From Oscillatoria sp. FACHB-1407 (GTDB lineage: Bacteria > Cyanobacteriota > Cyanobacteriia > Elainellales > Elainellaceae), in assembly GCF_014697545.1 (NCBI RefSeq), contig NZ_JACJSA010000029.1:1-64000 (forward strand): DNA of 64,000 nt, given 5' to 3'. The position numbers and the translations under genes are program-made. Each line of letters begins with the position of its first letter. Within the stretch, counting starts at the first letter, position 1. The notes beneath the pieces were generated by a model, which ran no database searches, had not been told where the DNA came from, and saw nothing but the letters and a program-made list of their open reading frames with translations. This document shows, piece by piece, positions 1 through 64,000 of the stretch.

Positions 1-2633
1 GCAATTTCTACTTGTTTGCGATCGCTAATGTCACGCCCCGTCCCTGCCACGGCTTCAACTGTGCCCTCTGCATCAAACAGCGGTACAAAAATGTATTCGT
101 AGACGCTGGTTCCCAAAGCACTGGTGTAGGGGGTTTCGTCCTCAATGGGTTGGCGTGTGGTGATGACCTGTTGAATTTGCTGTTGAAGGCGATCGGCTAG
201 TTCGGGTGGGTAGCCCAAGTCAAAAAAGTTTTGACCCACAATGTCTGTCAAGTTTTTTTGCCACAGGTTAAGCAGGGGTTGATTGGCATAGGTAAATCGC
301 CCTGCCAGATCAAAGGTGAAAATGAAATCAGAGACAGACGATAAGATTTGATCGAGGTGACGACGAGCCGCTGTCTGACGCGATCGTCCCAACTCCACAT
401 TGACAGCGACTCGTGCCAACAGTTCGCGGGCACTAAAGGGTTTAACCAGATAGTCATCGGCTCCAGCATTTAGCCCTTCCACGGCTGATTCTTCTCTGGC
501 ACGGGCAGACAGCAGCAGAATGGGAACTTCGCGCGTTCGGGGATCGTGTCGCAACTGCCGGAGCAACTCAAACCCATCCATTCCCGGCATCATTACATCG
601 CTCAGAATTAAATCAGGCGTTGCTGCGCGGGCGGCGTTGAGAGCGGATGATCCTTCGGTAAACACCTCAACCTGATAAAACTCGCGCAAAATGCGGTGCA
701 GATAGTTCCGCATATCGGCATTGTCATCAACCAGAAAAACGCGAGCCGTGGAAGAAGCTGAGGATGAGGAAGGTTTATCAACGCGATCGTTCTCCCACAG
801 CCAGCTTGACGCTTCTTGCACATAGAATGCAGCACTATCTGTCAGTTGAGCTTGATTATTGTGAAAGCCATTCTCTAGAGTCGAAGCTGCACCAGCGTCC
901 TGTACGGCAACAGTAGGGGATGGGTTCATCGGCAACAGGACTCGAAACGTACTGCCGTGACCCAGAGTACTCTCAACCGCGATAGCCCCTCCATGCAACT
1001 GCACCAGTTCTTGCACCAGCGATAGCCCGATGCCTGTCCCTTCAAACGTGCGTCCCTTTGCGCCTTCTACTCGGTGAAATCGCTCAAACAATCGAGGTAA
1101 ATCGGCGGCTGGAATGCCAGTGCCCGTGTCACGCACCATCAGTTCGACCTGGCTTCCAACAGTGTGCAGCGAAACGGTAATTTCCCCCTCAAACGTGAAC
1201 TTAAACGCATTCGAGAGCAGATTCAGCACAATCTTTTCCCACATATCCCGATCCACAGAGATGGGTCGGGGAAACGGAGGACAATCGACAATCAACCGTA
1301 GCCCCGCTCGCTCCGTGGCAGACTGAAACAGACTGGCTAATTCAACCGTATAGGTGGCAAGATCCGTTGGTTCAAAATGGGCTTGGGCGCGTCCAGCTTC
1401 GATTCGTGAAAAGTCAAGCAGCGTGTTGACCAGCTTGAGGAGTCGCTGGGCATTGCGCTGGGCGATCGCGATCTGCTCTCGTGCATCCGGGGGCAACTGG
1501 TTACTTTGCAGCACCTCCTCTAACGGATTGAGCATCAACGTTAAGGGAGTGCGAAACTCGTGGCTGACGTTTGAAAAAAAGGTAGTCTTTGCCTGATCGA
1601 GTTCGGCTAGCATTTCAGCGCGGCGACGCTCTTCCTCATACGCCTGAGCATTGCGAATGGATACGGAAACCTGTCCGACTAACAACTCATAGAACGATCG
1701 ATACCCTTCATCCAAGGCTCGATTAGGGTTCACCCCTGCGATCAGCACACCCAACGGTGCAGTTTGCCCCGAAGAGGCGATCGGCATCATTAGCGCCGTG
1801 TGAACTGGCTCATTCCACGGCCCTCCAGGCACGGTCATGTGTTGATCCAACTCTTCCACCAGAATGGTTTCACCCGCCGCGACAGGTGCAAACGACCAGA
1901 GGGGGTGATTGGTCTTTAAATCAATGGAGTGGGGACAAAGTTGTTCGTCTGCGGTTAACCCCCCGGTTCCTTGCAACGTGAGCGTTCTGCCATCCGGCTC
2001 GCGTAAATACAGCAGCGCAAATGGTACATCTAGGGGATGAGTGGCGATCGTCTTTATCAAGTCCTGGCACGTATCCTGCACACTGCGCGTTTCACCCGTT
2101 TGGGTTGCCAGATCCCGCAACAGTCGCAGCCGCCGTTCTCCTAAAACTTGCTGCGTCACCTCGCTACAAACCGCCAGCATCCCCACAATCTGCCCATCAT
2201 CATCTTCAGCAGGGGCGTGCGACACACTGAAGTAAGATTCTTCTCGATACCCGGCACGTTCTAAAACCAGTGGCAAGGCTGGAGTCCAATTGGCAACCCC
2301 CGTTGCCATCACCCGCTGAATCATTGGTCCGAGCGTATCCCAGGCTTCTGCCAGAGTTTCTCGGATATCGGTTCCCAGGGCTGCTGGGTGCTTATCACCA
2401 ATTAGCTGAGAGTAGGCATCGTTGTAAAACTGCGTGAACTCCGTTCCCCAGGTTAGCACCATTGGATAGCGCGAGGTGAGCAGCGTCTTGACCAGCGATT
2501 TGAGGCTTTGTGACCAGCACTGCACTGTCCCAACGGGGGTTTGTGACCAATCGAGCGAGTTCATCAACCCACCCATTTCACCACCATTTGCAAAGATGGA
2601 GTTGGCAGCTTTGCTTTGTGCTGAACCTGTCAT
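1..2633 (-). CDS. Hybrid sensor histidine kinase (PAS-GAF-HisKA-HATPase-REC-PAS), C-terminus outside window
   Basis: Large two-component sensor; the frame stays open from its ATG to the window edge, so about 877 N-terminal residues are visible and the end is missing. Domains in order: a PAS-like region (about 25-150), a GAF region (about 170-320), HisKA with the phospho-acceptor His near 358 in HEFRTPLT, a GHKL ATPase with GTGIGL near 533, a receiver with its phospho-acceptor Asp in ILSDVMMPGMDG near 678, then another PAS ending GTGRDISDRKQ. That last PAS usually precedes a second kinase module or output domain, which would lie left of the window. The start ATG overlaps the stop of the upstream XRE regulator (ATGA), implying translational coupling. 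The signal sensed cannot be told. The frame and domains are clear; the function is inferred from the family. Confidence 0.9.
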   Translation of the reverse strand, partial: MTGSAQSKAANSIFANGGEMGGLMNSLDWSQTPVGTVQCWSQSLKSLVKTLLTSRYPMVLTWGTEFTQFYNDAYSQLIGDKHPAALGTDIRETLAEAWDTLGPMIQRVMATGVANWTPALPLVLERAGYREESYFSVSHAPAEDDDGQIVGMLAVCSEVTQQVLGERRLRLLRDLATQTGETRSVQDTCQDLIKTIATHPLDVPFALLYLREPDGRTLTLQGTGGLTADEQLCPHSIDLKTNHPLWSFAPVAAGETILVEELDQHMTVPGGPWNEPVHTALMMPIASSGQTAPLGVLIAGVNPNRALDEGYRSFYELLVGQVSVSIRNAQAYEEERRRAEMLAELDQAKTTFFSNVSHEFRTPLTLMLNPLEEVLQSNQLPPDAREQIAIAQRNAQRLLKLVNTLLDFSRIEAGRAQAHFEPTDLATYTVELASLFQSATERAGLRLIVDCPPFPRPISVDRDMWEKIVLNLLSNAFKFTFEGEITVSLHTVGSQVELMVRDTGTGIPAADLPRLFERFHRVEGAKGRTFEGTGIGLSLVQELVQLHGGAIAVESTLGHGSTFRVLLPMNPSPTVAVQDAGAASTLENGFHNNQAQLTDSAAFYVQEASSWLWENDRVDKPSSSSASSTARVFLVDDNADMRNYLHRILREFYQVEVFTEGSSALNAARAATPDLILSDVMMPGMDGFELLRQLRHDPRTREVPILLLSARAREESAVEGLNAGADDYLVKPFSARELLARVAVNVELGRSRQTAARRHLDQILSSVSDFIFTFDLAGRFTYANQPLLNLWQKNLTDIVGQNFFDLGYPPELADRLQQQIQQVITTRQPIEDETPYTSALGTSVYEYIFVPLFDAEGTVEAVAGTGRDISDRKQVEI

Positions 2634-2872
2634 CGCTGCGGTTTCCTGAAATATTGAGCCAGGATGTCTGCGCCCTGTTCTCCCATCTGCTGTAGCAGCA
2701 GTTCGATCTGTTTCAAGGCGATTGGCATGGGCTTGGTGCGTCCGTTTTCCCAACGGTTGACGCTCTGAAAGGAAACTCCCAGCTTTTCGGCAAATTTGAC
2801 TTGCGAGAGGTCAAGTCGTTGCCGCGTTTCTCGTACCAAAGCTGCTAACTCTGACTGCTTAAGTGCAGACAT
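2630..2872 (-). CDS. XRE-family helix-turn-helix regulator
   Basis: An 80-residue Cro/cI-type DNA-binding protein. The helix-turn-helix is at about 12-45, with the core SQVKFAEKLGVSFQSVNRWE and the NGRTKP turn typical of small XRE proteins. Its last four bases overlap the start of the hybrid kinase gene, so the two are probably one transcript. A perfect palindrome (arms AGCTATA/TATAGCT) lies about 30-50 bases upstream of its start and is a plausible autoregulatory operator. A similar small XRE protein precedes the helicase gene near 42 kb, showing the same regulator-then-large-gene arrangement. The family call is firm; the target is inferred. Confidence 0.85.
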   Translation of the reverse strand: MSALKQSELAALVRETRQRLDLSQVKFAEKLGVSFQSVNRWENGRTKPMPIALKQIELLLQQMGEQGADILAQYFRKPQR

Positions 2873-2900
2873 AGAATTCTTACTTCAAATGGCATTTATT

Positions 2901-2922
2901 AGCTATATCACCTGGTATAGCT
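2901..2922. promoter_or_regulatory. Inverted repeat between the XRE gene and ynfA-like gene
   Basis: Perfect 7-bp arms AGCTATA and TATAGCT with an 8-base spacer lie in the 113-bp divergent gap. A second imperfect dyad (CTATCCCTCT/AGAGATAG) follows directly. The position suggests an operator for the adjacent XRE regulator, possibly also affecting the divergent membrane-protein gene. Confidence 0.4.
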
Positions 2923-2985
2923 TCATTCTATCCCTCTGGAGAGATAGAGATATTCTGGCAATGTCTGGAAATTTAAAGGGTTCAA

Positions 2986-3324
2986 ATGCGTGACATAGTT
3001 ATTCTGCGATCGCTGCTTTATTTCGTCATGGCGGGCTTATGCGAAATCGGGGGTGGATACTTAGTTTGGTTGTGGGTACGGGAAAGCAAAAGTGGCTGGT
3101 TGGCATTGGGTGGAGTACTTTTACTTACTGCCTATGGATTTGTAGCAACACTTCAACCTGCCAACTTCGGACGAGCCTATGCCGCTTATGGCGGAATTTT
3201 CATCATCCTATCCATCATCTGGGGATGGAAAGTAGATAACGTGATACCCGATCGCATGGACTGGTTAGGAGGCACGATCGCGCTGGCTGGTGTCCTGGTC
3301 ATCATGTACGCCCCTAGAACTTAA
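2986..3324 (+). CDS. YnfA/UPF0060-family small membrane protein
   Basis: A 112-residue integral membrane protein with four predicted hydrophobic segments. Family-typical features are the N-terminal [15 protein letters not shown], the central [16 protein letters not shown] and the C-terminal PDRMDWLGG...[11 protein letters not shown]. YnfA proteins are SMR-like small inner-membrane proteins with suspected but weakly established transport roles. The chosen ATG has AAAGGG five bases upstream. It is transcribed divergently from the XRE/kinase pair and converges on the response-regulator gene, with the stop codons overlapping by four bases. Length matches the family. Confidence 0.9.
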
Positions 3325-4019
3325 TCTGCACAAGGGGGACTGGATAGTAGCTGCTGGTCAATTAATTTTTTTTGGATGGCAATGACGGCTGCTTGAGTGC
3401 GATCGCGCACGTCTAGTTTTTGGAGAATGGCATGAACATGAACTCGTACCGTTCCTGGCGCAATATATAGCATTTCAGCAATTTCTTGATTCGTTTTGCC
3501 ATCGGCAATTAACGCTAGGATTTCCTGTTCTCGCCGAGTCAGAACAGGAGAAGTGTTGTCTGCATTATTCGCTGGCGTGGCACTGGAATTATTTTCAAAA
3601 GCAGCCCGAATTTCAGTTGTCGCCGCAGAATCCCACCAGGAGGCTCCAGTTGCAACTGATTGAATTGCCAGAATGAGAGTCTGTGATGGCGCACCTTTGA
3701 GGCAGTAGCCTTGTGCCCCAACTTCGATGATGCGGTTAATCAGTGCTTTTTGAGTGTGGGAGGTCAGTACTAGAACTGGAAGATCTGGAGCTAATTGCTT
3801 GATTTGCCGACAGGCTTCAATTCCCCCCAGTCCTGGTAGTCCAATATCGAGAACAACGATATTCAGCGAGTGGCTTTTGACAATCTCGATCGCCGTCTCG
3901 CCATCTTCTGCCTCTGCCACAATTTCCAGCCCTGACTCTCGCTCCAGTCGTACCCGTAAGCCGAGACGGAAGAGTTCATCATCCTCAACCAGAAGAATTT
4001 TGAGCGGTGGAGATGCCAT
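3321..4019 (-). CDS. NarL/FixJ-type response regulator
   Basis: A 232-residue two-component transcription factor. The receiver domain runs about 7-125 (acidic pair DD near 13-14, phospho-acceptor Asp near 58 in VVLDIGLPG, later TSH and K). A LuxR-type HTH runs about 160-222 ([22 protein letters not shown] ... [14 protein letters not shown], split here). An upstream in-frame ATG at 4070 exists, but it would overlap the kinase gene by 50 bases; the ATG at 4019 starts one base after the kinase stop and gives the usual N-terminus, so it was chosen. It pairs with the kinase immediately upstream and is divergent from kdp, which makes control of K+ uptake a reasonable inference, although canonical KdpE is of the OmpR class rather than NarL. 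Confidence 0.9.
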
Positions 4020-4020
4020 C

Positions 4021-5124
4021 TTAAGCAGAAAGGGAGGGATTATACGGAAAAGTCGGTAGCCGAAAAGCAAAGATTGCTCCGGTGGGGTGCCGATTCTCTG
4101 CCCAAATTGTACCGCCGTGAGCTTCTACAATCTGCCGGGATAAGTAAAGTCCCAACCCTGAACCCTTTGCCTGCCGATCGCTCTGCCCCTGATAAAACCG
4201 TTCAAACAGGTGGGGAAGCTCATCGGACTTGATACCTGCACCATTGTCTGTGACCTTCACCGTTTGGTAAGAGGAACCAGGTTCCAGAACGACCTCAACC
4301 CGTCCGCCACGGGGGGAGTGGTTGATGGCATTTGTGAGTAGGTTTGCCATGACTCGTTGAAGTTGTAACGTATCCCCTTTTACCCAGAGGAACTGACGAA
4401 AGTCGGATGCTCCATAATGTAGGGAGATGTGAACCCGGCGACTCGCTGCCAAATCGGTCATCGTGGCTTTAACCTCTTCTGCAACCTCGACAAGATCGAC
4501 CGGAGCAAGATTCAACTGCAACCCTTCGTTATCATTTCGGTAGACATCCAACAGGGTTTCAACCATTTGCAAAGTTGTTTTATGGCTCCGCATCATGGTT
4601 GCTAAAACCTTCTGTTGACTTGATTCAACTAAGCCAAAACTGCCATGTTGAAAAGCTTTTAGGGTTTCAATTGCTCCCAGTAAAGGAGTTTTTAGATCGT
4701 GGGTCAGGGCTGAAGCAAAGTCTTCCCGGATGCTGGCTAACTTTTCGTGGGCTTCTAACTTCGCCTGCTGTTGTAGCACCGTCTGCTGATAAAGGCGATT
4801 GCGATCGCTCAACACACCTGTAACGACCAGTGCCAATGTGGCGATAAAACGACTGGCGATCGTAGAAACTTCAACGGTTGCAATTCCTGGAAGCCAGATA
4901 TTGATGAGGGTGAGAACGCAGGCGAGCAGAGTTGCTTGAAAAGTGATTTTGCGGCTTAAATGGGCACTTGCCAGCAGGATTGGACCAATGTAGAGGTAGC
5001 CAAATACATACTCTGGTGGGGTTGCTAACTCCAGGGAAAAAACCACAACAAAAAGCCCCATCACTAACCAGAATGTGCGTAAATGCCAGTCTTTTGAATG
5101 AAAAGCACCTTGGAATTGCAGCAT
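4021..5124 (-). CDS. Membrane sensor histidine kinase, divergent from kdp
   Basis: A 367-residue kinase: four to five hydrophobic segments in about the first 110 residues, a short coiled linker, HisKA with the phospho-acceptor His near 143 (ALTHDLKTPL), and a GHKL ATPase with N box (NLLTNAINHS), G1 (DNGAGI), F box (LFERFYQG) and G2 (GSGLGLYLS, near 323). Met at 5124 is preferred over the longer ATG at 5193 because AGAGGAG lies just upstream of it. The next gene is its response regulator, one base away. The short KdpD of this operon has no kinase domain, so this pair is a candidate replacement controller. That is inference from position; the signal sensed is unknown. Confidence 0.88.
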   Translation of the reverse strand: MLQFQGAFHSKDWHLRTFWLVMGLFVVVFSLELATPPEYVFGYLYIGPILLASAHLSRKITFQATLLACVLTLINIWLPGIATVEVSTIASRFIATLALVVTGVLSDRNRLYQQTVLQQQAKLEAHEKLASIREDFASALTHDLKTPLLGAIETLKAFQHGSFGLVESSQQKVLATMMRSHKTTLQMVETLLDVYRNDNEGLQLNLAPVDLVEVAEEVKATMTDLAASRRVHISLHYGASDFRQFLWVKGDTLQLQRVMANLLTNAINHSPRGGRVEVVLEPGSSYQTVKVTDNGAGIKSDELPHLFERFYQGQSDRQAKGSGLGLYLSRQIVEAHGGTIWAENRHPTGAIFAFRLPTFPYNPSLSA

Positions 5125-5495
5125 CTGGCTCCTCTGAAACAGAAAAGATGGTTGTTGAGCCAACCCTATTCTCAAAAGTCTAGCGATTTTCAAGTGGAAT
5201 CACCTGAAAATGAGGCACAGTCTGCGTTCAAATGCAAATTTATATTTGCAGGCATAGACCTAGCCCCAACATTCTCTAAACGCTTTCTAAACACTGCGTA
5301 TTTTGGACTATACCTGTGATCCAAAAATTGTAGTAAACGCTGCTCTATACCTTGTAATTCCTAGATCAGAGTTTCACTATCAGTGAGTAGGGACAGTTGA
5401 AGAGTTGATTTGCTAGTTCCCGATCAATGCTCAGGTACTTAATCACTCATCGCTTCAGCAACAGCTTATTTACTGATGTCGGAGTTACATTACTC
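5125..5495. promoter_or_regulatory. Divergent regulatory region between the sensor kinase and kdpA
   Basis: A gene-free stretch of about 370 bases. It contains a perfect palindrome, TGCAAAT-TTAT-ATTTGCA, at 5233-5250 and a smaller one, TCACT-ATC-AGTGA, at 5374-5386. Both are plausible binding sites for the adjacent response regulator or for a kdp activator. No confident -35/-10 pair could be assigned by eye. Confidence 0.5.
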
Positions 5496-7193
5496 ATGTT
5501 GCAAGGATGGATTCAAATTGCATTAACGCTGCTGATCGTAGTGGCAATTACGCCATTCTTCGGTCGATATATGGCTCGTGTATTCATGGGACAGCGCACT
5601 ATTCTTGACTCCGTGCTGAATCCTATGGAGAGAATCCTTTTTTCGCTCGGTGGAGTTCGAGCAAGAGAGGAGATGACAGGCTGGCAATATGCGCGGGCGG
5701 TATTGTATAGCAACCTGGCAATGCTGGTGTTCATCTACCTAATCTTCATGTTTCAGGGAGTGTTGCCCTTTAATCCGACGGGCTTGAGTGCGCCATCCTG
5801 GGATCTGGCTTTGCACACCGCCATTTCTTTTGTCACGAACACCAATCAGCAACATTATTCGGGTGAAACGACCTATAGCTATTTCAGCCAGTTTGCGGCT
5901 TTAGGCTTCATGATGTTTACCTCGGCAGCAACAGGCATTGCAGTGGCGATCGCCTTCATTCGAGGGTTAACAGGTAGACCGCTGGGTAACTTCTACGTTG
6001 ATTTAATTCAGTCTATCACTCGAATTCTGCTGCCAATCAGTATTGTGGGTGCCATTGTTTTAATTGCCGCAGGAATTCCTGAAACCCTGGCAAGTCCAGC
6101 GATCGTCCCGACTTTAGAGAATCCGGGAGTCAGTCAGGCGATCGCCCGTGGTCCCGTGGCTCACTTCGAGATTATTAAGGAGTTAGGTGAGAACGGGGGT
6201 GGTTTCTTTGGCATCAACTCAGCACACCCGTTTGAGAATCCGAATGGTTTTACCAATCTCATTGAACTGGTTGCCATGCTCTCCATTCCAACTTCGATGG
6301 TTATTACCTATGGCATTTTTGCTAATAATCTCAAGCAAGCCTGGTTAGTATTCAGCATTCCGTTCGCAATTTTGGTAGTTTTCATTGTGATTACAGCGAT
6401 CGGTGAGTATCAGGGTAATCCTGCGGTGAATGCTTTGCTGGCTGGTCAGGCTCCCAACCTGGAAGGTAAGGAAGTTCGCTTTGGTTGGGCACAGTCTGCC
6501 TTATTTGCAGTGTTTACCACCGCCACTATGTGTGGAGCGGTGAACAGCTTGCATGATTCCTTCATGCCGAATGGGGGCTTTGTCACTCTGTCCAATATGT
6601 TTCTGCAAATTGTGTTTGGTGGACAGGGAACGGGAACAGCGTATCTCTTTGCCTACCTGATTCTGGCAGTATTTGTCACAGGTTTGATGGTAGGGCGCAC
6701 ACCTGAATTTTTGGGACGTAAGATTGAGAAACGGGAAGTGGTGCTGGCAAGTTTTCTAATTTTGCTGGTTCACCCGATCGCCATCCTCATTCCCGCAGCT
6801 ATCACTCTGGCATTTCCTGAGCAATTGGCAGGCATCAGCAACCCTGGATTTCATGGATTGTCTCAAGTGATCTACGAGTACGCTTCTGCCGCAGCAAACA
6901 ATGGCTCTGGCTTTGAGGGACTTGGTGATGGAACCCTCTGGTGGAATTTGAGTACCAGCTTTAGCCTCCTGGCAGGACGCTACATTCCGATCGTGGCATT
7001 GCTGCTGTTGGCAGATAGTATGAGCCGCAAGCAACCTGTCCCCGCAACAGCAGGAACCTTACGTACTGATACGGGTTTGTTTACCGGAGTAACCGCTGGC
7101 GTGATTCTGATTTTGGGCGCACTGACCTTCTTCCCCGCACTGGCATTAGGTCCAGTTGCAGAGGCTTTTCAAATTGTCAAAGGAATTGGGTAG
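5496..7193 (+). CDS. kdpA: K+-transporting ATPase subunit A
   Basis: The channel-like, K+-binding subunit of the KdpFABC P-type ATPase in the plasma membrane. It is 565 residues from the ATG at 5496, whose [13 protein letters not shown] matches usual KdpA N-termini; the longer ATG at 5427 adds an atypical 23-residue extension. GGAG lies 12 bases upstream. The four selectivity-filter-type loops are visible: [11 protein letters not shown] (about 114), [20 protein letters not shown] (about 231), [10 protein letters not shown] (about 342) and [12 protein letters not shown] (about 466), separated by about ten hydrophobic helices. It is the first gene of the operon, with kdpB 15 bases downstream. 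Intact and of normal length. Confidence 0.97.
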
Positions 7194-7208
7194 GAGTTCT
7201 GAGAATTT

Positions 7209-9362
7209 ATGAAAACTAGAAACGAGCCTTCTCCATCGACCTCTCACCCGATTCGGGTTCCTAGTGGTCGTAGAGGCGATCGCAAACATACCCCCAAAGC
7301 CGATCGCAAAGGATTGTACCAACGCGCCATTCGAGAATCTTTTGTCAAATTGAACCCGAAAGTGGCAGTGCGAAATCCAGTCATGTTTGTAGTGTGGCTG
7401 GGCACGATCGTCACTTTGCTGGTTACGATTAATCCCAATCTGTTTGGGACGGTTCAGGCAGATGTAGGACAACAGCGGTTACTCAACGGCATTATTACTT
7501 TCATCCTGTTTTTCACCGTTCTATTTGCCAACTTTGCCGAAGCGGTTGCAGAGGGGCGGGGAAAAGCACAGGCAGATGCCTTGCGATCGACCCGTTCTGA
7601 CACGATCGCCCGGAAGCTACTACCCGATGGCAAGATTCAGGAAGTCAGTTCCACCGAGTTGCGGCGCGGTGATCAGGTAAAAGTTGTTGCAGGAGATATG
7701 ATTCCTGCGGATGGTGAGGTAATTCAGGGCATTGGCTCGGTGGATGAATCAGCGATTACTGGAGAATCGGCTCCGGTTCTGAAACAACCAGGCACCGATA
7801 TTGCCAGTTCTGTTACCGGGGGAACTCGTCTACTTTCCGATGAACTGACGGTGCGAATTACCTCTGATCCCGGTCAGGGCTTTATCGATCGCATGATTTC
7901 TCTGGTCGAAGGAGCCGAACGTACCAAAACCCCCAACGAAATTGCGTTGACGGTGCTGCTGGCAGTGTTGACTCAGGTGTTTCTGATTGTTGTCGCTACG
8001 ACTCCCTCTATTTCTGGTTACATCGCTGGCTTTTTAGACAGCGTGGCAGGAGCCGCAACGGGCAACAGCTTACGGGCTGGAACCAGTATTGCGATTCTGA
8101 TTTCCCTACTGGTAGCTCTGATTCCCACAACGATTGGCGGACTGTTGAGCGCGATCGGTATTGCCGGGATGGATCGGGTGGCTCAGTTCAATGTGATCGC
8201 CACCTCTGGACGAGCCGTAGAAGCTTGCGGTGATGTGAATACTCTCGTTTTGGATAAAACGGGCACGATTACGCTAGGAAACCGTTTGGCTGACGAGTTT
8301 ATCCCCGTCAATGGTCATTCTGTACAGGAAGTCGCTGATGTTTGTTTAGCGGCGAGTATGTTTGATGAAACTCCAGAAGGGCGATCAATCGTTCAGTTAG
8401 CCCAAAAGTTAGGGGCAAGATTTGATCTGGATGGGCAACCCGCCGAAGGCATCGAGTTCTCTGCCCGGACTCGCATGAGCGGCACTGACCTGGATAGTAA
8501 GGAGTACCGCAAGGGAGCGGTGGATGCGATTAAAGGCTTTGTGCGATCGCGCGGTGGTCAAGTTCCCTCAAGCCTGGATGAAGCCTATGAGCGAGTGTCT
8601 CGCTTGGGCGGAACCCCCCTCGCTGTTTGCCAGGGCGACGATATCTACGGCGTAATCTACCTCAAAGACATCGTAAAACCCGGACTAAGAGAGCGGTTTG
8701 ATCAACTCCGGCGGATGGGTGTCAAAACCATCATGCTGACTGGCGATAACCGCATCACGGCTTCTGTCATTGCCCAGGAAGCGGGAGTCGATGACTTCAT
8801 TGCGGAAGCCACCCCCGAAGATAAGATTGACGTGATTCGCACTGAACAATCGCAGGGCAAACTCGTTGCCATGACCGGAGATGGCACCAATGACGCACCC
8901 GCACTGGCTCAAGCAAATGTGGGACTGGCAATGAACTCCGGCACACAAGCCGCCAAAGAAGCCGCCAACATGGTGGATCTGGACTCTGATCCAACGAAAC
9001 TCATTGACCTGGTAACGATCGGCAAACAGTTACTCATCACCCGTGGCGCGTTGACAACGTTCTCTGTTGCCAACGACATCGCTAAATACTTTGCCATTAT
9101 TCCCACCATCTTTGCAGCGGCTGGAATTGGAGCACTGAACATTATGGGCTTAAAGAGTGCCCAGTCTGCGATCGTCTCTGCCCTGATCTACAACGCTTTG
9201 ATTATTCCTGTTCTCATTCCCCTGGCTTTACGGGGTGTACAGTTCCGTCCACTCACTGCCGATCAACTGCTGCGACGCAACATTTTAATTTACGGCTTGG
9301 GCGGCATTATTGCGCCGTTTATCGCGATTAAAGCGCTCGATTTAATCTTGCCTTTGTCCTAA
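7209..9362 (+). CDS. kdpB: K+-transporting ATPase subunit B (P-type ATPase)
   Basis: The catalytic ATP-hydrolysing subunit, 717 residues. The actuator motif ITGES is near 183, the phosphorylation motif [10 protein letters not shown] near 349, the hinge motif MLTGDN near 508 and [11 protein letters not shown] near 557, with membrane helices around 55-110, 250-330 and 610-717. The first 50 residues (many Arg/Lys/Pro/Ser) extend beyond the E. coli form, as is common in cyanobacteria. All signature residues are present. It sits between kdpA and the small kdpF-like gene, in the same operon. Confidence 0.97.
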
Positions 9363-9384
9363 CCCTTCAAAAACTTTTCTACCA

Positions 9385-9666
9385 ATGAAACTCAATTCTC
9401 TAAAACCATCCCTTCCATCGCTGGAAATAACCTCTCAATCCCTTGAGGCGGTTTCAGAAGTCTGGTCAGAATGGCGCAGGCAAAAGCTACCACTGTATTT
9501 ATTCCTGGCTTTGTGTTTCAACCTGGTTGTTGCCCCTGTTGTTTATGCTGCCAGTGGCAATGAATTCACTCGCACTCAAGCCTGGTCGTTAGGGCTACTA
9601 GGACTGGGAACTGTGGCGCTTTCCGTTTATTTGTTCTTTGTCATGTTTGTACCGGAGAAGTTCTAA
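9385..9666 (+). CDS. KdpF-like small membrane subunit with cyanobacterial N-terminal extension (KdpG type)
   Basis: A 93-residue protein with two hydrophobic helices (about 36-55 and 67-90). The last 30 residues, ending VYLFFVMFVPEKF, resemble KdpF, the single-helix stabilising subunit of the Kdp complex. The extra N-terminal helix and hydrophilic leader match the gene found at this place in cyanobacterial kdp operons, called kdpG in Anabaena literature. Its stop overlaps the kdpC start (TAATG), implying coupled translation. Position makes the assignment likely; sequence alone is weak because the protein is short. Confidence 0.75.
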   Translation: MKLNSLKPSLPSLEITSQSLEAVSEVWSEWRRQKLPLYLFLALCFNLVVAPVVYAASGNEFTRTQAWSLGLLGLGTVALSVYLFFVMFVPEKF

Positions 9667-10268
9667 TGAGTTTTGCACGCGAGGCAGGTAGAGCCATTCG
9701 ATCGACCCTGGTACTCTGGGTCATCACTGCTCTGATTTATCCACTGATGATGGTTGCTTTTGGACAACTGGCTTTTCCCTTCCAGGCAAACGGTAGTATT
9801 TTGACGAATACTCAGGGGCAGCCTATTGGTTCAGCCTTGATTGGACAGCCATTTACGAGCGATCGCTACTTCAACAGTCGCCCCAGCACCACCAACTACA
9901 GCACCGCTAACCCGAATGCAGACGAAGCTGGCATTCTCAAAACGGGCGTGTCAGGCGCAAGCAATTTGGCTCCGTCTAATCCTGATCTGCTCAAGCGAGT
10001 TCAGGAAAGCACGACTCAACTGAAACAGTCCGGTATTGAACCCACCGCCGATTTGGTTTACACCTCTGGTTCCAGCCTTGACCCCCATATCACACCGGAA
10101 GCTGCTAGAGCGCAGATTACACGGGTAGCAACGGCACGGGGTCTGCAACCCAACCAACTCCAAGATCTGATTAATCAGAACACAGATGGTCGCTTTTTAG
10201 GCATCTTTGGTGAACCAGGGGTGAACGTGCTGAGGCTTAATCTGGCTCTCGATGCATTAAGCAGCTAA
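9666..10268 (+). CDS. kdpC: K+-transporting ATPase subunit C
   Basis: A 200-residue subunit with one N-terminal membrane helix (about 13-36) and an extracytoplasmic soluble domain. Family motifs: GSALIGQPF (about 56), RYFNSRPS (about 68), SGASNLAPSNP (about 93), SSLDPHITPEAA (about 136) and C-terminal GEPGVNVLRLNLALD. KdpC helps couple KdpB to KdpA and increases ATP affinity. Length matches the family. It overlaps the preceding gene by one base and is followed three bases later by the short kdpD. Confidence 0.96.
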   Translation: MSFAREAGRAIRSTLVLWVITALIYPLMMVAFGQLAFPFQANGSILTNTQGQPIGSALIGQPFTSDRYFNSRPSTTNYSTANPNADEAGILKTGVSGASNLAPSNPDLLKRVQESTTQLKQSGIEPTADLVYTSGSSLDPHITPEAARAQITRVATARGLQPNQLQDLINQNTDGRFLGIFGEPGVNVLRLNLALDALSS

Positions 10269-10271
10269 TCT

Positions 10272-11411
10272 ATGTATCACTCGTCCAATCCCTCACCTGA
10301 CAGCACCTACATTCGCCCTGCCCATCGGGGCAAGCACAAAATTTTTATTGGGATGGCTCCCGGTGTCGGTAAAACCTACCGAATGCTTGAAGAGGGGCAT
10401 CGCCTCCGACAGGAAGGCATTGACGTGGTAATTGGGTTACTCGAAACCCATAATCGGCAGGAGACCGCACAACGGGCAGAAGGGCTGGAAACATTGCCCC
10501 GTCAGCAAATTAACTGTTCTGGCGTTATTTTGTCTGAAATGGACACAGATGGGATCTTGGTTCGCCAACCGCAACTGGTTCTGATTGATGAACTTGCCCA
10601 TACCAATGTCCCCGGTTCTCAGCGAGAAAAACGCTATCAGGATGTAGAAGTTGTGTTGGCAGCAGGAATTGATGTTTTTTCAACCGTCAATATCCAGCAT
10701 TTAGAAAGCTTGAATGACTTGGTTGCTCGAATTACAGGGGTTGTGGTGCGGGAGCGAATCCCCGATCGCTTGCTGGAAGAAGCCGATCAAGTAGTCGTGA
10801 TTGATGTCACACCAGAGACACTAGAAGATCGCCTCAAAGACGGTAAAATCTACGCCCCTGAAAAAGTTGACCAATCGCTGCAAAACTTCTTCCAACGGCG
10901 TAATCTGATTGCCTTACGTGAATTAGCCTTACGAGAGGTTGCTGACAATATTGAAGAAGATGCTCTGGAGGAAGCATCGAATGGAAGTAAAGCAGATGCT
11001 CCTTTTTGCAATATCCATGAGCGAGTTCTCGTTTGCGTTTCAACCTATCCCAATGCAATTCAGCTAATTCGACGCGGTGCCCGAATTGCCGGATATATGC
11101 ACGCTCCCTTCTACTGTTTGTTTGTGGATGATCCCGATCGCTTCCTCACTAAAGCAGAGAGTTTGCATGTTGAAACTTGCGAAAGGCTCTGTAAAGAGTT
11201 TGGTGGAGAATTTATCCGAGTGACAAACTATGACAAAGCGAAGGCGATCGCAGACGTTGCAAAAAACTATTACATTACTCAAATTGTGATTGGTGAAAGT
11301 CAACGATCGCGTTGGAAACTGATGCTGAGCGGTTCACTGACTCATAAATTGTTGCGATCGCTCAAAAACATTGATGTTCACATTATCGCAACTGATAAAC
11401 AAGGTTCTTAA
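10272..11411 (+). CDS. kdpD: Short KdpD: KdpD N-terminal domain plus USP domain, no kinase
   Basis: A 379-residue cytoplasmic protein equivalent to the N-terminal half of E. coli KdpD. The KdpD domain spans about 15-225, with Walker A GMAPGVGKTY near 26 and Walker B LVLIDELAHTN near 102. A universal-stress-protein-like domain spans about 248-375. There are no membrane segments, HisKA or ATPase domain. Such truncated KdpD proteins are normal for cyanobacterial kdp operons and are thought to modulate K+/ATP sensing together with another kinase. The divergent kinase/regulator pair upstream of kdpA is a candidate partner. It is the last gene of the operon, three bases after kdpC. Confidence 0.93.
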   Translation: MYHSSNPSPDSTYIRPAHRGKHKIFIGMAPGVGKTYRMLEEGHRLRQEGIDVVIGLLETHNRQETAQRAEGLETLPRQQINCSGVILSEMDTDGILVRQPQLVLIDELAHTNVPGSQREKRYQDVEVVLAAGIDVFSTVNIQHLESLNDLVARITGVVVRERIPDRLLEEADQVVVIDVTPETLEDRLKDGKIYAPEKVDQSLQNFFQRRNLIALRELALREVADNIEEDALEEASNGSKADAPFCNIHERVLVCVSTYPNAIQLIRRGARIAGYMHAPFYCLFVDDPDRFLTKAESLHVETCERLCKEFGGEFIRVTNYDKAKAIADVAKNYYITQIVIGESQRSRWKLMLSGSLTHKLLRSLKNIDVHIIATDKQGS

Positions 11412-11570
11412 TAAGAAGCTACTGATTCAAGTAATAGTAACTTGACGCTAAAGATTGCCCCTTTCCCTTTTCCTGTATTATCAGCATGAATCGCGCCGTT
11501 GTGGAGTTTGGCAATGTGATGGGCGATCGCCCCATCTGCCCCTGTTCCAGAAAGCCCCTCTATCATGCCT
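11408..11570 (-). pseudogene. Decayed C-terminus of a histidine kinase
   Basis: On the minus strand the last 50 or so codons read GLSGTGADGAIAHHIAKLHN and continue through GAIHADNTGKGKGAIFSVKL to a stop that overlaps the kdpD stop. This is the G2 box and final strands of a GHKL ATPase domain; the usual GTGLGLAIAHHI has become GTGADGAIAHHI. Nothing kinase-like precedes it: the open frame continues antisense through the recombinase gene but without homology. It is therefore a 3' remnant of a kinase gene that once ended head-to-head with kdpD, most simply cut by the insertion or rearrangement that brought in the recombinase. Confidence 0.7.
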
Positions 11571-11619
11571 GAAACGGTTCTATTTGCAGGGAGTCGCAAT
11601 AATAGTCTGAGAATAATCA

Positions 11620-11647
11620 GATAGAGATAAGTGCAATTATCTCTATC
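11620..11647. repeat. Perfect 11-bp inverted repeat at the recombinase 5' end
   Basis: Arms GATAGAGATAA and TTATCTCTATC are separated by GTGCAA. It lies between the kinase remnant and the recombinase start, 28 bases before the ATG. It may be an operator, a transcription terminator for either strand (no U-run is seen) or a recombination site. Confidence 0.6.
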
Positions 11648-11675
11648 AGAAATCCACCTAACTCCCGCGATCTCC

Positions 11676-12671
11676 ATGTCTCCATCCCCCGCTGACCCGT
11701 TTTTGCCCATCGTGATTGTGCCGCTCCAGGGCGGCAAGGTAGAGGAGCCTCGACGGGCAGAACCACCAGACCTTAGGCACTGGCAGATTGAGGAGTTTCT
11801 GCGCCAGACGGGGAAGGCGGACAACACGCAGCGTACCTACCGGGGGCAGTTAGTACGATTTGCCGCCTGGTGCGATAAGTCCTGGTTGGACGTAACGCCC
11901 AGCGATATCGGCAAGTATCGGCGGGAGTTGAAGCTGAAGGGGTTGAAGCCGACCTCGATTAATCATGCGTTGAATACTCTGCGATCCTTCTACCAGTGGC
12001 TCCGGCGCAGCAATGGCTACCCAATGAATCAGCCACTGCCGACGGATGCGATCGATCTGGAGCGGCAGCCGGAACTCCAGGCAGACCACATCGAGGCGGA
12101 GGACTTGAGCCAACTGTGGGCGGTGCTGGAACTGGAGGAAAAAACTCGGATACGCGATCGGGCGATCATTGCGGTGCTCAGTCATGGACTACGGGCATCG
12201 GAAGCGTCTGCTCTGAATGTGGAGCATTGGAACGGCAAGATTTTGAAGGTTCATCGCTCGAAGGGGCAGAATGTGTCGGAGGTTCCATTGAGTCGAGAGG
12301 CACGATCTCATTTGGAGGCTTATCTGGAGTGGCGACGGCAGCAAGGGGGACTGTTTGAGCCACTGCTGGAGAGTCCGATGTTTCTGGCACAGGACCCAAA
12401 GAGTGCAGGGCATCGGTTGGGCTACAAAGGGTTGCACCGGATGGTGAAGAAGCTGGGGGCGATCTCAGGGGTGGAAGATGTGAAGCCCCACCGGTTCCGG
12501 CATACGTTTGGGACGGAGGTAACGCGGCGAGGCGTTGACCCACTGTTTGGCAAAGAGTTGATGGGAATTAAAAGCGACAAGGTGTTTCAGCGTTACACCA
12601 AAGGGGTGTTTAAGCAGGCGGCTGCGGAGGCGTGTCTGAAGGCGATTGGGGAAAGCGATGAGAACCTGTAG
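11676..12671 (+). CDS. Tyrosine recombinase (XerC/D-like, phage-integrase family)
   Basis: A 331-residue site-specific recombinase. The SAM-like core-binding domain is about 35-125 (TQRTYRGQLVRFAAWCDKSW). The catalytic domain has Arg in HGLRASE near 171, Lys in HRSKGQN near 196, HRFRHTFGTE near 272 and the nucleophile Tyr in FQRYTKG near 306. The second His/Trp position (usually GH) reads MGIKSD, a departure to note. The start at 11676 avoids running into the upstream inverted repeat; an in-frame start at 11631 is also possible. It sits at the edge between kdp and accessory DNA and is followed by a short repeat that recurs at the far end of the window, so a role in island movement is likely but inferred. 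Confidence 0.88.
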   Translation: MSPSPADPFLPIVIVPLQGGKVEEPRRAEPPDLRHWQIEEFLRQTGKADNTQRTYRGQLVRFAAWCDKSWLDVTPSDIGKYRRELKLKGLKPTSINHALNTLRSFYQWLRRSNGYPMNQPLPTDAIDLERQPELQADHIEAEDLSQLWAVLELEEKTRIRDRAIIAVLSHGLRASEASALNVEHWNGKILKVHRSKGQNVSEVPLSREARSHLEAYLEWRRQQGGLFEPLLESPMFLAQDPKSAGHRLGYKGLHRMVKKLGAISGVEDVKPHRFRHTFGTEVTRRGVDPLFGKELMGIKSDKVFQRYTKGVFKQAAAEACLKAIGESDENL

Positions 12672-12685
12672 ATAGATGTGCGCTG

Positions 12686-12709
12686 CTAATATCAAGCCGT
12701 AACTACCCC
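12686..12709 (+). repeat. Left copy of CTAATATCAAG repeat (candidate attachment site)
   Basis: CTAATATCAAGCCGTAAC followed by TACCCC. The same 11-bp core and a diverged tail recur at 63966-63991, again just downstream of a tyrosine recombinase gene and in the same orientation. It could be an attachment-site half or merely a dispersed repeat. Confidence 0.45.
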
Positions 12710-12718
12710 TTTGATGGA

Positions 12719-12741
12719 AGTCCTGTCATGGTGACAAGACT
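12719..12741 (+). terminator. TGTCA-N3-TGACA hairpin after the recombinase gene
   Basis: The stem AGTC-(C/A)-TGTCA closes on a TGG loop; a T/A-rich tract follows within ten bases. It is one of three elements with the core CCTGTCAYRRTGACAA in 12.7-22.6 kb. It can act as a terminator for the recombinase gene or as a protein-binding palindrome. Confidence 0.5.
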
Positions 12742-12803
12742 TTGATGGGAAAAAAGGCTTCAGCCTTTAAACTAATGGATAACGAACTTTTGTACTAGTG
12801 GTT

Positions 12804-13079
12804 ATGCGGCAAACGCAAGCAGGATACTGGCTCGATCGCGAGGAACTTATGAAAATTCGCGATCGCAAATTACTTTCAAGCGATCGCGACTACCTGTACT
12901 TTGCATTGCAGATTGATTACCCAGGGAAACTCAACCCGCAGATTGACGTGGATGCTTTTTGCGATCGCTGGAATCTCAGTGCGGGGGACTTTTACAAGGC
13001 ACTGGGGGATCTGAAAAATAAAAGAATTGTAGAGGCGATTTCCAATCAACTGAACCTGCATCTTCAGGAAACGGTCTAA
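12804..13079 (+). CDS. Small hypothetical protein, plasmid type
   Basis: A 91-residue soluble, charged protein. An alternative GTG start lies two codons upstream. The middle part (PQIDVDAFCDRWNLSAGDFYKALGDL, split here at PQID and DAFCDRW) suggests a winged-helix-like fold: short helices followed by a K/N-rich strand turn. Similar small proteins are frequent on cyanobacterial plasmids, but I do not recognise a named family. HIP1 sites are dense in its first half. The next gene starts 12 bases downstream with a good ribosome site, so the two form an operon. Confidence 0.6.
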   Translation: MRQTQAGYWLDREELMKIRDRKLLSSDRDYLYFALQIDYPGKLNPQIDVDAFCDRWNLSAGDFYKALGDLKNKRIVEAISNQLNLHLQETV

Positions 13080-13091
13080 GGAGAAGATGCT

Positions 13092-13418
13092 GTGAACCAA
13101 TATCCAAGAGAATTACCGCCGTTTCCTCCCCTCTTCAATTACCCCTTATTTGCGCCTCCGATCGAGATTGACGGGGAACTAATTTATGACGCTCGATACT
13201 GCGCTGCTTTCTTCCTGTATCAGGCTTATCTCCAAGATGTGAAAGCAATCACAATTACGCTAAAACTGATCATAGAAGCTAATTCAAATATTGATGCGAT
13301 TCAATTATTCAATCGATGTAAACAATGCGATCGCGCAGCAATTCTGCAGGCGATCGCATTGATGAGTCTGGCTTTAGAATATCGCTTCGAGGTGGCAGGA
13401 ACCGCTGAACACAATTGA
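13092..13418 (+). CDS. Small hypothetical protein
   Basis: A 108-residue protein starting at GTG, with AAGGAG eight bases upstream deciding the start. It is Pro-rich at the N-terminus (about 1-25) and then helical (about 38-100). No membrane segment or catalytic motif is seen. It is the second gene of the small operon and converges on the HNH gene. Not recognised; a plasmid-maintenance or accessory role is a guess from context. Confidence 0.6.
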   Translation: MNQYPRELPPFPPLFNYPLFAPPIEIDGELIYDARYCAAFFLYQAYLQDVKAITITLKLIIEANSNIDAIQLFNRCKQCDRAAILQAIALMSLALEYRFEVAGTAEHN

Positions 13419-13435
13419 TGGATGAGAAAGCACTG

Positions 13436-13747
13436 CTATTCCCAAACTAAGGGACGCCAATCAGCAGGAATTAAACCTTGCTTTAACGCGCGAGCGATCA
13501 TTCCCTGGTGGGCATGACTGGCGCGAAGTACATGGCAGCGCCGACACAATACACGCAAGTTGCGATCGCGGTTACTACCACCGTTTGATAACTCGACAAT
13601 GTGATCAATATCCGCCTGCCAGAGTGGGAGTGAGTAGGGCAAAGTATCGATACAGTAAGGTCCCTGGCACTTTCCTTGATCTCGCTCCCAAATGCGCTTC
13701 CGCGTTTTTTTCCACTCGGCTTTGTGCTGACGTTTGGTTTTACCCAT
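13436..13747 (-). CDS. HNH endonuclease (McrA-like small form)
   Basis: A 103-residue nuclease from the ATG at 13747; an in-frame ATG at 13783 would add 12 residues. It has the zinc/HNH layout: CQGPYC, then ADIDHIVELSNGG (the catalytic DH), then the Asn of NLRVLC and CRRCH. Such stand-alone HNH proteins cut DNA in phages, homing elements or restriction systems. The upstream region toward the RAMP-like gene contains dense palindromes. The biological target is unknown. Confidence 0.85.
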   Translation of the reverse strand: MGKTKRQHKAEWKKTRKRIWERDQGKCQGPYCIDTLPYSLPLWQADIDHIVELSNGGSNRDRNLRVLCRRCHVLRASHAHQGMIARALKQGLIPADWRPLVWE

Positions 13748-13835
13748 AACCTTTAATAACCGTGCCGTGTCTTGTCGCAGCATGCCGAGTCATACCCTGT
13801 CGGGGCAGGCCGAGGCGGGACGCGCCTAGCCTAGT

Positions 13836-13876
13836 CGAGCCATGGCTCGCCCTGATTCGCCTTAGGACGAATCAGG
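13836..13876. repeat. Back-to-back palindromes between HNH and RAMP-like genes
   Basis: CGAGCCATGGCTCG (13836-13849, perfect) is followed immediately by a hairpin with 9-bp arms CCTGATTCG/CGAATCAGG (13851-13876). The second overlaps the last codons of the minus-strand gene and can serve as its terminator, although no U-run follows. Confidence 0.55.
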
Positions 13877-14509
13877 CTCTTCGAAGGCGAGGATTTTGAA
13901 CCTCCCTAATCCCATGCTTCGCCCGTCACCTAATCCCACAAATTCTCCAGCCTGTACACAAATACTTTCCATTTGGCTACGAGATACAATCGTCTTGTCA
14001 AACTGAATCCCAAAACTGCATTGCCAGCCAGGGGCAGTGCTCACTCGGTATCGAATATTTCTGTTTTTCGTGCTCGGATTTACCACCGGCGACACATCAA
14101 CAAAAACTTCGGGCATTTCTTCTTGGAAAATACCATCACGTAAATGCTCTGGGTTTCTAGGGACAAACCGACCTTGAACTATGATCGCCTTGCTTGGAAC
14201 TCGCACCGTAGCGGTTACAAACTTTTCCAGGCTAGTTCTGCCCTGCTTGATAAATCGGCCTCCCTCGCGTAGACACTTAAAGACGGCGCTGGGTAGGATG
14301 TAAAGCTCTCGTTCCGGTGTCATTAACACTGATCGCCGCCATTCGTCGGGATCATTTCCTGCAACGCCACTCCTTTCTTGAGGGTCAAGTGAGAGCACAT
14401 GAGGACCGAAATGATTCCACAGTAAGGGACGAGTGCCCTCAATTTTTACCTGAACCTTGGCTGAATTACCGACTGTGGGATTAACGGTGGAATTATCAGA
14501 AGTTGTCAT
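13862..14509 (-). CDS. RAMP-like uncharacterised protein
   Basis: A 215-residue protein. The N-terminal half starts with a strand, VQVKIEGTRPLLWNHFG, and the C-terminus has a glycine-rich signature GLGDGRSMGLGRFKI (about 190-204). The G-x-G-x-x-R-x-x-G-x-G-R-F pattern resembles the glycine-rich loop of RAMP/Cas-type RNA-binding folds, and similar proteins occur in phage and plasmid genomes. No other cas gene and no CRISPR array is nearby, so it is not called a Cas protein. Central residues carry RLPS-type beta segments. It is downstream of the NACHT gene on the same strand, separated by a TGTCA palindrome. Function unknown. Confidence 0.6.
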   Translation of the reverse strand: MTTSDNSTVNPTVGNSAKVQVKIEGTRPLLWNHFGPHVLSLDPQERSGVAGNDPDEWRRSVLMTPERELYILPSAVFKCLREGGRFIKQGRTSLEKFVTATVRVPSKAIIVQGRFVPRNPEHLRDGIFQEEMPEVFVDVSPVVNPSTKNRNIRYRVSTAPGWQCSFGIQFDKTIVSRSQMESICVQAGEFVGLGDGRSMGLGRFKILAFEEPDSS

Positions 14510-14586
14510 CTATTTTCCGTTTATGAATCAATGCTGTTCACAACCATCATTAAAATGTTTCACCTAAAATACAGTCGAGTGAATCC

Positions 14587-14599
14587 TGTCACGGTGACA
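14587..14599. repeat. TGTCA-CGG-TGACA palindrome
   Basis: The second CCTGTCAYRRTGACAA element, lying between the stop of the NACHT gene and the start of the RAMP-like gene. Unlike the other two, its flanks do not extend the stem, which favours a protein-binding site over a simple terminator. Confidence 0.5.
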
Positions 14600-14621
14600 A
14601 TCCAATCAGAATTTATGAAAG

Positions 14622-17348
14622 TTATGACTGTTGTAGAACAACAGTAGGCTTGTGCCAGGAGTCGTAGAACTCGGTATAGCTCATCCTGCTAGAGCAACGC
14701 ACAATGATATGACGAAAATAATGTGCACAATCTGGGTTTCGTTCCCCCTGTTGCTTGTAACCATAGTTTGACCCTCCAATAATGAGTTTTAACAGCTCAG
14801 TTGTGGTAGATGAGTCAACCATTAAATCGTAGAAGTAGTCAGCGATCGCCACTTGAACAAATTTATCGTTGCACCGAGTAAGCAGAGAAGCCATTGCTTT
14901 AACCACATCTGTCTGGTTGATACTGCATTGAGCAAGAATCCACGCAATTGAACGCATAAAGTTAAGGTTAAAGCTGGTTCCAGAATGCTTAATTAAGACA
15001 GCAATTGCGTCTTCACTAATGAGATGTTTGTTTATTAAATTATTGACGACTCTGCCACGAATAAACGGATCTTTGCTATTATTCAACCTCTTTACTAAAT
15101 CTCGAAATTCAAAACCGTCGATCGCTTCAAGTTCTTCCCTACGCAAAGTCTTCAGTTGTTCAACTTGATTTTTGGCCTTCTGATATAGCTTGTATCCAGG
15201 ATTGAGCTTATGTGTTGTAAATTGAACCATATGAACCATGTAATCAAAGTCCGAAAGCGATGAAGGATCAATATCAGGAGGTTCGTTTATACAGTTTTCG
15301 GAATGCATCCAGTACCCTAAAAACTTCGTTAACTTCTCACGATATTGTTTAACGTTATACAGCCATGCTTCGTCACTCCAGACGTGAGATATATCGTCCC
15401 ACTCGTCATAAAATAAAACTGTTGGACTAGCTTCTTTGTCTTCAGAAGTTACTTCGTTAAGACTACAACCATCAAACACATTACGCCCTTCATCAGTAAG
15501 CGTGTATATGCGTGTTCGATCGAAGAGGTTTTCGCATCCATCATCAAATTGCAACACTGACCACATGAATTGGTCTTTTTCTGCTGCTGTTATTTCTCTA
15601 GGATTCCGTCCTAACCAAAATAAAATAACCTCTCTCCAATGAGGATCAAAAACTCGGTAGGGCTTGTACTGGTCTGGATTCGTCTCGTCCTTCACAGGCT
15701 TGTTTTGGTGATCGCAAGGAAGAAAAAAGTCTCGACTGCGGACAGCGAGGGACGCAAAATATTCCTGAAAAGAGGAGTGGATGAAGGCATAGGCGTTTTC
15801 TATCTGCCTCTCCGTTACGACCTGCATTGGTTTGAGCCAACCGATACCAGTTGCAAGACCTAATAATTGTGGACTGAGGATCTCCTTGACTAATTCTTCC
15901 TGTATCCAGAAATGAGAACCTCCATCGATCGCTGTACATGCGAGCCTGGGTAAGGCTGAGTAAAGTTCTTCTGGCTGTGCATCAGCGGTAGATAATGTAG
16001 GGCGTTTCCAACTATCGACCGCTTCGACGAACTCTTTGTATAACCCAGCTTTGGTTGATGGCATGGGTCTCCGCAAGATCTCCCAAGTTTTGCACAGTAG
16101 AGTCAGAAGCAGTGGATTTTTGGCTAGATCCCGGACTTGTTCATTCCTTGGATCATGCAACTCAGAACGGAAAGCACTGAGTAATTCAGGTTCATTCGCC
16201 CACCATTTATGGAGGAATGCATCGACTGAGCTAGGAGAATCAGGCTGACCGAGGTCAAGGATTTGATAGATTTCAAATCCATCTAGTTCGTTACGCCTTC
16301 CTGCCCACAAGTGAGGGCGACTCGATAGAATAACGTGCGCGTTGCTGAGCCAGCCTTTCAGTTGTTTGAGTAACTTGGAAACAGAGTCACTGGAATTTGA
16401 ATATTCATCTAATCCGTCAAGCAGCAGCCATACCTTCTTGCGCTGACATAAATCTTCTAGTGCGTCTTCAGTTTCCTTGTCGATGTGTCGCTGTTTGAGT
16501 GCCGTCTCAAGCCATTCCCCTAGTAAATGCTCTTCCAGGGGTTCTTTCAAATCTGCAAGGGAGACCCAGATTGCTATTGAGTTCGCAAGTTGCCCAAACT
16601 CCGGTTCGGAAGGTGGCTCAAATATCTTTTCAGCAAATTCTTGCAGAAAGGTTGTTTTTCCTGCGCCAGTGTCTCCAACGATCGCAATTCGCAGACCAGG
16701 CGATTGGCTATCCGCTAAATTTTCCAGCAACTGCTTGAGTAGAGTTTCTAGAGCCAGAGCGGTTATTTCTTCGCGATCGACTTCTGCTGGTGTTTCAAAA
16801 GAATTCTGTTGCAGTCTAGAAAAATGCTGAGGGCTTTTTTCTCTTCTCACAATTTGGAGAGGTATGAAAAGGTCTTTCCGGCCACGTCCTGGTTCCGTGT
16901 CGCCTAGAAGTGGCGAACTTGTGAGTCTGTTCGTTTGCTCCTGCAAAGACCGATACAAGCAGTCTCTTCTATCTAGCAAAAGATTTAATTGTGGATCCGG
17001 TATATCAGGAGGTGCTTCCGGTTCCTTAAATGCAGGAGTTTGACCAGGACAACGTTCTTCTATGCACTCGTGAAACTGCTCTTCAGTTAAACCTAATACA
17101 ATGGCGATCGCCACTGCAGTGTCATAATCTACGTTCTCTCGAAGAAAAAATCTTTTCAATGTGCTTGCTGAGGTAGAAGCAGCATCAATAAGATCGCTCT
17201 CTGATTTCCCTCCCCGATAATAAGTTGATCGCGCCCCTTTAAGTCTTCTCAAGCCAGACTCTGTTAAGTAAACGCTCATAGTGGCACGTTGAATGGAGCC
17301 TTGTGGCTTTTTCTTTTTACTCCGGGAAGAGCGTTTATCCTTATCCAT
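14622..17348 (-). CDS. HTH-NACHT STAND NTPase with helical-repeat C-terminus
   Basis: A 908-residue signal-transducing NTPase. After a Lys/Arg-rich tail, residues about 25-95 form an HTH-like domain (LTESGLRRLKGA ... STSASTLKRFF ... IVLGLTEEQFHE) of the kind found before NACHT in cyanobacteria. The NACHT domain has Walker A GDTGAGKTTFL near 226, Walker B VWLLLDGLDEYS near 305 and the sensor ILSSRPH near 337. The C-terminal third has HEAT-like helices (about 730-830). Bacterial NACHT proteins of this plan act in phage defence or regulated cell death. No enzymatic effector domain is obvious, so the HTH may be the output. Its gene is monocistronic, with a 590-bp upstream gap. Confidence 0.85.
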   Translation of the reverse strand: MDKDKRSSRSKKKKPQGSIQRATMSVYLTESGLRRLKGARSTYYRGGKSESDLIDAASTSASTLKRFFLRENVDYDTAVAIAIVLGLTEEQFHECIEERCPGQTPAFKEPEAPPDIPDPQLNLLLDRRDCLYRSLQEQTNRLTSSPLLGDTEPGRGRKDLFIPLQIVRREKSPQHFSRLQQNSFETPAEVDREEITALALETLLKQLLENLADSQSPGLRIAIVGDTGAGKTTFLQEFAEKIFEPPSEPEFGQLANSIAIWVSLADLKEPLEEHLLGEWLETALKQRHIDKETEDALEDLCQRKKVWLLLDGLDEYSNSSDSVSKLLKQLKGWLSNAHVILSSRPHLWAGRRNELDGFEIYQILDLGQPDSPSSVDAFLHKWWANEPELLSAFRSELHDPRNEQVRDLAKNPLLLTLLCKTWEILRRPMPSTKAGLYKEFVEAVDSWKRPTLSTADAQPEELYSALPRLACTAIDGGSHFWIQEELVKEILSPQLLGLATGIGWLKPMQVVTERQIENAYAFIHSSFQEYFASLAVRSRDFFLPCDHQNKPVKDETNPDQYKPYRVFDPHWREVILFWLGRNPREITAAEKDQFMWSVLQFDDGCENLFDRTRIYTLTDEGRNVFDGCSLNEVTSEDKEASPTVLFYDEWDDISHVWSDEAWLYNVKQYREKLTKFLGYWMHSENCINEPPDIDPSSLSDFDYMVHMVQFTTHKLNPGYKLYQKAKNQVEQLKTLRREELEAIDGFEFRDLVKRLNNSKDPFIRGRVVNNLINKHLISEDAIAVLIKHSGTSFNLNFMRSIAWILAQCSINQTDVVKAMASLLTRCNDKFVQVAIADYFYDLMVDSSTTTELLKLIIGGSNYGYKQQGERNPDCAHYFRHIIVRCSSRMSYTEFYDSWHKPTVVLQQS

Positions 17349-17937
17349 TCCCTGTTGTGAAGTAGCACCACTTAAAGGGTAATCATTTTTTCCAATAAGG
17401 GATGATTGTTTCTCCTCCTAATTGCGCTTAATTGAGTAGTAGTAGCTGAATCGCTTGCTAGGCAAGACTTGTAGGCTTTTAAACTTCTGACTCAAAGGGT
17501 GAGCTTAATTGGGCTAATTTGGACTGGTTTAGCAGAATGTTTTCTTTTAGATTGAGAGTGTTATCAGAAGCAACTTACATCTCTCTGATGCTTTGCTTTA
17601 GATAATTCCTTGATTAGGGCTGAGACTTATGGAATTTCATTGATTTAAGTTGGCTCTAAAGACAACTTCCGTTTGAATATTTCGATAAGTTTTAAGTGAC
17701 GTTTACTTGCTTCGAATTCAATAAGAGCCTCTCTCATAAAACCTGTGCTCACTTGCTGACAAGGTTTTGCCATGTTGCTCTCAATTCTTATCTCAGTAAG
17801 TAAATATAACTTACGAAGTCAGATTTTCTGATAGTTAAATCGATTGTAACCATGACAGGGATTCATTGCCCTTGCTTTGTGCTGCCAATTATTCCTACTA
17901 ATAGCCCTCGCTGAAACACATCACTGGAGTAGATCTC
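17349..17937. other. Intergenic region between NACHT gene and recombinase partner
   Basis: About 590 bases with no supportable gene. It is AT-rich, lies between two divergent genes and ends in a 58-bp leader element (17851-17908). A dyad around AATCATTTTTTCCAATAAGG near 17385 sits just upstream of the NACHT start. Confidence 0.5.
17851..17908 (+). repeat. 58-bp leader element, copy 1
   Basis: It begins CATGACAGGGAT, includes CTTTGTGCTGCCAA and ends TAGCCCT, 29 bases before the GTG of the next gene. It is about 85% identical to 20091-20148, which precedes the catalytic recombinase. The first ten bases match, inverted, the half-site of the TGTCA palindromes. Confidence 0.8.
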
Positions 17938-19809
17938 GTGGAGAAAAAGACGTTCATGCAATTCCTAACGGATTGGTCCCAAGCGGCAAAGGATCAGAAG
18001 GTTAATGATGACCTGGCAACTGTCCAAACTGCTTATGAAAACTATGTTTTCCCGACAATCGGGTTACGTAGCAACAAGTCGAAAGAGGATTTTGATGACA
18101 ATTGGACAAAACTGACCCTTCAGAAGTTTATTGAGGTGTGCCTGCGCTGGTATGAGAAGGAAATAACACAGAATTCTAACCAGCCCGATATGCTGCCATA
18201 CCCAAAGAATAACCTACCTGGGTTTGTGCTGTTTGTTTTTAATCGTCATTTTGACGCGGCGATCGTAGAAGGCGGTGAGAACGAAGCGAATCGGCGAGAC
18301 TATGCTTCTTCTGTATTCCACTTTGCTGAGTGGTTAATTCAACAACAATGGTGGCAGGAGTCGTTTCCAGAGAGCGTACCTAGAATTGTCCCAACACGCG
18401 GCATGCAATCTAAGAAGCCAGCTACTCAGCCACGACGAGAACCGTACATTCTCAAGAGGGAGGAGCTACCAACGGCACTGTTACAAGAACTAGAAGCCTA
18501 TCAACTGATTTGCCAGGACGGTGGCAGAATGCTCTGGAATCAGATTCAGCAACAGGAACGTGAGTTCAATCCATCGGCTTCTGAAGCAGAACTAAGGAAA
18601 CACAAGCTCTTCAGACAAGTATTTCACCCGATCAGAGAGGTTACCTATAAACATGAGGAATATGCATTTCGTAGTTTTTGGACTTGGTGTGTCCGGGAAA
18701 AAGGTTATAGCCTATCAGAACTAACCTTGGAAATGCTGATCGATCCAGACTTATTACACGAGTATGGACTATGGTTCACAAGAGACAATCAAGTAACTCA
18801 TGCTCAGTTGATTACGCTACTAATTGGGTCAGGCCGGGTTGCGAAGATCCAAAATCTTGGCAGGGCACAACGACGTGATTGGTCTGATATTAAAGTTATT
18901 CATCAGTTGAGGGATTTGAGACAGGAATACGCTCACTTTTACCGGCAAGAACGGCAAGACCGTCAATGGCTTCAGTGGAAGGATGTGCAAATCACTTACG
19001 ATGAGCTGAAACAACTTCTGCCTTACTTACGGCAGCAAGGCATGCCTTATGTTGCAAAGCTAAACTCCTCTACAGGGCAAACCAGAGGTAAGAAACAATC
19101 TCATGCAAAAATTCTTTGGAATCGTCAAGTTCACATATTAGTCAAAGCTCTGGTTTGTGACCCTCAAATGAAACCGACAATCCAACAATACATTGAGGGG
19201 ATCAACATTTTTCGCCAATTAGATAAGCGTAGGCCTCCTCGTTATGTTGAAGAAATTCGCCGCTATAGTCACTGCGGTATCAACAAGTTTTTCGGACACC
19301 CACTGCCAAAGGTCATCACTCACGATCTTGATGAGTGGTCACAAATATATAGACCAAGAGCAGAACAGGCACTTCAATCTCTAAATGATTGGCTCAGTTT
19401 TTGGGGATACCAACCAGATGCCTTACAGAAAATGCAACAGCGGTTAGATGCCGTGTGCCAAGGAGATATGCCAGGTACAGTCAAAGATGGACAAGCATAC
19501 AAAAAGAGTCTTGAGAAGCAGATTAATGCTTTGCAAAATCGGATCAAAGCTTACTCTGTAGCAACGGCAAACTTTGAGCAGCACAACAGTTTCTTCTTCA
19601 ACATAGGCATATTTAAGCCTGAGAATTTTGGGCTGCCATTAACTTGCGAATCTCTGCGGCGGATTCTGGAGAACTCGATTTCATCTGCTACACAAGCTGT
19701 ACTTGGAAAACCTGTGTGGGTTTCATATCGGCAGCTTTTGTATCTTGTACTCTCTTCATTGGAACATAAGTATATGCCTGTGATTTACGGTAGACATCGC
19801 CAGAAATAG
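17938..19809 (+). CDS. Recombinase-associated protein lacking catalytic residues
   Basis: A 623-residue protein from GTG (GGAG about ten bases upstream). Its N-terminal 150 residues (ANRRDYASSVFHFAEWLIQQ) resemble the SAM-like core-binding part of tyrosine recombinases and parallel the N-terminus of the next gene (TLANDRSNLKQFMNFLLSQS). The remainder is helical and Gln/Arg-rich, with none of the R...HxxR...Y active-site blocks. It is therefore probably a DNA-binding partner of the downstream recombinase rather than an enzyme. Both genes share a 58-bp upstream element and orientation. Family name not recognised; the role is inferred. Confidence 0.7.
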   Translation: MEKKTFMQFLTDWSQAAKDQKVNDDLATVQTAYENYVFPTIGLRSNKSKEDFDDNWTKLTLQKFIEVCLRWYEKEITQNSNQPDMLPYPKNNLPGFVLFVFNRHFDAAIVEGGENEANRRDYASSVFHFAEWLIQQQWWQESFPESVPRIVPTRGMQSKKPATQPRREPYILKREELPTALLQELEAYQLICQDGGRMLWNQIQQQEREFNPSASEAELRKHKLFRQVFHPIREVTYKHEEYAFRSFWTWCVREKGYSLSELTLEMLIDPDLLHEYGLWFTRDNQVTHAQLITLLIGSGRVAKIQNLGRAQRRDWSDIKVIHQLRDLRQEYAHFYRQERQDRQWLQWKDVQITYDELKQLLPYLRQQGMPYVAKLNSSTGQTRGKKQSHAKILWNRQVHILVKALVCDPQMKPTIQQYIEGINIFRQLDKRRPPRYVEEIRRYSHCGINKFFGHPLPKVITHDLDEWSQIYRPRAEQALQSLNDWLSFWGYQPDALQKMQQRLDAVCQGDMPGTVKDGQAYKKSLEKQINALQNRIKAYSVATANFEQHNSFFFNIGIFKPENFGLPLTCESLRRILENSISSATQAVLGKPVWVSYRQLLYLVLSSLEHKYMPVIYGRHRQK

Positions 19810-20090
19810 ATCTCAAACGGCACAGTTCTGCTTTTAAGTAACCTCGCTTCATCTGAGATTCTCTCTTGAGATTCAACTTGTCAAAGCTAAATTGATTGGA
19901 TCTCTTCATAAGGTTTTTGAGCGAGTTTTCCTGGATATTCTCCTCATTTTGGAAGTGGGTATGAATTTTGAAAATAACACCTCAACTGGGCATACGCCCT
20001 CCACCAAATTTTGAATCAATCCGTTCTGGAAGCTAATCACTACAAGCTGTAGAACGAAATCTTCTGAATGACGATTGCTTGAGTTGCGAG

Positions 20091-20148
20091 CATGACAGGG
20101 ATAAATTGCCCTCACTTTGTGCTGCCAACTATTTCTACCACTAGCCCT
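20091..20148 (+). repeat. 58-bp leader element, copy 2
   Basis: It begins CATGACAGGGAT, includes CTTTGTGCTGCCAA and ends TAGCCCT, 21 bases before the start of the recombinase gene. It lies 2,240 bases after copy 1 in the same orientation. Confidence 0.8.
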
Positions 20149-20169
20149 GCTAAATTCTAGGAGCAAACA

Positions 20170-21798
20170 ATGTCAAGTTCAATTCCTGATGTGCTGCAAG
20201 ATGCCTTGGCTCTATATGAGCCAACCGTTTCACCTAAAGCATTTGCTAAACTTCAGAGCACTCTTAGACTCTATGTTCTGAAAGGCTTTACCTTTCGAGG
20301 ATCTGCAAAAACAAAGCTTGAGGATTATCCTCGGCATATCCTGCTGAAGGATTTTGTGACTGAAGCACCCAACTATCTCTCTGCATCACTTGAACAAGCA
20401 GATCAAGAAGGTAAGAACCCCAAGACGTTGGCGAACGATCGCAGTAACCTTAAACAGTTCATGAACTTTCTGCTGTCACAGTCCTGGTATTCCAAGGTTG
20501 CTGTACTTCAGCCCATTCCAAAACGAGCACCTAAGTTAAGGGCAAAAGTTTCCTTAAAAACCTCTAGAAAAGGTAAACGGAGCTATCATGCCAATCCCTA
20601 TGCTTTAAAGGAGTCTGAGCTGACAGCCCATTTGCAAGAGCAACTGTCTCAGTTACATCACTACGCAACTGATGAACATGTTTCTGGTCGTCAGGGAAAA
20701 AAGGTTAGAGAGACTACGTGGAAAACCTACAGAGTAGAAATTTTGCGCTTCCTTGGTTGGTTGAAGAACGAGCAAGAGTGCTCGTTAGACTTGCTGGATA
20801 TCAGTTGGATGGCAGACCCCGACGAGGTAAGGAAATATGTTACGAACTGGCATTTCAAAGTTCGGGGAAATGGGTATCGGCAAGCCATCAGCATTTGTGA
20901 TGCTGGATTGTTCGTTGCTAAGTATTTTGATGGACCCCAATCACAACTTCCATATTTTGCAGATTGTCCCTCAATAATTGGCATTCGAAAACTGAAAGCT
21001 GAACTTGCCCCTCATGTTAAGGACGATCGACGTACAACTTCTCCGGAGGCATTTGATGAGAAACTGCTAGAGATGGAAGAGTGCTGGAAGTGTGTTGAGT
21101 ATTTACGCCAGTGTTGTGCTGAACGTGATTATTATGGTGCAAAACGTGCACAATCAGCAGTTATCGATTCTTGGCAGGATTACCTAATTATTGCCATTCT
21201 CACCTACACGCCTGTCCGCCAGCTCGAGATTCGAAACTTCAAGCTGGGCGGAAACCTAAAGCGGAGATCGAACGAATGGTGGGTGAGCCTGAAACTTGAG
21301 GAGCACAAAAATGGTTCTAAAACCCGAAAAGCCAGAGAATACCCCCTTTTTTCTGGCTCAATGAAGGAGCAGCTGACGCAGGACCTCGATTACTATGTTG
21401 AACACATCCGCTCTAGGGAGGGGGTCAAGCATCAATACTTATTTTTTACACGAGGGGGTAATTGCTTTCCAGAAAAGCGTGGCGAGCCAATCCTGAATGA
21501 ATGTGTATTGTCGATTGCCATTCCCGTTCTGATGTATCGGGTGACTGCTCTCATATTTGAGAATAAAGAGCCAAAACGTCCAAGTCCTCACGACTTTCGT
21601 CGTATATTTTGTACCTGGCTTTATACCTACGGAACTCCTGATGCACAAAAGATCTACGCAGAATTGATGGGGCATTCAGTCGAAGAAGCTCGACGAACCT
21701 ACGCTTTAGTACAGAGTAGTCACATTACAATGCAGGCTGACGAGGCGTTTGATGCAGTACTAGCTCGGCAGGAGCGGGTGAAGGCAAAATTCGGTTAG
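20170..21798 (+). CDS. Tyrosine recombinase, long form
   Basis: A 542-residue site-specific recombinase with AGGAG seven bases before the ATG. It has a long N-terminal DNA-binding region with two SAM-like parts (about 70-125 and 165-260). In the catalytic domain, Arg is in TPVRQLE near 350, Lys in EHKNGSK near 380, PHDFRRIF near 474, MGHSVEE near 501 and Tyr in ARRTYALV near 510. All active-site positions are present. A strong hairpin-plus-U-run terminator follows. Together with the preceding non-catalytic partner it looks like a mobile-element recombination unit; cargo and target are not evident. Confidence 0.9.
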   Translation: MSSSIPDVLQDALALYEPTVSPKAFAKLQSTLRLYVLKGFTFRGSAKTKLEDYPRHILLKDFVTEAPNYLSASLEQADQEGKNPKTLANDRSNLKQFMNFLLSQSWYSKVAVLQPIPKRAPKLRAKVSLKTSRKGKRSYHANPYALKESELTAHLQEQLSQLHHYATDEHVSGRQGKKVRETTWKTYRVEILRFLGWLKNEQECSLDLLDISWMADPDEVRKYVTNWHFKVRGNGYRQAISICDAGLFVAKYFDGPQSQLPYFADCPSIIGIRKLKAELAPHVKDDRRTTSPEAFDEKLLEMEECWKCVEYLRQCCAERDYYGAKRAQSAVIDSWQDYLIIAILTYTPVRQLEIRNFKLGGNLKRRSNEWWVSLKLEEHKNGSKTRKAREYPLFSGSMKEQLTQDLDYYVEHIRSREGVKHQYLFFTRGGNCFPEKRGEPILNECVLSIAIPVLMYRVTALIFENKEPKRPSPHDFRRIFCTWLYTYGTPDAQKIYAELMGHSVEEARRTYALVQSSHITMQADEAFDAVLARQERVKAKFG

Positions 21799-21820
21799 TA
21801 CTTCTCTGTATTTCTCCAGG

Positions 21821-21849
21821 ACACCAAGAAATATTCTTGGTGTTTTTTA
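21821..21849 (+). terminator. Rho-independent terminator of the recombinase gene
   Basis: ACACCAAGAA pairs with TTCTTGGTGT across a two-base TA centre and runs directly into TTTTTT. It lies 23 bases after the recombinase stop. Confidence 0.9.
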
Positions 21850-22535
21850 TTTGAATTGTTTGAATTTTGAAGACTTAATCCTCTAATAAACTTGTGCTTC
21901 AATGGTTATCATGTTTTTGAATTTTGATGGGCAGAAGTAAATTAAAAAGATCAGTTTATCAGCTATTTAACTATCGAATTATAGTACTACTATAAGGTAA
22001 GAATCGACATCAGAAAGCACGAAATTAAGAAATTTAAATATCAATCTATGCTTATTTTAACGCTATTCAGATATAACATCATGCTTGAATTCTTTTACTC
22101 AGAAAAACAATAGAGAAGCCACTTCTCAGTATCCTACTGCTCTAGGATGTCTAGGATTTCATAAATCGATGTAGACCTAGATCCCTTGCTCTATAGTAAT
22201 TGTATCCATTTAGAGTAGAAGTAATTAAATGTTTTAGATACTAAGAACCTCCCATTATCAATATCTAAAACTCATGTTTTCATACTAGTCGCACTACCAA
22301 ATCCGCTATTTGCGGATTCCTAAACTTGTGATTGGATCTCACCGTAGTGCGGCTAGGTGGATATGACTATTTCTACTTTCTTGAGAGAAGTTTCCTTTGG
22401 TCAATTAGCTGTTATTGCTGTCTTAAAAAGCTTTAGTTTGTAAATAATTGAAATTATGAAATTAGTCATGGGTAATCACAGTTTCTGTAATAGTTCTATC
22501 GTGATTAAATAACTTTTCAATTCAAAAGAAGAAGA
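21850..22535. other. AT-rich intergenic region
   Basis: Nearly 700 bases without a supportable gene, markedly AT-rich. It holds the palindrome TATAGTACTACTATA (21980-21994) and a hairpin with arms AATCCGC/GCGGATT near 22300-22318. It separates the recombinase unit from the plasmid-like core. Confidence 0.5.
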
Positions 22536-22560
22536 AAGCCCTGTCACAATGACAAGGCTT
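22536..22560 (+). terminator. TGTCA-CAA-TGACA hairpin
   Basis: AAGCC-(C/A)-TGTCA pairs around CAA with TGACA and GGCTT, followed by TTCTTTTC. It is the third member of the CCTGTCAYRRTGACAA family and the best terminator among them. Confidence 0.65.
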
Positions 22561-22594
22561 TTCTTTTCTCAATTCTTAAATGGAGATTGGTTTT

Positions 22595-22894
22595 TTAGGC
22601 TCCCTGGCTCAGTCGGCACCAGCTTTGAAGCAAGCTGGGACGAATCCGATCGCTATTACTCCAAAGTAGGTGTACCTCCGCCAGTCGTCGGCAGCATCGC
22701 TCGGAAGGCTCGCGCTGGCTCGACCCTGATGAAAACCAGTGCTCGATCGTGCTGCGTGAGGCACCCGTCAAAGTTGCTAACTCAGTGTATGAAACTTCCC
22801 ACAATTGGGTGAAAGCCATGGGTGGCAAAGGTGGGGGGCAGTGCTTATAGAGGTGAAATAGCTCCCACTGCCGCGTCGATGGGTAGCTTTTCAT
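22595..22894 (-). CDS. Helix-turn-helix plasmid-type regulator
   Basis: A 99-residue protein with an HTH at about 34-60 (YTELATLTGASRSTIEHWFS) followed by a basic, Arg-rich helix (RCCRRLAEVHLLW). Proteins of this form are common next to replication genes of cyanobacterial plasmids. Its start overlaps the stop of the upstream gene by four bases (ATGA), so translation is coupled. GAGG precedes the ATG by eight bases. DNA-binding is likely; the target is unknown. Confidence 0.7.
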   Translation of the reverse strand: MKSYPSTRQWELFHLYKHCPPPLPPMAFTQLWEVSYTELATLTGASRSTIEHWFSSGSSQREPSERCCRRLAEVHLLWSNSDRIRPSLLQSWCRLSQGA

Positions 22895-23211
22895 TGCGTA
22901 TCCTCTGGGCGATCGCTTGGGCGATCGCTTGCCCTAGCATCAACTAGCTCTAAATCGTCTTCAAAACCCCAATCGCTGGTAATCCCATCCGCAAAAGAAG
23001 GACTTGATTCGTCCAGAGCGATCGCATAGTGAAAACCCAGTGCCTTCACACTCCCCTCACTACCAAAAACAACTCCTACCACCCGCCCAAAGTCGCTCGT
23101 GGGAACGCAAGCCCAACGAACTGCTTGCCCTAACTGAAATTTAGGTGCTGGAAGTGGCTGGGGTATTTGCTCCGGCATCGTGACGGGGGGAATTGATAGC
23201 TGTTTCTCCAT
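22891..23211 (-). CDS. Small hypothetical protein, plasmid type
   Basis: A 106-residue protein: a Pro/Gln-rich start (about 1-28), then a small beta-rich domain (FQLGQAVRWACVPTSDFGRV, about 26-85), then an Asp-rich tail. The tail contains the repeat SDRP-SDRP, encoded by two adjacent HIP1 octamers. I recognise the domain as one seen on cyanobacterial plasmids but know no function. It is divergent from the RHH gene, with the shared palindromic operator region between them. Confidence 0.55.
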   Translation of the reverse strand: MEKQLSIPPVTMPEQIPQPLPAPKFQLGQAVRWACVPTSDFGRVVGVVFGSEGSVKALGFHYAIALDESSPSFADGITSDWGFEDDLELVDARASDRPSDRPEDTQ

Positions 23212-23275
23212 AATCTTTGCCTCGGAGTTAAGGATTTACCCAAAACTTTCTCTGTGAAAGTCGTGATCATAAATT

Positions 23276-23303
23276 AGCATAAGTTTATGCTTAAAAGCAT
23301 AAA
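23276..23303. promoter_or_regulatory. Overlapping inverted repeats upstream of the RHH gene
   Basis: TTTATGCTTAAAAGCATAAA is a perfect 20-bp palindrome (23284-23303). It overlaps a second dyad, AGCATAA-GT-TTATGCT (23276-23291); another half-site, CATAAAT, follows. This pattern of stacked half-sites is typical of ribbon-helix-helix operators, so autoregulation by the next gene is likely. Confidence 0.6.
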
Positions 23304-23346
23304 TAACCATAAATTCTCTGATCTATCTGATCAAACACTAAACTGT

Positions 23347-23544
23347 ATGGCAGACAAGATCGAGGAAGAACAGTTGGTCAAGCGGATAACGGTCACATTA
23401 GATGACGACACGCACCGCATCTTGCAGCAATGGGCAGACGACGAAGCCAGGTCTGTCCCGAATCTGCTTGCTTGGCTAGCCTTAAAAGCTGCCAAAGAGC
23501 ATGATCAGGGAAAGACCGATAAGGATAAGAAGGAGGATGCCTAG
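23347..23544 (+). CDS. Ribbon-helix-helix (CopG-like) regulator
   Basis: A 65-residue protein from the ATG at 23347; an in-frame ATG at 23287 lies inside the palindromic operator and is less likely. VKRITVTLDDDTHRILQQWA (about 12-31) is the RHH strand plus first helix, and ARSVPNLLAWLALKAAKE is the second helix. Small RHH proteins of this type control replication and copy number on plasmids. The gene lies just upstream of the TGATC repeats and the replication gene, which supports that role. The C-terminus is highly charged (Lys/Asp/Glu). Confidence 0.7.
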   Translation: MADKIEEEQLVKRITVTLDDDTHRILQQWADDEARSVPNLLAWLALKAAKEHDQGKTDKDKKEDA

Positions 23545-23570
23545 AGTCGAGATGAAACGGTTAGTCTTTC

Positions 23571-23627
23571 TGATCAACCGTTTGCAGTTTGATCAAAAAT
23601 GATCTCCTAATCTGATCTTGTTTGATC
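23571..23627 (+). repeat. TGATC iteron-like repeats (candidate replication origin)
   Basis: TGATC starts at 23571, 23590, 23600, 23613 and 23623, with several copies in the context TTTGATCNA or CTGATCTT. Steps of 10-13 bases place many on one face of the helix. Two more copies lie at 23319 and 23328. The cluster lies about 550 bases upstream of the replication gene, in DNA with no coding frame. Iteron-type function is inferred. Confidence 0.4.
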
Positions 23628-23639
23628 TTAAATGACCCT

Positions 23640-24130
23640 ACCCATGGAGGTTGATAGACCTAAAATAGGTGCATGCCACTAGAGATTGAGTAGTTCACAA
23701 ATACTACAAAATGCGTTAACGTATCGTATCCCTATCGGATAGGTTAAATAACGCTCAATGGAGGAAATAAAAGGTGTTGATTGGATTAAGGAGGGTGCCT
23801 CAAAACGTTTGAACCCCCAACTGTTGGTACCAGTCAGGGGTCGCACGAAGTATTCATATTGAAGTCACCGATTAGGAGTACACAAGGCGGTGAGGCAAGC
23901 CTAGGAAACTTTCTTCCGCAATGTGTTGTTCGGTATGTAGCCTGGATAGCCCGACAAGGGAATCCACCCCCTACATGACGACACTTCGTCATGCAAACAA
24001 ATTCTAACATCTTGGGATCAACTTGCAAGTCCCGAGAAAAGTTTTTATGTAGTTTTTTGCAAAAGCGACGACTTCTTTGGTGACTTTCATGCCTTGCAAC
24101 ACGCGAAAGTCATTTATTAGGAGTTTGTTC
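23640..24130 (+). ncRNA. Non-coding, structured leader upstream of the replication gene
   Basis: No gene is supportable here, but several hairpins can be drawn: CCTAT-CGG-ATAGG near 23730, ACCCC...GGGGT enclosing CCAAC-TG-TTGG near 23815, and a perfect 8-bp hairpin CATGACGA/TCGTCATG at 23974-23993. The stretch may be the long leader or antisense-RNA region of the replication gene. No known RNA family was recognised, so this is a candidate only. Confidence 0.3.
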
Positions 24131-24178
24131 ATGACCAGTTCAGTTGGGTCTCTGCCCGAGCCAGGAGGTGCTGCATGA
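24131..24178 (+). CDS. Leader peptide coupled to the replication gene
   Basis: A 15-codon frame (MTSSVGSLPEPGGAA) with AGGAG seven bases before its ATG. Its TGA overlaps the ATG of the replication gene (ATGA). The replication gene's own AGGAGG lies inside this frame. Plasmids with antisense-RNA copy control often use such a coupled leader. The frame and ribosome site are visible; the regulatory role is inferred. Confidence 0.5.
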   Translation: MTSSVGSLPEPGGAA

Positions 24179-26160
24179 TTGCACCTGCCTATAAACCAGT
24201 TCCTCAACGTTTTGAATTTGTTCGGGAATGGGATGATCGATTTCTTGCCCTATTCCCTCACCGAGGTGATTACCTCTGGGCAGAGCACCCAGAACCAAAG
24301 AAAAGACCAGAGTGGAAGACAGAAAGCACCCACCTGCTCACCGATCGCATGATCCAGAAAGGCGAGTATCTGTATGGTGTTCGCTTCGGCAGTATTACGC
24401 AGTACCTCATGGCTGACGTTGACGCTCGCAGTGCTTACCACCCTAACAAGGATCCATTAGCGATCGCCCGACTCTTGGAGGCACTTGAACCATTAGGGTT
24501 AGTCGAGTGCATTATTGTCAAAAGTTCCGATAGCGGTGGGTTGCACCTGTACTTCCCGTTTGAAGAAGCTGTTTTGTCATGGGCGATCGCCTTGGTAGCC
24601 AAATCCTTGCTGGAAGCAAAGGGCTTTAAACTACGAGGCGGACAGCTTGAAATCTTCCCCAACCCAAAACCTGCAACTGAGTCGCCCATTAACTATAACG
24701 GGCACCGTCTACCTCTCCAGCAGGGATCTTATCTGCTGAACAAAGACTGGGAGCCAATTTTCTCCTCCCATCACGCCTTTGTTCAACAATGGGAGTTTGC
24801 TGCACGCCGGAACCAGGTGTCTGCTAGTGAGGTAGAGCGACTTGCCAAATCGGTGCAGCGCAAGAGCTATGGGAAGAGAATCAGAACCCGTGGGCGCAAG
24901 TATTTGACTGATTTGAACAACGATATTGAGCCTGGCTGGACAAGCTCAGGACAAACCCAATTTTTGCTTGGGAAGATCGCAAATCGGGAACGGGTGTTTT
25001 ACCACGCTTTGTTTGGAGGTGAGCCTTTAGAAGGGCAAGCCTTGGCTGACCAAATTGCTGAAGTCGCTCAATCTCTCCCTGGGTATCTGGACTTCTGTAG
25101 GCACCAGCACGAGATCCATAAGAAGGCAGCAGAGTGGGCACGAGCGGCAGAAGTTCGCTACTACCCATACCCTTCTACCAGCAAGAAACTGATGCAGCAG
25201 CCCTTAGAAGAACATTCAGGTGACAGCAAACCATCCTGGAACGAACAACAGTCTCAGGCAGCCAAAGACCGAATTAGACGTGCGATCGCTGATCAACTGG
25301 AAAAAGGTACACTGCCAGCCCAAAAAACAGAGCGTCAGAGGGTACTCAGAACCTATGGGGTTGGTAACGTCACTTTAGTCAAATATCGCGACTTGTGGGA
25401 TCCCGAATACCTGAAACCCTTGCTGGATGAGGAATACCACCCTCTTGAAGAAAGTCTGGGCAATTTCGAAAGCCTGAAACCCTTGCTGGATGAGGAATAC
25501 CACCCTACTAATACCAATAAGCTTATCTCCGATCCTGCTTCTGCACCCTCAGTGCAGGAAGCAGGTGGAGTCTTTGATCTGGCTGTTGGGGGGTCTGGGG
25601 GGTTTTCCACAGGTGAACCTGATAGAGAGGATTTTCCCTCTCCTTTGGATACCTCTCACACCGGTGAGGCTGAAGTCTCTTTGACTGGACCTGCGTTGGT
25701 TCGGCAGATTTTGGCTCAGATTGCTACTAAGAGCCAGCAGTCTAAGCAAACTCGTTCCAATGATCTGCCTCCTCCTGATGAGCATTATTTCCGTTCAAAG
25801 AGCAAACAACTGGAATTGCTGGGTGAGGCGCTATCATCGAGTTCCTCCCCAAATGCAAGTTCACCACCTAATGTTCTACTAAATGGTTCTACTGAGTCGG
25901 AGCACGATTCAGTAGATTCTGAAAACGTTTCTGCAGTAGCTGCCAATTCTAATCCAGAGGATGTTGGGGATGTGATCGCTCAGGTTCAAGTGCAGTTTCA
26001 ACGCCTTGGCTGGACTCCTGCACAGGCGAAAAGTTGGATCGCAGAACAGTTTGGAGGAAGAAGCCGGTGGCAATTAGCTGACGCAGAACTGGTTGATCTG
26101 CTGAGGAAGCTTCGAGACTGTGCATCCTTGGAAAAACCAGTAGCCGGAGATTATAGTTGA
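24175..26160 (+). CDS. Replication protein with AEP-type primase domain
   Basis: A 661-residue protein. Residues about 60-200 carry the archaeo-eukaryotic primase pattern: YLMADVDARS (DxD metal site, about 80), then SSDSGGLHLYFPF (the SxH-type motif, about 122) and a conserved QLEIFPNP, so DNA-templated primer synthesis is expected. The middle has an HTH-like helical part (about 360-410). The C-terminus is low-complexity, with a 33-bp perfect duplication encoding LKPLLDEEYHP twice, and ends in a small helical domain (LGWTPAQAKSWIAEQFGG). AGGAGG precedes the ATG. The neighbouring RHH gene, iterons and parAB support a plasmid replication role; the exact Rep family was not recognised. Confidence 0.75.
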   Translation: MIAPAYKPVPQRFEFVREWDDRFLALFPHRGDYLWAEHPEPKKRPEWKTESTHLLTDRMIQKGEYLYGVRFGSITQYLMADVDARSAYHPNKDPLAIARLLEALEPLGLVECIIVKSSDSGGLHLYFPFEEAVLSWAIALVAKSLLEAKGFKLRGGQLEIFPNPKPATESPINYNGHRLPLQQGSYLLNKDWEPIFSSHHAFVQQWEFAARRNQVSASEVERLAKSVQRKSYGKRIRTRGRKYLTDLNNDIEPGWTSSGQTQFLLGKIANRERVFYHALFGGEPLEGQALADQIAEVAQSLPGYLDFCRHQHEIHKKAAEWARAAEVRYYPYPSTSKKLMQQPLEEHSGDSKPSWNEQQSQAAKDRIRRAIADQLEKGTLPAQKTERQRVLRTYGVGNVTLVKYRDLWDPEYLKPLLDEEYHPLEESLGNFESLKPLLDEEYHPTNTNKLISDPASAPSVQEAGGVFDLAVGGSGGFSTGEPDREDFPSPLDTSHTGEAEVSLTGPALVRQILAQIATKSQQSKQTRSNDLPPPDEHYFRSKSKQLELLGEALSSSSSPNASSPPNVLLNGSTESEHDSVDSENVSAVAANSNPEDVGDVIAQVQVQFQRLGWTPAQAKSWIAEQFGGRSRWQLADAELVDLLRKLRDCASLEKPVAGDYS

Positions 26161-26228
26161 CTCGTAGCGTTACTCACCTCAGAAAATTTCTGTATTGATA
26201 GCGCAACTCAACTTGAAAGGGGACTGAA

Positions 26229-26555
26229 ATGACTTTTGCTGAATCTCGTACTGATACTGTTCCAGTTCAGCTTCCCAATGGAGCGATCGTCAAAGTTGAG
26301 GTGTCAAAAACTGGGCGGGAGGATGTCAGTTTTGATCCAAAGCAATTTCAGCCAGTGGCAGATGCGATCGAGGGTGTAGTGCAGATGATTGCAACACCAA
26401 TCCAAAAAGTAAGACCTAAAAAGGCGACGGTGAAATTTGGCATGGAATTGGCGATCGAGTCTGGGCAACTGACGGCAATTATTGTCAAAGGTTCTGGCAA
26501 GGCTAATCTAGAAATCACATTGGAATGGGAAGCCCAGCCTAAGATTGAATCATGA
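26229..26555 (+). CDS. Trypco1 (CU044_2847-type) protein, partner of trypsin-NACHT protein
   Basis: A 108-residue beta-rich protein with the family pattern VPVQLPNGAIVKVEV ... FDPKQFQPVADAIEGVVQMI ... KPKKATVKFGMEL (here RPKKATVKFGMEL) ... GKANLEITLEWE. Trypsin-co-occurring domain 1 proteins are encoded with trypsin-like and STAND NTPase genes in bacterial conflict systems described for multicellular bacteria. AAAGGGG precedes the ATG. Its stop overlaps the start of the downstream 1,592-residue gene (ATGA), so the two are made together. It probably acts as a substrate or regulator of the neighbouring protease; that role is inferred. Confidence 0.85.
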   Translation: MTFAESRTDTVPVQLPNGAIVKVEVSKTGREDVSFDPKQFQPVADAIEGVVQMIATPIQKVRPKKATVKFGMELAIESGQLTAIIVKGSGKANLEITLEWEAQPKIES

Positions 26556-29500
26556 GCCAGCTAGAAGATCTGCTACAACAATGCACAGTGAAGCTGACCC
26601 TTCCTGGTCGTTTGGGTTGGGGAACAGGTTTCTTTGTGGCTCCCGGATGGATTCTCACTTGTGCTCACGTGGTTCAAGGAGCAAGAGATGAGCCTGTTCA
26701 GGTGCGTTGGCAGAAACAGGAGAACTGGGCGCAAGCGACAGTGGAGCGATTGCTAGCTGACCCTTTTGATTTAGCCTTACTGAAAGTAACAGGTTCTACT
26801 GAGGCAAATCCACCGTGCGTGTATTTTGATGAGGAAATTCGCTCCCGCGATCCACTGTATTTATTTGGATACCCTGACCAGGACTTTTCCAACGGCTGCC
26901 CAGTAACATTCAACTGCGAGGGGCTAACGGGGGATGAATCAGCACTAATTAAGTTTGCTTTAGGGCAGGTGCGCCCTGGGATGAGTGGATCGCCGTTGCT
27001 GAATCAGCGGACGGGAAAGGTGTGTGGAATGGTGAAATTTACGCGCGATCGCTCCTTTGATCTGGGTGGTGGTGCCATTCCGACCCACGTGATTTTGGAA
27101 CAGTTTCCTCAATTGCGAAAGCTTCAGCGGGAGTTTCATGGGAGCGATCGGCGTTGGAGTGTACTAACTTCAACAGGACAGGCAGAAATCAATTTTCGCC
27201 CCTACCTGGAAGCTGTCATCAATCACTATTCTCAACAACGTCATCTGTACACCCCTACCAATGCCCTGTTACCTTTGGAAGCTAGGTCGGTAGAACGACC
27301 AGGACAAGATGGTAAGCAAGAACAGCAATCAGAGAAAAAAGTTGAGCAGTTTCCAGTGCTGGAGGGATTGCGGAAGTATGCTTTAGGCACGCAGCGAGAG
27401 CATGTGTTGTTGGCAGGACGACCGGGATCAGGGAAATCGACTACATTGCGACAGTTAGCAGTGTCCCTGGCAGAGGAAGGGCAAGTTCCGGTGTTGGTGC
27501 AGTTGAAGGGTGATCGCCCCGTTCCTGACCTGATCCAGGCAGAATTTCGCCGGATGAAACAGCGAGTGACTCTTGAACAGATTGATGAGTGGTTACTGGC
27601 AGAGCGTCTGGTATTGCTGTTGGATGGGGTAAATGAAATTCCCAATGATTCACTGCGGCGATCACTTGCCCAGTTTCGGGAAGAGAACCCAACTGTACCC
27701 ATGATCTTCACCACACGAGATTTGAGTCTGAGAGGCGACTTGGGTATTGGCAAGCGGCTGGAGATGAAGCCCTTGTTAGAGCGACAAATGCGGGAGTTTG
27801 TGGGCAAGTATTTGCCGGAGCAGGGCAATCACCTGTTGGTGCAGTTGCGCGATCGCCTGCGAGAAATTGCCGAAACACCACTACTGTTGAAAATGCTCTG
27901 TGATGTGTTTCAACAAATAGGCGAAGTGCCGCAAAGTAAGGGCGAATTGTTTCGGCGATTTGATGCCGAGTACGAGCGGTTTAAGGGGTTGCCTGCGGTG
28001 TCTGAGGATTTTAGGCGGTTTAAGGCAGAGTTGTTGCAGCATTTAGCCTGGTTGATGATGCAGGGAGATGAACAGCGCCCCACTGAATTTGTTTTGACGC
28101 TGGCCCGTACCCAAGCCGAAAAACGTATTGAGCAATGGCTGAACCAGCGGGTCAGTGATCCAGGGACTAAAGCTAAAGAATGGTTGGAGGATTTGCTGGA
28201 GCATCATTTATTACAAGTGGCGACAGACTCCCGACAAATTGAATTCCATCACCAGTTGTTTCAGGAATACTACGCCGCAGAATATTTACGGCAACAACTC
28301 CCTGATTTGCTTAAAGATGAAAATCGCTTTAAACGAGACTACCTTAACTACCTGAAGTGGACAGAGCCAATGGCATTGATGTTAGCTTTGGTAGACAGCA
28401 AAGAACAGGCGGAGCAATTGGTGAAACTGGCGTTGGCTGTGGATTTGATTTTGGGGGCAAGGCTGGCAGGTGAAGTGAAGTCAGAGTTTCAGTCGCAAAC
28501 CGTCAAGTTTGTGGAGGAGTTGGACGTACCGAATTGGTTAAAGGTTCAACTTTTGGGGGAGACGCGATCGGATTATGCCATTCCGATTTTGCTGAAATTG
28601 ATGGAAGATTCTGACTCTGATGTGCGTAGGAGAGCAGCAGGGGCGTTAGCCAAGATTGGCAGTGAAGTAGCGATACCGGGCTTGCTGAGACTAGTGGAAG
28701 ATGCTGACTCTGATATGCGTTGGAGGGTAGCAGGGGTGTTAGGCGAGATTGGCAGTGAAGCGGCGATACCGGGCTTGCTGAGACTAGTGGAAGATGCTGA
28801 TTCTGATGTGCGTCGGAGCGCAGTAGATGCGTTAGGTCAGATTGGCAGTGAAGTGGCGATACCGGGTTTACTTAAACTGTTGGAAGATTCTGACTCTGAT
28901 GTGTGTGGGAGCGCAGTAGATGCGTTAGGCAAGATTGGCAGTGAAGTGGCAATTGCGGTCTTGCTTAAACTGTTGGAAGATACTGACCATAAGTTGCGTT
29001 GGAGCGCAGCAAATGCGTTAGGTCAGATTGGCGGTGAAGTGGCGATTGCGGTCTTAGTTAAACTGGTAGAAGATGCTGACTCTAATGTGCGTTGGAGCGC
29101 AATAGATGCGTTAGGTCAGTTAGGCAAGATTGGTAATGAAGCGGCACTACCGGTTTTACTTAAACTAGTAGAAGATACTGACTCTGATGTGCGTAGAAGA
29201 GTAGCAGGGGCGTTAGGCAAGATTGGCAGTGAAGCGTCCATACCGGTCTTGCTTAAATTGGTAGAAGATACTGACTCTAATGTGCGTTGGGGCGCAGTAG
29301 ATGCGTTATGTCAGATTGGCAATGAAGTGGCAATTGCGGACTTGCTTAAATTGACGGAGAATGCTAACTCTGATGTGCGTAAGAGCGCAGTAGACGCGTT
29401 AGGCAGGATTGGCAATGAAATGGCAATTGTGGACTTGCTTAAACTGATGGAAGATACTGACTCTGATGTGCGTTGGAGCGCAGCAGGGGCGTTAGGCAAG

Positions 29501-31330
29501 ATTGGCAATGAAATGGCAATTGTGGACTTGCTTAAACTGATGGAAGATGCTGACTCTGATGTGCGTTGGAGCGCAGTAGAGGCATTAGGCAGGATTGGCA
29601 GTGAAGCGGCTATACCGGTCTTGCTGAGATTTTTGGAGGATACTGACTACAACGTGCGTTGGAGCGCAGTAGAGGCGTTAGGTCAGATTAACAGTGAGGC
29701 GGCGATTCCAAGCTTGTTGAAACTGGTGGAAGATATTGGCTCTGATATGCGTTGGAAAGCAGTAGAGGCGTTAGGCAAGATTGGCAGTGAAGCGGCTATA
29801 CCGGTCTTGCTTAAATTGATGGAAGATGCTGACTCTGATGTGCGTTGGAGCGCAGTAGAGGCATTAGGCAGGATTGGCAGTGAAGCGGCTATACCGGTCT
29901 TGCTTAAATTGATGGAAGATGCTGACTCTGATGTGCGTTGGAGCGCAGTAGAGGCATTAGGCAAGATTGGCAATGCAGCGACGATACCGGTCTTGCTTAA
30001 ACTGTTGGAAGATACTGACCATAAGTTACGTTGGAGCGCAGCGGAAGCATTAGATCAGATTGGCAATGCAGCAGCGATACCGAGCTTGCTGAAGCTGTTA
30101 GAACATGCTGACTCCAATGCGCGAGATGCGTTAGCCCAGATTGGCAGTGAAGCGGCGATTCCAAGCTTGCTTAAACTGATGGAGGACGCTGACTATGATG
30201 TGCGTAAGAGCGCAGCAGAGGCATTAGCCCAGATTGGCGGTGAAGCGGCGATTCCAAGCTTGCTTAAACTGATGGAGGACGCTGACTATGATGTGCGTAA
30301 GAGCGCAGCAGAGGCATTAGGCAGGATTGGCAGTGAAGCGTCCATACCGGGTTTGCTGAAATTATTAGAAGACGCTGACTATGATGTGCGTAGGAGCGCA
30401 GCGGATGTGTTAGTCCAGATTGGCAGTGAAGCGGCGATTCCAAGCTTGCTGAAACTGGTAGAGCACGCGGATCCTTACGTGCGTGGGAGCGCAGCAGAGG
30501 CATTAGGCAAGATTGGCAGTGAAGTGGCGATTCCAAGCTTGCTGAAACTGGTGCAAGACGCTGATTACAACGTGCGTAGGAGAATAGCAGATGCGTTAGC
30601 CCAGATTGGCAGTGAAGTAGCGCTACCAGGTTTACTGAAATTGTTGGAAGATGCTGATTACAACGTGCGTAGGATCGCAGCAAATGCATTAGGTAACATT
30701 GAGAAAAAACAGGCGGATGTATTTTCTCCCCATCTCACTCATTTGCTCACGCTCATCCCAACCGATTCAGGTAAATATGCCCAGCGCATCATTCTCGCCA
30801 TCCAAGAAAACTGCAGATACTACGACTACGAAATCTTTCAAACCTATCTAGTCGCGCAGAAGGGCGATTTCCAAATCCACCAAAACAGCCATCCAAACGC
30901 CATCACCATCCAAACCCTGAAGAGATTAACCATCATGACTGACAAAGCCCCGACCTTCAATCAGCAACACGCAATCATTGGCGTGAATTATGCCGCTGAA
31001 GGCAGCACCATAGAATTTACTCAGCACACTAACACTTCTGAGCAAACCTTTGAGATTTTGCTTACCGATTACCAGCAATTTATTCAGCAACTTCAGCAAA
31101 AATACTCCACCCTGACCGACCCAACCACTGTTCCGCAAATTATTGAAGTCGAGGCAAAACTGATCGAAGCCCAGGATCAACAGCGGTGGCAAAACTTCCT
31201 TAACCTCAAACGACTTTGGAACGGCAGCAAGAAAGCAGGCATCAAAGTTGGTGAACACTTTGCCGAAAACAATGTCTGGGCAAAAGGCGCGATCGCTTTT
31301 CTTGAAGGTGTTAGTGAAGATGGGAAATAA
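26552..31330 (+). CDS. Trypsin-NACHT-HEAT repeat STAND protein
   Basis: A 1,592-residue conflict-system protein. A trypsin-like serine protease spans 1-200 with all three catalytic residues: His in TCAHVVQ near 38, Asp in FDLALLK near 73 and Ser in PGMSGSPLL near 145. The NACHT domain has Walker A AGRPGSGKSTTLR near 290 and Walker B LVLLLDGVNE near 355. Twenty-three HEAT/PBS-lyase-type repeats, mostly of 31 residues, span about 675-1387. A distinct C-terminal domain follows (about 1455-1592, HAIIGVNYAAEGS ... AKGAIAFLEG). Expected logic: the HEAT sensor binds a trigger, NACHT oligomerises and the protease is released. It is translationally coupled to the Trypco1 gene. All catalytic motifs are intact. 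Confidence 0.9.
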   Translation: MSQLEDLLQQCTVKLTLPGRLGWGTGFFVAPGWILTCAHVVQGARDEPVQVRWQKQENWAQATVERLLADPFDLALLKVTGSTEANPPCVYFDEEIRSRDPLYLFGYPDQDFSNGCPVTFNCEGLTGDESALIKFALGQVRPGMSGSPLLNQRTGKVCGMVKFTRDRSFDLGGGAIPTHVILEQFPQLRKLQREFHGSDRRWSVLTSTGQAEINFRPYLEAVINHYSQQRHLYTPTNALLPLEARSVERPGQDGKQEQQSEKKVEQFPVLEGLRKYALGTQREHVLLAGRPGSGKSTTLRQLAVSLAEEGQVPVLVQLKGDRPVPDLIQAEFRRMKQRVTLEQIDEWLLAERLVLLLDGVNEIPNDSLRRSLAQFREENPTVPMIFTTRDLSLRGDLGIGKRLEMKPLLERQMREFVGKYLPEQGNHLLVQLRDRLREIAETPLLLKMLCDVFQQIGEVPQSKGELFRRFDAEYERFKGLPAVSEDFRRFKAELLQHLAWLMMQGDEQRPTEFVLTLARTQAEKRIEQWLNQRVSDPGTKAKEWLEDLLEHHLLQVATDSRQIEFHHQLFQEYYAAEYLRQQLPDLLKDENRFKRDYLNYLKWTEPMALMLALVDSKEQAEQLVKLALAVDLILGARLAGEVKSEFQSQTVKFVEELDVPNWLKVQLLGETRSDYAIPILLKLMEDSDSDVRRRAAGALAKIGSEVAIPGLLRLVEDADSDMRWRVAGVLGEIGSEAAIPGLLRLVEDADSDVRRSAVDALGQIGSEVAIPGLLKLLEDSDSDVCGSAVDALGKIGSEVAIAVLLKLLEDTDHKLRWSAANALGQIGGEVAIAVLVKLVEDADSNVRWSAIDALGQLGKIGNEAALPVLLKLVEDTDSDVRRRVAGALGKIGSEASIPVLLKLVEDTDSNVRWGAVDALCQIGNEVAIADLLKLTENANSDVRKSAVDALGRIGNEMAIVDLLKLMEDTDSDVRWSAAGALGKIGNEMAIVDLLKLMEDADSDVRWSAVEALGRIGSEAAIPVLLRFLEDTDYNVRWSAVEALGQINSEAAIPSLLKLVEDIGSDMRWKAVEALGKIGSEAAIPVLLKLMEDADSDVRWSAVEALGRIGSEAAIPVLLKLMEDADSDVRWSAVEALGKIGNAATIPVLLKLLEDTDHKLRWSAAEALDQIGNAAAIPSLLKLLEHADSNARDALAQIGSEAAIPSLLKLMEDADYDVRKSAAEALAQIGGEAAIPSLLKLMEDADYDVRKSAAEALGRIGSEASIPGLLKLLEDADYDVRRSAADVLVQIGSEAAIPSLLKLVEHADPYVRGSAAEALGKIGSEVAIPSLLKLVQDADYNVRRRIADALAQIGSEVALPGLLKLLEDADYNVRRIAANALGNIEKKQADVFSPHLTHLLTLIPTDSGKYAQRIILAIQENCRYYDYEIFQTYLVAQKGDFQIHQNSHPNAITIQTLKRLTIMTDKAPTFNQQHAIIGVNYAAEGSTIEFTQHTNTSEQTFEILLTDYQQFIQQLQQKYSTLTDPTTVPQIIEVEAKLIEAQDQQRWQNFLNLKRLWNGSKKAGIKVGEHFAENNVWAKGAIAFLEGVSEDGK
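28575..30712 (+). repeat. 23 tandem HEAT-coding units of about 93 bp
   Basis: Twenty-one units are 93 bp; one is 102 bp (three extra codons, LGK, repeat 6) and one is 81 bp (deleted by four codons, repeat 17). Neighbouring units are nearly identical at the DNA level, for example units 14/15 and 18/19. Variation is concentrated at positions after the conserved LLKL-E, in the Asp-rich turn and the following RW/RR/RK pair. Confidence 0.9.
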
Positions 31331-31476
31331 CAATCACTGAACTCAGCGGACTCAAAACAATATAAATTGCTGATTATTACTTACCTGAATGAGTTTAGCG
31401 AGAACCCAACCACAAAGCTTAAACTATGAAACCACTATCAAATATTCTTGGCAGAGCCGCGAAGTAAGCCTATCAA

Positions 31477-32055
31477 TTACAGGTGCTGAAGCTCAAGCAG
31501 GATAGCAGCATAGTCTTCATTGAGTAAGTCAGTTTCTGTCTTACCCGATACGTCCTGAATAAAGGTTGCTACTCTTTCGGGTTTCCATTTCAGACGTTTT
31601 GTATGGTGCGCGATGACTTGATCGACCAGTTGGTGAGGAATGGGATGATCAGCCATCACGTCTTTAAGGGGAGTTGGCTCTTCTAAAAAGGTCGTTAGGA
31701 CTGGGCGAAGATACCAATCCGCCTGGATCTCGTCAAAGGATGGGGGTGGTGCTGTGAAGTAAAGTGCGTCTAGCTCGTCATCAACCTCCAGCCAACCAAT
31801 CATCCTTGCAAGGAACAGCCACTCTTCCTCATCAGCTTCGATCTCTCTGATGCGCTCCGGCTCGATTTCAGCTAAGGGATTGTAGACACCGGCATACCAG
31901 GCTAAAGCTTGTTTTTCACAATTAACTTTCCAGTCTTCCTCTGGAGAAAAACGGGAGCCTGCTTCTACATCACACTGGCGCACCTTAGATGCTTGGGATG
32001 CTGGAATCTTTTTGGTACGGCGCTTAGGCTTTGTAGCTCCAAATCCTCTTGACAT
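31477..32055 (-). CDS. Hypothetical protein
   Basis: A 192-residue protein from the ATG at 32055, which gives the basic N-terminus MSRGFGATKPKRRTKK common to small cyanobacterial proteins; a start at 32142 would add 29 unusual residues. The remainder is acidic and helical (EIEPERIREIEADEEEWLF), without a catalytic motif or membrane segment. It is divergent from parA. Not recognised. A plasmid accessory role is suggested only by its neighbours. Confidence 0.6.
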   Translation of the reverse strand: MSRGFGATKPKRRTKKIPASQASKVRQCDVEAGSRFSPEEDWKVNCEKQALAWYAGVYNPLAEIEPERIREIEADEEEWLFLARMIGWLEVDDELDALYFTAPPPSFDEIQADWYLRPVLTTFLEEPTPLKDVMADHPIPHQLVDQVIAHHTKRLKWKPERVATFIQDVSGKTETDLLNEDYAAILLELQHL

Positions 32056-32254
32056 GGTTTTTTCCAAGAACTGCCGACTATCAAGTGATGCCACTATCCG
32101 CCAGTAGCAATCTCTTTTTGTTATTATCTCTACCCCTATCATGGCATGTCTCTTGTAGATGTCATTCGTTCCCCAAATTTTAGGCTTGACAAGTCGGTTT
32201 TATTGGAAACGCCTACCCTTGCCCTGCCAGAATCCCCTAAACTTTTGGATATAG

Positions 32255-33022
32255 ATGTGGAACCTGCTAGTGGTAAAAGTTATCGCACTGTTTAATCAAG
32301 CGGGAGGGGTTGCCAAGACCAGTTTGACGATGAATGTGGGCTATCAGTTAGCTCAGAGAAATCGTCGAGTGCTGCTGGCCGACATGGACCCTCAAGCCTC
32401 CTTGACTACTTTTATGGGGTTGGACGTATACAACCTATCTCGCACTATTTATAATGCTGTGGTTTTGAGCGAAGCGATGCCAATCCATAAGGGCATACAC
32501 GGAATGGATCTGGCTCCAGCTAATTTGAGGCTTAGTGCAGCCGAATTGGAATTAGTTGTGGCAGATATGCGCGATCTTCGCTTAAAGGAAGCTCTAGCTC
32601 CATTTCTAGATTCCTACGATTTCATCCTGATCGACTGCCCCCCTAGCCTTGGTATTCTCAGCTACCTGAGCCTTGTTGCCGCTACTCATACATTGATTCC
32701 TATTCAAACGCACTACAAAGCATTGGTTGGAACCGATCTATTGCTGGATACAATTTCTCGTGTGCGTGCTCGTGCTAACAAATCCTTGAAGATCGCTGGG
32801 ATCGTTCCTACAATGCATGAGGCACAAACAGTTCAAGCTAAGATGAGCCTCCAAACAATCGACGATCAGCTATCTCAAGTGGGTAGGATCTATCCTCCGA
32901 TTCCTCGCTCGATTGCGTTTGCTGACGCATCCCAGGAACACCTTCCACTTGCCCTTTTTGCACCGAAGCATCCTGCGATCGCAATTCTAGATACTATTGC
33001 CCAAGGTTTAGAGGAATTGTAA
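32255..33022 (+). CDS. parA: ParA-family partition ATPase
   Basis: A 255-residue Walker-type ATPase. The deviant P-loop reads NQAGGVAKTSLT near 13-24, where canonical ParA has KGGxGKT: the signature first Lys is missing and Ala replaces the Gly before the catalytic Lys. Walker A' is VLLADMDPQASLTTF near 40 and Walker B FILIDCPPSLG near 125. It moves ParB-bound DNA copies during segregation. The start could instead be the GTG at 32270. It overlaps parB by one base (TAATG). The gene pair identifies this block as plasmid-derived or integrative-element DNA. Confidence 0.9.
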   Translation: MWNLLVVKVIALFNQAGGVAKTSLTMNVGYQLAQRNRRVLLADMDPQASLTTFMGLDVYNLSRTIYNAVVLSEAMPIHKGIHGMDLAPANLRLSAAELELVVADMRDLRLKEALAPFLDSYDFILIDCPPSLGILSYLSLVAATHTLIPIQTHYKALVGTDLLLDTISRVRARANKSLKIAGIVPTMHEAQTVQAKMSLQTIDDQLSQVGRIYPPIPRSIAFADASQEHLPLALFAPKHPAIAILDTIAQGLEEL

Positions 33023-33945
33023 TGGCGACGAGAAAGCGAACAGCACAACCTTACCAGATGCGAAACGTAGGTGGCTTGCTAGAGGAACTGGGCGATGAAC
33101 CTTCTACTGAGATGCCTGTTGATAAAATTCGCCTACCTAAGGATCAGCCTCGCAAGTACTTTGACCCCGCCAAGATGCGTGAACTGGTGGAGTCAGTCCG
33201 TGAGTATGGCATTCTTGAGCCTCTGCTGGTGCGCCCGTTAGCAGATGGAGAATACGAGCTTGTTGCTGGGGAGAGACGATACAGAGCCGCAAAAGAGGTG
33301 GGGCTGGATACAATTCCCATCGTCAGCCGAGATCTCAATGACCAGGATGCCATCCGCATTGCTCTTGTAGAAAATCTTCAACGGGAAGACCTTAACCCTG
33401 TGGAAGAAACAGAGGCTATTCTAAATCTCCTCACTGTCGAGTTGAACCTCAGCAAGGAGGACGTAACTTCTCTACTGAACCAGGTTGCTAATGCGAAAAA
33501 ACGAGGGCAGGAGTTGACGGGAAACGTTTCACGTCAAATTGAGCAAGTTGGTGAAGTGCTCTCTAGCATTGCTGATATAACGCCTGAAACCTTTCGTACA
33601 ACTCGCCTTCCGCTGTTAAACCTGCCTCCTGACATTCTCGATTCCCTTCGGCAAGGGCAGATCGAGTATACGAAAGCGAAGGCGATCGCCAAAATTAAAA
33701 ATCCTGAACAGCGGAAGGCACTCTTAAAGCGGGCAATTGATGAAGGACTTTCTCTTACACAGATTCGGGCTGAGATTACTGCAGCAGGACAACCCAATGA
33801 CAGCAATCAGCCTCCTACCTTAAGAGATGACTTCGACAGAATATATGGAAAGTTGAAGAAGTCTGATGTTTGGAATGACAGCAAAAAACAAAATCGTCTC
33901 AAAAAGCTGATGACGGAAATTGAATCCTTGCTAGAAGGAAAATAG
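33022..33945 (+). CDS. parB: ParB-family centromere-binding protein
   Basis: A 307-residue partition protein. The N-terminal CTPase/ParB domain (about 28-125) shows PRKYFDPAKMRELVESVREYG, LVAGERRYRAAKE and ENLQREDLNPVEE (the first is split across 34-54). An HTH region with LSKEDVTSLL follows (about 140-200), then an RQGQIEYTKAKAIAKI helix pair. It is translated together with parA. The cognate parS site was not identified; the gap upstream of parA (32143-32254) is the first place to look. Confidence 0.92.
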   Translation: MATRKRTAQPYQMRNVGGLLEELGDEPSTEMPVDKIRLPKDQPRKYFDPAKMRELVESVREYGILEPLLVRPLADGEYELVAGERRYRAAKEVGLDTIPIVSRDLNDQDAIRIALVENLQREDLNPVEETEAILNLLTVELNLSKEDVTSLLNQVANAKKRGQELTGNVSRQIEQVGEVLSSIADITPETFRTTRLPLLNLPPDILDSLRQGQIEYTKAKAIAKIKNPEQRKALLKRAIDEGLSLTQIRAEITAAGQPNDSNQPPTLRDDFDRIYGKLKKSDVWNDSKKQNRLKKLMTEIESLLEGK

Positions 33946-33984
33946 TTAACTATAAGAGCAATATTTATCTTCCCCTTCATCCTC

Positions 33985-35043
33985 GTGACCGATTCCCTCT
34001 TCCCTGACATTGCCCGTTACAATGCTTTCTTCGATGCGCTTAAGACGCGCATTCGGACAGCGCAGCTTCGAGCATCCCTGGCAGTTAACCAGGAACTGAT
34101 GTTTCTCTACTGGCACATTGGTCGAGAAATCCTCAAGCGCCAGCAAGAAGAGGGGTGGGGAAGCAAGGTCGTCAGTAGACTAGCGGAAGACCTGAAACGG
34201 GAATTCCCTGATATGAAGGGTTTCTCGCGGACAAATCTACTCTACATGCGAGCTTTTGCAGAGGCTTACCCAGACGAGGCAATTGTCCAGCGCAGCGCAG
34301 GACAAATTCCGTGGCGACACAATCAGGTGTTGCTGGACAAGCTGAAAACGTTAGAAGAACGCCTCTGGTATGCCCAGAAATCGCTGGAGGGTGGGTGGAG
34401 CCGGGACATTCTGGTGATGCAAATCGAAACTGGATTGTATGATCGCCAGGGCGGTGCTATTACGAATTTTGAACGTACCCTACCCAAACCCCAGTCAGAC
34501 CTGGCGCAGCAGATCGTTAAAGACCCCTATGCGCTGGACTTTTTGACGTTAAGTGATGAGGCACAAGAGAGGGATCTGGAGCGGGGACTGGTATCGCATA
34601 TCCGTGATTTTCTGATGGAATTGGGCACAGGCTTTGCGTTTGTGGGCAGCCAGTACCCACTGGAAGTTAGCGGCAAGGAATACAGGCTTGACTTGTTGTT
34701 TTATCACATTCCCCTACACCGCTATGTGGTAATTGACCTAAAAATGGGGGAATTTGAACCGCAGCACTCTGGGCAAATGAGTTTTTATGTCGCGGCGGTG
34801 GATAACATTCTGCGGACGGAGCGAGATGACCCCACAATCGGCATTATTCTCTGCAAGTCAAAGGACCGCACCACTGTCGAATACGCGCTTCAGGGTAGTA
34901 ATCAACCGATTAGCGTTTCTTCTTATCAGTTCCAGTCTAAATTGCCGCCAGCACTGGAAAAGAGCCTTCCAACCGCAGAACAATTGGAGATTGCGTTGAA
35001 CACTGCGATCGCCCAAATCGAAGCGTCTCCAGAAGAAGAGTGA
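33985..35043 (+). CDS. YhcG-type PD-(D/E)XK nuclease family protein (DUF1016)
   Basis: A 352-residue protein from GTG. The DUF1016 N-terminal helical domain spans about 10-165 (LMFLYWHIGREILKRQQEEGW, cut to LYWHIGREI near 38). The C-terminal nuclease domain spans about 190-340 with the catalytic pattern YRLDLLFYH (Asp near 236) and YVVIDLKMGEF (Asp-x-Lys near 251). The family is often found near restriction and mobile genes; its biological role is not firmly known. It starts 39 bases after parB and may share that transcript. Full length, with all key residues present. Confidence 0.9.
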   Translation: MTDSLFPDIARYNAFFDALKTRIRTAQLRASLAVNQELMFLYWHIGREILKRQQEEGWGSKVVSRLAEDLKREFPDMKGFSRTNLLYMRAFAEAYPDEAIVQRSAGQIPWRHNQVLLDKLKTLEERLWYAQKSLEGGWSRDILVMQIETGLYDRQGGAITNFERTLPKPQSDLAQQIVKDPYALDFLTLSDEAQERDLERGLVSHIRDFLMELGTGFAFVGSQYPLEVSGKEYRLDLLFYHIPLHRYVVIDLKMGEFEPQHSGQMSFYVAAVDNILRTERDDPTIGIILCKSKDRTTVEYALQGSNQPISVSSYQFQSKLPPALEKSLPTAEQLEIALNTAIAQIEASPEEE

Positions 35044-35064
35044 ACTACTTAGGTGAAGAGAGGG

Positions 35065-35375
35065 TATTCCTATGGAGACGACTCAAGACACGAACAGTGG
35101 AACGTCTCGAAAATCGCTGAACTCGCGCTTCACTCTGTCGAACTCGCGTTAACGCCAACTTCCGGCAGTACCCGACACTTGACCCAACTTCAGTTTTGGG
35201 AGTAGTGGCTTACAGGGATTCAGTACAGTTTACTGGGCGTACCATGCAATTCAATGGCGTAGTCTGGAGTGAGGCGATCGCTCCTATCCTATATCCCTCG
35301 CTCGATGCACTGGTGCAGCCTCGCATTGAACCAAACCAGAAGGGGTGGATCGCAAACTGCTTTGTTGATGGTTAG
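35065..35375 (+). pseudogene. Decayed gene of unknown family
   Basis: Two frames read as one protein: the upstream frame gives WNVSKIAELALHSVELA. After a frame change near 35145 the next gives NANFRQYPTLDPTSVLG and then VVWSEAIAPILYPSLD and GWIANCFVDG before a stop at 35373-35375. Coding character is visible in both parts, but no intact start-to-stop frame exists. Family not recognised. Confidence 0.45.
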
Positions 35376-35414
35376 CCTCCTGATTTTTCATTTGTCAAAA
35401 AATCCACTAACTCT

Positions 35415-35730
35415 TTGAAGTTCAAAAATGACTCAACCTCGCCGATAGCAACGTGTTATGACGAGCAAGGGGTTCTTTACGCTAATTTTCAGCGTCTGCC
35501 ATGTGAAGAAAACAAGCCTCTATACCTAGTTCAACAATCCCAAATTAATCAATCTCTCCCTGATTCTTTCCTCAACTTTGGGTTCACTCGTCTGCCTGTT
35601 GCTGGAGAACTACTCTAGGTAGACCAAGTCCTATGGCGTCTTGAGCATGTTGTTCGCTACCCAGCCAATGTACCTGTAGATCCAGATGATTTCTTTCCCG
35701 ATATGCCATTGGCGGTGGGATCTATGTAAA
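35415..35730 (+). pseudogene. Decayed gene with in-frame stop
   Basis: A frame reading LYLVQQSQINQSLPDSF ... RLPVAGELL is stopped by TAG at 35617-35619, but the same frame continues with protein-like sequence VDQVLWRLEHVVRYPANVP to DDFFPDMPLAVGSM and a natural stop. An ATG at 35428 in another frame (MTQPRR) suggests the original start plus a frameshift. Family not recognised. Together with the preceding fragment it marks a decaying stretch. Confidence 0.5.
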
Positions 35731-35780
35731 TTAGCTTCTATGGGGTGATAGCAGATCTTGGAGGATAGAGGAGGTAGTGC

Positions 35781-35920
35781 TGGTTGACTGACAAAACTCC
35801 AGAAGCCCTTCCTCTCTTAGAACGAAAGAGGGCTTTGAGAGCACTGATAAGCCTTTTGCTCTCCTTCTTTGTGATAGAAGGGGCTGGGGAATGAGGGGTA
35901 AAAGTTTTGTCAGCCAACCA
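35781..35920. mobile_element. MITE-like element with 18-bp terminal inverted repeats
   Basis: The left end TGGTTGACTGACAAAACT matches the complement of the right end AGTTTTGTCAGCCAACCA at 17 of 18 positions. The 140-bp body has internal inverted repeats (AGAGAGC-type and CCCTTC/GAAGGG arms) and no coding frame. No clear target duplication was seen at the boundaries as drawn. It is probably mobilised by a transposase encoded elsewhere. Confidence 0.7.
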
Positions 35921-36291
35921 TATCGATAGTCACTTTGTAATCGATTTCAGGTTACTAAGCTGTCAACAACTCCTTATGTTGGGACTGTTTGCAATTGTTC
36001 AGCTTTTGAGTGCATCGAGTGTTTAGGAGGCTTAACGAGATTACAACCTTTCAGCCCGTTAAGGTTTCATTAATTCTCCCCCAACTACCAGACGCCTCTC
36101 TACTTCCTTTGTTCTATGTCCACAGAGTAAGAGTTGTTGATAATTTTTCATAGAAGTGAATTCTATGAGAGCTAAGCCTTCAAAGGACTGCTATAAAATG
36201 CTTTGCTCAGACTCAATTACGGGGATAGTGACTATAATAGTATTTTTGTATTCTACCAATCGGCGGATTCTGGTTAAAACTTAAAAAAGCT
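35921..36291. other. Intergenic region upstream of the large nuclease gene
   Basis: About 370 bases, AT-rich, with no gene. It contains a dyad CTTAACG/CGTTAAG (about 36030-36065) and, 55-65 bases before the next start, ATAGT-G-ACTAT followed by a good -10-like TATAAT (36233-36238). No ribosome site is evident at the next gene. Confidence 0.4.
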
Positions 36292-39200
36292 ATGACTGGA
36301 AAACAGCGACAATCTGAGTCAGTAGCCTTTTGCCCGTCTGACTTCATGAGGGCGCGGCGACCCCATCTCTTTTCTGATACACAGGTAGTCGGAGAACCGC
36401 TTTTAGGACGAAGTTTCCTTGAATATCATTTGGAAAAGTTGACTAGTCGTAGTCAAGAAAAGGATTTTGAGCATTTCTGCCGACGATTGGCAGAAAAAGA
36501 GCTTTGCCCTAATCTTTTACCTCAAACGGGACCCACTGGAGGAGGAGATAGCAAAGTAGATTCTGAAACTTATCCTGTATCTGATGCTGTTTCGCTTCTT
36601 TGGTATGAAGGGATTGGACGTGAAGCTGCTTCAGATCGTTGGGCTTTTGCTATTAGTGCTAAGCGAGAATGGCGTTCAAAAGTTCGCTCTGATGTGCAAG
36701 GAATTGTAGAAACGCAGCGTGGTTATGCCTTAATTTATTTTATTAGTAGTCAGTTCATCAAGGACAAAGATCGATCTGCTATTGAGGATGAACTGTTCAA
36801 AAAATACAATGTGATCGTACGAGTTCTGGACAGAACTTGGATACTCGATAAGGTGTTTCAGAACAAGCGTGAACATCTAGCTATAGAAACTCTCAGAATT
36901 AGTTCAACACTGACTCCATCTGTTAAGAAGGGGGCTTTAGATGTAGTTCGTGAATCTGAGTTGAGTGAGTTAGAGGTGCACATACAAGATCCTACTCGCT
37001 ATCAAGGAATTGAGTATCAACTTGTTGAGGACTGTATTGAGGCTGCTAGGTTATCACGTGAACTGGAATTACCACGTATAGAGGTTGAAGGACGCTTTGC
37101 ACGGGCTGAACGTGTAGCTGAACAGTATGGAACGCATCAGCAGAAGCTTCAATGTGCTTACGATAAAGCGTGGACTTCTTTCTGGTGGCATGATGACTTT
37201 AGTGCTTTTAATTGCATTTACGATAATGTTGAACGTTTAGCTGTTGGGAGTAGTCAAGTTACAGATATCGAACTCTTGGCTAACTTGTGGCAGTTATTGT
37301 GGGCTACTGTGAAACGTTCGCAACTTAATGTTTTGGATGCAAAGCTAGATACACGAACTAAAACTTTGCGTACTGAACTACAAAGACTTCAATCTGAACT
37401 AGATAGACCGAGTACTGTTTTACAGTCACGGTCTATTGGTTTATTAATGGATCTTAACCAGTGCAATGATAAACCTTTTGAATTAAAGAGGATACTTGGT
37501 GAGTTCTGTAAAGTATTTGAAGAGTGTAGAGGTTTAGTTAACTTTCCTGTAACCTCTCTTGTCGAAATTCTCATGGAGCTAGGAGAGTATTTTTCTGATG
37601 ATCCTAACTTTGATGAGCTTTTTGAGTCTGTGCTTTTGCTCTCTCAGGAACGGGAGAGCAGAGCAGCTTCTGGTCGTATGCTTTTGACACGAGGAAAACA
37701 AAAGCTTTTTAGAGGTAAACATTACGAAGCAATTTCTCTTCTTGGTCGAGCGCAACATGACTTAGCTATGCACGAGTGCCGTGGTGAATTGATTGCTGCT
37801 CTGGCGCTATGTGCAACTGCCTATGAATCAGTAGGTTTACTATGGGCTGCACGAGCCAATATGCTTTTAGCAGCATCTCAGGCTTTTAGCGAGTATTGGG
37901 AAAACGGTACAGTTACTATCCAAGCTTTTGCTTGCTTGCAGCGTTTGGTTTGGATTGAACTACAACTAGGACAAGTTCCACTTGCTCTTACTTGGATTGA
38001 AAATGCTACGGTCATTGCAAAAGTTTTAGACTTTGATGAGGAAGCTCAAGAAAAATATCTTAAAGAGAGGGAAAATCAAGACCAAGTTCTTGGAATTCTT
38101 CTTCTCAAAACTCCTTTCAAAGATTTGCATTACTTAAGCTGTCTCCCAGCAAAGCTTGAAAATCTTGGTCTTGAGCATTCACTTATAGCGTCATTATATG
38201 CACTAGGTTATGAAGACACCCTTCGTTCAGATGGTTGGCTTCCTCATGAAGAGGATGAATCGTGTGTTCGTGGTCTTTTTGATGCATGGATGTCACAACC
38301 AGCGAATCATGATTTGCCAGAATTTCCAGAGTTCTTAATAGAAGATGAGGCTACTCTTTGCTCCCAGGTATTAGGCTGCAATGTAGTTGCTGAAGTGCCG
38401 AACAATAATAGATCTTTATTTATTGGCGAATCAATTCTTGCTGCTTTTGAAGCTTTTCTTGCAACAAGTCTTGATTCTAGTTTGTTTCCTCACCAATCGA
38501 ATATAAGGCTTCGGATAATCCCTTCAGCTTCAATTGTTGATGCTATTGATTTTTCTATTCATGAAGGAAGGTCAGAATATCTTGAGACTTTGATAGAGGT
38601 ACGGCATTCTGTACATGAGTCTTATGCTGTGAATTTGAGTTCTGAAAAATTAAGTGCAAAGCTGTTTTCATTGGTTGTTGAATTGGTTTGTCGTATAGCT
38701 TTTATCTCGGAGCCAGAGCAGTATTTTGATAGGCTTATGCGAGAGGAGGATGCCTTTTCGCGTGCGTTTGATTTTACTAATGTTGCTATAGCAATCTGGA
38801 ATATTTTAGGGGTGTCTCCAAAAGTTAGACTTTTAGATTGGCAGCCAGGTAATACAGAAATGAATTTTCCGCTTCGTCGGACAAGTATCTGGAATGGTGA
38901 GGCAATTCATTCTGTTTCTATTGATCAAGAGACTTTGGTAGCACCTAAGTCAGGTAAAGGTGAAGTTCCTTCAGAGATTAGAGGTGTTGATCATCTTAAA
39001 CATCGTGATCGTAAAGTTTATTCACTTCTTGATATTGCTCTCTGGAATAAAGCTAATTGGAAGGGAACTGGCTTTGGTTTCATTCCAAATAATCAGAATC
39101 TTCCACTGTTAAACCTTGCACTTCTATTTCGTAACGAAAGCGCCTGTAAGCAAATATTTTCTCAGTGGAGGCAGGAGATGGGAGATGAAGATATAGAAGA

Positions 39201-39636
39201 AAAGATTAGAATATCTATTATTACTGGAATTGATGTTGACAATCCGGCATTCTATCGTGTAGTTATTGGGATAAATCCTGATTGTATAAAAGCATCTAAT
39301 AACTCTCAATTTATAACGACATCTCGTATTAATACGATGGAACCGAGGGATTCAAAGAATCTTGATCAGTTCGTCAGGTTTTTTAAGGAGTTAGGGTTCT
39401 ATATCCTTGTTCCAGGTTATCTTTCTGAAGATTCTTCTACTGCTGAGTTTTTTTGGAAATTGGGAGTTTTGAAGCGTCAGCTTTTTATTCGCCCTGCTTG
39501 GCAGATAGGAGAGCATGATTTTGATTTGTGTGGCATTCAGCTTGATGACAAGATAATCATTCCTAAAGATATTAGTGACCCACCTATCATGGGCGCTTTG
39601 AATCAAATTAGAAGAATGAGATCTCAGCGATCTTGA
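36292..39636 (+). CDS. Large protein with N-terminal PD-(D/E)XK-like nuclease and helical solenoid
   Basis: A 1,114-residue protein, AT-rich compared with both flanks. The N-terminus (about 50-200) looks like a restriction-endonuclease fold: FEHFCRRLAEKELCPN, then GGGDSKVDSETYP (catalytic Asp, about 84-91), then WAFAISAKREWRSKV (the x-x-K motif near 122) and RGYALIYFIS. Residues about 230-650 are TPR-like helical repeats (LLTRGKQKLFRGKHYEAISLL at 455-475 as the clearest unit, split). The last 450 residues are mixed alpha/beta and unrecognised. No ATPase motif is seen. The nuclease-plus-sensor plan and the HEPN-like and HNH genes downstream suggest a defence effector; the system was not recognised. 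Confidence 0.65.
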   Translation: MTGKQRQSESVAFCPSDFMRARRPHLFSDTQVVGEPLLGRSFLEYHLEKLTSRSQEKDFEHFCRRLAEKELCPNLLPQTGPTGGGDSKVDSETYPVSDAVSLLWYEGIGREAASDRWAFAISAKREWRSKVRSDVQGIVETQRGYALIYFISSQFIKDKDRSAIEDELFKKYNVIVRVLDRTWILDKVFQNKREHLAIETLRISSTLTPSVKKGALDVVRESELSELEVHIQDPTRYQGIEYQLVEDCIEAARLSRELELPRIEVEGRFARAERVAEQYGTHQQKLQCAYDKAWTSFWWHDDFSAFNCIYDNVERLAVGSSQVTDIELLANLWQLLWATVKRSQLNVLDAKLDTRTKTLRTELQRLQSELDRPSTVLQSRSIGLLMDLNQCNDKPFELKRILGEFCKVFEECRGLVNFPVTSLVEILMELGEYFSDDPNFDELFESVLLLSQERESRAASGRMLLTRGKQKLFRGKHYEAISLLGRAQHDLAMHECRGELIAALALCATAYESVGLLWAARANMLLAASQAFSEYWENGTVTIQAFACLQRLVWIELQLGQVPLALTWIENATVIAKVLDFDEEAQEKYLKERENQDQVLGILLLKTPFKDLHYLSCLPAKLENLGLEHSLIASLYALGYEDTLRSDGWLPHEEDESCVRGLFDAWMSQPANHDLPEFPEFLIEDEATLCSQVLGCNVVAEVPNNNRSLFIGESILAAFEAFLATSLDSSLFPHQSNIRLRIIPSASIVDAIDFSIHEGRSEYLETLIEVRHSVHESYAVNLSSEKLSAKLFSLVVELVCRIAFISEPEQYFDRLMREEDAFSRAFDFTNVAIAIWNILGVSPKVRLLDWQPGNTEMNFPLRRTSIWNGEAIHSVSIDQETLVAPKSGKGEVPSEIRGVDHLKHRDRKVYSLLDIALWNKANWKGTGFGFIPNNQNLPLLNLALLFRNESACKQIFSQWRQEMGDEDIEEKIRISIITGIDVDNPAFYRVVIGINPDCIKASNNSQFITTSRINTMEPRDSKNLDQFVRFFKELGFYILVPGYLSEDSSTAEFFWKLGVLKRQLFIRPAWQIGEHDFDLCGIQLDDKIIIPKDISDPPIMGALNQIRRMRSQRS

Positions 39637-39652
39637 AAAGGACAACGATGAT

Positions 39653-40285
39653 ATGTATCAATCTACTGATTCACAAGCAATCAAAGAGAGCATAAAACTT
39701 GCACGGCAACTACTCAGTCGGTGTGCAGAGAAGTCTAATTCTTTTGAATCTGATATCGTTACTGCGCTTCACTTACCCTGTGCCTCAGATTATAGTTCAA
39801 TTATCGATTGCTTCTATTTACTTGAAGACACTGAGTTAGCAAAAGATTATATAAGGCGAAATGGTCTAGGTTCTTTTGAAGATCAAAAAGACTTTGGGCT
39901 TGTTTACTTGAAATTTTATGGATTAATGAATGCTTGCTATCTTCAGCAGCAAGCAATTATTGTTTGTACTGAAAAACTTCAGTTAGCGATCGATCTGACA
40001 AACATTAAATCAAGCCAAATTATTCAGTATCGAAATGACTTTGCTGCACACAGCCCCAATAGAGGGAGAGGAGGGGCAACTCACTCATACATTCTCGATA
40101 GGTTTGGTTTGTTGGAGGGGCGTGTAGCTGGGTACACTGCCAACTCGCCTTCTGGGTTAGTCTTTCGGGATGTAACTTTGGTTGATTTACTCTCCGAGTG
40201 GGATACAGCATTGCAGCCTGTACTAAGCTCTATCTGCACTTATATCGCTACTTCGGCTCAAAATATTCTTAATGAAGAGATATAG
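39653..40285 (+). CDS. Possible HEPN-domain protein
   Basis: A 210-residue helical protein starting 17 bases after the large nuclease gene, with AAAGGACAAC upstream. The segment IQYRNDFAAHSPNRG (about 124-138) has the R-x(5)-H arrangement with the RN start and AAH end seen in HEPN ribonucleases. The surrounding helices (FYGLMNACYLQQQAIIVCTE) fit the four-helix HEPN bundle. HEPN proteins act as RNA-cutting toxins or helpers in defence systems. The short gap implies an operon with the upstream gene. The domain call is by motif only and needs profile confirmation. Confidence 0.5.
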   Translation: MYQSTDSQAIKESIKLARQLLSRCAEKSNSFESDIVTALHLPCASDYSSIIDCFYLLEDTELAKDYIRRNGLGSFEDQKDFGLVYLKFYGLMNACYLQQQAIIVCTEKLQLAIDLTNIKSSQIIQYRNDFAAHSPNRGRGGATHSYILDRFGLLEGRVAGYTANSPSGLVFRDVTLVDLLSEWDTALQPVLSSICTYIATSAQNILNEEI

Positions 40286-40323
40286 AGTATCTCTGAAAAG
40301 GAAGACAGACATCTTGCTACGTT

Positions 40324-40342
40324 ATACTACAAGGAGTAGTAT
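40324..40342. promoter_or_regulatory. Palindrome before the HNH gene
   Basis: Perfect 7-bp arms ATACTAC/GTAGTAT with spacer AAGGA, 22 bases before the GTG of the HNH gene. It could be an operator; a short hairpin at this place could also affect ribosome access. Confidence 0.45.
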
Positions 40343-40363
40343 GTTTATTGGATAACCCTCCTT

Positions 40364-41722
40364 GTGTTTACACATTTTGAGCAACTACCTAGGCGTGCTT
40401 CAGAGTTAACAAAGTGTTTCTATTGTGAAACTTTGCTTCCTGCAACAGCAAAAGAACATATCTTCAACTCGTCCTGGGGTGGTTCACACAAAACGGGGAA
40501 CTTGATTTGTGACGAGTGTAACAGTAGCTTTTCGCAGCAGACAGATGTGGCTTTTGCAGTTTATGTAAAAGCTGTTATGAATTCGTGGGTATTTAAAGGA
40601 GAGCGTCATAAGGAAGTACCTAAGATCTTCCTAGACAATGAATATTTCTTAGACCAAGGGGCTAAGTTAGTGCTAAAGCAACCCCTTGTTGAAGACGAGA
40701 TTTTGGCTGATGGAACAATACAATCAAATTTAACTTTTAATTCTAGAGGGCAAGCTACTCGTTGGATAGAAGGAGATGGCATGGCTAATTGGCTAGGCAG
40801 ATCTCCTTCTGTTGAAGAGCAAGATAATCTTAAGAGAATTATCAGGCAAGTACAACCAGCTACAACAGATGCACAGCCTCAGCTTACCTCAGTACAGTTG
40901 AATTTGCGGGAGCAGTATCGTTCTACGGCGCACACACTCCTCAAGTGTCTTGGCTTTTTCTTACCTGAGTGGGTTCAGGGAGATTTAACTAAGCCAATTC
41001 GAGAGTTTGCAAGATATGACCAGGGAGATTGGCGCAGTTTTGCTGTTCAAGCTGAGCAATTATTTTCAATAGCAGAACAAGCAACAGAAATTTTGGGTTT
41101 AGGAGTTCATCATAATTCAGTAGAAATTTACTGGAGTTCTTCGACGAAGCTAGTAGTTGGAGTTTTGACCATTCTAAACCGTGTTAAGAGAGCGGTTGTT
41201 ATAGCCCAAAACTATTCTGGACCAGACCGCATTCTATATGTTGTAGAAAGTACAAATGGTTCTAAGAAGCCACCTGATTCAGTGTTTACTGAATTTGATC
41301 AAAATTATTCTCCTTTGCCCTTGCTCGCTGTCCAGTATTTTACTTCTCCTAACACAATCAAGCAGTATTTTCATGCTGAGACTTCAGCTTTGATGGGAAT
41401 TAGTTATCCCATTGATGCAATCACTGCTCGTTTGGTTCAACAGATTGAGAAGAAAAATAAGGAAAACCTAAAGCTTGATCAAACAAACTTAGAAGAATAT
41501 CTAAGTTTGTTTCTAGACTTTTTTGTAGATTTAGGGAAAATTACTGGTAATCCCGTAGATACTCAAAAGGTTCGCTCTAGCCTTCTTAGACATGGCTTTG
41601 CTGCTATGCCTAATCGACATACTGGAAAGCTTTACACAGATACGGATGTGGAATCCTTGATGGCATTTGTGTTTAAGCGTTCTACGGAGGATTTCCAAAA
41701 TGAGAGATTTCGGGAGAGCTAA
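40364..41722 (+). CDS. HNH endonuclease domain protein, 452 residues
   Basis: It starts at GTG; no strong ribosome site was seen. The N-terminal HNH/zinc module comprises CFYC near 18, AKEHIFNSSWGG (catalytic His) near 28, then LICDECNSSFS near 49. The remaining 390 residues are helical/mixed with no recognised domain, and contain KNKENLKLDQTNLEEYLSLF near 365. The EHI-type HNH proteins cut DNA in restriction or homing contexts. Base composition matches the two upstream AT-rich genes, which supports joint acquisition. Whether it belongs to the same functional set is not certain. Confidence 0.75.
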   Translation: MFTHFEQLPRRASELTKCFYCETLLPATAKEHIFNSSWGGSHKTGNLICDECNSSFSQQTDVAFAVYVKAVMNSWVFKGERHKEVPKIFLDNEYFLDQGAKLVLKQPLVEDEILADGTIQSNLTFNSRGQATRWIEGDGMANWLGRSPSVEEQDNLKRIIRQVQPATTDAQPQLTSVQLNLREQYRSTAHTLLKCLGFFLPEWVQGDLTKPIREFARYDQGDWRSFAVQAEQLFSIAEQATEILGLGVHHNSVEIYWSSSTKLVVGVLTILNRVKRAVVIAQNYSGPDRILYVVESTNGSKKPPDSVFTEFDQNYSPLPLLAVQYFTSPNTIKQYFHAETSALMGISYPIDAITARLVQQIEKKNKENLKLDQTNLEEYLSLFLDFFVDLGKITGNPVDTQKVRSSLLRHGFAAMPNRHTGKLYTDTDVESLMAFVFKRSTEDFQNERFRES

Positions 41723-41853
41723 CAGCTGCACCAATATAAGAGACACTGATTTTCCCGTTATTTTGAAGACGGGGAATCTGGTGTCATACAAGAATATGTA
41801 GCTTCCTTAAAAATTATGCACCCGTTACCATTTTTCTAATATTAGGGAAGCAT

Positions 41854-41875
41854 AAATATGATGTACGTCATATTT
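41854..41875. promoter_or_regulatory. Operator-like palindrome over the XRE start codon
   Basis: A near-perfect palindrome with core ATATGATGTACGTCATAT (one mismatched pair, arms extended by AA/TT) covers both possible ATG codons of the XRE gene. Binding here would block transcription or translation of the whole helicase-methyltransferase module, as expected for a control protein. Confidence 0.55.
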
Positions 41876-42166
41876 TGCCCAAATCCCTTGCAAAAGCCCT
41901 ACTCAATCAAGCAGCCAGAAGCGGGTCGCTTCATCCGAGATCTGCGTCAATTGACCGGATTGACGCAGGAGCAGTTTGGGCTGCGGGTTGGGGTGTCTTA
42001 TGAAACTGTAAGCCGATGGGAGAACGGAAGGATGCAGCCTTCCTCTCTAGCGTTCAGGCAGCTTCAGCAGTTAGCCCAGGAGTTTGGAGACACGGGTAAA
42101 GCTTTGTTAGAACGGTATACATCTGATCCCCTATCTCCAGGAGCGCCGTCGTATGGTTCGACTTGA
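41858..42166 (+). CDS. XRE-family regulator (controller of downstream restriction-like module)
   Basis: A 102-residue Cro/cI-type protein. The HTH is at about 24-62 (LRQLTGLTQEQFGLRVGVSY, ETVSRWENGRMQP). It overlaps the helicase gene by 14 bases, so it is the first gene of the module. Such genes in this position usually act as C-proteins controlling modification and attack genes. A palindrome lies across its start codons. It is similar in plan to the XRE protein at 2630-2872. Two adjacent ATG codons (41858, 41861) are both possible starts. Confidence 0.85.
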   Translation: MMYVIFCPNPLQKPYSIKQPEAGRFIRDLRQLTGLTQEQFGLRVGVSYETVSRWENGRMQPSSLAFRQLQQLAQEFGDTGKALLERYTSDPLSPGAPSYGST

Positions 42167-45100
42167 GGACTTGGTTCGCGGCGCGACGGTTAAAGGGATT
42201 CTGCCGAATCACCATGTTGTCATCGTGGATGTGACCCAGCACAGTGATGATGTGATTGAACTGGTCTATAAGGATGCCAGTGGCAATTTGGGGAATGAAC
42301 TGGTTTTACGCGATCGCGAACCCGACTTAGAAATTGTCACTACCGGACAGCCCTGGAGCTTTGATGGCGATGGAGCCATGCTGCGGTTGGTGTCAGAAGC
42401 TCACCGGATTCGACTGGCACATCTCTTTGATCCACTGCTGGCAGTTCATACCTCACTGGTGGAACCGCTGCCCCACCAGATCACAGCAGTTTATGGGGAA
42501 ATGATTCCCCGGCAACCCCTACGGTTTTTGCTGGCAGATGACCCCGGAGCCGGAAAGACGATCATGGCAGGGTTGTTGATGCGAGAGTTGCTGATCCGGG
42601 GAGACTTACACCGTTGTTTGGTAGTTTGTCCTGGCAGCTTGGCGGCTCAGTGGCAGGATGAACTGTTTCAGAAATTCCACCTGCCATTTGAGATTTTGAC
42701 GAACGATCGCATTGAAGCGGCTCGTACTGGGAATGCCTTCACCGAAATTCCCCTACTGATCGTGCGTCTGGATAAGCTGAGTCGTAATGATGACTTGCAG
42801 GCAAAGCTGGCACAGACCGATTGGGACTTGGTGATCTGCGACGAGGCGCATAAGATGTCAGCCTCGTTTTTTGGGGGTGAAGTCAAGGAGACGAAGCGGT
42901 ACAAGCTGGGCAAGCTGCTGGGGGATGTCACTCGCCACCTCCTGTTGATGACGGCAACACCCCACAACGGGAAAGAGGAAGACTTTCAACTCTTCATGGC
43001 ATTGCTGGATAGCGATCGCTTCGAGGGCAGGTTCCGAGGGGGCACTAACACAACCGACACTTCAGACCTGATGCGGCGGTTGGTGAAGGAAGACTTGCTC
43101 AAGTTTGACGACAAGCCCCTTTTCCCAGAACGCAAGGCTTATACCGTTGGCTATCGTCTTTCTGACCTGGAGCAGCAGCTTTACCACAAGGTCACGGAGT
43201 ACGTGCGGGAGGAGTTCAATCGGGCGGATGCGCTGGAAAATAATGGGCGCAAGGGCACGGTTGGTTTTGCGTTGACTATCTTGCAACGACGGTTGGCATC
43301 CTCTCCAGAGGCAATCTATCAGTCGATCCATCGTCGTCGAGAGCGGTTGCAGAAACGGCTTCAGGAGGAAGAGGCATTCAAGCGGGGCTTAGGTGCCCAA
43401 CTTGATTTTGGACGGACGATCGACCCGGAGGACTGGGAAGACGATTTTGATGATGTGCCAGAGGATGAGCGGGAGTCCACCGAAGAAGAAGTAGTGGACC
43501 AGGCGACGGCAGCACGGACGGTGGCTGAACTGCAAGCTGAAATTGAGCAGCTAAACCAGATTGAGCAGTTGGCTCTAAAGGTCAAGCGCAGCGGTAAGGA
43601 TAAGAAGTGGGAGGAACTCTCTAATCTCCTGCAAAACGAGGCGGAGTTGTTTGACGCGCACGGACATCGCCGCAAGCTGGTTCTCTTTACTGAACACCGC
43701 GACACACTCAACTACCTTGCCGATCGCATCCGTACTTTAATCGGTCGCTCTGAAGCGGTCGTGATGATTCACGGCGGCATGGGACGCGAGCAGCGCAAGA
43801 AAGCGGAGGAGTCCTTCAAGCAAGATGTAACGGTTCAAGTGCTGCTGGCAACGGATGCTGCCGGGGAGGGGATTAACCTTCAACGAGCGCATTTGATGGT
43901 GAATTATGACTTGCCCTGGAACCCCAATCGGCTAGAGCAACGGTTTGGACGGATTCACCGGATTGGGCAAACGGAGGTCTGTCATCTCTGGAACCTGGTG
44001 GCAGAGGAAACCCGTGAGGGTGAGGTTTACCTGACGCTGCTGCGAAAGTTGGATCTAGAACAGAAAGCCTTGGGCGGCAAAGTCTTTGATGTGTTGGGCA
44101 AGGCGATCGCCGGGAAAGACCTGCGTGACCTCCTGATTGAAGCGATTCGTTATGGCGATCGCCCCGACATTCGGGCAAAGCTGAATCAGGTGGTGTCAGA
44201 CCGTTTGGATCAGCAACGGTTGCGCGAACTCTTAGAAGAACGGGCATTGGCGCGAGACACGATGGATGCCTCCAGAGTGCAGCAGATTCGAGAAGATATG
44301 GATCGGGCAGAGGCACGGCGGCTCCAACCCCACTTTATTGCGGCATTTTTCCTGGAAGCGTTTGCCAATCTAGGCGGGACTGCCAAGCAGCGAGAACCCA
44401 AGCGGTATGAGATTACCCACGTCCCGGCAATCATTCGCAGTCAGGATCGGCAAATTGGAGTGAGGGAACCGATTCTGCGGAGTTATGAGCGGATTTGTTT
44501 TGAGAAGGGACTGATCAATGTTCCTGGTAAGCCACCCGCAGCCTTTGTCTGTCCGGGGCACCCTCTGCTGGAAGCGGTTACAGAAATCACCCTGGATCGG
44601 CATCGGGACTTGCTAAAGCAAGGAGCCGTTCTGGTCGATGAAAACGATTTTGGTGAGCAGGTCCGGGCGCTGGTTTACCTGGAGCATTCGATCCAGGATG
44701 CCAGTACCGACAGCAGCGGCAAGCGACGGGTAGTGTCGCGGCGGATGCAGTATGTGGAGATTGATGCAGAGGGCAACACTCAAAATGCCGGGTATGCGCC
44801 CTACCTCAATTACCGACCGTTGCGGGAAGAGGAGAAGCCATTCGTTGCCCCAGTGTTGGAGCAAGACTGGCTGAAGAATAACCTCGAACCCCAGGCAACC
44901 AAGTATGCGATCGCCCACTTGATGCCAGAGCATTTGCGGGAGGTGAAGCAGCGCAAGGAGGATCTGGTTGCCAAGACGATGAAAGCAGTCAAGGAGCGGC
45001 TGACCAAAGAGATCTATTACTGGGATCAGCAGGCGGAGCAACTGAAGCAACAGGAAGCGGCGGGGAAGGTCAATGCCAAGATTAATTCGGCTAAAGCCAG

Positions 45101-45743
45101 AACCAGAGCCGATGAATTGGAGTCTCGCCTTCAGCGACGGTTGACGGAATTGGAGCAGGAACGGAAGCTGTCTCCCTTGCCTCCAGTGGTGGTGGGCGGG
45201 GCATTGGTTATCCCGATCGGATTTTTGCAACGGGTGCAGGGTAAGCGGCAGTCGGAGGCTGACTTGTTTGCCAGGGAAACGAAGCGGGTTGAAATGCTGG
45301 CAATGCAGGCGGTGATGGCAGCAGAGCAGGCGTTGGGGCATGAACCGCGAGATGTGAGCCGAGAGAAGTGTGGCTACGACATCGAATCTCGTGTGCCGGG
45401 GACGGGGGAGCAGCCGAGTCGAGTCCGGTTTATTGAGGTGAAGGGACGGATCAAGGGAGCAGAGACGGTTACAGTCACCAAAAACGAAATTTTGACGGCA
45501 TTGAATAAGCCAGAAAACTTTGTGCTGGCGTTGGTGCAGGTGCCTGAGTCGGCGGATTTTCCTGAAGGGGATGCGTTTAAGGTTTCGACTACGAAGGGGA
45601 GTTACAACGTGGGAGATAACGGTTGTGTAGTGCGGTATGTGGTCAACCCGTTCCAGAAGGAGCCAGACTTTAAGGCAGACAGCGTGAACTATAACTGGAA
45701 GGAGTTATGGAGTCAGGGAAGGGAGCCTGGTGGCATTGCATGA
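42153..45743 (+). CDS. SNF2/superfamily-2 helicase with C-terminal DUF3883 (DrmD-like)
   Basis: A 1,196-residue helicase. Motif I DDPGAGKTIMAG is near 129, motif II DEAH near 230, motif III LLMTATPHNG near 268, and the C-terminal half includes TDAAGEGINLQ near 567 and motif VI QRFGRIHRIGQ near 597. A long coiled region follows (about 930-1010). The C-terminus (about 1060-1150) matches DUF3883, whose GYDIESRV ... RFIEVKGR resembles a PD-(D/E)XK core. This plan is that of DISARM DrmD and related restriction-type helicases. It is the second gene of the module, overlapping the XRE gene. GC-rich, unlike the genes before 41.8 kb. Confidence 0.9.
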   Translation: MVRLEDLVRGATVKGILPNHHVVIVDVTQHSDDVIELVYKDASGNLGNELVLRDREPDLEIVTTGQPWSFDGDGAMLRLVSEAHRIRLAHLFDPLLAVHTSLVEPLPHQITAVYGEMIPRQPLRFLLADDPGAGKTIMAGLLMRELLIRGDLHRCLVVCPGSLAAQWQDELFQKFHLPFEILTNDRIEAARTGNAFTEIPLLIVRLDKLSRNDDLQAKLAQTDWDLVICDEAHKMSASFFGGEVKETKRYKLGKLLGDVTRHLLLMTATPHNGKEEDFQLFMALLDSDRFEGRFRGGTNTTDTSDLMRRLVKEDLLKFDDKPLFPERKAYTVGYRLSDLEQQLYHKVTEYVREEFNRADALENNGRKGTVGFALTILQRRLASSPEAIYQSIHRRRERLQKRLQEEEAFKRGLGAQLDFGRTIDPEDWEDDFDDVPEDERESTEEEVVDQATAARTVAELQAEIEQLNQIEQLALKVKRSGKDKKWEELSNLLQNEAELFDAHGHRRKLVLFTEHRDTLNYLADRIRTLIGRSEAVVMIHGGMGREQRKKAEESFKQDVTVQVLLATDAAGEGINLQRAHLMVNYDLPWNPNRLEQRFGRIHRIGQTEVCHLWNLVAEETREGEVYLTLLRKLDLEQKALGGKVFDVLGKAIAGKDLRDLLIEAIRYGDRPDIRAKLNQVVSDRLDQQRLRELLEERALARDTMDASRVQQIREDMDRAEARRLQPHFIAAFFLEAFANLGGTAKQREPKRYEITHVPAIIRSQDRQIGVREPILRSYERICFEKGLINVPGKPPAAFVCPGHPLLEAVTEITLDRHRDLLKQGAVLVDENDFGEQVRALVYLEHSIQDASTDSSGKRRVVSRRMQYVEIDAEGNTQNAGYAPYLNYRPLREEEKPFVAPVLEQDWLKNNLEPQATKYAIAHLMPEHLREVKQRKEDLVAKTMKAVKERLTKEIYYWDQQAEQLKQQEAAGKVNAKINSAKARTRADELESRLQRRLTELEQERKLSPLPPVVVGGALVIPIGFLQRVQGKRQSEADLFARETKRVEMLAMQAVMAAEQALGHEPRDVSREKCGYDIESRVPGTGEQPSRVRFIEVKGRIKGAETVTVTKNEILTALNKPENFVLALVQVPESADFPEGDAFKVSTTKGSYNVGDNGCVVRYVVNPFQKEPDFKADSVNYNWKELWSQGREPGGIA

Positions 45744-45780
45744 GGATACAGAGCATCTGTAAAGCAAAAGGAGGGTTGGC

Positions 45781-46194
45781 ATGGTCGATCGCCAGTTGAA
45801 TGAGCACGATATCCTGGTCTGCTGTGCGCTCCGGTTCGATGGATACGGTTATCAGAGCGATCACTCCTCTTTTGTGCCGCACAAGGCTGTGTCCGATTTT
45901 CTGGACACAGGACGATGGCAAGCATCTGATCTGGAATTATTGGCAAGTTTCTTCTTTCTGCAACGATCGTTATGCAAATGGGATTTGGTCTATGAGCCAA
46001 TCGATGGCAAGTACTGGCAGTCGTTTCGATCGCTCTTTTTGCAGGTCAATGGTGCTGAGATTCCTCAGACCTACCAGCAACAGGAGTATTGCCAGCAGTG
46101 GAATAGAGGATTTCTTCCCCATCGAGATGAATGTGTAAGGCTTATCCGATCCGTGTATGAGAGGAACCAATCTACTAGAAACGCTGCCCTGTAA
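45781..46194 (+). CDS. Small hypothetical protein of the helicase-methyltransferase module
   Basis: A 137-residue soluble protein with many aromatic residues (RFDGYGYQSDHSSFVPHKAV, then LASFFFLQRSLCKWDL). AAAGGAGGG lies about seven bases before the ATG. It sits between the helicase (37 bases) and the methyltransferase (31 bases), on the same strand. DUF3780 proteins occupy this place in some related modules, but this one is shorter and I do not recognise the match. Role unknown. Confidence 0.6.
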   Translation: MVDRQLNEHDILVCCALRFDGYGYQSDHSSFVPHKAVSDFLDTGRWQASDLELLASFFFLQRSLCKWDLVYEPIDGKYWQSFRSLFLQVNGAEIPQTYQQQEYCQQWNRGFLPHRDECVRLIRSVYERNQSTRNAAL

Positions 46195-46225
46195 TTTTTA
46201 ATCCGCTACTTTATCGACAACCGTA

Positions 46226-49147
46226 ATGACCTACCGCAAAAAGCTAATTGAAGTTGCCCTACCGCTCGAAGCGATCAACATGGAATCGGCGCGGGAGAAG
46301 TCGATTCGACATGGACATCCCAGTACGTTGCATCTGTGGTGGGCGCGGCGACCGTTGGCGGCTTGTCGGGCGGTGTTGTTCGCGTCGTTAGTGGATGATC
46401 CATCGAGCCATCCTGATAGGTTTCCGACTGAGGAAGCGCAGAATGCAGAGCGGCAGAGGCTTTTTGACATTCTGGGGCAGATTGTCACTGTTGAGGAAAA
46501 GGGTAAGACAAAACAGGTGGTACGGGGTTTAGTGTCCTGGGATGACATTAATAACCCGAATTCGGGGGTGTTGATCGCGGCACAGCGAGAGATTGCCCGC
46601 AGTATTGCCTGGAATCGGGGGGATGAGCCACCAACAGAGCCAGAAGCAGTACGACGTTATTTGGCTGAAAATGCACCTCCAGTTTATGACCCGTTTGCGG
46701 GAGGAGGTTCGATTCCTTTGGAGGCGCAGCGGTTAGGGTTAGAAGCTCATGCCAGTGATTTGAATCCAGTTGCAGTGCTGATTAATAAGGCTTTGATTGA
46801 GATTCCGCCGAAGTTTAAAGACAAACCTCCAGTCAATCCAGAGGCGCAGTCAAAGCTGAAATTGGGGCAATGGAAAGGGGCGCAGGGGTTAGCGGAGGAT
46901 GTGCGCTATTACGGGAAATGGATGCGGGATGAGGCAGAGAGGCGAATCGGGCATCTGTACCCGAAAGTAAAGCTGCCAGCAGAGAAAGGAGGGGGCGAAG
47001 CATTAGTTATTGCATGGTTTTGGGCACGGACTGTTAAATGTTCTAATCCAGCTTGCGAGTGTCAGATTCCCCTAGCAAGATCCTTTGCATTATCAAAGAA
47101 GAGCGGGAGGGAATCTTGGGTGAAGCCTGTAGTTTCTCGACAAGAAAGAATTCCAACTATTAGCTTTGTTGTTGAAGATCATCAAGATGAGAGGTTCCCA
47201 AACGGAACTATGAGTCGTAAGGGAGCAATTTGTCCGTCTTGTGAATCTCCTGTATCACTTGAATACTTACGTTCTGAAGGAAAGTCAAAGCGAATTGGTA
47301 TTCAGTTGATTGCAATAGCTGCGGAAGGTAGAAATGGAAGAATCTATCTGGAACCAAATAGTGAGCATGAGAAACTAGCGAAGCAAACTAACCCTACATG
47401 GATGCCTGAAACTGATCTTTCAGTACATCCTCAATATATGGGTACACCTCGATATGGACTAACTAAGCATTGTGATCTTTTTACTACACGACAACTAACA
47501 TTTCTTAGTGAAATAACCTCGTTGATCAGTGAGGTAAAAGATAAAATCACTGCTGATTATTCCACAAATTACTCTGAACAACAAAACAATTCAAACATTC
47601 AGAGTTATGTGAATTCAGTTTTGACATATCTTGGTTTCTGCTTGAGCAATCTTCTAGATGATGATGTGACTCTATGTACCTGGAGAGCAACGCATGGAAC
47701 AGGTGCAACGGGTCACGCATTTGCACGACAAGCAATATCAATGACTTGGGATTTCCCAGAAGCTAATCCATTTGCAAATGCTGCTGGAGATTTTGCTAGA
47801 TCAGTTGAGGCGGTTGCCAAGTGCATAGAAACGTTTCCCAATTCAGCCATAGTAGGAAATATCAGTCAAGTTGATGCTGCAAATGATTCATTTTCAATCC
47901 AGAGATTGTCGGTTATTTCCACTGATCCACCGTATTACGATGCTGTACCTTATGCAGATTTATCTGATTTCTTCTACGTATGGCTACGTCACGCATTAAA
48001 AGACGTTCATCCCGACATCTTTAAAACTGTCTTGGTTCCTAAGAACCAAGAGTTAGTAGCTGATGAGTTTAGACTTGGCGGAGTTGAGAAGGCGAAAACA
48101 TTTTTTGAACAAGGTCTTAGGAAAGTTTTTTCAAAAATTCGGGATAGCAGTGAAGCTAATTATCCATTCACTGTTTATTACGCTTTCAAGCAAACAGAGA
48201 GCGATGTTGATGTTGATTTAGATATTCAGAATCCACAGGATACATTTGCCTCAACTGGCTGGGAGACTATGTTGGAGGGGTTAATGAGTTCTGGTTTTTC
48301 GATTGTAGGAACGTGGCCTGTTCGCACGGAACGGAGCGCACGTAGCCGCAGTATAGGTTTTAATGCTCTTGCCTCTTCGATCGTTCTTGTCTGTCGCCCT
48401 CGTCCTGTTGATGCTCCCTCCACAACTCGCCGTCGTTTCGTAGACGAACTAAAATCTGAACTCCCTGACGCACTCAAAAAACTCCAGCAAGGCAACATCG
48501 CCCCAGTAGACCTGGCTCAAGCCAGCATTGGTCCCGGCATGGCAATCTTCTCCCGCTATGCCAAAGTGCTGGAATCAGACGGTTCACCCATGCGAGTACG
48601 CACTGCCCTGCAACTCATCAACCAGACCCTTGATGAATTCTTGGCTGAGCAGGAAGGCGAATTCGATACTGATACCCGTTGGGCACTGGCATGGTTTGAG
48701 CAATACCAATTCAACGAAGGGCAATTTGGCGACGCAGAAACCCTTTCCAAAGCCAAAAACACCAGCATCAAAGGCATGGCAGAAGCCGGAATCCTCACTG
48801 CCAAAGCCGGGAAAGTTCAACTCGTTCCCCGTGAAGCCCTACCAGCAAACTGGAATCCTGCCAAAGACAATCGAATTCCCGTTTGGGAAGCCACTCAGTA
48901 TCTCATTCGGGCACTCGACCAGAACGGTGAAACGGGTGCGGCTCATCTACTAGCGCAATTGGGCAACTTAGGAGAAGTGGCGCGAGATCTCGCCTACCGC
49001 CTCTACAGCATTTGCGATCGTAAAGGGTGGACACAGGAGGCGATCGCCTACAACAGCCTGGTTATCTCCTGGTCTGAAATTGCCAGATTAGCATTGGAAA
49101 AATCAGCGACTCCCGCTCAACCTGTTCAAGGCAGTCTCGAATTCTAA
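46226..49147 (+). CDS. DUF1156-type DNA adenine methyltransferase with zinc ribbon
   Basis: A 973-residue predicted N6-adenine methyltransferase. The N-terminal DUF1156 segment LIEVALPLEAINMESAREKS continues into the HLWWARRPLAACRA motif (about 33-46). The AdoMet motif is YDPFAGGGSIPLEA near 153. The zinc-ribbon Cys pairs are CSNPACEC near 272 and CPSC near 336. The catalytic motif IV is STDPPYYDAVPYADLSDFF near 566. The C-terminal region (about 720-973) is module-specific. It would mark self DNA for the helicase/ATPase attack genes. Composition is mosaic: about 47.03-48.37 kb is clearly more AT-rich than the two ends. Confidence 0.9.
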   Translation: MTYRKKLIEVALPLEAINMESAREKSIRHGHPSTLHLWWARRPLAACRAVLFASLVDDPSSHPDRFPTEEAQNAERQRLFDILGQIVTVEEKGKTKQVVRGLVSWDDINNPNSGVLIAAQREIARSIAWNRGDEPPTEPEAVRRYLAENAPPVYDPFAGGGSIPLEAQRLGLEAHASDLNPVAVLINKALIEIPPKFKDKPPVNPEAQSKLKLGQWKGAQGLAEDVRYYGKWMRDEAERRIGHLYPKVKLPAEKGGGEALVIAWFWARTVKCSNPACECQIPLARSFALSKKSGRESWVKPVVSRQERIPTISFVVEDHQDERFPNGTMSRKGAICPSCESPVSLEYLRSEGKSKRIGIQLIAIAAEGRNGRIYLEPNSEHEKLAKQTNPTWMPETDLSVHPQYMGTPRYGLTKHCDLFTTRQLTFLSEITSLISEVKDKITADYSTNYSEQQNNSNIQSYVNSVLTYLGFCLSNLLDDDVTLCTWRATHGTGATGHAFARQAISMTWDFPEANPFANAAGDFARSVEAVAKCIETFPNSAIVGNISQVDAANDSFSIQRLSVISTDPPYYDAVPYADLSDFFYVWLRHALKDVHPDIFKTVLVPKNQELVADEFRLGGVEKAKTFFEQGLRKVFSKIRDSSEANYPFTVYYAFKQTESDVDVDLDIQNPQDTFASTGWETMLEGLMSSGFSIVGTWPVRTERSARSRSIGFNALASSIVLVCRPRPVDAPSTTRRRFVDELKSELPDALKKLQQGNIAPVDLAQASIGPGMAIFSRYAKVLESDGSPMRVRTALQLINQTLDEFLAEQEGEFDTDTRWALAWFEQYQFNEGQFGDAETLSKAKNTSIKGMAEAGILTAKAGKVQLVPREALPANWNPAKDNRIPVWEATQYLIRALDQNGETGAAHLLAQLGNLGEVARDLAYRLYSICDRKGWTQEAIAYNSLVISWSEIARLALEKSATPAQPVQGSLEF

Positions 49148-49165
49148 ACCCTGGAGGTAAACCTG

Positions 49166-49378
49166 ATGCAACTCACTGTAGAACTACCGGATTCACTCGC
49201 AGAGCGGCTCAATGCCTACTTACAAGAACATCCTGAAGAAACGGTATTGAGTCTGATTCAAGAGGCGTTAGAGGTGAAGTTGATTCCGAAAGATAGCTCA
49301 GGACTCTTGGCGCTTGCCGGAATTGTTACCGAAGCTCCCCATAACGCCCGCGATCGAGCAGAGGACTACGAAAATTGA
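49166..49378 (+). CDS. VapB-like antitoxin
   Basis: A 70-residue protein, MQLTVELPDSLAERLNAYLQ (about 1-20), resembling an RHH-type antitoxin N-terminus, with an acidic tail ending DRAEDYEN. GGAGG precedes the ATG. Its stop overlaps the start of the PIN-toxin gene. The pair sits between the methyltransferase and the DUF499 gene and may be an insertion into the module. Confidence 0.7.
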   Translation: MQLTVELPDSLAERLNAYLQEHPEETVLSLIQEALEVKLIPKDSSGLLALAGIVTEAPHNARDRAEDYEN

Positions 49379-49781
49379 AACAGCTTGTGATTGATGCGGG
49401 TCCCTTAATTGGCTTGTTTTATGCCAAAGACACTGACCATGCTCAGTGTGTTGCTGGCTTTACTCAGCTAATTCAAGCCAAAACGGTTTTGTTGACCCCC
49501 ATCCCGATCGTTTTCGAGGTTTACAAGTGGCTGCTACAGAGAACTAGCCCACAACAAGCCCAGAAAACACTTCAGGTCATGCAGGATAGCCTACACCTCA
49601 TTCCTCTAGATTTGATACGCTACAAACCTTTGTGCTTGCCCTTCCACAATGGCAGGGAAGCTTGGAAGATGCCACGGTCATCACAACTGCATTACGCTAC
49701 CGCTCTCCCGTTTGGACATTGAACTACAGAGATTTTGGCACGTTCAAAACTCTAGAGTTTTGGACTCCTGATTCTAACTAA
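49375..49781 (+). pseudogene. PIN-domain (VapC-like) toxin, frameshifted
   Basis: The first 80 residues read as a PIN nuclease: VIDAGPLIGLFYAKDTDHAQ (first active-site Asp) and PIPIVFEVYKWLL (Glu). Near 49611-49613 the frame is lost. If one T is restored in the TTT run, the protein continues FDTLQTFVLALPQW, SLEDATVITTALR (the third acidic site) and WTLNYRDFGTFKTLEF, ending at 49781 with normal PIN length. As read, it ends at 49722 with an unrelated tail and lacks the C-terminal active site. It may be inactive, or there may be a base-call error in the T run. Confidence 0.75.
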
Positions 49782-49799
49782 CCCTCACACCTTGTACTT

Positions 49800-52700
49800 A
49801 TGTCTATCAGCAACCATGAACGAGTTGGTCGAGCTTTAAATCTCCTTAAAGAAGGTCTGTATTCCTACATTGAGCGCGAGATGAAAGCTGTTTATAGAGA
49901 TAAATGGTTGCTGGCATCTGTCCCCCACATCGATCCAGACAATACCCTCCGCCGCAAGCCCGAAGACATTCTCAAAGAAGATGTCATGGCTCAACTCAAG
50001 CTGATGTGGGGCAAATGGGATGAGGTTTTCAAGCAAACATTGGGTCAGGCAGAGCGTACCCTCATTAGCGAACTTCGCAACACCCGTAACGCTTGGGCGC
50101 ATGGCTCCACTTCTGTCTCCACCGAAGATGCCTACCGCGCCTTAGATAGCATTGTCCGCCTTCTCAATGCAGTTGGGGCAGCCGAACAATCCGATGTTGT
50201 AGAAAAACAACGCTATGAGTTAATGCGGCAACGCTTTGAAGAACAAGCTCGCCGGGAAACTCGCCGTGCTGCCGTTGCCCCAATGGAAGGAACCCCAACC
50301 GGAGGACTCAAGCCTTGGCGCGAGGTAGTGATGCCCCACCAGGACGTTGCTTCTGGGCGGTATCAACAAGCAGAATTCGCCGCTGACCTGTGGCAAGTGT
50401 TCCTAGACGAAGGATCAGACGAATACCGCGACCCCACCGAATTCTTCCGGCGTACCTACCTCACCGAAGGACTCAAGCAGCTTCTTACTGGGGCGTTACT
50501 GCGTTTGAGCGGCGACAAAGGCGATCCAGTCATCGAACTTCAGACTAACTTCGGTGGTGGCAAAACCCACGCCATGCTTGCCCTCTATCATCTGTTCTTT
50601 GGCGTTTCTGCCAACCAACTACCGGGACTGGAGCCTGTCTTTGAAGCGGCAAAAGTCCCCGAACCTCCCCAGGATGTCAAAACAGTGGTGCTGGTCGGCA
50701 ATAAAATCTCCCCTGGGCAAACCCACACCAAAAAGGACGGCACGGTTGTTCGGACGCTCTGGGGTGAGATTGCATGGCAACTTGGCGGTAAAGAAGGCTA
50801 CGAGATGGTGCGTCAAGCCGATGAAACCTCGACCAACCCCGGTGATACCCTCAAGCTGCTGTTCAACAAGTATTCCCCCTGCCTGATCCTGATTGATGAA
50901 TGGGTGTCCTATGCCCGTCAGCTTCACTTCGAGAATGACCTGCCAGCAGGCAGCTTCGATACCCACTTCACCTTTGCCCAAACTCTCAGCGAGTCTGCCA
51001 AAAACGCCGATCGCACCTTACTGGTCGTCAGTATCCCCTCCTCTGATATCGAAATTGGAGGCGATCGCGGTCAAGATGCCTTAGATCGGCTCAAGAATGC
51101 GATCGGTCGAGTCGAGTCTCCCTGGCGACCCGCCAGTGCAGAAGAAAGCTTTGAGATTGTCCGTCGCAGATTATTCCAGCCGATTGACTCTAACTCCTAC
51201 GTTGCCCGTGACGCGGTGATCCGCGCCTTCTACGAGATGTACCAATCCCAGGCAGCAGAGTTTCCGTCTGAATGCCGTGAAGCCAGCTACAAACGCCGTC
51301 TGGAAGAAGCCTATCCAATCCACCCGGAATTATTCGATCGTCTCTACTCTGACTGGTCAACCCTCGACAAATTCCAGCGGACTCGTGGCGTATTGCGGCT
51401 GATGGCAAAAGTCATCCATTCCCTCTGGGATCGAGGAGACAAGAACCTGCTGATTATGCCAGCCAGCGTCTCAATGGATGACGCGCAGGTACAGTCAGAA
51501 CTGACCCGCTACCTGGATGACAACTGGGTGCCCGTGATTGAAAAAGATGTTGATGGCACGAACTCTCTGCCTGTCTCCCTCGACAACCAGAACCCAAACC
51601 TGGGACGTTACTCCGCCTGCCGCCGCGTCACCCGCACCATCTATCTTGGCTCTGCTCCCACGCTACGGGCAGCTAACCGGGGCTTACAGGATCGCCGCAT
51701 TAAACTCGGTTGTGTGCAACCGGGAGAATCCGTCGCTACTTTTGGTGATGCCCTACGACGACTCACCGATCAGGCAAGCTACATCTACATTGATGGCGAT
51801 CGCTACTGGATCTCAACCCAACCGAACGTCACCCGCATGGCGCAAGACCGGGCAACCCAGATCGAGGAAGACCCAGAGAAAATTTGGGAAGAAATTATCC
51901 GTCGCCTGAAGCTAGATAAACAGCGGGGAGAATTCGCTGGGGTGCATATCGCCCCAGACTCAACCGCAGACATTCCCGATGACGAATCAATGGGAGTGCG
52001 CTTGGTCGTTGTGGGACCGCAACATCCCCACATCAGCAAATCAAGCGATAGCCCTGCCCGCCAGCAGTGCGATCAGATTCTCACCACTAAAGGAGCCAGC
52101 CCCCGCTACTGCAAAAATCTCCTGCTGTTTCTGGTTCCCGATAAGTCCAAACTGGCACTACTAGAGCAAAACGTTTGTCAGTTCCTCGCGTGGGATTCGA
52201 TCATGCGAGACAAGGAACTACTGAACCTTGACCCATTCCAGGGCAAGCAGGCAAACACGAAACGGGAGCAGACCAATGACCTGGTAGACAACCTCTTGAA
52301 AGAAGCCTACCAATGGATGCTCGTCCCCACTCACCGAGCTAATGCCAGCGATCCCAAACAACAGACCGATTGGACAGAAGTACGGCTCCAAGGGCAAGAT
52401 TCCCCAGTGCTTCGAGCTAGCCGTAAGGCAGTCCATGAGGAATACCTGATTGTCACCTACGCCGCAAATCGCATTCGGATGGAGGCTCTCGATCCTTACC
52501 TATGGCGAGATTCTGACCATATCGATACAAAACGCTTGTGGTCATATCTGAGCAATTATCTATACCTCCCCCGTCTTAGTAACGAGCAGGTCTTACTGCA
52601 AGCGGTTCAACAAGGTGTAACAGCCCTCCTCTGGTCTGAAAACTTTGCCTACGCCACTGGCTGGGACGAAGCCAAAGGACGATATTTAGGACTAAAAGCC

Positions 52701-53153
52701 GGACCCAACGATCCCTTTACCGCGACCCTCAGTAGCCAGAATTTGCTCGTCAAACCAGAGGTCGCCCAACGACAACTGGATGCAGACGAAGCAGCTAGAA
52801 AACAGGCAGAAGATGAGAAGAAGAACCAGCCCGGTTCCGATCCGGGTGTAGACGGGAAGGGCGATCGCACCGATCCTTCTGGAGGTGGTATACCCCCTGT
52901 TATCCCCCCTCCCACCAAGCAAGTGAACCGCTTTTACGGAGCAGTCAAGGTCAACCCTACCCGATTAATCAAGGATGTAGGGCAGATTGCCGACGAAGTA
53001 TTACAGCACCTCAGCAGCCTCAATGCTGATATTGAAGTGACTGTAGAAATCCAGGTTAAAACCCCTGACGGCGTTCCAGATGCGGTCATTCGCACTATCA
53101 CTGAAAACTGCCGCACCCTCAAATTCACTAGTTACGAGTTTGAGGAGGACTAG
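49800..53153 (+). CDS. DUF499 ATPase with N-terminal Swt1-like HEPN domain
   Basis: A 1,117-residue protein. The N-terminal 130 residues match the Swt1-type HEPN domain: HERVGRALNLLKEGLYSYIE and the ELRNTRNAWAHG signature near 91-102. The AAA-like ATPase of DUF499 has Walker A NFGGGKTHAMLALYHLF near 250 and Walker B CLILIDEWVSY near 361. The C-terminus has a Gly/Pro linker (about 1010-1045) and a small beta domain. DUF499 proteins accompany DUF1156 methyltransferases and SNF2 helicases in predicted defence islands. It probably acts as the NTP-dependent attack or sensing subunit. Starts 18 bases after the repaired end of the PIN gene. Confidence 0.9.
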   Translation: MSISNHERVGRALNLLKEGLYSYIEREMKAVYRDKWLLASVPHIDPDNTLRRKPEDILKEDVMAQLKLMWGKWDEVFKQTLGQAERTLISELRNTRNAWAHGSTSVSTEDAYRALDSIVRLLNAVGAAEQSDVVEKQRYELMRQRFEEQARRETRRAAVAPMEGTPTGGLKPWREVVMPHQDVASGRYQQAEFAADLWQVFLDEGSDEYRDPTEFFRRTYLTEGLKQLLTGALLRLSGDKGDPVIELQTNFGGGKTHAMLALYHLFFGVSANQLPGLEPVFEAAKVPEPPQDVKTVVLVGNKISPGQTHTKKDGTVVRTLWGEIAWQLGGKEGYEMVRQADETSTNPGDTLKLLFNKYSPCLILIDEWVSYARQLHFENDLPAGSFDTHFTFAQTLSESAKNADRTLLVVSIPSSDIEIGGDRGQDALDRLKNAIGRVESPWRPASAEESFEIVRRRLFQPIDSNSYVARDAVIRAFYEMYQSQAAEFPSECREASYKRRLEEAYPIHPELFDRLYSDWSTLDKFQRTRGVLRLMAKVIHSLWDRGDKNLLIMPASVSMDDAQVQSELTRYLDDNWVPVIEKDVDGTNSLPVSLDNQNPNLGRYSACRRVTRTIYLGSAPTLRAANRGLQDRRIKLGCVQPGESVATFGDALRRLTDQASYIYIDGDRYWISTQPNVTRMAQDRATQIEEDPEKIWEEIIRRLKLDKQRGEFAGVHIAPDSTADIPDDESMGVRLVVVGPQHPHISKSSDSPARQQCDQILTTKGASPRYCKNLLLFLVPDKSKLALLEQNVCQFLAWDSIMRDKELLNLDPFQGKQANTKREQTNDLVDNLLKEAYQWMLVPTHRANASDPKQQTDWTEVRLQGQDSPVLRASRKAVHEEYLIVTYAANRIRMEALDPYLWRDSDHIDTKRLWSYLSNYLYLPRLSNEQVLLQAVQQGVTALLWSENFAYATGWDEAKGRYLGLKAGPNDPFTATLSSQNLLVKPEVAQRQLDADEAARKQAEDEKKNQPGSDPGVDGKGDRTDPSGGGIPPVIPPPTKQVNRFYGAVKVNPTRLIKDVGQIADEVLQHLSSLNADIEVTVEIQVKTPDGVPDAVIRTITENCRTLKFTSYEFEED

Positions 53154-53229
53154 AGGGTAATTCTTTTGTGAATACTCCTATAACCGGAAACTTTGTCCTT
53201 TAAGAGCATCAAAACTGTGATGAATTGAT

Positions 53230-54882
53230 ATGCCGAGAGTGGACTTTGGGAAAGGTTGGTCAAGACCCTATCGATTTACTGGTGGTAAGGACAACCCCGA
53301 TGTCATTAGTCGTTGGGGTTGCAAAGACAAGTCAGGAATTTATCTGATTTCTGATGAAAGTGATTATGAAATCCTCTATGTAGGCAAAGCTGTCTCCATT
53401 GATACTCGCCTACAAGATCACATGGAGGCTAAGGGATACGGCAATGCTCGAATTGCTGCGGATGTTGCTAGTGGCAAAACCTTTACTTTGCGCTGGATAA
53501 CGTCTAGAGATCCAGAACTTTCAGAGTCGATTGCCATTGTCGTTTTGACTCCCAGATACAACGGCAGATGTGAATGGAAGAGGGGGGTTGATAAGGTTGA
53601 TCTATTTTCATGTTTACAGGAAGCTGAGCGGATTGGGCTAGTTGAATCTAAGGAAAAAGTAGAAGAAAACTTAATTATTAATCTCTGCAATGCCTTGGAG
53701 ATTAGGATTGCTGAGATCCGTCAGAAGAAAAGTGCGCTTTGTAGTCAAGCTGAGGCTTTGAGCAACTCAACGAATTGGAAAGATGACGAAGAACGCCTGA
53801 AGAAGATGCAGGCTGAATGGAAAAAATTAGGGTTTGCGGGAAAATTTTTTGATGACGTAGCCTGGGGGCGCTTTAAACAAGCAATCGATACATTTTACGA
53901 ACGCCGTAGAACTTATTTTGCCCGTAGAAAAAGTGAACTCTGTAGCCAAGCTGAGGCATTGAATAAATCAGATAAGTGGAAAGAAGCTGAGGAGGGTTTG
54001 AAGCAGTTACAGTTTGAGTGGAAGCAGCTAGGATCTGCGGGAAAAGAATTTGACGAGGCGATTTGGATCCGCTTTAAGAACGCCATTGATACGTTTTACC
54101 AACGCCGTAAAGCTTATTTTGCTCAGAAGGAGCGTGAGTATGAGGAAAATAAACGTAAGAAGGAGCAACTTTGCCGAGAAGCAGAATCCCTAACCTACTC
54201 TACTGACTGGAAAAAAGCTGGAGATACATTTAAGGCTTTAAGCGATCGCTGGAAATCAACAGGTTCCGCTGGTCGGGATCATGAGGAGAAACTTTGGCAG
54301 CGATTCAAGTCAGCCAGAGACAAGTTTAATGAACGGAGAAGCGAATATTTTAATCATCAAGAACGGGAGCAACTTGAAAATTTAGACCGTAAGCTCAGAA
54401 TATGTGCAGAGGCTGAAAATCTCTCTTCTATCGGTGCAAGGATAGCAGGAGATATTCGAGACTCTGTTCAGCGCATAAAACAACTTCAAGCTGATTGGAA
54501 AACCATTGGTTATGTTCCTCGCGATCGACGGGAAGAGGTACAAACTCGCTTCCGTCAGGCTTGTGACAAAGTTTTTGAATGGGATCGTCAAGAGCGAGAG
54601 CGCAAACAAGCAGAGTGGCGCGAGAAGATGAAGGAAACCATCGCGAATAAAAAGGAACAGGCAAACCGTATTCGCGATTCCATTCAACATGATGAGCGGG
54701 TTATCGATGAGAAGCGGGACAAGATTTACAACTTACGTCCCGGTGGCAGAGCCTCTGAGATTAGAGAACATCTAGAGGAACAAATCCGAAGTATTCAGAA
54801 CAAAATTGATTCTAAGTGGGAGAAGGTAAACACATTGGAGGCTGCAATTCGAGATATGGAAATTAAGATCTATGGGTTCTGA
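53230..54882 (+). CDS. GIY-YIG nuclease fused to DUF349 repeats
   Basis: A 550-residue protein. The N-terminal GIY-YIG domain (about 33-115) has the active-site series intact: SGIYLI, ILYVGKA, Arg in TRLQDH, Glu in LSESIA and Asn in RYNGR. From about 150 to 480 there are three clear DUF349-type repeats, each of the form WKKLGFAGKFFDDVAWGRFK then DTFYERR, plus a partial fourth; a coiled coil ends the protein. GIY-YIG enzymes nick or cut DNA; DUF349 is a helical domain of unclear role. It lies 77 bases after the DUF499 gene on the same strand, ending the module, so a nuclease-effector role is suggested. The fusion looks unusual. Confidence 0.8.
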   Translation: MPRVDFGKGWSRPYRFTGGKDNPDVISRWGCKDKSGIYLISDESDYEILYVGKAVSIDTRLQDHMEAKGYGNARIAADVASGKTFTLRWITSRDPELSESIAIVVLTPRYNGRCEWKRGVDKVDLFSCLQEAERIGLVESKEKVEENLIINLCNALEIRIAEIRQKKSALCSQAEALSNSTNWKDDEERLKKMQAEWKKLGFAGKFFDDVAWGRFKQAIDTFYERRRTYFARRKSELCSQAEALNKSDKWKEAEEGLKQLQFEWKQLGSAGKEFDEAIWIRFKNAIDTFYQRRKAYFAQKEREYEENKRKKEQLCREAESLTYSTDWKKAGDTFKALSDRWKSTGSAGRDHEEKLWQRFKSARDKFNERRSEYFNHQEREQLENLDRKLRICAEAENLSSIGARIAGDIRDSVQRIKQLQADWKTIGYVPRDRREEVQTRFRQACDKVFEWDRQERERKQAEWREKMKETIANKKEQANRIRDSIQHDERVIDEKRDKIYNLRPGGRASEIREHLEEQIRSIQNKIDSKWEKVNTLEAAIRDMEIKIYGF

Positions 54883-54886
54883 CAAG

Positions 54887-54910
54887 GGGTTATCCATCAT
54901 GGATTAACCC
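54887..54910. terminator. Shared hairpin between convergent genes
   Basis: GGGTTATCCAT pairs with ATGGATTAACCC (one bulged A) around a single C. It lies between the convergent ends of the GIY-YIG gene and the ParE gene and can end transcription from both sides. Confidence 0.65.
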
Positions 54911-55200
54911 TGCCCGAAAATCACTTCAATATCCCGTGAGCCACGTAAAACACGGATTACATCGATCCCACCCTCGATCTCTCGGTAGAACACGACATAG
55001 TTGCCGATCGGAAAGCTTTGTAATCCCGGCAATAATTCATCCCGTCTCCTCCCCAACCCTGGATTACGCGCTAGCAGGTGCAGTTTTTCTTCAATCCGAT
55101 CTAAAAACTCATCTGCCCGATCCATACTGTCGTCTGCAATATAATCCCAGATGTCCAGCAGGTCTAGTTCTGCAAGAGGACGTTTAACAACGATCGCCAT
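54904..55200 (-). CDS. ParE/RelE-family toxin
   Basis: A 98-residue toxin of the ParE type: LAELDLLDIWDYIADDS near 9-25, NPGLGRRRDELLPGLQSFP near 46-64, YVVFYREIEGGIDVIRVLRG near 68-87. ParE proteins block gyrase; RelE relatives cut mRNA. It is translated with the ParD gene upstream (TAATG overlap). All usual segments are present and the length is normal. It sits between the helicase-methyltransferase module and the pPIWI-RE module and probably stabilises the island. Confidence 0.9.
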   Translation of the reverse strand: MAIVVKRPLAELDLLDIWDYIADDSMDRADEFLDRIEEKLHLLARNPGLGRRRDELLPGLQSFPIGNYVVFYREIEGGIDVIRVLRGSRDIEVIFGQG

Positions 55201-55457
55201 TACTGCGGTTGCCTCTGACGACGGCGCTGCCGCGCTTTCTCTTTAACCTCCGGCATGTTTAAAAGGGTTGGCTCCCCACTATCCAAACCCGCCTGAATGT
55301 CCTGGCGTAACTCCTGCAACCGGAGTTGCTGAAGCTGCTCCCGCTCCTTCAGCAGGCGCAACCCCTCGCGGATTACTTCACTGGCAGAGTAATAGAGACC
55401 GCTGGAGACTTTCTCCTGGACAAACTGCTCTAGCTCCGGTGTTAAAGACACATTCAC
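55200..55457 (-). CDS. ParD-like RHH antitoxin
   Basis: An 85-residue protein: NVSLTPELEQFVQEKVSSG (strand and first helix) and YSASEVIREGLRLLKERE (second helix) form the ParD RHH fold; the C-terminal half is a charged helix that binds the toxin. AGGAGG is seen in the minus-strand leader about six bases before the ATG. It is the first gene of the toxin-antitoxin pair. Confidence 0.92.
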   Translation of the reverse strand: MNVSLTPELEQFVQEKVSSGLYYSASEVIREGLRLLKEREQLQQLRLQELRQDIQAGLDSGEPTLLNMPEVKEKARQRRRQRQPQ

Positions 55458-55528
55458 GCTTGAGTCCTCCTGTCACTTGGGCTTCTCTATTTTCGCCTTA
55501 ATAACAGGGAATAGCAATCGTTGTTATT

Positions 55529-55861
55529 TCAGAGATTCAGATTTAAATCGGAAGTAGCAGGTACTAAGGTTGCTTGGCGGTCGATCAATGCCTGAAGCAT
55601 GGAAAGCTGCTGTTCCAACTCAGCGATCGCCTCCCGCCTTTGAATTCTCGCTCTCCAGTCACGATACTTCTCGCTACTAGCCTTGCCCAGGTGCAGATTC
55701 TTGATATCGGGGTTCTTGCTACTGAGCTTGTAGTAAATATGCTCGCCTTTGGGAGCAGGGCTGATCCAGACATTGATGGGAGCCACACTGCCAGAGTCGC
55801 GGACGGTTTGGATGAGTTGAAGGAGGCGATCGTGCTCTGCTTCTAGATGAGGGCTGATCAT
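55529..55861 (-). CDS. Small hypothetical protein
   Basis: A 110-residue protein from the ATG at 55861; a TTG eight codons upstream lies inside the hairpin at 55866-55895 and is less likely. It has a central KGEHIYYKLSSKNPDIKNLH segment and a C-terminal coiled coil (RREAIAELEQQLSMLQALID). This resembles small cyanobacterial proteins of unknown function with a basic DNA-binding-like middle part. It is divergent from the pPIWI-RE operon, with the hairpin as its 5' leader. Confidence 0.6.
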   Translation of the reverse strand: MISPHLEAEHDRLLQLIQTVRDSGSVAPINVWISPAPKGEHIYYKLSSKNPDIKNLHLGKASSEKYRDWRARIQRREAIAELEQQLSMLQALIDRQATLVPATSDLNLNL

Positions 55862-55865
55862 TTTG

Positions 55866-55895
55866 TTCTGTCGATTTAGACGCAAATCGACAGAA
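55866..55895. repeat. Left hairpin flanking the pPIWI-RE module
   Basis: Perfect 12-bp arms TTCTGTCGATTT/AAATCGACAGAA with loop AGACGC. The arms share TTCTGTCGA with the hairpin at 63038-63071 on the other side of the module. Possible operator, terminator or element end. Confidence 0.75.
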
Positions 55896-55990
55896 ATTTA
55901 GAGCATAACCCCGTTGGTTGCAACAATTGCGATGCTACCAAACCAATTTGGATTAAAAAAACAAAAAGTTGCAGTTTTAGATTTGTGAGT

Positions 55991-56006
55991 TATAGTTACT
56001 ACTATA
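55991..56006. promoter_or_regulatory. Dyad TATAGT-TACT-ACTATA in the pPIWI-RE operon promoter region
   Basis: Perfect 6-bp arms lie 29 bases before the first start codon of the operon. The right arm continues as ACTATAAA and may contain the -10 element. A near-identical palindrome, TATAGTACTACTATA, lies at 21980-21994. Confidence 0.45.
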
Positions 56007-56034
56007 AAAATTCAAATTTTTGAGGTAGTAACTA

Positions 56035-57168
56035 GTGGTGAAGCTAGATATACCCGCTCTTGAACAAATTTCTGCTGGGCTAATTCAAGTTGCTCAACGA
56101 CGAGGACAGCTTTACCCGTATCCTCAGAACCTGCAATTGGGGTACGACAAAGTGGTTCTAAGTTTCCTTCTAGGTGAGGAACCAGAGCGGGCACCGTCTA
56201 GTCTCCCAGACTTTTATCAGCAATGGTGTGAAAAGCCTTTCAGCGAGTGGAACGTAGAAGTTGATGCTGAAATTGACGTGGAAAACACACTACTGTTTTT
56301 TGGAGAACCAACCGAGATCACAATTGAGCTAGCAGAAGCATTTGGCGGGAGTGTATTTTCTCAGGAGCAGTCTAGGGTTGCATCCACCTTGCTCCAGCGT
56401 TGTCAGTCTCACTCCCAGGGAGTGCAACTCTACACCAAATTCCGAAGATTCATCATTGAGCATCCTGTTCTCACTGAGCAAGAGTTTGTGGAGGCAAAAG
56501 GGTTATTTGGACTTGGAGTGGGACTAGCTGATTTATTAGAGGAGTGTTATGAGCTAGCGCCTAGTTGTCACCAATGGCAAGGAAATTTCTATGCTTGCCC
56601 ATACTGTCATGCTTTGACATCTGTAGCTTATGAGCAGGTTATTGCGAATCCAGATTGTAACCGATGTCCATCTGGGCGCAGGTTAAAACGAAAAGTCAAG
56701 CTGGACCCATCTATTTTGAAGCTTAGGCGGGGAATTGAACGTTTCTGGTTCTACCCAGGACGGGCAGAAGTTCGGCTCTACGAGAGATTTGTAGAGTTGG
56801 GTCTTGAAGTTGAGCTTTACCCATCTTGTGATTGCTATGACCTACGGGTCACATTTCCAGATGGTGAGGTTTGGGCGATCGATCTAAAAGATTATTCAAA
56901 TCCCTATTTATTAGTGAAGCGTTTGGGTGACGAACCAATTCCTTCCAACCCAACTTGGGATCTTGGCTATATTGTCATTCCTAATGAGCGGAAGCGTGAC
57001 CGTCCCGCCTATCTCAAAGAGCTGAAGTCCCGATGGCGGTGGCAGAATATCAAGCCGATGTTTGACGACGCTGTTTTTGCTTTAGCAAAGAAGAAGCTTA
57101 GTCCCCAAACTGCAGAATCGCCTCAAATATCCGACCGGGAGAGGAAGGTGAAGCATGAGAGAAACTAG
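56035..57168 (+). CDS. REase component of pPIWI-RE system
   Basis: A 377-residue predicted restriction-type nuclease; GTG start with GAGGT eight bases upstream. Residues about 182-225 hold a zinc ribbon (CPYC ... CNRCPSG). The C-terminal half has a PD-(D/E)XK core: CDCYDLRVTFPDGEVWAIDL and then KDYSNPYLL (Asp near 263; Asp-Leu-Lys near 279). A PIWI-RE operon is reported in the literature to encode exactly a REase, a DinG-like helicase and a pPIWI-RE protein; this is the first gene of such a set and overlaps the helicase gene by 14 bases. Role: DNA cleavage partner, inferred from the family. Confidence 0.8.
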   Translation: MVKLDIPALEQISAGLIQVAQRRGQLYPYPQNLQLGYDKVVLSFLLGEEPERAPSSLPDFYQQWCEKPFSEWNVEVDAEIDVENTLLFFGEPTEITIELAEAFGGSVFSQEQSRVASTLLQRCQSHSQGVQLYTKFRRFIIEHPVLTEQEFVEAKGLFGLGVGLADLLEECYELAPSCHQWQGNFYACPYCHALTSVAYEQVIANPDCNRCPSGRRLKRKVKLDPSILKLRRGIERFWFYPGRAEVRLYERFVELGLEVELYPSCDCYDLRVTFPDGEVWAIDLKDYSNPYLLVKRLGDEPIPSNPTWDLGYIVIPNERKRDRPAYLKELKSRWRWQNIKPMFDDAVFALAKKKLSPQTAESPQISDRERKVKHERN

Positions 57169-60100
57169 AAGTTGGAGAGTGTCAGCTGCACAAACATTAC
57201 GTAAGTCCAATTTACCGAAGGATCAAATTGAGGCGCTACTGGATGTGGAGCTTTGCTTATTTGCGGTTGAGAGATTGGGAGTACAGAATGATCTGGATAC
57301 AGCAACTTCTGCATGGCTGCTGATTTCTAGTCGGTTCTATTTATTCCCCAAGTTAAACTTATTATTGGATACCACCGAAGCAAAACGAACTCTATTTAAC
57401 TTAAGACAGCTGCTTCCTTACATTACGAACGAGGACATCGCGGAGCAGTTGGTACGGGTTTACCGACAAATTCCGTCAAAGTTTCGAGCTTATGAACTCG
57501 ATGATGCCTATCGATTCTCCAGGAAACCAATGCCCTCTATTTGGGGTAATCGGTTTGAGCGCTTTGAGGATCTATTAGGCAATAAGTTGAAATATCGCAG
57601 CCGGGTAGTTAAGTATGCTGATCCTGGACAGGAATACCGATTCAAGTTTGAGGAGAACACCTATAGCGTCAAAATCCCGCAAGAATTGCCTGTGCGTCAA
57701 GGCAACGTGATATCACTACATCGGGAAAATGTTAAGCCTATCTCTGTAACTCGAAGGGAGATGCAGGACTCTGCACAGCTTCTGGATAAATGCTGCGGTA
57801 GCAACTACGTTGACCGATTGAACAATATCATCGTCGAGAACTTTCAGGGGATGGGATTTGCATCAACGGATGAGCTTGTGTTTGACGGTGTTAAACACAT
57901 GGTTGGACTCCTTAATGCAGGTAAATCAACCTTGATGGAAATCCTGACGGTTGCGGTAGTACAAAAAGGACATCGGGTTGGTATTGTCCTGAGTGAGGTT
58001 GTAACTTGTCTCAGAATGGCAAGTTTGCTTAAAAAAGTTGGGTTACGAGTTTCCGTTGTGATGGGACAGCGAAACCGTAAATTGCACCTGGAAAATTGGC
58101 ATAGTGTGGATGGAGGGTTAGATGGCTTTGAACATCTATCTACAGCCTGCCCACTAAGCCAGTACTTTCAACCTTCTGTACCCTCCTCACCCCCATGCTT
58201 TAACCTCAAGAAGATTGAGGAAGGGGAAGGTGATGACAAGGATGAAGAGGGAGAACGGATTTGTCCTTTAATTGGACAATGTCCCAGACACCGAGACGTC
58301 AATCAGCTTGCAAATGCCGATGTCATCCTAACGACAACAGCTGCTGCTATATTTACGCGACCACTGCCTCATGTTAGCCCGCAGTCGATTACCTGTTATG
58401 AATTGATGTATCGCACGTGCAATGTGGTTTTCTTCGATGAGTGTGATAAAACTCAGGCTAATTTAGATTCAACATTTCTTCCAGCTATCAAGTTGATTGC
58501 CCGTGGAAGTAATGGATTCCTCGATCAGGTTGTAACTTGGACTCGATCTCAAAAGCTTCGCAATTCTAGGAGTGATCTGCGGCAGATTGTTTTTGGACAA
58601 TTCAATCATGCGTTGCAAAATGCTGATGCGCTGGTCGATAATATCTGCACTCAGTTACAAGTTTCACCTAATGAAAGTGAGTGGTTAGCAGAAAAGTTTT
58701 TTACCTGCTCATTCTTAGCAAGGAGTTTTGTTTTAGAGATTGCCAAAGCCGAAGGAATTGATACAGATTCAAATACCTTTATCCTGGACAAGAATTCTGT
58801 TTATCAGGAGTTAGCCGAGTTTCTGTTAGGAGACTGGAAAAGCTCTTGGTTAGCTGAGTATGCGATGCGGTTGGCAAATGAGAATTGGCAAGAACAACAG
58901 GCAACGATCGCAAGTATTGAGAAAGAACTCACGCAGAGGGGCTGGCTAAAAGCAGTTGAGGATAGGTGGGGTTTCAGTTGTCGATTTGCTTTATTTCTAA
59001 AGCTTGTACTTTTTGTTTCATTCTTTCAACAGTCCGTAAAAACCGCTTATGGACTGACAGAACAGACAGATGGTGCTGATGAAATTGTGTTCTTTAATCG
59101 AATTCCTCGTGATTTTTATGGGTTAACTCCAGGGTTGGCGTCAGGTTTAGTATGTGGATTTAAGCTTGAACAACAACAGGATCAGCTAACACTCTGGTAT
59201 TTTCAGGCTCTTGGGCAGGGACGTTGGTTGTTGGAAAACTTTTCTCAAGTATTTGCTAACGAAGGAACTCAAGGTGCTCATGCTCTGTTATTAAGCGGAA
59301 CGAGCTGGGCAGGGGAGAGTCCCATTTACAATGTTGATCTACCAGTTGACTACCTGTTACGTCCTAAAGAGCATCAAGCTACAGAAGCAGTCTCACAAAG
59401 CAATTTCTATTTCTCTCCATGCTACTGGCCTGATGGAAAGTCAGTGCGCGTTTCTGGAGTTAAAGATAAAGAAGATTCTTTACTGCAAGTCGTACGATCT
59501 CTGATGCGACAAACAGATATTTTACAGCGAGATTTTGATGCTCTGCCAGCAGGTCGCCAACGGCTAATTTGGTATGTCAACAGTTATGAACAGGTTGAAT
59601 TCGTTCATAATGCCATACTGACGCTTGATACGAGTCGAGATTGGAGCCATCGTGTTGCAGCTTTGACTGCTCGATCACCTTTGGAAGACGTGGATGAATC
59701 GTTGATCGCTCGTGGCAATATTGAGAATTTTGCCAACACGAATCGAGCCATTTTGATTGCACCGATTGCAGCGATCGGGAGAGGCAAGAATATTTTGAAC
59801 GATCAAGGATTGAGTGCCTTTGGGGGTGCCTACTTTTTAGTACGCCCTCATCCGGCTTCGGATGACCTTGATTATAAATTCCGCTTGGCACTTTGTGAGG
59901 AAAGAAAAGCAATCTTGGAAGAACGTGAAAAAGGTCTACGAGATGCGTGTGAATCTTGGCGCAGTGAGGGCTACAGCATCTTTCTAAAGAATCTCGACAC
60001 AGTTCTACAGTATTCTAATCGGGGGATGCCCAAAGAGGTTAGGGAAGGACTGATTTGGACCCAAATGGTGCTTACTTGGCAAGCGATCGCCCGCACCATT

Positions 60101-60328
60101 CGTGGAAATCAACCGACCCTGATTCGGTTTATTGATGCTGCTTGGGCACCTAATCTTGCATTGGGTAAGCCTGAAACGGCTCAAGAGTCGTTATTGAAAG
60201 GCTTTGAATACGTCCTTCGCCCCTATTTATCAAAGACTAAGACTAGCTATAACGCTCGTGATTTAGCGTTAGTTCGGTCACTTTACGATCCCTTCTATCG
60301 CGCTTTGGAGAAAATTGATGGCTTATAA
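57155..60328 (+). CDS. DinG-like Fe-S helicase of pPIWI-RE system
   Basis: A 1,057-residue superfamily-2 helicase. Walker A GLLNAGKSTLMEIL is near 250 and the DEAH-like box VVFFDECDKTQ near 425. Between them lie four cysteines (about 331, 348, 370, 376; ACPLS, PPCF, RICPLIGQCPR) that fit the Fe-S cluster of XPD/DinG helicases. The C-terminal helicase half has IWYVNSYEQVEF near 807 and IGRGKNILNDQG near 870. AGGAAGG precedes the ATG. It should unwind DNA, or DNA/RNA duplexes, in the defence complex. It overlaps the next gene by 11 bases. All expected motifs are intact. Confidence 0.85.
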   Translation: MRETRSWRVSAAQTLRKSNLPKDQIEALLDVELCLFAVERLGVQNDLDTATSAWLLISSRFYLFPKLNLLLDTTEAKRTLFNLRQLLPYITNEDIAEQLVRVYRQIPSKFRAYELDDAYRFSRKPMPSIWGNRFERFEDLLGNKLKYRSRVVKYADPGQEYRFKFEENTYSVKIPQELPVRQGNVISLHRENVKPISVTRREMQDSAQLLDKCCGSNYVDRLNNIIVENFQGMGFASTDELVFDGVKHMVGLLNAGKSTLMEILTVAVVQKGHRVGIVLSEVVTCLRMASLLKKVGLRVSVVMGQRNRKLHLENWHSVDGGLDGFEHLSTACPLSQYFQPSVPSSPPCFNLKKIEEGEGDDKDEEGERICPLIGQCPRHRDVNQLANADVILTTTAAAIFTRPLPHVSPQSITCYELMYRTCNVVFFDECDKTQANLDSTFLPAIKLIARGSNGFLDQVVTWTRSQKLRNSRSDLRQIVFGQFNHALQNADALVDNICTQLQVSPNESEWLAEKFFTCSFLARSFVLEIAKAEGIDTDSNTFILDKNSVYQELAEFLLGDWKSSWLAEYAMRLANENWQEQQATIASIEKELTQRGWLKAVEDRWGFSCRFALFLKLVLFVSFFQQSVKTAYGLTEQTDGADEIVFFNRIPRDFYGLTPGLASGLVCGFKLEQQQDQLTLWYFQALGQGRWLLENFSQVFANEGTQGAHALLLSGTSWAGESPIYNVDLPVDYLLRPKEHQATEAVSQSNFYFSPCYWPDGKSVRVSGVKDKEDSLLQVVRSLMRQTDILQRDFDALPAGRQRLIWYVNSYEQVEFVHNAILTLDTSRDWSHRVAALTARSPLEDVDESLIARGNIENFANTNRAILIAPIAAIGRGKNILNDQGLSAFGGAYFLVRPHPASDDLDYKFRLALCEERKAILEEREKGLRDACESWRSEGYSIFLKNLDTVLQYSNRGMPKEVREGLIWTQMVLTWQAIARTIRGNQPTLIRFIDAAWAPNLALGKPETAQESLLKGFEYVLRPYLSKTKTSYNARDLALVRSLYDPFYRALEKIDGL

Positions 60329-62969
60329 ACACATTCAATTGATGGCTCTAACAGTACCAAATCAGTTGATATTACCATTCAATTTATATGCTCTTACAGT
60401 TCCTCAGCAATGGAAGGAGCTATTTACTCGACTGCAAAGACATAAGTTGGGAAAGAATTATGTTCTACCTCCTGTTGAGTCATTGAATCCTGTTATTCAA
60501 CTGTTGTTTGAGGATATCCTTTTCTTTCAAAAAGGGGCATTTAAACTGGGCTGCAGCGTAAAGTGGCTTTATTGTAAAACCGATCAGATCCCTACTCAAA
60601 GAATCGCTGAAGTAATCAAAACATGGCTTAGGATTTCGTTTGAAAATTCCGACTTCCTGACGGATGAAGACGTTACGCAGATTCAGGCGATTTCTGGTGA
60701 TGATCTCCGGTTTGAGCGAGTTTCTATACCGGATCCAATCTGGAGGATTGTAGACGGTAAGTTAGAAATTGATAATCTGTTTTATAGTTTGTTTCCCTAT
60801 CTTTGTTCTTCTGCTGTTGCATCCGGTTCATTTTCTTTGATTAATCCCTCGACTGGAAATGTTTCTGAGGAAGTTATCTTCTACCCAAGTGCTTTAGAGG
60901 GAGAGCGAATTGATGAAGCAATTAGCTGGCCTCCTATTCCAGTTAAACGCCCTCGTAAAAGGAAGGGTAGCAATCAACAGGAAGAAGTTGTTCACTACTA
61001 CTCATATTGTCTGAAATTTGCGTTGCACTATGATGCAGGTGGTTTTCCTTATCTAATTTGTGATGCTGGTATTAGGCGCTGGGTGAGTTGGCGATTGGGT
61101 TATCTTCCTTCTGCGACTAGTGTTTGTATTAAGCCTGTAGGTGCAACTCAATTTGCCGCTTGTAAGCTCCGGTATGCAGGCAAGGAAAGGGGGATTGAGT
61201 TTGAGAATAATTTAATTCGTCTTTTGCAAGAACTTAAGTATCGAGATCGCTTCGCTGTGGAAGATGTAATTGCAAGCCCTTACAAAAACAGTGAGCTTGT
61301 ATGGGCGACTGTTTATAACAATCAGATGTCAACTTCTCACAATGTGAATCCTGGGTTCTTTCCCGTTGACATTGTGATGTTTCAACAAGCTTGCATCGAG
61401 CGATTTCAGCAAATTTTAGGGACAGAATTCTCCCTCTTAGAGCCGTATTCTCGGTGTTCTAATGATAAGTCCTTAAGGCAGGTAAGCTCTGCTTACAGTG
61501 AAGTCGAGAAATTTGTAAAATCTCACTTTGCCACAGTTGTAACTGCACCTCCATTCTATATTCCGCCTGATTTAAGGTTAGTTTTACTAGCACAGAGCCA
61601 AGAGGCAAAAGATTTAATTGTTCCCTTGGCTAAGAAGTATGGAATTACAGATGTGGAAATCTATGATTTGGGTGTTTTAGGAGCAGAATTACCTGGGACC
61701 TCTTGGAAAAATGAGTGTAGTGATAGAATCCGCAAGTTCCAACAATCTCTTCATGCTTCTTCTCCAAATCAGAAAACACTTACCCTAATTGAGATTCTGC
61801 CTAAGGAGATGTTTTGGCAGGATTCGAAAAAAGATCCAAAACCTTGCTTTCGTCCTGCCTTAGCCATGTTAGGTAGTGTTACCGACCACTTTGAGCCGAA
61901 AGCAGAAGATGACACTGAAGATTTCCTGAATCTAGAAACGTTGAGTACAGAAATAACTCGTCGTGAAAACAAGGCAGCTGATGAGTCAGAAGATAAATTT
62001 TTCAAAGCTCCGTCCCTCAAGAGCAATTTTGCTCATCGGGTCGAGAATACTCTTCTGACTGGTTTATCAATGGCAGGTGCTTATGTATATCCGAGTTTTG
62101 CTGCTGAAGATTTTCCAACTCATGTTGCAAGTGTAGGAGTTTATTTAATTCCGTTCTACTGCAGTGAAAGAACGGAATACCTTCCTGTTGCAGTATGTAT
62201 GAGTGAGAGTGGAGTGACAGCTAAAGCCTATGGATGCAACGATTGGCTCGACTTTCATTCCTTCCAAATTCAAATGTGTACAGGCAAGATGTTTCAGCCT
62301 ATCAAGTTGGACAAAAGTGCTATTCAGGCATGGGTGTTTAACAACTTATTTCAGGAAACGAAACAGCCAACCCTATTCTGCTTTGATGTAGCGAATTTAC
62401 ATACAAAAGGATTAAGCTTCCTGCAGAAGAAACAGTGGCAAAAGCACAGCCTTGCATTTGATGTGGGTCGGGAGTCAACACACGTTTCCCTGCGGAAGTA
62501 CCCTTATGTTCGAATTGCATCAATCATTACTCCCTACACTTCACAAGTACCTCTATATCGAGCACTTAACAAGCGAGGTGAACTAGCTGGTCATACAGAA
62601 GGAGTGTTTTATCCTCCTTCGCAGGGAGATGAGTGTGGACATTATTACCTCAGCAATCAACGCCCCGATTCACGAAGTGGTGGCATCTTGCAGGAAAGCA
62701 AGCTGTTACCAATGGTTAAAACGAAAGGGAAAAATGTTGGACAGCCTAAGAAGCCAAAACCTCATGCTCAAGGGTACAACCCTCGTGGCATATTCCTGAA
62801 TCTGACATTACAGGAGAACGATCGCTTTAGTGATTGGGCAAGTTTTGTTCAATGTTTACGGCTTTATGGGTTAATACACTACCTAGATGCCACAATTCTT
62901 CCTGCCCCTTTACATTTGGCTGCTGGACTCGATAATTATCGACCCATACATGCTCTTGGGAAACTATAA
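60318..62969 (+). CDS. pPIWI-RE protein (prokaryotic PIWI with R-E signature)
   Basis: An 883-residue protein from the ATG at 60318 (GGAG seven bases upstream); a TTG one codon earlier is possible. The N-terminal part (about 1-400) corresponds to the pPIWI-RE X-type module. About 415-560 is a MID-like fold (LVLLAQSQEAKDLIVPLAKK). About 570-880 is the RNase H-like PIWI part, with GVYLIPFY, LFCFDVANLHT, YPYVRIASIITP, GHTEGVFYPPS and a C-terminal LDATILPAPLHLAAGLDNYR. The Arg in YVRIASI and the Glu in TEGVFY are candidates for the signature pair. pPIWI-RE proteins are thought to bind guide or RNA-DNA duplexes. Domain boundaries are approximate; the call rests on motifs plus operon layout. Confidence 0.8.
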   Translation: MAYKHIQLMALTVPNQLILPFNLYALTVPQQWKELFTRLQRHKLGKNYVLPPVESLNPVIQLLFEDILFFQKGAFKLGCSVKWLYCKTDQIPTQRIAEVIKTWLRISFENSDFLTDEDVTQIQAISGDDLRFERVSIPDPIWRIVDGKLEIDNLFYSLFPYLCSSAVASGSFSLINPSTGNVSEEVIFYPSALEGERIDEAISWPPIPVKRPRKRKGSNQQEEVVHYYSYCLKFALHYDAGGFPYLICDAGIRRWVSWRLGYLPSATSVCIKPVGATQFAACKLRYAGKERGIEFENNLIRLLQELKYRDRFAVEDVIASPYKNSELVWATVYNNQMSTSHNVNPGFFPVDIVMFQQACIERFQQILGTEFSLLEPYSRCSNDKSLRQVSSAYSEVEKFVKSHFATVVTAPPFYIPPDLRLVLLAQSQEAKDLIVPLAKKYGITDVEIYDLGVLGAELPGTSWKNECSDRIRKFQQSLHASSPNQKTLTLIEILPKEMFWQDSKKDPKPCFRPALAMLGSVTDHFEPKAEDDTEDFLNLETLSTEITRRENKAADESEDKFFKAPSLKSNFAHRVENTLLTGLSMAGAYVYPSFAAEDFPTHVASVGVYLIPFYCSERTEYLPVAVCMSESGVTAKAYGCNDWLDFHSFQIQMCTGKMFQPIKLDKSAIQAWVFNNLFQETKQPTLFCFDVANLHTKGLSFLQKKQWQKHSLAFDVGRESTHVSLRKYPYVRIASIITPYTSQVPLYRALNKRGELAGHTEGVFYPPSQGDECGHYYLSNQRPDSRSGGILQESKLLPMVKTKGKNVGQPKKPKPHAQGYNPRGIFLNLTLQENDRFSDWASFVQCLRLYGLIHYLDATILPAPLHLAAGLDNYRPIHALGKL

Positions 62970-63037
62970 AGACTACCCCAATGACATTGTATTGATGCCT
63001 GCTTAGCAGACTTTGAGGTGGAACCTATCTGAAATAA

Positions 63038-63071
63038 ACTTCTGTCGAAGCAACTTTTAATCGACAGAAGT
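63038..63071. repeat. Right hairpin flanking the pPIWI-RE module
   Basis: Perfect 11-bp arms ACTTCTGTCGA/TCGACAGAAGT with a 12-base loop, 69 bases after the pPIWI-RE stop. It could end transcription of the operon (no clear U-run) or mark an element boundary together with the left hairpin. Confidence 0.75.
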
Positions 63072-63232
63072 CTACTGGCATGGCTTAACTATGAGGCTGA
63101 CCCATAAGTTTTACTAAAGCCAGTTGAGTTGCCTGGAGCCATTTCACGGAGAAATCAGCATTTGAGGTTGATACATTAACTTATTACTATTTCCTAATGT
63201 AGAATTGGCTGAACCCCCGTACTGCTCAGCCT

Positions 63233-63913
63233 GTGAAAATCAACCGCCACGATCAAGCCAAGATCTTGCCAGCGCAAGAGATCGCTTGGCTGTTTGACGG
63301 AAAACTGGGGTTGGTTTCAAATCTGAAGCTATTTCGGCTGCTGGTTTGTTTTAGGGGAGTGAAAGGGATAGAGGCGATCGCCTCCCTGTCGTTGCTCTCT
63401 TATATAGAGGGGTTGCCGACTGAGCGAGATCGGGCGTTGTTTGGGATTTGTCTGTACACGACTGCGCGGGTCAATGAGGCATGTTCGCTGCATACCGCTG
63501 ATGTGTATGGGACGGATGGGCGGGTGCGCGATCGCATTACCTTTCGGCGGGCAACAACCAAAGGGAAACAGGAGACGCGATCCGTTCCGGTGTCGCCAGA
63601 GTTAAGGAAATTGCTGGAAGGGTATCGGAGCGATCGTCCCTACCTCTTTCCAGGACGCTGGGGGCGAGGGCATATTTGCCCAGAGTCTGCCGATGCCATT
63701 TTACGGGCAGCCTTTAAGCGGTTGGGGATTGAGGGAGCCAGCACCCACAGCTTTCGTCGCACGGCAATCACTTGGATGCACAACGAACGAGTACCGATTA
63801 AGCATATTCAGTCGATCTCTGGACACAAGAGCCTGTCGGCGTTGCAGCGGTATATCGATGTGACGGAGAAAGACAAGGAAATGGCGATCGCGACACTCAG
63901 TTTTCGATCCTAA
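63233..63913 (+). CDS. Short tyrosine recombinase (catalytic domain only)
   Basis: A 226-residue integrase from GTG (MKINRHDQAKILPAQEIAWL). It lacks a core-binding domain. The active site is complete: Arg in TTARVNEA near 78, Lys in TTKGKQ near 106, HSFRRTAI near 173, SGHKSL near 197, Tyr in QRYIDV near 206. A stretch of about 30 residues (about 27-58, FRLLVCFRGVKGIEAIASLS) sits between the N-terminal strand and ERDRALFGICLYTT, where short relatives known to me are continuous, so it looks like an in-frame insertion. It may mobilise the island's right end. Confidence 0.85.
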   Translation: MKINRHDQAKILPAQEIAWLFDGKLGLVSNLKLFRLLVCFRGVKGIEAIASLSLLSYIEGLPTERDRALFGICLYTTARVNEACSLHTADVYGTDGRVRDRITFRRATTKGKQETRSVPVSPELRKLLEGYRSDRPYLFPGRWGRGHICPESADAILRAAFKRLGIEGASTHSFRRTAITWMHNERVPIKHIQSISGHKSLSALQRYIDVTEKDKEMAIATLSFRS

Positions 63914-63965
63914 ATTCAATTTCTGATTTACATACTGATTTAGCAGTGAGCGCGTTAACAACTGA

Positions 63966-63991
63966 CTAATATCAAGTCGGGTTAATTACCC
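63966..63991 (+). repeat. Right copy of CTAATATCAAG repeat (candidate attachment site)
   Basis: CTAATATCAAGTCGGG followed by TTAATTACCC; CGGGT-TAAT-TACCCG inside it is palindromic. It matches 12686-12709 in core, orientation and position after a recombinase gene, and lies 53 bases after the recombinase stop. Confidence 0.45.
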
Positions 63992-64000
63992 GCGATATGA

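Follow-up and report, generated by a model that had tools for sequence, protein, structure and literature searches.

We found that a 64,000-nucleotide stretch of the cyanobacterium Oscillatoria sp. FACHB-1407 (contig NZ_JACJSA010000029.1, positions 1 to 64,000; hereafter the window) carries what its sequence identifies as a complete pPIWI-RE triad with an unusual PIWI subunit. We propose, with a probability of about 0.6, that this is a plasmid-borne three-gene defence module in which a guide-loaded, non-cutting PIWI protein would recruit a DinG helicase and an REase against invaders. The proposal draws on a contrast within the locus: the catalytic residues of the REase and the helicase are invariant among aligned relatives, whereas the two-Asp core of the PIWI protein is present in 0 of 42 aligned rows. 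pPIWI-RE triads have been a published prediction since 2013, and we found one biochemical study of them in the literature, which agrees with an earlier note on this DNA that called the mechanism poorly characterised.

Three overlapping genes match the pPIWI-RE system

An ORF check of the window revealed three mutually overlapping frames on the plus strand, at 56035-57168, 57155-60328 and 60315-62969. The first gene, PprRE (56035..57168; 377 aa, GTG start), combines domain Y, a zinc ribbon and a PD-(D/E)xK nuclease (PF18156, PF18154; pPIWI_RE_Y at 3e-22, pPIWI_RE_REase at 3.5e-27). The second, PprDinG (57155..60328; 1057 aa), overlaps it by 14 nt and joins domain Z to a DinG-like SF2 helicase (PF18155; pPIWI_RE_Z at 1.9e-23). 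The third, overlapping PprDinG by 11 nt, encodes a divergent pPIWI-RE protein of 883 aa with domain X, MID and PIWI (60318..62969; PF13111, PF13032, PF18157); pPIWI_RE_X was matched at 5.5e-24, RNaseH_pPIWI_RE at 6.8e-15 and, marginally, MID_pPIWI_RE at 3.3e-6 (27.8 bits against a cut-off of 26.6). Its start is most likely the ATG at 60318, inside the ORF at 60315-62969, because the annotated Calothrix homologue (see below) begins at the equivalent Met. PADLOC agreed with Pfam, calling PprRE (3.2e-46), PprDinG (1.3e-143) and PprPIWI (2.4e-61), and the order REase-DinG-PIWI with its overlaps matches the pPIWI-RE three-gene system. The overlapping trio that the earlier note had described at this position was thus recovered, and the profile searches it had suggested matched all three families.

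In the REase, the active-site residues E245, D269, D283 and K285 and the zinc-ribbon residues C188, C191 and C208 were invariant in 12 of 12 aligned rows; at the fourth Cys, C211, another residue is commoner in the column, with a Cys two residues further on in several other rows. PprDinG retains the four Fe-S Cys (C332, C348, C370, C376), as the earlier note had claimed, together with the Walker A Gly/Lys, the DE box and the motif VI Gln/Arg, each invariant in 11 of 11 rows. The nuclease and helicase motifs are therefore intact at the sequence level. Among solved structures, a profile search with the REase gave only four weak matches (E 0.04-0.12), to proteins of other kinds, and each of the nine that DinG gave at E up to 0.01 covered a short stretch of reverse gyrase or RecA.

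The PIWI protein is a divergent homologue with a predicted Argonaute-like fold

The earlier note had proposed a structural comparison of the third protein, with a mismatch to PIWI/MID folds as its refutation, and here the prediction sided with the note. An AF2 model (pTM 0.81) matched whole Argonautes, TtAgo with a Z of 19.8 and an rmsd of 5.6 over 516 residues, and Foldseek returned PliAgo (E 1.8e-14), with SPARTA, SPARDA and DdmE also among the matches listed. The predicted fold of the PIWI protein is thus Argonaute-like; by sequence, the profile search for solved relatives gave none at E up to 1.

The note's further statement that all motifs look intact, which stands for the REase and the helicase, fails for the PIWI protein at Y609, F826, D523 and T581. 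We presume that columns 609 and 690 form the catalytic pair, having placed them by secondary structure and the layout of the RNase H fold without an active reference sequence; the first holds Y609 in the window, the second keeps D690, and none of the 42 rows (window plus 41 relatives) has Asp at both. The family Glu, present in all 41 aligned relatives, is F826 in the window. This alignment comprises the window and 41 of the 72 loci from a peptide-pattern scan and leaves out the Calothrix plasmid p3 triad, L026, L124 and the genome's own second triad, so that the 41/41 is without both exceptions of a wider set, in which Glu occupies 70 of the 72 rows that carry a letter there and the others have D (L124) and S (L026). 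The wider set consists of PIWI ORFs of 780-1200 aa (75) plus two trimmed giant ones, with broken and partial ORFs excluded and a few duplicates included. The MID Gln, Q in 38 of 41 relatives, is D523, and a conserved Asp, D in 41 of 41, is T581; MID K508 and R512 are kept. The Arg of the RE pair falls at R732 in two MAFFT alignments, with strand ends agreeing, and at S735 in a third, of the C-terminal parts.

Taken together, these residues indicate that the PIWI protein seems to have lost one cutting residue and one family-defining residue, and the nuclease probably does whatever cutting there is. Because the conserved Glu of the RE pair is F826, we file the protein, from its sequence, as a divergent homologue and not as a typical pPIWI-RE member. 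The change at the MID position points to an atypical way of recognising the guide 5' end.

A plasmid-borne relative in Calothrix argues for a maintained triad

The one close relative found, in a search of a plasmid collection, was the triad of the mobilizable plasmid p3 of Calothrix sp. PCC 7716 (AP025021, L101), with identities of 67% for the REase, 73% for DinG and 52% for the PIWI protein. Like the window triad it is plasmid-borne and has the F826 and D523 equivalents; unlike it, the Asp at position 581 is kept and there are no paired palindromes. Comparison of the two gave pN/pS values of 0.21/0.75 for the REase, 0.17/0.88 for DinG and 0.32/0.82 for the PIWI protein; all three genes are under purifying selection. 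These results bear on the idea of a PIWI subunit in decay and a relic locus heading for loss. Such decay would account for the missing Asp at the first catalytic column and the loss of Glu826 and Asp581, and several other cyanobacterial copies are indeed broken or truncated (L022, L025, L028, L097). However, the three frames are intact, their overlaps are preserved, selection is purifying, and F826 and D523 are common to both plasmids; we regard decay as highly improbable.

The pPIWI-RE family occurs in 12 of 386 cyanobacterial genomes, this one included, and the window-type PIWI in 0 of the 35 other genomes of the order. Our wide peptide-pattern scan used a motif without the Trp of the window and Calothrix p3 DinG and is therefore blind to window-type relatives; the count of one close relative rests on the other searches. 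The PIWI protein had no match in 50,697 phage records, and two protein scans of viral contigs produced 3 and 600 pattern matches, 0 of them confirmed. A possible stand-alone PIWI candidate (L119/L127) scored E 7e-4, under the Pfam cut-off.

The triad lies most simply on a circular plasmid

The triad contig closes as a circle through a 40-bp end overlap that is unique in the genome, with a 1609-codon frame spanning the join, and Pfam identifies ParA and ParB at 32255..33945 on the plus strand. The triad thus sits most simply on a circular plasmid of ~74.8 kb with ParAB, and not in a chromosomal defence island. Of the defence island named in the earlier note there remains the company: PADLOC detected an HmaABC defence system near the triad, and a toxin-antitoxin pair is also present. 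The genome holds a second, canonical triad, beyond the reach of the earlier note, on contig C13, for which no closure by end overlap was seen.

This setting also bears on a housekeeping or replication-support role, in which the triad would resolve R-loops or replication ends and would not serve defence. Such a role would be in line with PsPIWI-RE of Pseudomonas stutzeri, whose knock-out is described as altering division and ciprofloxacin sensitivity, a phenotype other than defence (PMC10991935). Against it stand the patchy spread given above, the HmaABC and toxin-antitoxin company and the lack of a methylase within the triad, and we consider it improbable.

A pair of 30-bp palindromes, absent from the earlier note, brackets the triad. 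The left one, TTCTGTCGA-N12-TCGACAGAA (55866..55895), lies 139 bp upstream of the REase start codon; the right one (63040..63069), with the same 9-bp arms around a 12-bp centre, lies 70 bp past the PIWI stop codon. The centres share 3 of 12 bases in register, and exact copies are absent elsewhere in the genome. Just beyond the right palindrome is a gene for a tyrosine recombinase of 226 aa (63233..63913, plus strand; PF00589 at 4e-24, phrog_216 at 2.2e-39), which we infer to be tied to the triad. The palindromes are possibly cassette ends, and together with the recombinase they mean that the element may reach past 56035-62969. If true, this would be one route by which such systems travel between plasmids.

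The shared pair was found in 1 of 77 triad loci (all three ORFs present, 3' flank of 100 bp or more, a few duplicates included), namely the window, and we rejected it as a feature of the pPIWI-RE family. Perfect inverted repeats are common on the plasmid (40 observed, 4.5 in shuffles); therefore only the pairing of the arms stands out. Simple loxP-like sites were rejected, since the three shared central bases speak against direct crossover, as were terminators, there being no T-run after the stems. As RNA, both palindromes are able to form hairpins (z -2.8 and -3.9), so they may have an RNA role. With one mismatch allowed, the palindrome matched one other genome of 386 and a backward control matched three; viral contigs gave no exact match. 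On contig C15, the inner 26 bp has a one-mismatch match inside an AraC-type-regulator-like ORF; we took it as chance.

Proposed mechanism and comparison with known systems

In the proposed module, the PIWI protein would bind a short guide through the pocket of its MID domain and, once loaded, would recognise invading DNA without cutting it. It would then recruit the DinG helicase, so that the DNA would be unwound or DinG would move along it, and the PD-(D/E)xK REase would be the cutter. The module would in this way be a counterpart of DdmDE and ApsAB built from three subunits, and the plasmid would carry it to shut out competing plasmids or phages. Promoter-like and terminator-like sites showed no excess over shuffled sequences. 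As for a guide source, the window had no Rfam match, and the surroundings of the triad held neither tandem nor CRISPR-like repeats. This absence speaks against the proposal, as does PsPIWI-RE, the one member for which we found a biochemical study, which lies behind dinG and is described as a nuclease itself with a non-defence phenotype (PMC10991935).

A guide-free version of events is R-loop-directed restriction, in which the PIWI protein would sense RNA-DNA hybrids on actively transcribed invading DNA, DinG would open them and the REase would cut. This was the original 2013 proposal for the triad (PMC3702460), and the loss of the MID Gln and the family Glu in the window would fit relaxed guide recognition. 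On the other hand, MID K508 and R512 are kept, and PsPIWI-RE is reported to cleave with loaded guides of at least 10 nt (8-31 nt tested; PMC10991935). We therefore hold this reading possible, though somewhat unlikely. Unlikely, too, in our judgement, is a bolder picture of a functional pPIWI-RE offshoot that has dropped the signature Glu, reshaped its guide-end pocket, uses a guide unlike that of the canonical triad, leaves cutting to the REase only and moves between plasmids as a palindrome-bounded, site-specific cassette. One cell with a canonical and a signature-poor triad offers a test of which PIWI residues set guide choice and a place to ask if the REase is the sole effector.

The pPIWI-RE order and its overlapping genes were described by Burroughs, Iyer and Aravind in 2013 (PMC3702460); passages of a 2020 paper (PMC7641849) concern Piwi-related proteins. 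The window agrees with that 2013 description in gene order, overlaps, the Y-ZnR-REase, Z-DinG and X-MID-PIWI architectures and a patchy distribution. It differs in having Phe at the Glu that PMC3702460 terms absolutely conserved, in the changes of MID Gln to Asp and Asp581 to Thr, and in its flanking palindrome pair, unseen at the other triad loci tested. PsPIWI-RE, compared by description only, resembles the window PIWI in lying behind dinG but has both R and E and the two Asp with which it is active (PMC10991935). Because it is active in that position, a rule that PIWI proteins of triads are dead and stand-alone ones active is unsupported. DdmDE and ApsAB, as described in PMC12409362 and PMC11096173, combine an Argonaute-like protein with an SF2 helicase and a PD-(D/E)xK nuclease, and the likeness of the window to them is one of working parts: an Argonaute-like sensor, a helicase and a nuclease of these same classes. 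By the same descriptions, DdmD and ApsA fuse helicase and nuclease, whereas the window encodes them as two proteins, the helicase being DinG-like with Fe-S Cys.

A complete pPIWI-RE triad with an altered PIWI subunit

Three genes that overlap one another on the + strand of the window (ORF call) encode the nuclease PprRE (56035-57168; Pfam Y and REase), the helicase PprDinG (57155-60328; Pfam Z) and the PIWI protein PprPIWI (ORF 60315-62969; Pfam X, MID and RNase H), the names being those assigned by PADLOC. The ATG at 60318 overlaps the DinG stop by 11 nt, and the same overlap is found in a Calothrix relative. A Pfam profile search matched the dedicated domains over cut-off in 3/3 proteins, as the earlier note had proposed for the pPIWI-RE, REase and DinG families, and gene order and overlaps agree with those of the pPIWI-RE island as published (PMC3702460). 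Together with the PADLOC names, these results bear out the claim of a three-gene trio. Among the literature matches listed, no other treatment of the family was recognized by title or abstract beyond PMC3702460 and PMC10991935. As a type the triad is nothing out of the ordinary, a further example of a system already described; what is unusual is the state of its PIWI subunit, the presence of a canonical triad in the same genome, and the palindromes that flank it.

To describe the PIWI subunit, we used a MAFFT alignment (A4) of the window protein, numbered from ATG 60318, with 41 of the 72 loci from a wide scan, which is blind to window-type relatives because its pattern excludes their motif. 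F826 stands where 41/41 relatives have Glu, T581 where 41/41 have Asp, and D523 where 38/41 have Gln. The Glu of the family's conserved Arg-Glu (RE) pair has been called "absolutely conserved", and conserved MID positions are described as lining the cleft that receives the 5' end of the guide (PMC3702460). In an alignment of C-terminal parts (77 rows), this Glu was present in 70 of the 72 rows with a letter; the other two are locus L124 with D and L026 with S, exceptions outside the window clade. The Arg of the pair is probably retained, as R732: both A4 and a second MAFFT alignment (A5) place this residue on that column, and in the model of the L030 protein the strand with R857 ends at 859, equivalent by A5 to window position 734, where the window strand also ends. 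The alignment of C-terminal parts puts S735, not R732, on the Arg column.

It has been reported that cleavage by PsPIWI-RE needs two Asp, while R and E are dispensable for cleavage (PMC10991935). We infer which window columns match these two Asp from secondary structure and the general features of the RNase H fold. Y609 sits in the beta strand with which the RNase H part opens (A4 and model), and D690 is kept where a later strand ends, in a column that has D in 16/41 relatives and E in 13/41. Asp at column 609 occurs in L050 and L051 only, both lacking Asp at 690, and consequently none of the 42 rows, window included, has Asp at both positions.

The earlier note had left it to structure prediction whether the third protein matches PIWI/MID folds. 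The AlphaFold2 model built on A4, window plus 41 relatives (mean pLDDT 76.5, pTM 0.81), has a predicted Argonaute-like fold: Argonautes were its best Foldseek matches in the PDB (7r8k, E 1.8e-14), with SPARTA, SPARDA and DdmE lower in the list, and VIA-align superposed it on TtAgo 5xow (Z 19.8, rmsd 5.6, 516 residues). On these matches the PIWI assignment stands. We found no solved structure related to the protein by sequence.

The partner proteins are conserved at their key positions among cyanobacterial triads. All 12 REase rows agree at E245, D269, D283 and K285, and likewise at C188, C191 and C208 of the zinc ribbon, whose fourth Cys has a different spacing in several rows. In DinG, G251, G256, K257, D428-E429, Q976, R980 and R983, as well as the four cysteines C332, C348, C370 and C376, are invariant (11/11 rows).

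A second triad and the distribution of relatives

Another contig of the same genome (C13) carries a complete canonical triad (L003:5183-12239), whose PIWI protein has Q in the 523 column, D in the 581 column, and both R and E of the RE pair. An ORF adjoining its 3' end resembles a tyrosine recombinase by eye. The same combination is found in Calothrix sp. PCC 7716, with the canonical triad on plasmid p2 (L040) and the variant on p3, so that there are two genomes in which both types occur, one triad of each. The p3 PIWI protein shares F826 and D523 with the window and keeps Asp at 581.

Among 72,556 plasmids, the window PIWI matched three records, full-length only in Calothrix p3 (50.6%). At E up to 0.001 it matched 2/386 cyanobacterial genomes, its own and a distant one (29% over 21-259), and its own was the sole match among 36 genomes of its order. 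Window and p3 form a lone pair in the DinG tree (FastTree, 87 sequences, midpoint root, supports not displayed). Identity between them is 67.0% for REase, 72.7% for DinG and 52.0% for PIWI, with pN/pS of 0.21/0.75, 0.17/0.88 and 0.32/0.82, respectively, at saturated or nearly saturated synonymous sites. The PF13032 family occurred in 12/386 cyanobacterial genomes (own included), in 3/398 genomes of the phylum of a Brevibacillus (centre genome included; 2 above cut-off) and, with a Myxococcales MAG as centre, in 1/188 genomes of its phylum, namely the MAG itself.

Other forms were also seen. Bradyrhizobium and Microvirga plasmids encode giant pPIWI-RE proteins of about 3100 and 3394 aa (L128:5289-14591 and L129:1738-11922), in which a long tail containing an AAA_22 match comes after pPIWI-RE; another AAA gene adjoins. 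In a Hymenobacter plasmid triad (L123:8895-11815) the PIWI matches are spread over short ORFs, and four cyanobacterial triads on contigs of chromosome size (L022, L025, L028, L097) are broken or truncated.

Plasmid context and flanking palindromes

The window's contig (74,858 bp) begins and ends with the same 40 bases, which are absent from the rest of the 8.13-Mb genome; joining the ends gives one 1609-codon frame, a sensor kinase by eye, and ParAB lies at 32255-33945 (Pfam). The simplest reading of the contig is thus a plasmid, circular and 74,818 bp in size. It also encodes HmaA, HmaB and HmaC of the Hma defence system (42153-53153, PADLOC), ~3 kb upstream of the triad; directly after HmaC, an unusual fusion in which four DUF349 stretches are combined with a weak match to a GIY-YIG nuclease (53230-54882); a ParDE toxin-antitoxin pair adjoining the triad (54904-55457); and a 1592-aa protein of NLR-like build, with matches to trypsin-like and NACHT domains and numerous matches to HEAT repeats (26552-31330).

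The palindrome TTCTGTCGA-N12-TCGACAGAA lies on each side of the triad, at 55866-55895 and 63040-63069; at <=3 mismatches, 0.03 would be expected in the window. Its inner 26 bases have zero further exact matches in the whole genome. Counting perfect inverted repeats with 9-base arms gave 40 on the plasmid, and this arm is the only one used twice; 20 shuffles gave a mean of 4.5 such repeats and 0 arms used twice. With <=1 mismatch the 30-mer occurred in 2/386 cyanobacterial genomes, as against three for its backward control, and exact copies are in the window only. None of 76 other triad loci tested had a shared flanking pair.

A tyrosine recombinase (63233-63913, profile matches) lies 3' of the right palindrome. 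Recombinase-bound sites such as pdif have conserved arms and a variable centre, and the palindrome pair, similar in build, may be sites of this kind. The differing centres argue against simple loxP-like crossover sites. Alternatively, the palindromes may be an operator pair or RNA hairpins.

A proposed mechanism

The REase has the one complete nuclease site in the triad. This, with the Argonaute-like fold of the PIWI protein, makes a guide-loaded PIWI protein acting as sensor of invading DNA the best model; the sensor would bring the DinG helicase and the REase nuclease to that DNA. We infer the type of guide, the target and the formation of a complex. The scheme is modelled on DdmDE, for which a sensor bringing helicase and nuclease to invading DNA has been reported, and likewise on ApsAB, for which the same arrangement has been proposed (PMC12409362, PMC11096173).
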